DNA from: a bacterium ADurb.Bin236
GTDB taxonomy: Bacteria; UBP15; UBA6099
Direction of reading: 5' to 3'
Assembly (NCBI GenBank): GCA_002069885.1
Contig: MWCD01000040.1
Location: forward strand, 1 to 34,205
Length of the DNA: 34,205 nucleotides
The notes under the pieces are model-generated. The model ran no database searches, was not told the DNA's origin, and was given only the letters and a program-made list of their open reading frames with translations. Position 1 is the stretch's first letter; every line of letters begins with the position of its first letter. The translations under genes were made by a program, and so were the position numbers. Below, in pieces: positions 1-34,205 of this stretch.

Positions 1-3000
1 GATGTATGTGTCGCTATCCTCAGGATATTGAAGCGCCAAGTTTATCGGGGCCACGTTATCCACAGCGAAGAACATCGAATACCGCGTCGCTCCCGTGTTA
101 GTTCCGTCTTTCGGAGTAATCCTCACATAAACAGCCGTGCTTTCTCCAAGATACGCTCCGCCTTCATTGTTCGCGTGCTGCGTGTGCCATACAAATGTGG
201 CTCCCGTCTGCGGCGTCGCTATCCCCGTTATCTGCCCAGTCGATGTTCCAGTATTAACTCCAGCGTTATTTACAACTCCCACCGACGACGATTCGATGTA
301 TGCCTGTCTCCATATCGTTCCTCCGTCCACCGAGAAATGCACCAACATAGAGCTTATATCGTTCTGCGGATCGGATATATCGAATGTAACAGTCACTTTT
401 CCTGTTCCGTCCGTCGAAGTCTGAACCGCCGACGCCACATAGGTGTCAGGCTCATCCTCGGCGACCAAAAAGTCCCAAGTCGGCGTCGAATAAGAGCTTT
501 CATTGCCGTACTGGTCTCTTGCTTTCACATGCCAGTAATACCTTACTCCCTGCGTGAGGGTGGCCGGATTCCATGTAAGTCCCGCCTGCCATCCACTCAC
601 TTGCACGCCTGTGGTTATACCCTCGTCCTCCGCCAGTTGTATGTAATATTCGATGCCTGAAATATCCGTCGCCGCCGCCACGGACATCGTCGGATCCGTA
701 GACACGCCCGTCGTGCCGTTCGGCGGTGTGGCGCAGTTGTAGTTCTTCGGAGCTTGGTTGTCCACCTTGAACGCGGAAGAAACCCTTGTTTCGCCCTGCG
801 CGGCATCGAACGTCGTCGCCCTCATATATATCGTGTCGTCCTCAAGCAGAAACGCTCCCCCCTCGTTGTCGACGCTCTTCGTCAACCACACGAACGTAGC
901 TCCCGCCTGTGGAGTCGCCACGCCTGTTATCTGCCCGGTAGACGTCCCGGCGCTCACGCCCGTGTTGTCCACCGTTCCCGCGCTCGCAGGGTCTTTTATT
1001 CTCGCCTGATACCATGTCGCGCCGTCTATGGAATACTCGATAAGGAGCCTTGCGGTGTCGTTGTTTAAGTCGGTTAGATTGTATGTTACCGTCACTTCTC
1101 CAGACGCGTCTGTCGCCTGATTGAAGCTCACAAAAGTTATCACCGGAGTCAATGGTATCGTCCTGAATGTGAACGCGGTGGTGTATGAAGCTTCCGTTCC
1201 GCAAGTGTCTTTTGCCTTGGCCCTCCAGTAATAAACCGTGTCTGCGGTCAACGCCAAAGGCACGGTCCATTCATCCGTCCCGCTCACCCATCCGCTCTGT
1301 TGCAAGTCCGTTGTGAACAGCGCGTCCGTCGCTATTTGAAAATAATACGACATTGGGGCGACATCCACCGCGCCCGTCACCTTAAGCGTCGGATTGAAGT
1401 CGACATTCGTCTCTCCGTCCGTCGGCGTGGAGTTCGCCAAACCGATCGGAGGCACGAGGTCCGCATAATAATTAATGTTTTCATTGTTATGCCAATACTG
1501 CTCGTTTCCGGCAGTGTCTCTGCATGAGATGTAAACATTGTTGTTTCCGGAAGAAAGACCCGTTACGTCGCATGTCAGCGTCTGCGTGCCGCTTCCCGAA
1601 CATGTCCCGTCCGCCGGAGCGGTCATGTTCGTGTAATCCTTGTCTGAAAGCGACCATCTGCACCACGCGTTCTCGTCCGTCGTGACTTCCACGCTCGGAC
1701 TGACGCTGCAGATGATATCGCCCTTGTCCGGATCCCACGTCAGTTGCGTCGGAGCCGCTGTGTCCACCGTATAGTTCAGTTCCTGTGAAACCCCATTTGA
1801 ACAACCGTCAACGCACGCGATATAAACGCTGTTGGCGCCCTGCGCCAGACCTGAAACATCACAAGATATATTCATGGTTCCAGCCCCGTTGCACTCGTTG
1901 GCTGGAGGAATGTCTCCGTATACTTGCGTTAAAAGCGACCATCTGCACGTCCCCACTTCGGATAAAAGCATCGTAATTGTGGGCGACGTGGTCATTATTG
2001 AGGAGCCGCTGGCCGGGTTGAACGTGCCTATCGTCGGATCCGTCCAGTCTATCGAAAATTGTCGCGTCTCCGCCGTCGCGGTGTTCCCGGCGATATCCGT
2101 GTTGTAAAATTCCGTTTGGCAAATATCCGTTCCTTGATCGCGGCAATTCGCCGCCGCCCCCACAGTGACAGACGGATCATTCCCGCATGTGTACGATGTC
2201 CATCCGAGAGTCTGAATCGCATTGCTCAACATTCTATAGTAACAAACATTAAGCCCCGAACCGCTGCCGTCAGAATTTGTAACGTCCGCTATAAAATTGC
2301 TATTCAGGCATGCTCCTGCCGCCGGGCTGTTTATCGTTGTCGTCGGATCCTGCCAATCTATAGAAAACTGTCTCGTTTGCGTCGTGCCCGTATTGCCTGC
2401 CGTATCTTCGTTGTAGAACTCGACTTGGCATATATTCGTTCCTTCGTCCCTGCAATCCGCAGCCCCTCCCACAGTGACTGTCGGATCGTTCCCGCATACA
2501 TAAGATGTCCACGCAAGCGTTTCAACCGCGTTGCTCACCACCCTGTAATAACACGTCGCAAGCCCGGAACCTCCAGTGTCGGCGTTCGTCACATCCACCG
2601 CAAAATCCGCTATTTGCCAAGAACCAGCCGCAGGGCTGTTAATTACCGTAGTCGGCTGCGTCCAGTCTATCGAGAACTGCCTCGTCACAGTCGTTCCCGT
2701 GTTCCCAGCCACATCGACACCGTAGAATTCCGTTTGACACATATTTGAGCCCTGATTTCTGCAGTTAGCCGCGGCTCCCACCGTTATCACTGGATCATTC
2801 CCGCATACATAAGCTGTCCATGCCAGCGTTTGAACCGCGTTGCTTAACACCCGGTAATAACATGTCCCCAGTCCCAACCCTGAGTCTGCATTCGTCACAT
2901 CGACTGTAAAATTCGATCCTCTCCATTCTCCTGCGGCGGGATCATTTATCGTCACGGTCGGTCCTTGGTTGTCCACGGTGAAAGCCCCTGATGACACCAT

Positions 3001-4053
3001 CGTCCCGTTGCCCCTCGGGTCTATCGGCGTCACCCTCAGCCACACCGTTGTGTCCTCCCCTGTGAACGCTCCGTTCTCGTTGCTCGCATTCTTAGTGTCC
3101 CAGATGAATGTGGCGTTGTTCCGGTTCGTCGCTATGGCAGTTATCTGTCCCGTCGATGTTCCCGCGCCCACCCCGGCGTTGTTCACCGTTCCGTGCGACG
3201 CGCTTTTGATATATGCCTGATACCAGTTTGTGTTATCGTAAGAATATTCTATCAGCAGAGAACAAGCCGCAAGTTCGGCGTCGGTGAGGTCATACTGGAG
3301 CGTCACTTCTCCGCTTCCATTCACAGATGTCTGCGACGCGCTGTCAATATTAAGAACCGGCGGCGCGTTGAATGTCACTGTCATGCTCACGAAGTCAATC
3401 TGCATCGATTCAGACACCCGAGACTCGTAAACCCCCCATGTTATCAGGCCTGTTGTCGCGCTTACGTAATCCGCAAAGTCTGTTGTCATCGAACGGGTAA
3501 AAGTCGTGTCAGCTCCTGTGGCGATGTTCTGCACCGCCCCCTGTTGCGTCCAGTTGGCGCTAGTCTGCCATGCAAGCCCCGTTTTTAGCACATGTATGGA
3601 ATGATTGGTTGCTCCTCCGTTAGTGTATCCTTCAAATAGAAAATCTATCTGGTCAATCCGCGAAATATCTTCGGCAATATTCATTTCGAACCACATAAAC
3701 ACCTGATCTCCGGCGCCCGGGTCAGTCGTCGTCCACCTTCCATTGTTAGATGTGGCAATGTTGTTATACTGCGCATTAGTCGCGATAACTTGAGAGTTCC
3801 TGTTGCCCGCAATTCCGGCAAAAGGAAAAATATCCACATCGCAGAAGTATGCCCAGCAAGCTGTTCCTCTAGCGCATGTGTCAAATTCATAAACAGTAGT
3901 TGCGCCGCTAGCCGCTGTCGCGTTGAAAAACAAACCCATTATCAACGCTATCGCGCTGACGGCTAAAGACATCGCCTTTAAAGACGAAGCCTTTCGCAAT
4001 CTAATCTTTTTTAGCCTGCTCGATTTATTGTATGTTGCGGAATTATTGATCAT
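1..4053 (-). CDS. Very large exported modular (Ig/Fn3-like) protein, C-terminus beyond the window
   Basis: An open frame of 1351 codons runs on the minus strand from ATG at 4053 to the left edge with no stop, so the 3' end is missing. The start has a GAGGTG ribosome site 4 bases upstream. The N-terminus has a long basic stretch, then a hydrophobic segment and an Ala-rich cleavage-like site near residues 25-50, consistent with a Sec signal peptide. Residues of about 55-230 form a Cys-containing beta-rich domain. After it come repeated beta-sandwich-like modules: three 103-residue repeats, two roughly 90-residue Cys-containing units (about 1480-2040), Fn3-like units near 450-730 and 1165-1430, and three copies of a module carrying TGQIT(G/A)(I/V)AT near 60-420, 760-1125 and 2985-3345. 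This resembles a secreted or surface adhesin or matrix protein. No enzyme motif or surface anchor is visible. The module assignments are by eye. Confidence 0.85.
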   Translation of the reverse strand, partial: MINNSATYNKSSRLKKIRLRKASSLKAMSLAVSAIALIMGLFFNATAASGATTVYEFDTCARGTACWAYFCDVDIFPFAGIAGNRNSQVIATNAQYNNIATSNNGRWTTTDPGAGDQVFMWFEMNIAEDISRIDQIDFLFEGYTNGGATNHSIHVLKTGLAWQTSANWTQQGAVQNIATGADTTFTRSMTTDFADYVSATTGLITWGVYESRVSESMQIDFVSMTVTFNAPPVLNIDSASQTSVNGSGEVTLQYDLTDAELAACSLLIEYSYDNTNWYQAYIKSASHGTVNNAGVGAGTSTGQITAIATNRNNATFIWDTKNASNENGAFTGEDTTVWLRVTPIDPRGNGTMVSSGAFTVDNQGPTVTINDPAAGEWRGSNFTVDVTNADSGLGLGTCYYRVLSNAVQTLAWTAYVCGNDPVITVGAAANCRNQGSNMCQTEFYGVDVAGNTGTTVTRQFSIDWTQPTTVINSPAAGSWQIADFAVDVTNADTGGSGLATCYYRVVSNAVETLAWTSYVCGNDPTVTVGGAADCRDEGTNICQVEFYNEDTAGNTGTTQTRQFSIDWQDPTTTINSPAAGACLNSNFIADVTNSDGSGSGLNVCYYRMLSNAIQTLGWTSYTCGNDPSVTVGAAANCRDQGTDICQTEFYNTDIAGNTATAETRQFSIDWTDPTIGTFNPASGSSIMTTSPTITMLLSEVGTCRWSLLTQVYGDIPPANECNGAGTMNISCDVSGLAQGANSVYIACVDGCSNGVSQELNYTVDTAAPTQLTWDPDKGDIICSVSPSVEVTTDENAWCRWSLSDKDYTNMTAPADGTCSGSGTQTLTCDVTGLSSGNNNVYISCRDTAGNEQYWHNNENINYYADLVPPIGLANSTPTDGETNVDFNPTLKVTGAVDVAPMSYYFQIATDALFTTDLQQSGWVSGTDEWTVPLALTADTVYYWRAKAKDTCGTEASYTTAFTFRTIPLTPVITFVSFNQATDASGEVTVTYNLTDLNNDTARLLIEYSIDGATWYQARIKDPASAGTVDNTGVSAGTSTGQITGVATPQAGATFVWLTKSVDNEGGAFLLEDDTIYMRATTFDAAQGETRVSSAFKVDNQAPKNYNCATPPNGTTGVSTDPTMSVAAATDISGIEYYIQLAEDEGITTGVQVSGWQAGLTWNPATLTQGVRYYWHVKARDQYGNESSYSTPTWDFLVAEDEPDTYVASAVQTSTDGTGKVTVTFDISDPQNDISSMLVHFSVDGGTIWRQAYIESSSVGVVNNAGVNTGTSTGQITGIATPQTGATFVWHTQHANNEGGAYLGESTAVYVRITPKDGTNTGATRYSMFFAVDNVAPINLALQYPEDSDTYI
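2041..2967 (-). repeat. Three tandem 309-bp coding repeats (103 residues each)
   Basis: Units lie at 2659-2967, 2350-2658 and 2041-2349 in coding order, with the same point in the repeat (the FSIDW motif) recurring exactly 309 bases apart. Each unit encodes an INSPAAG-like start, a VDVTN segment, CYYR(V/M)(L/V)SNA, CGNDP, NCR and ICQ(T/V)EFY. Conserved cysteines suggest disulfides within each repeat, which fits an extracellular location. The copies have diverged at the nucleotide level, so this is an old domain duplication and not a recent one. Confidence 0.85.
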
Positions 4054-4065
4054 AACACACCTCAA

Positions 4066-4094
4066 ATATTGAAAAAACAATATTGTATTGTCAA
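4066..4094 (-). promoter_or_regulatory. Candidate promoter for the exported-protein gene
   Basis: On the minus strand a perfect TTGACA lies at 4094-4089, followed after 17 bases by a weak AT-rich -10 candidate, CAATAT (4071-4066). The start codon is about 13 bases further on. The -35 is good and the -10 is poor, so this is tentative. Confidence 0.3.
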
Positions 4095-4218
4095 AATCTA
4101 TGCCATCTGGATATTCATTGATATGCGACTAAACAACTTAATTATTGGCTTGAATATACGCTTTTTTGAATCACTCTATTGCCAGCAAAATAAGAAAATT
4201 TGCGTGAATTAGATAACA

Positions 4219-4277
4219 ATGCACATTGATGCACATCACAAAGTCCATTCCATCACAATCAGTGCATGGTTATGCAC
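4219..4277. repeat. Cluster of TGCAC direct and inverted repeats
   Basis: ATGCACAT occurs at 4219-4226 and again at 4229-4236, exactly one helical turn apart. An inverted pair follows, GTGCAT at 4262-4267 and ATGCAC at 4272-4277, separated by GGTT. Four copies of the same core in 59 bases suggest a protein-binding site between the divergent genes. The TTATGCAC part also matches the core of the RIT inverted repeat at 30606. Confidence 0.45.
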
Positions 4278-4389
4278 CACATGAAATATTATTTTCAACA
4301 GACCGGACAACCACAAACTAGAAATAATTCAGCTTTAATATCGAACCTTCAGTCACATCAGCCTACCCCGCATTCCTCGCCAATGCAGG

Positions 4390-4429
4390 CTAAAAACAAA
4401 AGGGGCACTCCCTTTTCGGAACGCCCCTT
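4390..4429 (-). terminator. Rho-independent terminator-like hairpin, minus strand
   Basis: AAGGGGC at 4423-4429 (read on the minus strand) pairs with GCCCCTT at 4400-4406 as a 7-bp stem. It is followed on the minus strand by a T-rich tract, TTGTTTTTAG. It lies about 340 bases upstream of the exported-protein start, so it could be an attenuator in a long leader or could end antisense transcripts. The plus strand lacks a T tract. Confidence 0.5.
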
Positions 4430-4438
4430 CATGCTCAG

Positions 4439-4454
4439 CGGAGAGGGCTCTCCG
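4439..4454. repeat. Perfect inverted repeat CGGAGAG-GG-CTCTCCG
   Basis: Seven-base arms are separated by only two bases, giving a compact palindrome. It lies just upstream (minus-strand sense) of the terminator-like hairpin. It could be an operator, or a second RNA hairpin in a structured leader. Confidence 0.5.
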
Positions 4455-4639
4455 AGTTTGCACCTGAGAATATTGGGCCATATCAGAACCCCCTGGTGAT
4501 CACAATAGCAGTATGAAATATCCAGTTGATCGCTGGTTTCTTTACCAACCTACCCCACATTGTTTTTTCAATCTATGAATGCCGTTCATCATTTCGTTTT
4601 TTTTGCAACGAGGCCGGAAATTTGCCCAGTCAGGGTTTT

Positions 4640-4667
4640 TTGTCACAGGTTAAGAGTAAAATAGAAT
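4640..4667 (+). promoter_or_regulatory. Sigma-70-like promoter for the SWIM/ATPase/nuclease unit
   Basis: TTGTCA at 4640-4645 and TAGAAT at 4662-4667 are separated by 16 bases, each one base off consensus. Transcription would start near 4674, about 20 bases before the first start codon. No other promoter is evident before 13051. Confidence 0.55.
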
Positions 4668-4694
4668 CGGATGTAATGCAAGATTACGGGATAG

Positions 4695-5801
4695 ATGGAC
4701 ATGGGAACCGGCAAAAAACGACCAAAAAACAAGAAATTACGCATAAAAACAGGCGTTCTCCTTGATCTGGGTGGAATTAAAAAGCAGGAACGAGGGAAGC
4801 AATATCTTGATGATGGCAGAGTTCTGGCACTGGAATTTTCGGGTGCTGATGCAGTAAAGGCCTCGGTACTTGGCGAAAAGAAATATTCCGTAACAATCAC
4901 TGGATGGGACGCCCCCAAGTTCCGCTGTTTGTGTCCTTCATTTGAAAATGACGGTTTTTGCAAACACTGCGTGGCGGTGGCTCTGGCCGCTGAACAGGGA
5001 GTGGCGTTCGAAACCATCAGTAAAACTTACGTGAGAAGGTTGGTTGGTGGGATAAACAGTATTAAAAACACCGTAATGCCAAATCCAGGATGTGAGATCG
5101 CACACACCTCGAACGAAATGGGAGTCGCAGAAACCGGTGCCGTTGGAACTCATGGTGAATATCAATATCGACAGACTGAGAAAGGGCTTGTCATCTGGGG
5201 AGGTAGTGCAGCAAAGTCCCTTCTCGGAAAGTTCGTTTTGCTTCGATTGAAAGACGGTTTCCGAATTGACGGGTATTACTTTTACGACGGAATGGGTGGG
5301 AACTTCAGGCCGGTTGTGATGCCTGCGGATATGGATTTGCCGGATTGGACCGACGACTCCAGAAATCCGGTTTTCGAACCTGAGGCAATGCCGGACGGTC
5401 TCGATATCGAAATAGCCTCATACATCATCCACGACCATACGCCGAAGTCGTATTTCCAGAAATCCATCTTTCTGCGTGAACTGGAAGACATCGGCGCTTT
5501 CTGGCACGGCTGTTCCGATTGGCACATCAAAGGGATCGTATTGGAAAAGAGCGAGGTTTATGATGCGATAAAATCGGAGAAATACGGTTTCACAGAATTC
5601 AAGAACACGCCGGAATTCCTGTTCCCGAAAGTGTCTTTTCTGGCCGACGATTCAGTCGAAGTTTCATTTTTCTTTTTGTCCGGTGGCCTCGGTACGACCA
5701 GCGGGCTTTTCAAACCAACGGACATTCACCAACCAGGCGGAATAGTGCAATTCGGCAAGCGTGAATGTATCATTGATATGGGGCCGGGACCGATTCCATA
5801 A
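4695..5801 (+). CDS. SWIM zinc-finger protein
   Basis: This 368-residue protein has a basic N-terminus and a SWIM-type zinc finger, CxCx8CxH, at C78, C80, C89 and H91. SWIM domains are known to mediate DNA or protein contacts, often beside SWI2/SNF2 ATPases or in recombination proteins. The remaining roughly 270 residues are not recognised and contain an acidic middle and an Asp/His-rich segment. It is the first gene of a unit with the large GHKL ATPase 46 bases downstream, so it may supply nucleic-acid or partner recognition. The start is uncertain: ATG at 4695 and ATG at 4701 both lack a strong ribosome site. No signal peptide or membrane segment is seen. Confidence 0.8.
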   Translation: MDMGTGKKRPKNKKLRIKTGVLLDLGGIKKQERGKQYLDDGRVLALEFSGADAVKASVLGEKKYSVTITGWDAPKFRCLCPSFENDGFCKHCVAVALAAEQGVAFETISKTYVRRLVGGINSIKNTVMPNPGCEIAHTSNEMGVAETGAVGTHGEYQYRQTEKGLVIWGGSAAKSLLGKFVLLRLKDGFRIDGYYFYDGMGGNFRPVVMPADMDLPDWTDDSRNPVFEPEAMPDGLDIEIASYIIHDHTPKSYFQKSIFLRELEDIGAFWHGCSDWHIKGIVLEKSEVYDAIKSEKYGFTEFKNTPEFLFPKVSFLADDSVEVSFFFLSGGLGTTSGLFKPTDIHQPGGIVQFGKRECIIDMGPGPIP

Positions 5802-5847
5802 AATGCTTATGCGAATGTAAAGGTTATGGCAAGCAAGGGGCGTATCG

Positions 5848-8800
5848 ATGAGTAATTCCGAATTAAAGAAGTACATTGACGAACAGAGTCGGGAAAAAGT
5901 CGCTCATTACACATCCGGAATGCAGGCACTCAAGGATTTGACCGACCTCGGCAATGCTGATGAAAACACGTCACAGGACTATGCCGGTCGATTTGCGTTC
6001 GAACTGATGCAAAATGGGGCCGACGCATATCAGAAGGCCTCATCACGCAATCCGGATCGTTATCCCCCCGGAAGGGGCAAGGTGTTTTTCGCGCTGGCGG
6101 ATAATTGCTTGATCGTCGCCAATACGGGAACCCCCTTCAGCCATATTCCGGACCCGGGGGACCGCCAGGATATCAGCAGCATTGAAAGCATAAGCAGATT
6201 GGGTGAATCGACAAAGAAGAGCGGCGAATACATCGGCAACAAGGGTATCGGGTTTCGCTCGATCTACCAGATATGCAATCGGCTCTGGTTGATATCCGGT
6301 GGTTATCAGGTCCGATACGAAGGACACCACACTTACAAAGCAATATGCGATCATTTCGTTCAAGAAAATGCGTCCCCGGACAAAGACAGATGCCTCGATT
6401 ACATCAACCGTCATAAGAGCAAGATTCCAATGTTGAAGATCGGTTTTTGGTTTGAAATCGATGAACTGCCTGAAAACGTCGCGGATATCATAACTGAGTT
6501 GCAAAAGGCTGATTACGACACGATTCTTGTTCTTGAGCGTAACGAAAACAACCTTTCCGGCAACGTGGACCGAGCGTTTATATGGGATCGACTCGCTTCT
6601 CTTGGCGAGAAAGAAATTCTTTTTCTGGATACACTATGTGAAGTCCATTGTAGAAATGTGACCGCGCCGGAAAAGAGTTTTTCTTTTGCTCTCGAGCGTC
6701 AGGGCGACATGAGAATTGTCCGCAAGACCCCGGGTCAGGACAAGTGGGAATTTCTCGTATTCCCATTTCCCATTCCAGACATTGCCCAGAAAACACAAAA
6801 AGCACAAATCGCATTTTTATTGGATGCGGCGAAGCATCCCTGTCCAGCCGGTTCCGCTGATCGTGTTTTCTACACATTCTATCCGGCGATAAGGGAGAAT
6901 CACGGTTTCCCGTTTTTCATACACAGTTATTTCATGCTCAGTCCCAATAGGGAATATTTTAACTGCGAAGCTCTGAGTAATATAGAACGCAACAAGAAGT
7001 TGCTTGAGAGCCTTGCCGGTCATCTTGTCTGCGAGGTTGTACCTCGTCTGCGAGAACGTTTTTCAGATGTTTTTCTTCCAGATATTCTGATGCCAAGGCT
7101 GACGGATGTTATCAAAGAACGACTATCGGAGTTGGAAAAACAGCCGTCTCCCACATTGGAAGTGCTGTCGAGACAGGGGGCATTATCGGCCTGGTTTATC
7201 CGTGAAGTCCTTAAGCGTCTCTCGGATGAAGGACTTGTGCGTGATCTCAAGAACGCTTTTTTACCGATAAATAAACTGCGGCGCGCTCCAGTTACCGATC
7301 CTCTGGCGGCCCAAGTTGCGGATTGCCTTTTTAAGAAAATCGGCCAACATGCGGAGTCCGAAAGTTTCCCGGATGGTCTGACAGATCAAAGCCTTGCTCT
7401 GCTCAATGCGCTCTCCGATATAGAAGGGTTTTTCACAGGCAATATAATTACGCTTGAAACGCTTGCATTCGCTTTTGAAAACATTCCCTCGGGTTTCAAT
7501 TTTACTCCGGATGAAGCGGGAGCATTAATCGTTCTTCTGTCACGGCTGGCGGATAATGATCCTGAATCCTTGCGGATGGCGGTCGAGCGGATTCGAGTGA
7601 AAAGAGCACCGGTTCTGCCATGTCGCGGTGAAGAAAATAATCAACCGCTTCCGCAATACCCAGAAAAAGGAAAGCCAGTAAAAGCGAGTTTCGACGCGCC
7701 GCTTGTTTTTTATACGCCATCTCAGGCGGAAGCCGGTGACGACGATCTGGCCGTTGAGGAAATGGAAGAGTCGGTCGGGAAGCTCGATCTGCCCGCATTC
7801 TGCCATGTTCACGTTCTGAAGGATGAAGTTCTATCATCCGTATCACAGGTGGACACAGACCGGATGAGGACGATTCTCAGGGAACAGCTCGGTCTGCGCC
7901 CATTCAAACCAGAAGAAATATTCACACGAATAGCGGAATCAACGCTCGGTACGCCTGATGTCGTTCAGAATCTGAGCGACGGCCAGCATTGTGAATTTCT
8001 GGAGGCAACAATTCGGCTCATAGAAAGACGGCGCTTGAGAGGCAAAGTGCAAAGCCGAAAATATGATTTCAGACCGTGGTATCTGAAGGAACGTACCGAC
8101 TCGGATTGGCGGCTCTACTACTTTCTTTCAAAATCATTCATTCCCGTTGGAGATATGTGGGAACAAGGCAACAATGTGATTTTAGCCGGAAAACTGAGCG
8201 ATTCGGGTGAAAAGATTCGCCCTGCGTATGAAGGAACGTCTCAGGTTTTTCTGACGGACGGAAATGAATCGCCATGGTTCATTAAGCTGTTGAACACGTA
8301 CTTTGACCAGTACGTTGATACTTCCGATTCGGATGACATCGACATCGAATTGGAGCGAATGCGCTTCCGCCGATATGTGTATCTTTTATTGGGAGCATGG
8401 GACGGCATAAGACTTGAAATTATCCATCATACGGGAGGACGCTGGAGCGACGCCGGTTCGGCGATAGAGAATCCGCATTATTTCATTGATGCCGATGAAT
8501 GGAAAGAACACTGCGAGCGTGCAAAAAAAGAAATCCCCTGGTCTTCGTATTCGTTGGAAAACTGCCGTCTGACTCTGTCCACGGCGATGCCACATTTTTA
8601 CGAACTGACAACAGATGAACACAAGCGGGCAATGACAATTGAAGGTTTGCAGGCGGCGTTACAAACAATCAGAAAATGCACCCGCGCTGAAATTCTTTCG
8701 CCCGGCAATTCATACACGGAAATACCATCCTTCATTTATTCACAGTTACAACGATTCCCATGGGTTGAATCCGAATTCCGCGATCAGGCAATTCCAAACG

Positions 8801-11547
8801 CCTCCACCATCTGGTTTACCAGACAGGACATCGCGTCCAAAACACACGACAGACAGAGCGCACATTATCTTCGTTCAGTGACGGCGAGACAAATCAGCGA
8901 GGCTCTAGCTCACGCTGCGGGAATGCCCATTCTCGAGGATGCTGCCCCGGACCAATTGCCCGCTTTTGTGGAACTGTATTCCATGCTTTGTAAACGAATA
9001 GGAAAAGAGCCGCCGCCCGGGCCCGGTTTTCTGACGCTTTATCAGTTTGTAGTCTCAAGAATCCAGCAGGTATTGCTCGGCAAAGAACGACCAAGCGGTG
9101 ATCAGATATCAGAGGTGAAGGAATCAAAGAAGGATTGGCTTAACAAAATACGCGAAGCGGGAATTATCACCATTAACGACCATGAAACCGGCCCGGAGTT
9201 ATGTTCCGATATTTTTGGCGTTTATTATGACGACACCGGGGCGCAGAATCCGATTTTCAGAAGATTCCTACAGATGGCCGCTTTCGACGATACGAGTCAG
9301 GGATTTGCCCGTCTGCTTGGAATCAACCTGTTGAGCAATGCGGACATCCGATATGACGATGGTAAAGATAACGCATTCGAAGGGCATGAAGATATTGAAG
9401 AAGAGATAGAACACGTACTCGGCAAGTTACGCGCTCCGCTTTTTGCTTTCAGGGCGTTTGCCGCATTCATCCCGGAAGCGCAGCGCTTGAAAGTCGGTGA
9501 GGAAACGTATAATCGGCGCTGGGAAATGTTCAGAAACTTGAAAGTGGAAGTTGTTCCGACGCTGAGAATTTCGATTGGAGGAACGCCTCCGCAGGAAATC
9601 CCACCGGAATTCCCCGTAGTACTCGAACATGAATCCCAGTCCCGAAGAGAGAGAAGGCTTTTTATCCGGGCGTCAGCGCTCAGTGGGGACAACCAAGTTC
9701 CGCTTCGGATACTTGCGCGTCCGCTTGCCGTGGCGCTCGGAGCCGAGGCGCAAACCATTGCTGTTGAAATGCTCCTGACACAATATAACGACGGCATAGA
9801 GTCGGTTTATTCGTATCTTTCCAACCAATGCGAAGTAACACGCGATCAGGTCCGTGAAATAGAAGAACTGGATGATAAATTTGTTGCGGAAAGAGATAGC
9901 CAGGTTCGCAAACTTGAACAGGATATTCTAAGTTCAATATCACGACGGTGTCCGGAATGTCAGCTTGATGAAAAAGAGAGGGCCGAGCTTCATGCTATAC
10001 TATCGCGGTCTTTGTCTATAAATTCGCATTCATTGTTGGAATTTATTCAGAATCGAATGCATGTTCCCCTTTACTCGATTTCCGAAGACCTAGGCATAAA
10101 AAAGATACCTTCTAATATTCACCGCTTCAACGCGATGAAAGAGCTTCGCAAACAAAAATTGCTGCTCATAGTCGCCGACAAAGAGGGAATCGAATCGCCG
10201 GGAATAAACTGGGAAGAGATATTCGAATCATACAACAGCTTGAGACTCCTCGAAGAACTCCAATACTGGTGGCAACCATCTGATAAAGAACTGCTCAAAC
10301 CGATTGATTTATGGCTGTCGGAATATAGCGTATCCATGCCTGATGACGTCGGATACATGACGCTTTCAATGGAAGAACAATCTCTATGGAACCGCTTGAA
10401 TCCGGAAAAGCAACACGGAACCAGCAACAGTGAGGCCAACAAAGCGGTCTTGAATGTGTTTATCCCATGGGTGATCGCGCTCTGTAAAAGCTCGGTGGCT
10501 CTTCCCGTGAGTGATCTGCTCGATGCCCTGGATGAATTTGGCCTGGAGGAAATGATTAACGATTCGGAACCACTGGATGAAATACGTGAGCGTTTGGAGG
10601 AGTTTCTCAATAGGTATCATGTCGCGCAAGTTTCAGTTGATTCGCTTTTCTGCAATTGGCCCACGGTACCCTCTGAAGGAATCGGCTTGAAATTTGATTT
10701 TATTGAAAAGGTTCGATTGGATATCGAGCAACATCGTACTCAACAACAAAGTCGTTCTATGAAAATTGTGAAAAAATACACCGAATACGTAAGCGGACTG
10801 ATCGCCGAAGACAAGGTGAATACGTCCCCGATATCGGTCGTGTTTCAAAAATCGCAAGAAGATGAAACACAAGAGACCACCGCGCCCCATAAAACCGATT
10901 CAAGTAGACCGTTTCCCCAAAAACAGAGGAGGAACGCAGTCGGCGAGGAAGACTTTATAGCCGCGAATTTCAGAAACAGAGTGGTCGGGGAATGCGGAGA
11001 GAGCTTCGTTCTTGAAATTCAAAGGTTGAGATGGAAATCATTATCGGAAGCCGATCCGGATAAAGCCAGTGAATGTCTTGAAAAATTAAAGCAGTATTAC
11101 GATTTCGGAAAGAAAACCGAGGATATGGAATGGCAAGCTAAATGGGGCTATTTTGAAAATATCGAACCTGCTGCATGGACTGAGGAAAAACACTGGACTA
11201 TCCTGCGATCCCTGATATACATGGCCGAATGGTCGACAAGCGCCGGATACGACATTCTCGGTCTTTTCCAGGACAACGGCACTGGAGAATGGCGAATCAT
11301 GCGGGTGGAAGTAAAAGCTACCCGGGGGAAATACAAACTCGATTTTCCCATAAGCAGAAATGAGTTGAAGACTGCGGAATATCAAGGTGAATCCTACGCT
11401 ATCTGGCGCGTTCTTAACGTCGTGCGCGGCCGCATTCCCAATTACCTGCTCCTGTTTGATCCGATAAGGCTTATCAAAGAAGGGAAAATCACGACTACAG
11501 ATCAGGTAACGATTCTGAAGCCGAACCTTGCACCTGTAGAGGAATAA
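5848..11547 (+). CDS. Sacsin-like GHKL ATPase with C-terminal DUF3883 nuclease-like domain
   Basis: This 1899-residue cytoplasmic protein starts at ATG 5848, seven bases after AGGGG. The N-terminal 200 residues carry Hsp90/sacsin-type GHKL ATPase signatures: FELMQNGADA (E52, N56, D59), the ANTGTPF loop near residue 91, and GNKGIGFRS near 130-137. The C-terminal 190 residues resemble DUF3883 (NO VEIN C-terminal domain), with GECGESF near 1717 and a PD-(D/E)xK-like D1802...E1821-V-K1823 arrangement. The roughly 1500 residues between are unassigned. GHKL ATPases of this type act as ATP-driven clamps or switches, and DUF3883 occurs in many predicted defence proteins. With a SWIM protein upstream and a RecB-like nuclease downstream, a role in recognising and cutting foreign DNA is plausible but inferred. 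I do not match it to a named system. Confidence 0.85.
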   Translation: MSNSELKKYIDEQSREKVAHYTSGMQALKDLTDLGNADENTSQDYAGRFAFELMQNGADAYQKASSRNPDRYPPGRGKVFFALADNCLIVANTGTPFSHIPDPGDRQDISSIESISRLGESTKKSGEYIGNKGIGFRSIYQICNRLWLISGGYQVRYEGHHTYKAICDHFVQENASPDKDRCLDYINRHKSKIPMLKIGFWFEIDELPENVADIITELQKADYDTILVLERNENNLSGNVDRAFIWDRLASLGEKEILFLDTLCEVHCRNVTAPEKSFSFALERQGDMRIVRKTPGQDKWEFLVFPFPIPDIAQKTQKAQIAFLLDAAKHPCPAGSADRVFYTFYPAIRENHGFPFFIHSYFMLSPNREYFNCEALSNIERNKKLLESLAGHLVCEVVPRLRERFSDVFLPDILMPRLTDVIKERLSELEKQPSPTLEVLSRQGALSAWFIREVLKRLSDEGLVRDLKNAFLPINKLRRAPVTDPLAAQVADCLFKKIGQHAESESFPDGLTDQSLALLNALSDIEGFFTGNIITLETLAFAFENIPSGFNFTPDEAGALIVLLSRLADNDPESLRMAVERIRVKRAPVLPCRGEENNQPLPQYPEKGKPVKASFDAPLVFYTPSQAEAGDDDLAVEEMEESVGKLDLPAFCHVHVLKDEVLSSVSQVDTDRMRTILREQLGLRPFKPEEIFTRIAESTLGTPDVVQNLSDGQHCEFLEATIRLIERRRLRGKVQSRKYDFRPWYLKERTDSDWRLYYFLSKSFIPVGDMWEQGNNVILAGKLSDSGEKIRPAYEGTSQVFLTDGNESPWFIKLLNTYFDQYVDTSDSDDIDIELERMRFRRYVYLLLGAWDGIRLEIIHHTGGRWSDAGSAIENPHYFIDADEWKEHCERAKKEIPWSSYSLENCRLTLSTAMPHFYELTTDEHKRAMTIEGLQAALQTIRKCTRAEILSPGNSYTEIPSFIYSQLQRFPWVESEFRDQAIPNASTIWFTRQDIASKTHDRQSAHYLRSVTARQISEALAHAAGMPILEDAAPDQLPAFVELYSMLCKRIGKEPPPGPGFLTLYQFVVSRIQQVLLGKERPSGDQISEVKESKKDWLNKIREAGIITINDHETGPELCSDIFGVYYDDTGAQNPIFRRFLQMAAFDDTSQGFARLLGINLLSNADIRYDDGKDNAFEGHEDIEEEIEHVLGKLRAPLFAFRAFAAFIPEAQRLKVGEETYNRRWEMFRNLKVEVVPTLRISIGGTPPQEIPPEFPVVLEHESQSRRERRLFIRASALSGDNQVPLRILARPLAVALGAEAQTIAVEMLLTQYNDGIESVYSYLSNQCEVTRDQVREIEELDDKFVAERDSQVRKLEQDILSSISRRCPECQLDEKERAELHAILSRSLSINSHSLLEFIQNRMHVPLYSISEDLGIKKIPSNIHRFNAMKELRKQKLLLIVADKEGIESPGINWEEIFESYNSLRLLEELQYWWQPSDKELLKPIDLWLSEYSVSMPDDVGYMTLSMEEQSLWNRLNPEKQHGTSNSEANKAVLNVFIPWVIALCKSSVALPVSDLLDALDEFGLEEMINDSEPLDEIRERLEEFLNRYHVAQVSVDSLFCNWPTVPSEGIGLKFDFIEKVRLDIEQHRTQQQSRSMKIVKKYTEYVSGLIAEDKVNTSPISVVFQKSQEDETQETTAPHKTDSSRPFPQKQRRNAVGEEDFIAANFRNRVVGECGESFVLEIQRLRWKSLSEADPDKASECLEKLKQYYDFGKKTEDMEWQAKWGYFENIEPAAWTEEKHWTILRSLIYMAEWSTSAGYDILGLFQDNGTGEWRIMRVEVKATRGKYKLDFPISRNELKTAEYQGESYAIWRVLNVVRGRIPNYLLLFDPIRLIKEGKITTTDQVTILKPNLAPVEE

Positions 11548-11578
11548 GTCGTTGGGATATTGATGATTGGAGGGCAAA

Positions 11579-13051
11579 TTGACCGATATCAACACTTTTA
11601 TTGAGAGAGCCACCGGCGGCAAGGAGCCGGACCGCAATTCCATGTTCAGACCGTCAATGATCTATGACCTTCTTCACGATCCGTTCAAGGTCTGGTGTGA
11701 ATTCCATGCGCCGAAAGATCAGGCTGTGGATGAAGTAAGCAGGTATGACGAAATCAAAATGAGACGCGGCGTGGAATACGAAAACGCATGGGTCGCCGAG
11801 CATTGTCCCGGCTTTCGTAAGATTGAACCTGAGTACGGTGTTCAGGCTATGAAAAACTCCATTCAGGCCATGATGGAGGGAATTCCCGCAATTCACGCAC
11901 CCCAATTATGGCTTCTTTCCGAAGGTATCTATGGCAAGGCCGACGTTCTTGTCCGCGACAACAGCGTCTCATCCGACCTGGGAAATTTCCATTACAGAGT
12001 CGTGGAGATAAAAAGGTCTGGGAGCCTGAAGGAATACCAGGTTCTCCAGGCTGCGGTTTATAACAGAATACTCGGTCGGATTCAGGGATACACGCCGGAA
12101 ATATTCACGGTCGTCCTGCGTGACAGTGAAGAAGACATCCTGTTTTCTGATGTAAATTCGAAAATAGATGAAATGCTGGATAAGTTTCGTAATATCAGAA
12201 ACGACGTTGAAAAACCCGAGCCAAAGGGTCTGGACAAAACCGATGCGCCGTGGAGAGTTTATGGAAATCGGCTGCTCCGAGAACGCAAGGATTTAACGCT
12301 GTTGCCAGACATCGGGCCCGCCGGACGCAAGTCATTAAGAGAAAAGCTGGGTGTCGAAAGTATCAGGGATATCTATACCATTCCCAGAGAAATACTTATC
12401 GACAAACTTGGAGAACGGCCCGGCACGGACTTGTATTACTATGCGATGGCTTATCAAAAGAACGGGATGGTTATGATTCCTGGGTCAAAGATAAAGGTGC
12501 CTCATGGCCGTCGCAATATCTACTTCGACTTCGAGACATCCGATGAAATGCACCCGACTGAACCTGCGCACATTTATCTGATCGGGGCATGGGACGGCGA
12601 GCAGAATATGTTCTATTCCTTTCTCGGAAGAGGCATGGAAGACGAGCCTCGGATTTTCAAAGAATTCTTTGAATACATAGGAAATCCGGAGGGCTGCTGT
12701 TTGTTTCATTGGACCGATTTTGAGATCGGAGAAATGAGGGAAGCGGCAAAACGTCATCCTGAAATTGCCCAGAGAATCGAGTCCCTTATCGCATCGTGCG
12801 TGGATTTAAAAGAAGTCATAAAATCACAGGTGTATCTTCCGGTGCCTACGTATTCGATAAAATCCGTGGCTCCCGCGCTTGGATTTAACTGGCGTCACAA
12901 AGATGTGGGTGCGATGGAATCGATGGTTTTATATTGGGAATACCTTGAAACGGGAGACCAGAAAAAGGTTGCAAAAGTCATCGACTACAACGAAGATGAT
13001 TGCATCGCCATGGCCCGAATCGTTGAGGCAGTGGAAATAGATATTCATTGA
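11579..13051 (+). CDS. TM0106-type RecB-family nuclease with RNase H-like domain
   Basis: Residue numbers here count from the TTG at 11567. The N-terminal half has a RecB/Cas4-like PD-(D/E)xK core: D126 in YGKADVLV, E147-I-K149 and a following QVLQAAVY helix. The middle, LLPDIGPAGRKSLREKLG, looks like a helix-hairpin-helix segment. The C-terminal third is an RNase H/DEDD-like exonuclease domain with D321-F-E323 and YNEDDC (Y474, D478). This order is typical of the TM0106 predicted nuclease family. GGAGGG at 11569-11574 lies just before an in-frame TTG at 11579, so I prefer that start (490 residues) over TTG at 11567. It follows the GHKL ATPase by 31 bases and is probably co-transcribed, likely as the nuclease of the module. 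Confidence 0.82.
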   Translation: MTDINTFIERATGGKEPDRNSMFRPSMIYDLLHDPFKVWCEFHAPKDQAVDEVSRYDEIKMRRGVEYENAWVAEHCPGFRKIEPEYGVQAMKNSIQAMMEGIPAIHAPQLWLLSEGIYGKADVLVRDNSVSSDLGNFHYRVVEIKRSGSLKEYQVLQAAVYNRILGRIQGYTPEIFTVVLRDSEEDILFSDVNSKIDEMLDKFRNIRNDVEKPEPKGLDKTDAPWRVYGNRLLRERKDLTLLPDIGPAGRKSLREKLGVESIRDIYTIPREILIDKLGERPGTDLYYYAMAYQKNGMVMIPGSKIKVPHGRRNIYFDFETSDEMHPTEPAHIYLIGAWDGEQNMFYSFLGRGMEDEPRIFKEFFEYIGNPEGCCLFHWTDFEIGEMREAAKRHPEIAQRIESLIASCVDLKEVIKSQVYLPVPTYSIKSVAPALGFNWRHKDVGAMESMVLYWEYLETGDQKKVAKVIDYNEDDCIAMARIVEAVEIDIH

Positions 13052-13074
13052 GCAAACACATTGACTATAGCTAA

Positions 13075-13083
13075 TGATATAAT
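13075..13083 (+). promoter_or_regulatory. Extended -10 promoter before the small zinc protein
   Basis: TGATATAAT fits an extended -10 element (TGnTATAAT) in the 66-base gap after the nuclease gene. A TTGACT lies upstream at 13061, but its 11-base spacing is too short for a normal -35. Transcription would start near 13090, ahead of the ATG at 13118. Confidence 0.45.
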
Positions 13084-13117
13084 TTTCTGAAATCTCATTA
13101 CGAGCGGATGGTGCCTT

Positions 13118-13348
13118 ATGGCATATAAAGCCCTTACATGTAACGATCATGGGTTCGGGTCAAAGAAGGACAAGTGTGTGATATGTGGAAAATGGCCCGC
13201 GAAATCTCCTGGAGCTATTTGTGACAAATGCGGCTTCGGGAATAGACATGAAAAGTGTTGTGTCTGTGAGAAGTGGCCGGCAAAGAATTACGCAATGGTC
13301 TGTAGCGCTCACGCAGGCAAGTGTGTGATCTGCGGGAAAAAGGCATAA
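13118..13348 (+). CDS. Small multi-CxxC zinc-knuckle protein (PHF5-like pattern)
   Basis: This 76-residue protein contains repeated CxxC knuckles: KCVICGKWPAK, ICDKCGFG, KCCVCEKWPAK and KCVICGKK, plus a CSAH. The alternation of KCVIC and ICDxCxxG elements resembles the zinc-knuckle protein PHF5A/Rds3, although that family is best known from eukaryotes. It probably binds two or three zinc ions and contacts nucleic acid or protein. It sits between the nuclease gene and the XRE regulator with its own promoter candidate. ATG 13118 follows a GGATGG site. The function is unknown. Confidence 0.65.
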   Translation: MAYKALTCNDHGFGSKKDKCVICGKWPAKSPGAICDKCGFGNRHEKCCVCEKWPAKNYAMVCSAHAGKCVICGKKA

Positions 13349-13411
13349 CGTCTTTTCTGATCAACCCATCACCCCTCATTAAAACTCTATTTTCGATATT
13401 GGCACAAATAA

Positions 13412-13430
13412 ACTGTCAGCTTCTGACAGT
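13412..13430. promoter_or_regulatory. Perfect palindrome ACTGTCAG-CTT-CTGACAGT
   Basis: Eight-base arms are separated by three bases. The site lies about 110 bases upstream of the predicted sigma-54 transcription start (13532), the usual place for an activator-binding enhancer. It could bind the sigma-54 activator encoded at 15835 or the XRE protein itself. Confidence 0.5.
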
Positions 13431-13505
13431 CGGTTTCTAATAGTCTGCCTTGTTGATCTTTGTGAAATGAACCAAAAATGCCAGCAATAATCGCTTTTGG
13501 ATGTC

Positions 13506-13522
13506 TGGCATGGATTTTGCAT
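13506..13522 (+). promoter_or_regulatory. Sigma-54 (-24/-12) promoter
   Basis: TGGCATG, four bases, then TTGCAT fits the sigma-54 consensus (TGGCACG-N4-TTGCA), with GG and GC exactly 12 bases apart. The predicted start, 13532, is only three bases before the preferred XRE ATG, so the message would be almost leaderless. A sigma-54 activator gene 2.3 kb downstream supports the reading. Confidence 0.6.
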
Positions 13523-13534
13523 ACTAGAATCGGC

Positions 13535-13864
13535 ATGAAAGACTTCAAATGGATTGGAAAAAGGATCAAGGCCGCTAGGAAAGCTTGCAACATAACTCAG
13601 GAATGCCTCGCTGAAAAGGCCGGGCTTTCCCCGACATATATCGGCCAGATTGAGCGTGGAGAACGAGTTCCCACTCTTCAGTCGTTTTTTCAATTGATTG
13701 AAGCTCTTGATGTCGACATTGCCGATATCATCCGAAGGGAAGAGACAACCGGTCATCGCCATGATGAAATCACATCAGGAATCAACCGAGTTGTTTTTGA
13801 TGAAAAGAAAAGAGAGTTCTTGCGCGAAGTAGCAGAGTTGGTTGAGACCCATTTCGCAATATAA
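13535..13864 (+). CDS. XRE-family helix-turn-helix regulator
   Basis: This 109-residue protein has an N-terminal XRE helix-turn-helix: IGKRIKAARKACNITQECLA, then AEKAGLSPTYIGQIERGER and VPTLQSFFQLIEALDV. The remaining tail is about 40 residues. The first ATG that keeps the whole domain is at 13535; an upstream ATG at 13478 lies before the sigma-54 promoter and is unlikely to be used. CTGACAG-containing palindromes flank the gene on both sides (13412 and 13869), so autoregulation is plausible. It may control the following small exported proteins or the neighbouring systems. The targets are inferred. Confidence 0.85.
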   Translation: MKDFKWIGKRIKAARKACNITQECLAEKAGLSPTYIGQIERGERVPTLQSFFQLIEALDVDIADIIRREETTGHRHDEITSGINRVVFDEKKREFLREVAELVETHFAI

Positions 13865-13868
13865 AACT

Positions 13869-13881
13869 ACGCTGACAGCGT
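13869..13881. promoter_or_regulatory. Palindrome ACGCTG-A-CAGCGT
   Basis: Six-base arms with a one-base centre begin five bases after the XRE stop codon. The site shares the CTGACAG core with the palindrome at 13412-13430. It could be an operator for the gene at 13965, which lies across a 100-base gap. Confidence 0.35.
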
Positions 13882-13964
13882 TTATCCACGGAAATAACGC
13901 TATCGGCTGCTTAAACACAAGAGCGGTATGTAATAAGATCGCAATAACGAGGAGGCACTCAGCC

Positions 13965-14483
13965 ATGAAAGGTAAATTGCTGGTCATTTCTGTTGTTATG
14001 GTTTTAGTTTTCATCCAAGGCGCGGTTTCTATGTCAGCAGGGAAAGCGAAGCCTTCAAAATCAAAGGGAATCCTGTTGAAGAGTCTCAAGAAAATGCCCT
14101 TCAGTGAATTTCCCTCATTCATAAAGGACAAACTTAATGAAAAGGTGCGTGACTTTGAACCAGACAGGCAGATAACAATAGAAGAGTACATTGAAATCGT
14201 GGATGAACCGGTCGGATACAACATAGACCTGAACGGTGACAAAGCTTTGGAAGTCGTGATTCTGCTTCCCGATCCTGAATCAACAATGATCCTCATTTAC
14301 AAGAAGAGCGACGAGGACTTTGTGCTGATCGGTGAATTCTGGGGAGAACTCCTTAAATTCGGCCCGTCAACAACAAAAGGCTTTCTTGATATCTTCGGAC
14401 GGGAATTTAATCAGGACACGGGCAAGCAGGACCCATGGCAGGTTGTATGGGACGGCAAGAAATATATTCAGAAGGCAAAATAG
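13965..14483 (+). CDS. Small exported protein of unknown function
   Basis: This 172-residue protein starts at ATG 13965 behind a strong GAGGAGG site. Residues 1-25 form a signal peptide (MKGKLLVISVVMVLVFIQGAVS) without a lipobox. The mature part is charged and alpha/beta-like. It includes an Asn/Asp-rich DLNGDKALEVVILLPD segment, of the kind found in periplasmic proteins with FG-GAP-like D-x-N-x-D loops. It begins a run of four closely spaced small exported or membrane proteins. No enzyme motif is seen. Confidence 0.75.
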   Translation: MKGKLLVISVVMVLVFIQGAVSMSAGKAKPSKSKGILLKSLKKMPFSEFPSFIKDKLNEKVRDFEPDRQITIEEYIEIVDEPVGYNIDLNGDKALEVVILLPDPESTMILIYKKSDEDFVLIGEFWGELLKFGPSTTKGFLDIFGREFNQDTGKQDPWQVVWDGKKYIQKAK

Positions 14484-14529
14484 CCCCGGGCGGAATGGAT
14501 CGGAACCCGGCCAAACAAAGGAGACGGAA

Positions 14530-14955
14530 ATGAACAACACGGCGATAAAGGCAGAGCGCACATTATACTCATGGAACAGTTTTCTTGAGGCATTTCTCTT
14601 CCCGGTGATTTACCGTGCTTTCAGCGTCGGCGATGAAATTGTGTTTGTGAAAGTCGGCAATATGTTCTGGTTCATGCTTGCGGGGTGTTGTTGTTTCTGT
14701 CCCGTTATCATCCCTATCCTCGTGACGATGGGGAACATCTCCAAAGCACGGCGCACCATCCAGGCGGGAAACATCACAGTAGTCACATCCGACCCTGACA
14801 ATCTGGCTCTAAATGTAACAAAGGGACAGAAGCCAGCTATGGAGAAAGGAATGATGGGACAGGAATGTATCACGGTTCAAAACAAGAAAATATATTCGCA
14901 CTTCATGCTCGACAAAACAGGACTTCGGAAATTCATTGATGAATGCTGGTCATAA
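14530..14955 (+). CDS. Small single-pass membrane protein of unknown function
   Basis: This 141-residue protein starts at ATG 14530, eight bases after AAAGGAG. A Cys-rich hydrophobic segment (FWFMLAGCCCFCPVIIPILV) at about residues 50-69 should span the membrane. It is preceded by an amphipathic region and followed by a soluble domain of about 70 residues. It follows the exported protein by 46 bases and precedes a lipoprotein, so the genes are probably co-transcribed. I do not recognise the family. Confidence 0.7.
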   Translation: MNNTAIKAERTLYSWNSFLEAFLFPVIYRAFSVGDEIVFVKVGNMFWFMLAGCCCFCPVIIPILVTMGNISKARRTIQAGNITVVTSDPDNLALNVTKGQKPAMEKGMMGQECITVQNKKIYSHFMLDKTGLRKFIDECWS

Positions 14956-14986
14956 AATTAGGCAAATAAACTTCAGGGAGGCAATT

Positions 14987-15304
14987 ATGAAAAGATGGAT
15001 TCTTTTGTTGCTGGCGGTTTTACTGATTCCCGCGTTCACAGGCTGCTCGAATACATCTCCAACAAACAGCGAAGCGAAAATATCGAAAGCCGAATTCGAC
15101 AAGCTTCAGAACGGGATGACTTACGAGCAGGTCGTGGAGATCATCGGAGGAGAGTGTACCCTTGAATCCGAGTCCGGCGACAAGGGCACGGAGCTGTACA
15201 CCGTCATGTACGGCTGCGATGGTGAAGGAGACCTTGGGGCAAACGTTCAACTTATGTTTCAGGGCGGCAAAATGGAGAGCAAGACACAACTCGGTCTGAA
15301 ATGA
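14987..15304 (+). CDS. Small lipoprotein, DUF3862/SmpA-like fold
   Basis: This 105-residue protein has a signal peptide ending in a lipobox (PAFTGC), so it should be a membrane-anchored lipoprotein. The mature domain begins ISKAEFDKLQNGMTYEQVVEIIGG and ends with a beta-hairpin (VQLMFQGGKMESKTQLGL). That pattern is seen in the SmpA/BamE/BLIP-like superfamily and DUF3862. GGGAGG precedes ATG 14987. Such domains usually bind partner proteins at the membrane, but no specific partner can be assigned here. Confidence 0.78.
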   Translation: MKRWILLLLAVLLIPAFTGCSNTSPTNSEAKISKAEFDKLQNGMTYEQVVEIIGGECTLESESGDKGTELYTVMYGCDGEGDLGANVQLMFQGGKMESKTQLGLK

Positions 15305-15356
15305 CGCGCCTTGCATTTGCATGGGGTTCCCGGAACAGCCGTGAGTGTAATGAACA

Positions 15357-15755
15357 ATGAGGGACAGAACAGTTTTTCTTTTCAGTTCTCCTGCAATTCT
15401 TCTTGTGATTGTTTGCCTATATTTTCATGAGCCTCATCCGGGAGGTTTTTACCCGCCTTGTCTGTTGCATGAAATATCCGGCCTGTATTGTCCGGGTTGT
15501 GGGGCAACAAGAGCATTTCATGAGTTGCTGCATTTACGCATATCGGCCTCTATTGATTACAATCTGCTTTTGTTCATTCTGATCCCATTCCTGATCGGGT
15601 GGTATTTGTCGTATGGTCTTTCCACCGTTGGAAAAAGATTGAATCCAACGGTGCTGTTCCATCCTGCTTTGCTGAAGGCCCTTCTGCTGTTTACATGCCT
15701 GTTCACAGTTGCAAGAAACATACCCTTTGAGCCGTTTTCCCGCCTCGCCCCGTGA
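15357..15755 (+). CDS. DUF2752 membrane protein
   Basis: This 132-residue protein has three predicted membrane segments, near residues 8-24, 65-88 and 100-122. It carries the DUF2752 signature: FYPPCLLHEISGLYCPGCG, then ATRAFHELLHLR. The CPGCGxTRA motif defines this small bacterial membrane family, whose biochemical role is not established. ATG 15357 lacks a strong ribosome site. It is the last of the small membrane and exported genes before the sigma-54 activator. Confidence 0.82.
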   Translation: MRDRTVFLFSSPAILLVIVCLYFHEPHPGGFYPPCLLHEISGLYCPGCGATRAFHELLHLRISASIDYNLLLFILIPFLIGWYLSYGLSTVGKRLNPTVLFHPALLKALLLFTCLFTVARNIPFEPFSRLAP

Positions 15756-15775
15756 GTCACATAAAGCGTGAGACA

Positions 15776-15805
15776 TTGAATAAAGAAGCCTTTTTCTTAT
15801 AGAAT
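15776..15805 (+). promoter_or_regulatory. Sigma-70-like promoter before the sigma-54 activator gene
   Basis: TTGAAT at 15776-15781 and TAGAAT at 15800-15805 are separated by 18 bases. This would let the activator be made from an ordinary promoter before sigma-54 induction. The GTG start is about 30 bases downstream. Confidence 0.45.
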
Positions 15806-15834
15806 TCTGCCAATACAGATGAGCGGGGTTAAAA

Positions 15835-17346
15835 GTGATTCTCATCGCCTGCAACAGTATGGAAAGCATTACCGCGGCGGCGGCGCTGTTTCGTGTGCGC
15901 CCTGATGCGGAAATCCATATTACAAGCGCGGGTAAAGTTGAATGGTCTCTCAGTCAGATAAAGAACCGGAGAGACAAGGAACTCCACATCATCGGTCCTG
16001 GAATCTACTGCGAACCGGTGGACGTGTTCAATGAACTCAGAAGGCTTCAAGGCAAGGGGTGGCATATCAAATGGTATTTCACGGGACCATATCTTGAGCA
16101 ATTCCAAGATGAAATCCGAAAGTATGCGGATTTTATTCAACATGACAGTAAGAGCCTTATAGGTCTCGTTATCAAAAAAAATCAGATAACCGATCCGGTT
16201 TCATCCGCACTCTCCGATCTTATGGATAAGAAAGAGGGAGAAAGATTTGAATTCTACGCCGATCTGATTCATTCGAGCATCCAGAGGTATTTCAAGTTTC
16301 TTGACTATGACGCTGTTCCAAACATCATCGGGAAGATAGCCAACCCGGAGTTGATTTCCGACTCGGACAGAGCGGCTGCGTCAAGGCATCGTCGTTACGG
16401 ATCGAGGAGTCTCTCTGGCAAGAGCAGCTTGATTAAGGAATTGAAGCGGATGATAGGAAAGGTCGGGGACGACCCGTATTGCCGTGTTCTGATCATCGGT
16501 GAGACTGGAACTGGCAAAGAAACCGTCGCCAGACTCATTCACGAGTGCAGCCCGCGAAAAGAAGGCCCTTTCTTTGCGATCAGTTGCGCGAATCTCGATG
16601 AGAACCTCTTGGAGACAAAGCTCTTCGGACATGAAAAAGGGGCGTTTACCGGAGCGTTAGAGAAACGGCCCGGTGTTTTTGAGATGGCGGCCGGCGGAAC
16701 TCTCTTCCTTGACGAGGTTGCCGAAATGCCGCTTCAGTTGCAGCCCAGGCTCTTGAGGGTTCTTCAGGAAGGTTCTTTCATGCGCGTGGGAGGGTCGGAG
16801 GAAATCAAGGTAAATGTTCGCGTGATATCCGCGACCAACAAAGACATTATGATGGAAGTGAAAAAAGGACGATTCAGGGAAGACCTTTATTACCGGATTA
16901 ACGAAATCACCTTGAAAATACCCGCCTTGAGGGATCGCCCGGAGGATGTCAGCCCCATTGCAGAGGATATTCTTTACCGCCTTTCATTGGAACGAAATAA
17001 AGAAATACCGAGACTGAAAAAGAGCCAGATTGAATCATTGAAGAAATATTCATGGCCGGGGAATGTGAGAGAACTGGAGGGAGTTTTGTTAAGAGCCATC
17101 GTTCTGGGGGAGTGGAACTTTGATAAGATACTCAGTCATTCCATGATGGGGCCTTTGCCCGAAATCGACGTAGATAGAATCAAACCGCTCGCCGAGCATG
17201 AAATGGGGTATGTTTTGAGCATTTTTAACGCGCTTGGCGGAAACAAGACGAGGACCGCGAAGGTTCTCGGCATATCCTTGAACACGCTAAAACTTAAGCT
17301 TCAGCAGTATCAGTCTTTTTCGAAGGAGAAAAATTGCGATGCCTGA
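15835..17346 (+). CDS. Sigma-54-dependent activator with possible DHH-like sensor domain
   Basis: This 503-residue protein has a complete AAA+ sigma-54 activator core: Walker A GETGTGKE (K228), the sigma-54 contact loop GAFTGA (269-274), Walker B LFLDE (D293, E294) and a NVRELEG motif. It ends in a Fis-type helix-turn-helix (about 455-495; GGNKTRTAKVLGISLNTLKL). The N-terminal 185 residues replace the usual receiver or PAS domain. ILIACNSMESITAAAALF and ELHIIGPGIY resemble DHH phosphoesterases with the catalytic aspartates lost, so a nucleotide- or RNA-sensing role is possible, analogous to the CARF domain of RtcR. GTG 15835 follows GCGGGG. It overlaps the Mrr-like gene by 8 bases. The activator class is secure and the sensor assignment is tentative. 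Confidence 0.88.
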   Translation: MILIACNSMESITAAAALFRVRPDAEIHITSAGKVEWSLSQIKNRRDKELHIIGPGIYCEPVDVFNELRRLQGKGWHIKWYFTGPYLEQFQDEIRKYADFIQHDSKSLIGLVIKKNQITDPVSSALSDLMDKKEGERFEFYADLIHSSIQRYFKFLDYDAVPNIIGKIANPELISDSDRAAASRHRRYGSRSLSGKSSLIKELKRMIGKVGDDPYCRVLIIGETGTGKETVARLIHECSPRKEGPFFAISCANLDENLLETKLFGHEKGAFTGALEKRPGVFEMAAGGTLFLDEVAEMPLQLQPRLLRVLQEGSFMRVGGSEEIKVNVRVISATNKDIMMEVKKGRFREDLYYRINEITLKIPALRDRPEDVSPIAEDILYRLSLERNKEIPRLKKSQIESLKKYSWPGNVRELEGVLLRAIVLGEWNFDKILSHSMMGPLPEIDVDRIKPLAEHEMGYVLSIFNALGGNKTRTAKVLGISLNTLKLKLQQYQSFSKEKNCDA

Positions 17347-18322
17347 AAGGGACCGGAAAGCGTTTGTTCTTCGAGTCGCGCCAAGTGGCATAGACCGAGT
17401 ACCTGAAGCAATCGAAACGAACGAAATCATCATCGGATGGAGCGATGCATCGGAATTGATTGACGAGAGCCTCTCGTGGGAGGATTTTCGCGGTTTCATG
17501 CACAAATACTACTACGCCGAGGACAAGACATTCCGAAGATCAGGAGGCGCGTCAGGGAATATCTGGAAGTTCATCAGAGAGATGGGAGAAGGCGATCTTG
17601 TGGTCGTTCCACACGGCCCTGAATTCTATGTGGCGAGAGTGAAAGGTAAAGCGTACCATGATCCCAATAGAGTGAAGGACGACACTGCGTTCAGGCGACC
17701 GGTTGAATGGCTTAACGCAAAGAAACCGATACCAAGAAAATATGTGAATCTCGCGCTGAGATTGAGAATGAATATCCAGAATACATGCGCCGCCGCTGAC
17801 GACCTGATAGGCGAGATTGAAGAGGTGCTGAAAACCTGTGAAAAGGGAAAGGCGACTACATTTGAGCAAGACCTTCAACAGGGAATGGTGGAACGGGTTC
17901 TTAAGGAAATAAGAGAAGGAAAAATAAGCGACCGTGGCTTTGAAGAACTCGTGGCCCATGTTCTGACGAGGCTTGGCGCGAGGGATGTTAGGATAGTACC
18001 CAGAAATCTTGATAAGGGTGCCGATGTGATAGGGACGTTCTCTATTGCTGATACATTCAAATTTGTTCTTGCCGTTCAGGCTAAACACTATCAGCCGGTG
18101 CCTCCGGTCGGGAAATGGGTTGTGGATCAACTCATCAATGGCATGCAGGCTGAATCCGCCGATCTCGGATGGATTGTAACTTCCGGCTCATATTCCGAAG
18201 AGACTATAGGCTATGCGTCTGAGATCTGTGAACGTGATGGAATCAGAATAGAACTCATAGACGGCGAGCAGCTTGCCGCGCTGATCGTGGCGCATGGTAT
18301 GATAGACAGACCAAAGGAATAA
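17339..18322 (+). CDS. Mrr-like restriction endonuclease
   Basis: This 327-residue protein has a C-terminal Mrr-type PD-(D/E)xK domain. FEELVAHVLTRLGA starts at about residue 201, DKGADVIG supplies D229, and the catalytic Q-x-K is Q247-A-K249. A helical VGKWVVDQLINGMQAE and a GWIVTSG strand follow. Mrr-family enzymes cut modified or foreign DNA. The N-terminal 140 residues (GWSD..., SGNIWKFI, GDLVVVPHGPEFYVARV) resemble EVE/PUA-like or Mrr N-terminal recognition domains, which may read modified bases. The gene overlaps the activator by 8 bases and is 24 bases before the HD gene, so translational coupling is likely. I see no methyltransferase alongside. Confidence 0.85.
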   Translation: MPERDRKAFVLRVAPSGIDRVPEAIETNEIIIGWSDASELIDESLSWEDFRGFMHKYYYAEDKTFRRSGGASGNIWKFIREMGEGDLVVVPHGPEFYVARVKGKAYHDPNRVKDDTAFRRPVEWLNAKKPIPRKYVNLALRLRMNIQNTCAAADDLIGEIEEVLKTCEKGKATTFEQDLQQGMVERVLKEIREGKISDRGFEELVAHVLTRLGARDVRIVPRNLDKGADVIGTFSIADTFKFVLAVQAKHYQPVPPVGKWVVDQLINGMQAESADLGWIVTSGSYSEETIGYASEICERDGIRIELIDGEQLAALIVAHGMIDRPKE

Positions 18323-18346
18323 TGCGCGACGGCATAGGAGAATTGA

Positions 18347-18940
18347 ATGGATTACAGTGACCTGCTTGCTTTAATAAACGAGAGAAAAGAGTCTGTGTTC
18401 GAGTTCGACGAGTTCCTGAGAAAGGAAACCTCATGGCTTGAAGCTCCTGCTTCAACCCGCTTTCACCTGTCACGAAGCGGTGGCCTTCTTGAGCATTCCG
18501 TGAATGTAACGCGAATTCTGCTAAAGATAAAGATGTTACTCTCACCCGACATATCCGATGAAAGTTGTGTCATCGCCGGTCTATTTCATGATGTGGGAAA
18601 AGTCGGGCTTGCGGGCAAGCCGTATTACATTCCAAATACTGATAAATGGCAGATTCAGAATCGCGGCATACGATACGTGGTAAACAAAGATCTCGCGTAC
18701 ATGGATATTGCGACTCGAAGCCTTATGCTTGTATCCACCCATGTGCCGCTTAACGAGGATGAGGCTCAAGCCATTCGATATCATGATGGTTTATACGTCC
18801 CGGAAAATCAGGGCGTGGCGCATAAGGAAACGAGGCTGACCCGGCTTCTCCAGTATGCGGACAACTGGAGTGGCTGCGCGCTCGAAGACGAAAATGATTT
18901 GAACCATGCCACCGGGCAGGTCGATCAAGGAGAGATTTAA
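18347..18940 (+). CDS. HD-domain metal-dependent phosphohydrolase
   Basis: This 197-residue protein contains a complete HD set: H50 (GGLLEHSVN), H81-D82 (GLFHDVGKVG), H132, H146-D147 and D172 (LLQYADNWSG). The layout resembles cytoplasmic nucleotide or oligonucleotide hydrolases and stand-alone Cas3-like HD proteins more than a multi-domain signalling enzyme. In this operon it could degrade a nucleotide signal or nucleic acid, or tune the ligand sensed by the upstream activator. AGGAG lies six bases before ATG 18347. Its stop overlaps the next start (TAATG). Confidence 0.88.
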   Translation: MDYSDLLALINERKESVFEFDEFLRKETSWLEAPASTRFHLSRSGGLLEHSVNVTRILLKIKMLLSPDISDESCVIAGLFHDVGKVGLAGKPYYIPNTDKWQIQNRGIRYVVNKDLAYMDIATRSLMLVSTHVPLNEDEAQAIRYHDGLYVPENQGVAHKETRLTRLLQYADNWSGCALEDENDLNHATGQVDQGEI

Positions 18941-19944
18941 TGGTTTTTCGTGACAGAGAAAAGAAACGCTTGGTACCCTTGAAGCCAAGACTATTCAGCC
19001 CGGAAGCATGTGTTCCAGGCACATACCAGCGGAAAGAACGCGATTTTTGTTTGCACGATGATTACTCACATGAAAATATCCACCCAATTATCAGGAACAA
19101 CGCAATTCGTTACTTTTCGGAACGGGATATCCCATGGCACAAGGGCATAAATGGACGTCCAAGCAACCATCTCTGTTGTTCGCAGTGTTCATGTGTGAAC
19201 GCTTGGTTCCCTTTTATTGACAACCCTGACGCTCTTCTTAATGTGCTCAAGGGTATTGGATATCCCGCAAAGGAAGTGCTTCCATTTACTTCCGATGCTG
19301 ATATTCACAACGGCGAAAAACCTTTTTTGGTTTTTGAATGGATCGGCGACAAGAACTATCTCCATGAATTGCGTGGGGGTGTTCCGGCTGGTGATTCCGC
19401 CAGATCGCGAGGACAGAACTTCACAAGCGCGGACTTCTCATTCCGGTTCTTGAGAGACGATGGTAAAATACAGATCGTGCTTGGGGAGTGGAAATACACT
19501 GAAAACTACACTTGGGGGAAGAGTCTAAGAATAAGCGGAGGCAGGAAGGACCGTCTGGAAATCTATGGCCCCCATCTCGCTCATCAGGCTTGCCAGATCA
19601 GGCTTGGCGACATTGACCCCGACTGGCTTTTCTATGACCTTTTTGACCAGCTTATGAGGCTTCAACTGCTCGCATCAATGATGGAACATTTCCGCGAGAT
19701 GGACGCTGAGATAGTCACCACTCTTCACATCGTTCCAAGCGCGAACGATGAACTGATGGAAAGGATAACATCCCCCTGGCTCAAAGGGTTTGCAAAGGAT
19801 GTTCACGAGCTGTGGAATAGGCTCGTTCCCAACGGACGTTTTCATGGGCTTCACACTGAACAACTCCTGCCGTGTTTGGTCAGCAATGCTCCCGACAGGA
19901 ATTGGAGCGATTATTTGGTTGTCAGATATGGGGGCATGTCATGA
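18940..19944 (+). CDS. PGN_0703-like putative restriction endonuclease
   Basis: This 334-residue protein has a PD-(D/E)xK-like active site: SADFSFRF (D165), then IVLGEWKYTE with E183 and K185. The surrounding sequence, including the C-rich CCSQCSCVNAWF segment near residue 80 and an HLAHQACQIR helix, fits the PGN_0703 family of predicted restriction endonucleases. Its start overlaps the HD stop by one base, so it is the last gene of the unit from 15835. It is followed by the largest plus-strand gap of the region and a new promoter. The assignment rests on the motif pair and overall look. Confidence 0.68.
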   Translation: MVFRDREKKRLVPLKPRLFSPEACVPGTYQRKERDFCLHDDYSHENIHPIIRNNAIRYFSERDIPWHKGINGRPSNHLCCSQCSCVNAWFPFIDNPDALLNVLKGIGYPAKEVLPFTSDADIHNGEKPFLVFEWIGDKNYLHELRGGVPAGDSARSRGQNFTSADFSFRFLRDDGKIQIVLGEWKYTENYTWGKSLRISGGRKDRLEIYGPHLAHQACQIRLGDIDPDWLFYDLFDQLMRLQLLASMMEHFREMDAEIVTTLHIVPSANDELMERITSPWLKGFAKDVHELWNRLVPNGRFHGLHTEQLLPCLVSNAPDRNWSDYLVVRYGGMS

Positions 19945-19967
19945 GTAATTATTCGAGGGTGTTGTCG

Positions 19968-19997
19968 TTAGAACACGGGCTTATTGTGGGTTATAAT
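19968..19997 (+). promoter_or_regulatory. Sigma-70-like promoter for the HEPN-Ig/CorA/PH unit
   Basis: A perfect TATAAT lies at 19992-19997. TTAGAA at 19968-19973 lies 18 bases upstream as a weak -35. The gap between genes (19945-20023) is the only clear break between the nuclease operon and the next three genes. Confidence 0.45.
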
Positions 19998-20023
19998 TAG
20001 AATTCAAATTTAAGAGGTGTCCA

Positions 20024-23000
20024 ATGGATGATTCAAAAACTTACCTCGAGACAGTGGCCGCCGAGTTTCCCGGACCAATCGCGAGAGCGGTCGAGAAGTG
20101 TTTGAATCCATCTAATGAAAATCGCGCCCACGAATTCATACGAATTGCATTTGAAATAGCCATGAGCTTTGTTGCATCCGTTGAGCTTGCCAGTTACCTC
20201 AAGTCGTCGCGCAAGGAGAAAGGAAGCATTGACCCAATAAACAAGGCGATTCAAGACACGGGTATGGAGATGACTTTGGGCAAATGGGCGTCAGTTCTTC
20301 AAACGCTTTCCAAAAACCTTGGGGATAAGCTCTATTTCAAGGAACTGGCGGCTGTCTACAAAAGCAACAACGAATATCTGAACGCCGTGAAATTTCTTAT
20401 CGAAGAACGCAACAGCGATGCGCATGGAGCGCCAATTCCCGAAGACAAATATAAGGAAGTCATCACCCGACGTATAAATGCTCTCATTACAGTTTTCAAA
20501 GGATTCGATTTCTTGAGGAAGCATGAATTCTTATCCCCAACGGGCGTAAAATTGGTTGATGGGGCGGCGGAGTATTCATTAACGTATTTTCGAGGTGTTC
20601 AATCCAATATGTTTTCCGGCAAGGTCACCGCTGGTTCCGATCAGGACACGATTCTTATAGATGGCGCTTATACACATCCAAGCGGAAAACCAGAAAACAT
20701 GATGTGTGTTCATCCATATCTCGCCGCCTTCAAAGAAGCGGGTTCCGACAAAATCGGCATTGGTGTGTTTAGTAGACCATCTGGTGGCCAGATGGGTATG
20801 AGGTATATTGATTCTGAAAGATTCTGGGATGTCAGTGACAGTACCATCGACGGATATTCTTCTCGACCTGAGTTGGTTAGAGAATTCCGAAGCCACCTTG
20901 AATTGCTTGGAATGGTTGAAAAGAGAAGACCTCGGATCGCGGTTTCTTGTGACATTAAAAAGAATATCTTTGACCTCAAAAAGGGTAAGACGGACGATAT
21001 TGAATTGGTTTTGAAAGCGACAAATATGGGCGAGCTTTATGCCGAGAATGTGAAGGTTCGTATTCCCTTGCCATCGGGAGTAAAAGAATCATCGACCGGA
21101 TTGCAGGAGGTTTTGTGGGAAATCGACAGCCTTAGTTGCGACAAAAAGAGCATCCCCCAGACGTTCAGAATCTTCTCTGAGTCTACAGGCCAGATTATTT
21201 TACCAGATGGTTTTGTGAGTTATTCATATGCGCCGGACGATTCAGGTGGAGATTCTGATGAGCAACCCACTGAGACAGAAGCGACCACAATAGAAATTGA
21301 GGAAACGGTTTATTCTGGACTGAGTTTTTTAGTCAAAGACCCATTGAGCAAAGACCCCTTAAGACCGCTGATGACAACTTCGATGACAGTCGAGCCTAAT
21401 CCGGTAAGACTTGGGCAACCTGTCATCGTAAGCTTCAGGCTTAAAAATGTTGGAAGTTCAAAGGCACATGATGTTCATTTTCGCGTCGTATCACCTGACG
21501 CTCTTAAAAACAAAACCGGCTCGGAATCTTTCAGCGGAGAAATCAAATCTGGTGAATGCGAAGATATCAAGATTGTTTATGACGCCGTTAGACATGGGGT
21601 AATGGAGCTTATTTGTACCGATATTACCTATTCTGACGGGCAGGGAAACCACTATGTGTGTGATGATCCCGGTAGAATGCCTTTATTTATCAAGCACAGC
21701 GACGAGGAAGAAATCCGGCTCAATCTGAGAAATATTTGGATGGATATGAGCCTCGATGCGGAAGAAAGAGAATTGTTTGATGAAATGCGAAAGACTGCGG
21801 TGTCCAAGGGAATCTTTACCGATGCGACTCTTGATACGGTAGTGAGAAATATAAAAATTGAAAACCTTCAAGGTATTGTAGAAGCAGTTGGAAAGAGGAA
21901 AGGATTTACAGTAGTTCCCAAGCCGCTGAAGAACGCCCTATGTTTTGAGATATCAGAGAAGCAGCTACCCTTCGCAGTTATCGATACCACGAACCCGCTG
22001 AATATCTTCTTGTGGCTTGGATGCAGTTTTCCAAAAGGACAGTTAGATAAGTCACCTTATATTGAAATGAAACTGAATCCATTCGGTTTTCGGCAAATAC
22101 CATTGAACACGTGTATCAATATAAACATGCTTGCCGAAGTAAAAGAGCCTAAAAGGTCTGCGGCTGATATTCTTGATGGATGGATAGAGAAATCAATTGA
22201 CTGCATGACCATTGATTTACTTCCAATAAAGAATGCCTTGACCAAGGTGATTTCCTCTGCGTGGCAAAATATTCCCAGCCCTGTAGTTCAATACGATGTA
22301 AAAGGATTTGAAGTTTCTAACACGTGGAGCCAGCAGTTGATGGATCGCACCGGCTTACGCTGTCTCTATGCTGTTTCAGATTTCAAAGACCCGAGCAAGC
22401 TGCATTTGCTTTCCTATCCAGGAAAGATGTCCGGCCTCAAGAATTACATGAGAGACTGGTGGCGCTTGCAACCAGATGATTTTTTACATAGTGATTATCC
22501 CAATCCACATGGATCAGACATTGGCGGTTACAAAATTGAACCGGCGGCACAAGGCGGATTCTTCATTGTTGAAAAAGACATTCAGCCTGATAGCCAACCC
22601 TCGTACATTGAGCGGTTTATCGCTAAATCAATAAATCAGATACAGCTTTTCAAGGCTTTTTCTTGGATGGACGGTTGCGGATTGGCTGCGGGAGCCAGCG
22701 TTGACATTTCCGCTGCTAAAAGGATTCTTAAGGAAATGCTCGATGAAGACCCAGGCATTATTTTGTACACCGATCCCAAGTGGGGGCTTTATGTATATGC
22801 AGATCTTCGGTCATTTTCTAATGCTGTTGAAGAGGCCGCGCATATTGGGACTGAAGGTAAATTAAAAAAGGCGTTTTTCAGGATTACTGACCCCATGAGT
22901 ATTCCTGAACCGATGAAACAAGATATGGATTTACATGATTATCATTACCTGTCCAGATATTGGACAAAACAAAAAGAGATTGCGTCATTGGACGATTTTA

Positions 23001-23392
23001 CATGGATTAAAGAGTATGCGCTGGTGGCCTCACGCACCATTAGAAATAAACGTGTGGCTTCGTGGACGCGCGGCGCCCTTGAAATACTTCTGAATAAAAC
23101 GTTGGGCGGCCACAGAACTTATCTGTTGATGATGAGGTCATTTTCATTGCAGGAAGACGATGCTTTTATCTCCCTTCTGGAGGTCGAAAGCGGTCTCAAG
23201 GCGCAATACCCGGATATCTACCCCGAAAAGAAGGGAACAAAGGGCGAAAGAAGATATATCTCTAGAGCATGTAATCAGCCAATGCGAGAGCAACTTCTTG
23301 AGTATGACTATTCTGATTGGCCGAACATCAAAATACGAATCAATCCCGAATATAGGGAATCAGTAAAAGATACACTCGCGGATGTGCAATGA
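20024..23392 (+). CDS. Large cytoplasmic protein with HEPN-like N-terminus and two Ig-like domains
   Basis: This 1122-residue protein starts at ATG 20024, five bases after AAGAGG. It has no signal peptide or membrane segment. Residues 1-165 are helical and contain R129-x4-H134 (EERNSDAHG), the RxxxxH motif of HEPN RNases. Two Ig-like beta domains follow: near 305-405 (VLKATNMGELYAENVKVR) and near 447-555 (MTVEPNPVRLGQPVIVSFR, then LKNVGSSKAHDVHF). They resemble DUF11 and CARDB folds, which are usually extracellular. The remaining roughly 560 residues are not recognised. Its close neighbours are a CorA-like membrane protein and a zinc-ribbon/PH protein 18 and 20 bases apart, so the three probably work together. 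A toxin or sensor role is inferred. Confidence 0.65.
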   Translation: MDDSKTYLETVAAEFPGPIARAVEKCLNPSNENRAHEFIRIAFEIAMSFVASVELASYLKSSRKEKGSIDPINKAIQDTGMEMTLGKWASVLQTLSKNLGDKLYFKELAAVYKSNNEYLNAVKFLIEERNSDAHGAPIPEDKYKEVITRRINALITVFKGFDFLRKHEFLSPTGVKLVDGAAEYSLTYFRGVQSNMFSGKVTAGSDQDTILIDGAYTHPSGKPENMMCVHPYLAAFKEAGSDKIGIGVFSRPSGGQMGMRYIDSERFWDVSDSTIDGYSSRPELVREFRSHLELLGMVEKRRPRIAVSCDIKKNIFDLKKGKTDDIELVLKATNMGELYAENVKVRIPLPSGVKESSTGLQEVLWEIDSLSCDKKSIPQTFRIFSESTGQIILPDGFVSYSYAPDDSGGDSDEQPTETEATTIEIEETVYSGLSFLVKDPLSKDPLRPLMTTSMTVEPNPVRLGQPVIVSFRLKNVGSSKAHDVHFRVVSPDALKNKTGSESFSGEIKSGECEDIKIVYDAVRHGVMELICTDITYSDGQGNHYVCDDPGRMPLFIKHSDEEEIRLNLRNIWMDMSLDAEERELFDEMRKTAVSKGIFTDATLDTVVRNIKIENLQGIVEAVGKRKGFTVVPKPLKNALCFEISEKQLPFAVIDTTNPLNIFLWLGCSFPKGQLDKSPYIEMKLNPFGFRQIPLNTCININMLAEVKEPKRSAADILDGWIEKSIDCMTIDLLPIKNALTKVISSAWQNIPSPVVQYDVKGFEVSNTWSQQLMDRTGLRCLYAVSDFKDPSKLHLLSYPGKMSGLKNYMRDWWRLQPDDFLHSDYPNPHGSDIGGYKIEPAAQGGFFIVEKDIQPDSQPSYIERFIAKSINQIQLFKAFSWMDGCGLAAGASVDISAAKRILKEMLDEDPGIILYTDPKWGLYVYADLRSFSNAVEEAAHIGTEGKLKKAFFRITDPMSIPEPMKQDMDLHDYHYLSRYWTKQKEIASLDDFTWIKEYALVASRTIRNKRVASWTRGALEILLNKTLGGHRTYLLMMRSFSLQEDDAFISLLEVESGLKAQYPDIYPEKKGTKGERRYISRACNQPMREQLLEYDYSDWPNIKIRINPEYRESVKDTLADVQ

Positions 23393-23409
23393 TACACTAG
23401 GAGTTTATA

Positions 23410-24837
23410 ATGAGCGAACAACAATCATACCCATCTCTCAAAAATCATTTTACGCGCTTCTGTTATCCGTTTCTTTTCGAGAAAAAAGAATACGGCAAGC
23501 TTCGCAACAGATTATCTTCCCTATCTGGTATCACGGAAGTATTGAACGATCCTCATAACGAGGACTGGAAAGCGAGAAGCGAGTATTTTCTCCCTCCCTT
23601 ACGAAGAATATGGTACCCCCATTTTCTTCTAAAAGGCCATCTTGTTGATGTCGATGATCCATCTGATATTATCTGCCATTTCAAATATGACGTGGGAGCT
23701 ATAGACCTTATTAAGGGCTCAACCTTGTCCGTATCGAGCAAGTTCTTTGATCCCATTCCAATTGTGATCAGAACTGCTTCTATCACAATCTCATATCTTG
23801 GAATAGGGTTTTTAACTTTCGAGATAGCGATTAATGATACGAATCCAACCTTCGACAAGCTGCTCAATTTAAATTCATCATTAAGAATGATGAACAACAA
23901 GAATACATCCATAATAACAGACGGTGGAGCAAGTTTCTCGATGGCCGAATTGCTTGATTCTGTTTTAGACAAGTTTCGTGACGCGCTTGGCTGGTCCGAT
24001 GTAAGCTCAACGACAGAGGGTGTAGAATTGTTCGGTCACTTGAACGACATTTATTATGATCGCGTATTGTGTTTTTCTTATGCCTGTATTGATGCGGATA
24101 TTTACAATCGTCTCGAAACTGATTTCGTCAAATACTGGCAATACTGGCCGCCTAACGTAGATTCCATCCTGAATGACGACCCTGACAAAGAATTCGGTTT
24201 TGACAGATGGAACTACCATTTTTCAATGTGGAAGCATGCGATATATGGTTTTTCAAAAGAAGGCGGCGTTGTATTTTCAAGCGCATGTGACAGCTTTAAC
24301 GAACATGTGCTGCCAAACTACTTTGGAACATACTACTACGATATCTTCCTTATAGCCGTCATGCAAAGAATGATATTACTGAGAATAAACAGAGAGCTTT
24401 CAAATTCAGAAAAATTGAGCGGCATCGATAAAAAGGCATATAATAGAAATCTGGCATTAAGAAGAGATTTGTTGGAGTTTGTAAACAAGTGCGTTTTTAC
24501 CCAGTGTTCAAACTATGAACTCGGTCAACTAATATGGCACCGCTGGAAAATTGTTTTTGAAATGGAAAATCTGCTTGATGAAGTAAAGAACCAGTGTGAA
24601 GAGCTGTCTAATTACATGGAAGTGCGCCGACAGATGCTCGTGGGCAATTTCATGAACATTCTTTCTTTCTTTGTAATACCTGTATCATTGATACTCTCTC
24701 TATTCGGGGCTAATTTTATCGAGTTTGAAAAGCTATCTGTGAAGAGTATTCTTGTCTGGTTCTCTTTAATCATTACCTTTGTAGCCGCTGGGATTACATG
24801 GATATGGCTGTACAGAAAAGAGAAAACGAATCAATAA
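23410..24837 (+). CDS. CorA-like two-helix membrane protein, possible effector
   Basis: This 475-residue protein has a soluble N-terminal region of about 400 residues without a recognised domain. A helical stalk (ENLLDEVKNQCEELSNYMEV) then leads into two C-terminal membrane helices near 416-438 and 447-467. A LFGANF loop replaces the usual GMN motif of CorA Mg2+ channels. This soluble domain, stalk and two-helix layout matches CorA-type channels, including those used as membrane effectors in some anti-phage systems. The lost GMN motif argues against normal Mg2+ transport. It is 18 bases after the HEPN-Ig gene and 20 before the zinc-ribbon/PH gene. AGGAG precedes ATG 23410. Confidence 0.72.
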   Translation: MSEQQSYPSLKNHFTRFCYPFLFEKKEYGKLRNRLSSLSGITEVLNDPHNEDWKARSEYFLPPLRRIWYPHFLLKGHLVDVDDPSDIICHFKYDVGAIDLIKGSTLSVSSKFFDPIPIVIRTASITISYLGIGFLTFEIAINDTNPTFDKLLNLNSSLRMMNNKNTSIITDGGASFSMAELLDSVLDKFRDALGWSDVSSTTEGVELFGHLNDIYYDRVLCFSYACIDADIYNRLETDFVKYWQYWPPNVDSILNDDPDKEFGFDRWNYHFSMWKHAIYGFSKEGGVVFSSACDSFNEHVLPNYFGTYYYDIFLIAVMQRMILLRINRELSNSEKLSGIDKKAYNRNLALRRDLLEFVNKCVFTQCSNYELGQLIWHRWKIVFEMENLLDEVKNQCEELSNYMEVRRQMLVGNFMNILSFFVIPVSLILSLFGANFIEFEKLSVKSILVWFSLIITFVAAGITWIWLYRKEKTNQ

Positions 24838-24856
24838 CTGTGATAAAGAGGAATTC

Positions 24857-27442
24857 ATGAATTGCAATAAGTGCGGGAAGCAGATAGCGCCAGATGATAA
24901 ATATTGCACCACGTGTGGGAGCCAGATCATCGCAGAAGAGATTGATCCACCCCCGACAATTATGCATTGTAAATCGTGCGGCGGTTCAGTTGGTGGTGAC
25001 GACAGCTTCTGCATGCATTGTGGCTCTGCGGTTACGGATGCATCTATCGTTGTTACTGGCGATATGACTTCAGCCACGAACACAAATGTCTCAAAAGCAA
25101 TATCATTCAAATTATCTGAAAGGCTTGTGAGATTGAACGCTCCCGCGAACAGGGTGTCGTATGTGAATAAATATCCAGATATATCTGCATTGACGCCCGG
25201 CGCTGCAGTAATGCTCAATGCAAAATGCAGAGACCGGATTATCTCGCAGCTACGCAATGTCAAGAGGTTTGAATATGGGACGATCTGTCTTGTAACATGG
25301 GCGGTTGGAATAACCTCTCAGCTTGACGATTTGTTGATAGCCACAGATCGATACATTCTGATTTATGACAGAAGCGCAAGTGCGGACATATTAAAACCCA
25401 GTGTAGTCATTTCTTTACATGAAATAAGTGAGATAATACATGAGAAGAGTCTGCTTCAAATAAATCGAATAATCTTCAAGGTCGGTTCCAACAACACTGT
25501 TATTCATATCGGGGTCGGACCACCAATTGAGGAGTTCGCCTACTACCTTTCCATATTGAGCGGAAATGCGCAGTCGCAAACCGGGAATGTTGGAGAAGTA
25601 ACAACTCCCTTCACACCCCAACCATCAGTTTCTGTCATGTCACAGCAGCATTCAGAAAATGCTTCGGTTGCTGATGTTTACTCAAGCAGGTATCCTGATA
25701 TTCCTGTATTGTCAAAAGAAGCGATAGTGATGCTTGATATCTGGTGCAGAGAAAAACTTCTCAACCAACTTAAGCTTCTCAGATCTTTTCGATTTGGAAC
25801 CATACGTCTTCTGATATGGAATGTTGGCATCGGAGAACTCGAGGGCGGATGTCTTGTTGGAACAGACACACATTTACTCTATTACAGAGACAGAAAATCG
25901 GCAGATCTAAGCCTGCCCAGCTTGACTTTTCCGCTAAACGAGATGTGTTATTGGGGAAGCAACGAGGCGGACACAACCACTATAACGTTTGCGGACGGTG
26001 ATTTGCCGCTTTTAACTGGAGCAACCGATTGCCACAATGCACTCAACTTGTATCTTTCAAGATTCAACGAAGATTTCTCAAAAAGAAAACAGAATTTTGA
26101 AATACTGAAGGAAACCATTCGTGGCATAGGCGGAATGACATTCAAGGAGGAACAGACATCTGATGAAGAAGACGCGCTGCTCCAGGAATCCTTGATAAAC
26201 ATATTGACTCTTCATAATATGTGCTTCCCAATGGACTTGGTGCTTATGAAGGCTCTAAAACTCGCCATAAATGAACTTTTTGAGGATCGGGAAATTACAC
26301 CCGGTGAAGAGAAGGTCATTCTGGTTCTGATGAGAGAGAATGTTAAGCAGCCTTATGACAATTACGACACATTGAAGGAAATATTCAGACTCTGGGAACT
26401 TGCGCTCTTAAACAGCGGATACCTCAGACCATATAGAGATGTGGAGATAAGCACGCATGGCGAACTGATATATGGGTACGCAAAATGTAGGATTATTGAA
26501 AGGAAAATCGTCACCGAACGAGTTACTGGACATGCTGGCATTTCAATACCACTTACCAAAGGGAGAGGGCCGAGAATATATTTAGGTGGCTCGAAGCCGT
26601 ATTCTTTCCAAAAAGAAGTGGATGTGGTTTATGGTACTGGCGAATTATTGATAACCGACAAGAAGCTTTTATTTGTTTCGGGGCAAAACACTTTTGATCT
26701 GAGATTGAGTTACATTCATGACATCTCGGCATATAAAGACGGATTCAAACTGGCAACTTCAAAAAAACAGAGGAATTTCACTTATATTTTGGGCGATTCT
26801 GATACGACAGAAGAATTTCTCACAATATTGCGCCGGGTTCTTTCTGGGGATTACTGTACAGACAAGAATAAGCTTCAAGAGATGTATGGCATGTGGCATG
26901 ATTTTCGCGCACTTTTTCTCAGGGCTGAGATGCAAAAACGCCTTGGCAAATGGATCGACATGGACAGCGACTCCCTTGAATACGTAGAAAAAGACCCGAT
27001 TCCTGGAACCAAAGAGCAGCAGATAACGGCAATCTCAGAGCAATTACTGAAGGACATGGTCAAGACGGCGGGGCCAGAAGTACAGGAAAGATACGAAAAA
27101 ATGATGAGTGGAAAGACTGATGTTGAAAACGAATTGGATACGGCAGTCGCTAAGGACGAAACCGAAGAAAAGAACGCAGTAGATAATGCGTTGGCTTCAA
27201 ATGTGCTTCGACAAATAATCGCGGATTTCTTTTTAAATCAGATCAAGAAGCATCCTGAGATCGCAATAACGGAAGCAAAATATCAGGAATTCATTGTGCA
27301 GGGATTGCTTCCAAGATTGAAGGAAATTGACAACCACCGGGACTGGGAAAAGGAGTTGTTGGAATACCGTAAAACGTGTTTCTCATTCGTTGATGGTAAA
27401 CTTCAATTGTCTCAGGAAAGTATTGGTTTCTGGACTGTTTGA
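24857..27442 (+). CDS. Zinc-ribbon protein with repeated PH/GRAM-like domains
   Basis: This 861-residue protein begins with two zinc ribbons: C3, C6, C17, C20 and C38, C41, C52, C55. Two related segments follow (about residues 100-235 and 270-395), each with RYPDI- or KYPDI-like starts, a CR(D/E)(R/K) helix and F(E/R)(Y/F)GTI. They end in PH/GRAM-like strands (LLIATDRYILIYDR; CLVGTDTHLLYYRD). A helical stretch and a third PH-like domain (GTGELLITDKKLLFVSG) follow near 590-670. A helical C-terminus of about 190 residues closes it. PH/GRAM domains bind lipids or proteins, so it may tether a complex to the membrane near its CorA-like neighbour. This is the last gene of the unit and faces the minus-strand genes. 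Confidence 0.72.
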   Translation: MNCNKCGKQIAPDDKYCTTCGSQIIAEEIDPPPTIMHCKSCGGSVGGDDSFCMHCGSAVTDASIVVTGDMTSATNTNVSKAISFKLSERLVRLNAPANRVSYVNKYPDISALTPGAAVMLNAKCRDRIISQLRNVKRFEYGTICLVTWAVGITSQLDDLLIATDRYILIYDRSASADILKPSVVISLHEISEIIHEKSLLQINRIIFKVGSNNTVIHIGVGPPIEEFAYYLSILSGNAQSQTGNVGEVTTPFTPQPSVSVMSQQHSENASVADVYSSRYPDIPVLSKEAIVMLDIWCREKLLNQLKLLRSFRFGTIRLLIWNVGIGELEGGCLVGTDTHLLYYRDRKSADLSLPSLTFPLNEMCYWGSNEADTTTITFADGDLPLLTGATDCHNALNLYLSRFNEDFSKRKQNFEILKETIRGIGGMTFKEEQTSDEEDALLQESLINILTLHNMCFPMDLVLMKALKLAINELFEDREITPGEEKVILVLMRENVKQPYDNYDTLKEIFRLWELALLNSGYLRPYRDVEISTHGELIYGYAKCRIIERKIVTERVTGHAGISIPLTKGRGPRIYLGGSKPYSFQKEVDVVYGTGELLITDKKLLFVSGQNTFDLRLSYIHDISAYKDGFKLATSKKQRNFTYILGDSDTTEEFLTILRRVLSGDYCTDKNKLQEMYGMWHDFRALFLRAEMQKRLGKWIDMDSDSLEYVEKDPIPGTKEQQITAISEQLLKDMVKTAGPEVQERYEKMMSGKTDVENELDTAVAKDETEEKNAVDNALASNVLRQIIADFFLNQIKKHPEIAITEAKYQEFIVQGLLPRLKEIDNHRDWEKELLEYRKTCFSFVDGKLQLSQESIGFWTV

Positions 27443-27490
27443 CCACTTTAACGTGGGGTAAACGGTGAAAAACAAACAACTCATCGGTCT

Positions 27491-27895
27491 TTATCCCAAG
27501 GGCATCTTTACGTCGTACCCTTTTTCCATTGCAAGAAATGCCATGTCCCACCATATTTCATAAAACTTCTTCGTGTGATATTTCCGATGTTTCATTTCCG
27601 TAATTTCCATATATTGGTGCGCCAGTTCGTGACAGACGATTCCGCGCATTTCGTCAATCGTGTGGTGGGGCTCGATTCTGATGATACGGTGACCTGTTGA
27701 AGTTTTGCTGAAGGTTCCGGGTTTCTCTAAACCGTCAACAAAAAAGATATGAGCGGACGGGAATTCCCGTCCAAGTTTACGTGCCAGAGATTCGCACATT
27801 TCAAAATAGAAAGCGGCAACCTCAAGCTGCTGGGGATCAAGATTCGGCCACGAATTCTTGTAAAACTTCAGCCGCTCTCTGTGCTCTTTGTTCAT
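27491..27895 (-). CDS. SprT-like zinc metallopeptidase
   Basis: This 134-residue protein carries a zinc-protease motif, H89-E90-L-A-H93 (CHELAHQYME). A third ligand is probably H103 or H107 in KHRKYHTKKFYEIWW, typical of SprT/Spartan-like domains. Spartan-family enzymes degrade protein crosslinked to DNA; small bacterial and phage versions are less well known. It is the 3'-most gene of the minus-strand operon. The upstream gap is 67 bases and holds a promoter-like sequence, so it may also be expressed alone. ATG 27895 lacks a strong ribosome site. Confidence 0.82.
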   Translation of the reverse strand: MNKEHRERLKFYKNSWPNLDPQQLEVAAFYFEMCESLARKLGREFPSAHIFFVDGLEKPGTFSKTSTGHRIIRIEPHHTIDEMRGIVCHELAHQYMEITEMKHRKYHTKKFYEIWWDMAFLAMEKGYDVKMPLG

Positions 27896-27904
27896 TGTAA
27901 ATGG

Positions 27905-27935
27905 ATTATAGCGAATAATTCAGCGGGTAGTCCAA
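27905..27935 (-). promoter_or_regulatory. Promoter-like sequence upstream of the SprT-like gene
   Basis: On the minus strand TATAAT (27910-27905) is preceded by TTGGAC (27935-27930) with a 19-base spacer, one or two longer than ideal. Transcription would start close to the ATG at 27895, giving a very short leader. Confidence 0.35.
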
Positions 27936-27962
27936 CTGTTTCCGGTTTTGAGGAAGCCGCCT

Positions 27963-28376
27963 TCAGCGTTTCATTGCATCAGCGTTTTTCAGCCAGTTGC
28001 CTGTTGCTATGGGAGTGAAATCCAATCGTAATCTGGACTTTGGATACACGTAGACCCATGCACGAACAGTCTTGCGGCTGTTGAGTATTGTTACAGCTTT
28101 TCCAACCCTAATGTAGTGGTTCTGGTTGTCTCCCGGACGATATCCTTCTAGACTGTCGAGACGTTCCAGCGTCTTTTTGATGTCCGGGAATGTCATAACC
28201 TCGCCGAAGACCTGGCCGTCGGGCGCGTCGAACATCGCGGGGAATCCATAAGGAAGATGGTACAGCCGCCCATTTGTGAAGGCGGGCTCGATGGTGAGCG
28301 CGTCACCACAGAAGCGGTCGTGATTTGCCATCCCTTCCTTCAAGGTTCCGTAAACAAAGACGTGTTTTATAGCCAA
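27963..28376 (-). CDS. Gamma-glutamylcyclotransferase-like (AIG2/GGCT) protein
   Basis: A GGCT-fold domain is evident from the N-terminal VFVYGTLKEG motif, the GEV strand and LDSLEGYRP, which carries the expected catalytic Glu. These enzymes cyclise gamma-glutamyl or gamma-glutamylamine units to 5-oxoproline. The best start is TTG at 28376, nine bases after AAGGAG. It overlaps the amidotransferase stop by 10 bases and gives 137 residues. An ATG at 28571 would overlap the upstream gene by 205 bases and add an unlikely N-terminus. In amidoligase gene sets, GGCT-like enzymes are thought to remove or trim amide-linked glutamyl groups. Confidence 0.82.
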   Translation of the reverse strand: MAIKHVFVYGTLKEGMANHDRFCGDALTIEPAFTNGRLYHLPYGFPAMFDAPDGQVFGEVMTFPDIKKTLERLDSLEGYRPGDNQNHYIRVGKAVTILNSRKTVRAWVYVYPKSRLRLDFTPIATGNWLKNADAMKR

Positions 28377-29137
28377 GACATTGTGCTCCTTCCGTTTGAA
28401 CTGAAATACAAATCCGTCTGTCGGAAATCCATCAGGTCGGCGGTGTTGAACACCGACATGGTGAAAAGATCGACATCCAGCCGCACGATGCTCCGACTCA
28501 TCCCGATAACTCGTGTGAGTGGCCATTCCTCGGAAGAGTAGAACACTGCCCGGAAATCTCTGTGATACCACAGGGTCAGCGGCTTGTTGCCTTTTATGAC
28601 CAGAACCGTATCAGGCGCCGATGAGCGCGTGAAAACGGAGGACATGCCGCCACGGACGTCCCTGATGCAAACCTCGAAGTCCTCGATGCTTTCTTTCTTG
28701 TCCGCAAGTCGAAATATAAACTCGCTGTCGGTCTCGGCGGCGCGGCGCAGCCGGTATCTTTTGAAAAGCCGGTCGGCATTCAGGATGGTCCCGTTGTGAG
28801 TTCCGATGACCGCGCCGGCGCGGATCGGCTGATTGTTCAGGCTGTTCGCTTCCGTGCCGCGCGTCTTCCAGCGGGTGTGCCCGAGGATGCAGGTTGTCCC
28901 GTTATCGAGCCGCCCCATGATCTCGGCATATTTCTCTTCAATGACCAGCTTCGCCGCGGGTCCCGGACGCTTGCAAAGCGAGTATGTGCCATCGCGTCGA
29001 ATCATGGCGAGACCGGCGGCGTCCTTCCCGCGCGCCTGGTTGAGCAGAAGTAGTTCGGTAAAGATGCGACCGATTTCTTCAAGTTCCGCCTTCCGGCGTC
29101 TTTTTGTCTGGAGGATTACACCCGTCAAACCGCACAT
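28367..29137 (-). CDS. Stand-alone class II glutamine amidotransferase
   Basis: This 256-residue Ntn hydrolase starts MCGLTGV, with C2 as the presumed nucleophile after Met removal. It also has LGHTRWKTRG and GTHNGTI, which form the glutamine-binding and oxyanion region in PurF/GlmS-type amidotransferases. It lacks the partner synthase domain of GlmS, PurF or AsnB, so it probably supplies ammonia to, or hydrolyses amides for, another enzyme of the operon. An AAGAGG site lies before ATG 29137. The GGCT gene overlaps its 3' end and an amidoligase remnant lies at the head of the operon, so it likely belongs to a glutamine- or amide-based modification pathway. Confidence 0.88.
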   Translation of the reverse strand: MCGLTGVILQTKRRRKAELEEIGRIFTELLLLNQARGKDAAGLAMIRRDGTYSLCKRPGPAAKLVIEEKYAEIMGRLDNGTTCILGHTRWKTRGTEANSLNNQPIRAGAVIGTHNGTILNADRLFKRYRLRRAAETDSEFIFRLADKKESIEDFEVCIRDVRGGMSSVFTRSSAPDTVLVIKGNKPLTLWYHRDFRAVFYSSEEWPLTRVIGMSRSIVRLDVDLFTMSVFNTADLMDFRQTDLYFSSNGRSTMSWL

Positions 29138-29150
29138 TTTGATTCACCTC

Positions 29151-29594
29151 TTAAAGATTTATCCTGTCGCACTCTTCTCCCTGCCACACCTTGGCGTGTC
29201 CCAGCATTTTCATGAGCGCGGCGGCTTCCTGCATGGACTTGCCGTCGTAATTGCGTATCTCAACCGTCCCGCCCGCCGTTCTGTAGAGAAATTCCAGCGC
29301 CTTGTATGCCTCCCAGAATTTCGCTTCCGGAGCGTCGTTCATGTAGAGAATGTTCTGCTTATTCGTCACCGTTCTGTCCGGCCCCGGTGTCCCGGCATAG
29401 ATGACCGACGTGATATTCCTGTTCGCCAGCCGCTTCGACATGATGCGCCGGACGTGGTTCCATTTCGGAAGCGAGAAATCCACGATCATGAAGAGCGACT
29501 CGCCCTTGGACTCGTCAATCGTGATAATCGGGTTCAGTTTCTGTTGCAGGTTCTGAAGGTTGTGCGGCGCGTTCCGCTTTTTCTTATTCGACAT
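29151..29594 (-). CDS. Conserved-looking operon protein, function unknown
   Basis: This 147-residue soluble protein has an N-terminal basic and Gln/Asn-rich stretch. A predicted alpha/beta part follows (SLFMIVDFSLPKWNHVRRIM; NITSVIYAGTPG), with a C-terminal helix-rich end. It starts at ATG 29594 with GGAG six bases before it, overlapping the upstream gene by 11 bases. It ends 13 bases before the amidotransferase. I do not recognise the family. Tight spacing suggests a role in the amidoligase/amidotransferase pathway. Confidence 0.7.
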   Translation of the reverse strand: MSNKKKRNAPHNLQNLQQKLNPIITIDESKGESLFMIVDFSLPKWNHVRRIMSKRLANRNITSVIYAGTPGPDRTVTNKQNILYMNDAPEAKFWEAYKALEFLYRTAGGTVEIRNYDGKSMQEAAALMKMLGHAKVWQGEECDRINL

Positions 29595-29799
29595 TCCGTT
29601 CTCCTTCCGCTTTGTTTTCCGGCCCGGCGATTCCGGCTTTCTCCTTCATATAGGAAATCCACGCCTGGCGTTTCATGCCCATGGCTTTGTGAATGTCCGT
29701 TTTCGTAAGAACGCCGAGCCGCCGGAACTGCCCCATGACCACATAGCAGTTCTCGTCCTCAATGAAACGAGCGATTTTATTGATGGGGTCGTCATCCAT
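29584..29799 (-). CDS. Small operon protein, possible helix-turn-helix
   Basis: This 71-residue protein starts at ATG 29799 behind GGGAGG. The segment LGVLTKTDIHKAMGMKRQAW reads like a short helix-turn-helix, but it is too short to be sure. It starts two bases after the upstream stop and overlaps the downstream start by 11 bases, so translation is probably coupled. The function is unknown. Confidence 0.65.
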   Translation of the reverse strand: MDDDPINKIARFIEDENCYVVMGQFRRLGVLTKTDIHKAMGMKRQAWISYMKEKAGIAGPENKAEGERNVE

Positions 29800-29801
29800 G
29801 C

Positions 29802-30044
29802 CTACACCTCCCGCGCGAGTCCGCGTTCAAGAAGCTCGCTTACGAGCGACCGCGCCAGTTCCTCGTCCGTGTTTCCCTTTACGGTCAGTTCGACGTTCTC
29901 CACCATCTTCGCGTTGCGAAGCACCATGTCCACGTATTCGCGGATGGTCTTCACGTCCGAGAACATCGTGGAGCCTTTCATTTGTGCGACGATTTTCATC
30001 GGTGACCCGCTGAATTTCTCGCCGTCCCGCAGTTCGATACGCAT
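29802..30044 (-). CDS. Small operon protein, function unknown
   Basis: This 80-residue protein begins MRIELRDGEKFSGSP. The start at 30044 is chosen because AAAGGAGG lies eight bases upstream; an earlier in-frame candidate at 30080 has no such site. A C-terminal helix (DEELARSLVSELLERGLARE) follows a predicted beta part. The acidic, helix-ended layout is typical of small proteins in phage-like operons. No domain is recognised. Confidence 0.7.
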   Translation of the reverse strand: MRIELRDGEKFSGSPMKIVAQMKGSTMFSDVKTIREYVDMVLRNAKMVENVELTVKGNTDEELARSLVSELLERGLAREV

Positions 30045-30066
30045 TGCAACCGCCTCCTTTCGCAAT

Positions 30067-30291
30067 TTACGCCAACCCAATCGGATGTGACGCGCTATGT
30101 ACGCTCAGGTCGATCATTCCTTCGAGGAGATCGCCCGATTTAAAGCATCGCGGACAGACCGGTATGTCGACGACCTGTCCGCCATGCTCGAGCCGGATAA
30201 AAAACCCGCCGCGCTCGAACGGCTCCCGGCAATGACCGCATGTGAATCTGTTGTTGTATGGGTTCTTTCCGAATTTCACCCTGATTCTCAT
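30067..30291 (-). CDS. Small zinc-ribbon protein
   Basis: This 74-residue protein (from ATG 30291) has two CxxC pairs, CGHCREPF and CPRCFKSG, separated by about 28 residues, which is a zinc-ribbon layout. GGAGG lies eight bases before ATG 30291. An alternative GTG at 30309 would overlap the amidoligase stop as GTGA. It may bind nucleic acid or a partner protein. It immediately follows the amidoligase remnant in the operon. Confidence 0.72.
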   Translation of the reverse strand: MRIRVKFGKNPYNNRFTCGHCREPFERGGFFIRLEHGGQVVDIPVCPRCFKSGDLLEGMIDLSVHSASHPIGLA

Positions 30292-30305
30292 TCCGATGTC
30301 CTCCG

Positions 30306-30593
30306 TCACGCCGCCTGTTCGTTTGGTCGGCGTCCGTTCTTGAATGCGCTGTCGCCTTCGAGGTTTGCGAGCAGGTGCTGCCGCGCCGTCTTGAAATCGT
30401 CGCCGATGAGTCCCAGACCGAGCAGGAACACCCGGAAATCATATTTGCTGCTGATGGAGTTCAGGTCGCGTTTGCGGCTGCTCGCCGCGTTGCTGTTGAT
30501 GGCTTTCGCCCCGAGCGCGAGACAGAATTGAATGTATGATTTGATTTTTCCGGCGTGGAGCGTTCCGTTGAAATATCGATTATGAGAAGCTTT
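30306..30593 (-). pseudogene. Amidoligase C-terminal remnant, truncated at the RIT element
   Basis: A 95-codon minus-strand frame ends at TGA 30308-30306 and is cut off upstream by a TGA at 30596-30594, just inside the RIT left boundary. It begins with a [18 protein letters not shown] motif, which resembles the end of Amidoligase_2 domains (EFR-x-F-x-GTL...K). Then come [18 protein letters not shown] and [17 protein letters not shown]. With a glutamine amidotransferase, a GGCT and a zinc ribbon downstream, this is best read as the 3' end of an amidoligase gene. These ATP-dependent ligases join amines to carboxylates of proteins or peptides. The 5' part should lie beyond the RIT, outside this window. 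Confidence 0.65.
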
Positions 30594-30603
30594 TCATAAC
30601 CGG

Positions 30604-30636
30604 TATTATGCACAGCAACGAATTATGCGCAGCCGC
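30604..30636 (+). repeat. RIT left inverted terminal repeat
   Basis: The left 33-bp repeat matches the reverse complement of 34170-34202 at every base. It carries two similar cores, TTATGCACAG (30606-30615) and TTATGCGCAG (30623-30632), in direct orientation 17 bases apart. These may be paired recombinase-binding sites. Confidence 0.92.
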
Positions 30637-30750
30637 TTCACCTCCTCCCTGTCAGGGATGAGTTTGCTCCACATCTTTTACAAGTCAACAATCATTCGAG
30701 AATACAGAGAATTCGCGGGATGCGCGTGAAAATATTCCCCAGCAAATTTA

Positions 30751-30760
30751 CTTTGCATAA
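30751..30760 (-). other. Internal inverted copy of the RIT core site, left side
   Basis: CTTTGCATAA is the reverse complement of the terminal-repeat core TTATGCACAG with one mismatch. It lies about 140 bases inside the left end, between the repeat and the first recombinase start. The mirror copy at 34106 is exact. Confidence 0.5.
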
Positions 30761-30815
30761 TTCCGGCATAACAAAAATCCGCCGACCGGGGCAAACCGGT
30801 AGAAAGGGGTACGTT

Positions 30816-32120
30816 ATGCTGGAGAACTATTTCATCAGTCCGCAGACGTTGCGATGGCTGCGGGTGGGTCCATTGGGGCCGCACATGGATGGCATCGCGG
30901 AAAAATTCAGAGAAGGTTCATACTCACGATGGACCGCGAGGGAGCTTTTGCGGGGCGCCGGGCATTTCAGCCGGTATGCAATGTGGGTCGGAGTCGCTGA
31001 TGCGGCAGATATCACATCGGCGCTCGCCGAGAAATTTCTGACAGAGCACATTCCGACATGCTCTTGTCAGCGTCCTAACAAAGGGACGTTCAATAATGAC
31101 CGCGCCGCGGTAACACACGTTTTTTCGTACCTGAAAGCTAACGGCATCATCACTGAAGAGCAACCTGTAATAGCCGATGATCCGATTCGGACTATGCTCG
31201 ATGCGTACTGCGAGCATCTGAGAAGCATCCGGGGACTCGCGCCAAAATCCATCGGCCTTCACAACCGTATCATCGGGGAATTCCTCGAACAAAGAGTTGA
31301 AACGCGCGGCACTCTTGCCCTTGAAAAACTCACAGGGAAAGACGTGCATGATTATCTGCTCATCACGATGCCAACACGCAAATCGCTCGATTGGCGCAAA
31401 AGCCTCACACATAGCATGCGTTCATTCCTGCGTTACTTGAGATGGGAACGCATCGTCGAAAATGATCTGGCGCGGACAGTCCCCGCCGTACTCCATTGGA
31501 AACTGGCCGATGTGCCGCGCCACATTCCTTTCCACGACATAGAAAAACTGATCGCTGCGCCTGACACATCCACCAGCATCGGAAAACGAGACCGGGCGAT
31601 ACTGATGCTGCTTGGAATGCTGGGATTGCGGGCCGGGGAAGTCGCCGCCCTGCGACTGGACGACATCAACTGGCGTCTAATGCAGATCAGAATTCCGGAG
31701 GGAAAATCAAAGCGAGAACGCGTGCTGCCACTGTCGCCGGAAATTTGCGCGGCGCTGTATGACTACGTGAAGAATGGCCGTCCGCAGACGAGATACCGCG
31801 AATTGTTTCTACGCACGAGAGCGCCTTTGAGACCGCTTGCAGGCTCCGGTTCGTTTGTTTACATCGTTTGCCGATACATACAGGCCGCCGGGATCGACGC
31901 CCCGAAAAAGGGCACACATCTTTTGCGACACAGCCTCGCAACAAAACTCGTGAATTCGGAAGTGCCCATCAAGGATATCGCCGACATCCTCGGCCATTCC
32001 AGTGTTCAGACCACGATGATTTACACGAAAGTTGATACGCACCGGCTGAGAAATGTTGCGATGCCGTTTCCCGGCATGTGCGAGCGCGGCAAACAAAAAT
32101 CAGCAGAAGGGAGCGTCTGA
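30816..32120 (+). CDS. RIT tyrosine recombinase A
   Basis: This 434-residue tyrosine recombinase has a SAM-like N-terminal DNA-binding region and a catalytic domain. R272 lies in LGLRAGEVAAL, HLLRH gives H368, R371 and H372, and LGHSS gives H394. The nucleophile is Y403 in MIYTK. The preferred start is ATG 30816, behind AAAGGGG; an upstream ATG at 30720 would run across the internal repeat. It is the first and largest of the trio. Confidence 0.92.
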   Translation: MLENYFISPQTLRWLRVGPLGPHMDGIAEKFREGSYSRWTARELLRGAGHFSRYAMWVGVADAADITSALAEKFLTEHIPTCSCQRPNKGTFNNDRAAVTHVFSYLKANGIITEEQPVIADDPIRTMLDAYCEHLRSIRGLAPKSIGLHNRIIGEFLEQRVETRGTLALEKLTGKDVHDYLLITMPTRKSLDWRKSLTHSMRSFLRYLRWERIVENDLARTVPAVLHWKLADVPRHIPFHDIEKLIAAPDTSTSIGKRDRAILMLLGMLGLRAGEVAALRLDDINWRLMQIRIPEGKSKRERVLPLSPEICAALYDYVKNGRPQTRYRELFLRTRAPLRPLAGSGSFVYIVCRYIQAAGIDAPKKGTHLLRHSLATKLVNSEVPIKDIADILGHSSVQTTMIYTKVDTHRLRNVAMPFPGMCERGKQKSAEGSV

Positions 32121-32121
32121 G

Positions 32122-33078
32122 ATGAGAAAACGAAAACATGAATTTTCGAGCGTTTTCGCGGAGCAGATAGAACGCTACCTCCGTTTCATGCGGGGCTTTG
32201 AACGCGCCTTCCGCGTCGAAGAGGCAATACTTCGGGCGTTCGACGCTTTCGTCTGTGAGAGAGAATACGACGGCGACCTTACCCAAGAGATCGCCATTGA
32301 CTTCGCATACTCAAAGCCGGGTCTCACGTCAGTCCAGTACGCGAAGCGATACAGAATTCTGCGAAATTTCTCGGAATATCTTTCGGTCTACAATCCCGGC
32401 ACCCCGTTGTTTGACCCCAAAGCAGTTCGCGGGCGCGTCGAGCGGCATCCGGCGCACATTTACACAGACGAAGAAATTGCACTGCTTCTTTCGCAGGCGA
32501 AAGCGCTCGGCCCTGCGAACTCACCCCGGCCTATCGTTTACCACACGCTTCTCGGGCTTCTCCTGTCGACCGGAATGCGTATTGGAGAGGCGATAAAGCT
32601 CGATGTGCGTGACGTCGATTTAAAGGAAGGATTGATTAACGTCAGGGAAACGAAATTCAGAAAAAACCGCATCGTCCCCGTTCACGATACCACGCTACGG
32701 CAACTGAGAGAATACATGGAGGCAAGAAACCGCTTCCTCCTCGGGGCGGAGCAGGATGCCTTTTTTGTGAACGGACGGCGGAATAGGCTGTGTTACAGCA
32801 CCGTCGTCGCAACATTCATTCACCTTGCCAGGACTGCGGGCATTCGCAGTGAATCTGGGCAAGGCCCCAGACTGCACGATTTGCGCCACACGTTTGCCGT
32901 GAGAAGAGTCCTTTCGTGGTACGACGCGAACGATGACATACAGGCTCAGTTGCCGGCGCTGAGCACATACATGGGGCATGCCCACTTCGAAGACACAACG
33001 TACTACCTCACTGCCGGAGCCGAATTGATGGCGAGAGCCTCAGGGCGATTCGAAAACTACTGGAGGGATGAAGAATGA
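32122..33078 (+). CDS. RIT tyrosine recombinase B
   Basis: This 318-residue tyrosine recombinase carries R153 (TGMRIGE), HDLRH (H252, R255, H256), MGHAHFEDTTYY (H286) and the nucleophile Y295. ATG 32122 follows GAAGGGAG and lies one base after the A stop codon; an earlier ATG at 32053 would overlap A. Its 3' end overlaps C as ATGA. It is the middle protein of the trio, and its active site is intact. Confidence 0.9.
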   Translation: MRKRKHEFSSVFAEQIERYLRFMRGFERAFRVEEAILRAFDAFVCEREYDGDLTQEIAIDFAYSKPGLTSVQYAKRYRILRNFSEYLSVYNPGTPLFDPKAVRGRVERHPAHIYTDEEIALLLSQAKALGPANSPRPIVYHTLLGLLLSTGMRIGEAIKLDVRDVDLKEGLINVRETKFRKNRIVPVHDTTLRQLREYMEARNRFLLGAEQDAFFVNGRRNRLCYSTVVATFIHLARTAGIRSESGQGPRLHDLRHTFAVRRVLSWYDANDDIQAQLPALSTYMGHAHFEDTTYYLTAGAELMARASGRFENYWRDEE

Positions 33079-34094
33079 AACCCAAAAACCAACCGATACT
33101 GTTGAAACTGATTCAGTCATTTTTTCATGACAGGCTGGCAAATCAGTTGCGCGCCAGCGAAAACACGGTGGTCAGCTACCGGGACACTCTCAGGATGTTC
33201 CTTCTCTTTGCATCTGATCGGACGGGGAAAGCCCCCGTTGCGCTCGATGTTGATGATTTGGCCGTGGAATGCATTCTCGCGTTTTTGAACCATCTGGAGA
33301 ATGACAGAGGGAACAATGCGAGGACGCGCAACCAGCGCCTCGCCGCGATCAAGGCGTTTTTCCACTATGTCGCTTTTTCAAGCCCGGAGCATGTGGCGAT
33401 GTGCCGGAGGGTGATCGAGATACCGGCGAAACGATACTGCAGGCCGATGTTCGAGCATCTTACAAAAGAGGAAGTGTCGGCGTTGCAGGCATCGCCGGAC
33501 CGCTCCACATGGACCGGCAGGCGTGATCACGCGCTGCTCATGTTCATGTACAACACAGGCGCCCGCGTTTCCGAGACAACCAGCGCAACCGCGGATCAAC
33601 TACATCTTTCCCGGCCATATCAGGCCGTGTTGCATGGAAAAGGCGGAAAAACCCGCATTGTTCCCCTATGGCGGGAAACCGCCGAAGTCCTTCTGCAATG
33701 GCGCGATGAGCCGTGTCCCCACCAGCGGACGCGCCACGGTTTTTTCATAAACGCCCAAGGGGAAAAACTCACGCGAGGCGGTGTGACGCACATCCTGCGT
33801 ATGAACGTGGAAAAAGCTTCGGAAATTTGCCCATCACTACTGGGGAAACGCGTTTCGCCTCACACTTTGCGGCACACAACGGCGATGCACCTGCTGATGT
33901 CGGGCGCGGACATCGAGTCCATTCGGAGCTGGCTTGGTCACGTCAGTCTGGACACAACCCACCAATACGCGGAAGCGGATTTGGAAATGAAGAGAAAAAC
34001 TTTGGAGAAAGGAGGAATCACCGCCCCGGAGCCTGCCGGTTTTGCCTACTGGCAACCCACCGATGACATAATGGCGTTTCTCGACACGCTCTAA
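33075..34094 (+). CDS. RIT tyrosine recombinase C
   Basis: This 339-residue tyrosine recombinase carries R164 (TGARVSE), PHTLRH (H263, R266, H267), LGHVS (H289) and the nucleophile Y298. A SAM-like core-binding domain (TVVSYRDTLRMFLLFASD) lies at the N-terminus. Its start overlaps the B stop by four bases (ATGA), so translation is probably coupled. A short noncoding stretch with the internal repeat follows, then the right terminal repeat. Confidence 0.92.
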   Translation: MKPKNQPILLKLIQSFFHDRLANQLRASENTVVSYRDTLRMFLLFASDRTGKAPVALDVDDLAVECILAFLNHLENDRGNNARTRNQRLAAIKAFFHYVAFSSPEHVAMCRRVIEIPAKRYCRPMFEHLTKEEVSALQASPDRSTWTGRRDHALLMFMYNTGARVSETTSATADQLHLSRPYQAVLHGKGGKTRIVPLWRETAEVLLQWRDEPCPHQRTRHGFFINAQGEKLTRGGVTHILRMNVEKASEICPSLLGKRVSPHTLRHTTAMHLLMSGADIESIRSWLGHVSLDTTHQYAEADLEMKRKTLEKGGITAPEPAGFAYWQPTDDIMAFLDTL

Positions 34095-34105
34095 AGCGGG
34101 GAAAA

Positions 34106-34115
34106 TTATGCACAG
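34106..34115 (+). other. Internal copy of the RIT core site, right side
   Basis: TTATGCACAG is an exact copy of the outer core of the left terminal repeat. It lies in the 75-base gap between recombinase C and the right repeat. Together with 30751 it gives each end an outer and an inner site in opposite orientation. Confidence 0.6.
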
Positions 34116-34169
34116 TAATTATCGTGAACATGCTGTGAGGGCGCCACCGAACGCCGCCGCAAATAAAAT

Positions 34170-34202
34170 GCGGCTGCGCATAATTCGTTGCTGTGCATAA
34201 TA
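34170..34202 (-). repeat. RIT right inverted terminal repeat
   Basis: The right 33-bp repeat is a perfect reverse complement of 30604-30636, with cores CTGCGCATAA (34174-34183) and CTGTGCATAA (34191-34200). The next three bases end the window. Confidence 0.92.
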
Positions 34203-34205
34203 TCG

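Follow-up and report, generated by a model that had tools for sequence, protein, structure and literature searches.

A three-gene operon without Cas10 that encodes a relative of the CRISPR CorA effectors, known from one locus

Two papers on CorA effectors (PMC10600005, PMC12669027) place them in type III CRISPR loci, where they are activated by SAM-AMP or by a ligand that is not known. A CorA-like gene of the bacterium ADurb.Bin236, placed between genes for a HEPN-like/Ig-like protein and a zinc-ribbon protein, raises the question of whether such an effector can serve in an operon that has no Cas10, and what would then turn it on. We examined the three genes, P1, P2 and P3, in their window, the whole 34,205-nucleotide stretch of DNA that was analysed (contig MWCD01000040.1, assembly GCA_002069885.1). 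The locus encodes a protein of the CRISPR CorA effector family within an operon that lacks Cas10, an arrangement seen so far at this single place. We tentatively favour, at a little less than an even chance, the reading that the trio is a Cas10-independent anti-phage operon of the abortive type with a CorA membrane effector, its defensive role being assigned by association.

Layout of the operon

P1, P2 and P3 are three large open reading frames on the same strand. The features that we refer to below are as follows.

19992..20019, + strand: TATAAT box and Shine-Dalgarno-like AGAGGTG 5' of P1, read from the sequence
20024..23392, + strand: P1, 1122 aa; HEPN-like helical region at the N-terminus, then two Ig-like (DUF11) segments and a C-terminal part of ~560 aa
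20408..20425, + strand: codons of R129-N-S-D-A-H134, candidate HEPN active site, at a helix end and in the following loop
20984..21133, + strand: Ig-like DUF11 segment 1, P1 residues 321-370 (Pfam DUF11 E=6.9e-5)
21386..21601, + strand: Ig-like segment 2, P1 residues about 455-526 (TIGR01451 E=0.065; phmmer match to a repeat protein)
23410..24837, + strand: P2, 475 aa; CRISPR-type CorA-like membrane effector (PADLOC, Pfam)
23884..24063, + strand: P2 R159-M160 to Y216-D217-R218, probable counterparts of B. fragilis CorA R152-R153 and D219-D220
24634..24816, + strand: TM helix pair of P2 (residues about 409-435 and 441-469); GAN (433-435) occupies the GMN loop position
24857..27442, + strand: P3, 861 aa; zinc-ribbon/repeat/TerB-GRAM-like protein
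24863..25024, + strand: double zinc ribbon with eight Cys, P3 residues 3-56 (Pfam DZR E=2.8e-7)
25160..25945, + strand: tandemly repeated domain, P3 residues 102-190 and 275-363 (local alignment score)
26246..26842, + strand: TerB-like helical and GRAM/bPH_3-like segment, P3 residues 464-662
28056..30575: 2.5-kb module of gamma-glutamyl cyclotransferase, class-II amidotransferase and further ORFs, starting about 0.6 kb downstream of P3

An earlier note on this DNA had the three reading frames and their coordinates right; the gaps between them, which it gave as 18 and 20 bases, are 17 and 19 nt. It also gave the trio one promoter. P1 does have a perfect TATAAT (19992-19997) and a good ribosome site in front of it, but the -35 is poor, and transcripts could read through from the operon upstream, whose end is 79 nt from P1. 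The promoter scan did not report the TATAAT site. One promoter shared by P1, P2 and P3 is, from the sequence, a plausible but weak proposal. Matches in a sigma-54 promoter scan were no commoner than chance, and an Rfam search returned none. Since the GC content of roughly 4-28 kb (40-50%) is below that of both flanks (51-55%), the trio lies in a low-GC island.

P2 and the type III CRISPR CorA effectors

The profile matches of P2 put it in the CRISPR CorA effector family and not with the transporters, which strengthens the idea that it is a CorA effector. The PADLOC type III CRISPR CorA effector profiles PDLC01043 (E=8.3e-33, residues 147-452) and PDLC01174 (E=6e-21) both match it, and Pfam CorA reaches 20.4 bits, below its gathering cut-off of 27. 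By hydropathy, the C-terminus consists of two hydrophobic TM helices, and the protein reads G433-A434-N435 where CorA transporters read GMN, in keeping with its first description as a two-helix CorA-like protein without that motif. A low-confidence AlphaFold model (pLDDT 48) has a long stalk helix (368-435) and a second TM helix (444-473), an arrangement typical of CorA. The fold search with this model returned solved CorA and Mrs2 structures at Z 4.2-4.9, within noise, and otherwise generic helical bundles; PDB sequence searches with the three proteins, with segments of them and with the CorA profile gave no meaningful match.

These data also bear on a transporter reading, in which P2 moves divalent cations and the operon has a role in metal or stress homeostasis. 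The CorA-type C-terminal region and the 20.4-bit Pfam score are what one would expect of it, and one P2 relative (L010) lies between MFS and NMT1-like genes. However, the Pfam score is below cut-off, GMN is absent, the CRISPR effector profile is a far better match, and the setting is a defence island. We reject P2 as a Mg transporter, and consider the wider transporter reading very improbable.

The closest known counterpart is the type III-B CorA of B. fragilis, a SAM-AMP-binding protein that type III-B immunity requires and that has some toxicity of its own (PMC10600005). P2 shares with it, besides the profile match (E=8e-33), a large soluble N-terminal part, a long stalk helix and two C-terminal TM helices. 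The B. fragilis gene stands with cas genes, whereas P2 is encoded with P1 and P3. Neither the Cas10 palm (PF22335) nor RAMP (PF03787) had a match in the source genome, which is 92.6% complete, so the usual activator of CorA is not in sight. No NrN, DHH, DEDD or SAM-AMP lyase partner, as would accompany a type III-B CorA, was found among the neighbours of P2 or in the operon; an RNase_H_2 protein at 11567-13051 follows other genes and is not beside P2.

The ligand site gives a mixed picture. Immunity in B. fragilis depends on two residue pairs of CorA, R152-R153 and D219-D220 (PMC10600005). We mapped these columns through an alignment with other family members, in which the B. fragilis sequence was not included. 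They read R-M and Y-D in P2. Its nearest relatives have R-L and D/E-D there, and two further relatives (L011 and L012) have R-R and D-D/E. With one residue of each essential pair kept (R159, D217), P2 probably retains half of the proposed SAM-AMP site.

The nearest relatives of P2 are CorA-like proteins of the same family, which a profile search found in 7 of 386 diverse genomes, the source genome included. Two relatives, L012 and L015, sit in CRISPR loci, L012 adjoining an RT-Cas1 gene; L011 carries a long N-terminal extension that we read as NrN/DHH-like. P2 itself groups with a set of four (L013, L014, L045 and L046; tree support 89/90, phmmer E 1e-30 to 1e-35), which are solitary genes whose products bear an N-terminal C-x2-C...C-x4-C zinc finger. 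These closest relatives differ from P2 in having the zinc finger fused to CorA and in standing alone, without P1 or P3. Cas10 is found on other contigs in three of the four genomes of this clade. The genes lie at 9711-11420 (L013), 4725-6332 (L014), 9439-11163 (L045) and 2466-4019 (L046) of their loci, and the clade occurs in four of the five genomes of one phylum, two of them named Myxococcota MAGs. A genome-wide pattern scan with the CorA alignment returned only two Myxococcota MAGs, both already among the relatives.

The main rival to a Cas10-independent operon is that P2 is gated by a nucleotide, with P1 and P3 only modulating it. This small molecule would come from a different enzyme, either a Cas10 whose contig is missing from the assembly or a synthase encoded elsewhere than in the trio. 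The half-site R159 and D217, with the neighbouring R218, speaks for this, as do the solitary relatives whose genomes carry Cas10 on other contigs (G133, G386 and G387). The ligand of the III-D CorA is itself not known (PMC12669027). Against these points stand the source genome, in which no Cas10 or RAMP was detected, the operon, with no NrN, DHH or SAM-AMP lyase, and the equivalents of R153 and D219, which are M and Y. Nucleotide gating is a reading that we hold to be unlikely, though not to be dismissed.

Domains of P1 and P3

P1 was first described as a HEPN-Ig protein. HEPN RNases carry R-x4-6-H at the end of helix 3 of a four-helix fold, with a polar residue after the R (PMC3710099). The R129-x4-H134 of P1 is real and follows this pattern as R129-N130-x3-H134. 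In a model of low confidence (mean pLDDT 44), it spans the last residues of a predicted helix (103-131) and the loop that leads to helix 140-166. The RNxxxH motif alone is weak evidence, since its frequency in 99,471 residues of other ORFs corresponds to 0.18 per 1122 aa. Pfam HEPN_RiboL-PSP matches below threshold (E=0.021, 15.1 bits vs a cut-off of 28.4), and the fold-search listing for the P1 model held generic helical bundles only, HEPN structures being absent from it. The HEPN RNase claim therefore stands as regards the motif and its placement, which fit, but the profile match is below its cut-off and the fold search did not single out HEPN; a HEPN domain in the N-terminal region is a probable prediction from the sequence. 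Unlike the described HEPN RNases, P1 joins this region to Ig-like repeats and to a C-terminal region without a known match.

The Ig-like character of P1 was borne out by the nearly significant DUF11 match of segment 1, which falls narrowly short of the Pfam cut-off. For the last 560 residues there is no match, and no TM segment was found in either P1 or P3.

The zinc ribbon of P3 is confirmed by a significant Pfam DZR match. We could not, however, uphold the claim of three PH/GRAM-like segments, as only the third has GRAM-like relatives and the first two are copies of another domain. Segments 1 and 2 align with each other at a local score of 176 (shuffled sequences, 28 +/- 4, maximum 41); they have no Pfam match and do not resemble segment 3. 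For residues 464-662 the alignments are with bacterial TerB-like and GRAM/bPH_3-like proteins (L039-L042, E about 1e-5 to 1e-8), and Pfam bPH_3 gives E=0.15 for segment 3. These relatives join a stretch DxxLxPxEExEL to a stretch GxLxLTxKRLxFxG, patterns that we read as TerB-like and GRAM-like, respectively; they lack the double zinc ribbon and the tandem repeat of P3. P3 thus contains, by sequence, one probable GRAM-like segment and two copies of another domain. A weak exfoliative-toxin match of P3 in the PDB search (E=0.86) was discarded as chance.

Conservation, defence setting and a possible mechanism

Conservation of the three-gene order had been named beforehand as a refuting test of the system, and no second locus was found. 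The order P1-P2-P3 had no other instance in the phylum, in 386 diverse genomes, in plasmids, phages and viral contigs, or at the P2-family loci examined, and at those loci no P1 or P3 homologue lay beside the CorA relatives. Full-length relatives of P1 were absent from plasmids, phages, viral contigs, the phylum and several hundred diverse genomes, with weak local matches only in the seven-genome phylum and the 386 genomes. Full-length relatives of P3 were absent from plasmids, viral contigs and several hundred diverse genomes. Nothing was returned by tblastn searches of plasmids with all three proteins and of phages with P1, or by scans of viral contigs with P1, P2, P3 and the CorA alignment, and P1 and P3 matched none of the PADLOC 2023 defence models. 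With no second instance of the gene order, the case for a system is left to operon structure and context. The failed conservation weakens that case, but it fits a rare system and chance cargo alike, and the phylum is thinly sampled (seven genomes).

We therefore weighed whether P1, P2 and P3 are independent cargo gathered in a defence island and not one system. A gene order found nowhere else and P2 relatives that are solitary or CRISPR-linked would suit such an origin. Against it, the same-strand gaps of 17 and 19 nt are too short for separate promoters outside coding regions, and the zinc finger fused to CorA in the clade of P2 relatives hints weakly that CorA and zinc modules cooperate. We regard independent cargo as improbable, more so than nucleotide gating.

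The context is defensive. The island upstream of the trio, all on the + strand, runs from a SWIM-type protein through a Sacsin/TmtA-like protein (TmtA-like, E=3e-65) and a Cas4-like/RNase_H_2 nuclease to an HTH regulator and then the next operon. The first three stand in a row at 4695-13051, the Sacsin/TmtA-like protein having 1899 aa and a NOV_C end. At 15835-19944, directly upstream of the trio, an RtcR-like sigma-54 activator is followed by an Mrr-type nuclease, an HD protein and a REase-ARP nuclease, a candidate second defence operon. A large ORF at the left end of the window contains three direct copies of a 258-nt unit at 309 nt spacing (2006-2881).

Downstream of P3, the prophage-end module at 28056-30575 occurs at four places in the source genome and three in two related genomes, that is, in six further copies, most of which are followed by an amidoligase gene and by tail genes that we read as prophage-type. 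On the other side of the module, copy L059 is flanked by genes for a type IIG restriction enzyme and an HKD/SNF2 helicase, L060 and its orthologue L062 by DpdE/DrmD-like and DrmMI genes, and L063 by BREX PglZ and BrxL; alongside L058 and L061 no defence genes were recognised. Four of the six further copies (three of them independent) thus border restriction, DISARM/Dpd-like or BREX genes on the side where the trio lies here. Because different copies border these different systems, the place adjoining the module is a recurrent defence-gene site, and this recurrent position is, in our analysis, the best independent argument for the trio being defensive. Island content and homologous positions in other loci together support the defence setting. 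Three tandem tyrosine recombinase genes (30720-34094) follow the module in a recombinase-in-trio (RIT-like) element (30601-34205) that ends exactly at the contig end; inverted repeats of 36 nt, 97% complementary, flank it at 30601-30636 and 34170-34205. Similar recombinase trios are present at 12479-15934 of L059 and 10838-14068 of L062.

For the Cas10-independent anti-phage operon that we favour, we envisage the following mechanism. P1 would most likely act as the sensor: a component of the invader would bind to its Ig-like repeats and large C-terminal part, and its HEPN-like head would cleave RNA once activated. P3 may act as a cytosolic adaptor whose zinc ribbons would bind protein or nucleic acid and whose GRAM-like segment would contact the membrane or another protein. 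P1, together with P3, would release or gate P2. P2, the presumed killer, would form a CorA-type oligomer that responds through its cytoplasmic domain to P1/P3 or another ligand and opens in the membrane. Sensing, RNA cleavage, the gating and opening of the channel, and the cooperation of P1, P2 and P3 are what we infer; the gene order, the domain homologies, the missing Cas10 and the defence context are what we observed. The complete scheme, in which a CRISPR-type CorA channel works here without CRISPR and is turned on by the HEPN-Ig protein P1 via the zinc-ribbon protein P3, combining RNA cleavage with membrane opening, is appreciably more doubtful than the Cas10-independent operon as such. 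Of the new membrane-disrupting system that the earlier note envisaged, the CorA effector and the defence context hold, but a conserved trio and three PH domains do not.

If the proposal is true, a CorA channel can be wired to a sensor other than Cas10, and the trio would help to reveal how CorA is gated, a question that PMC10600005 and PMC12669027 leave open, and would add a HEPN-Ig-based candidate defence system.
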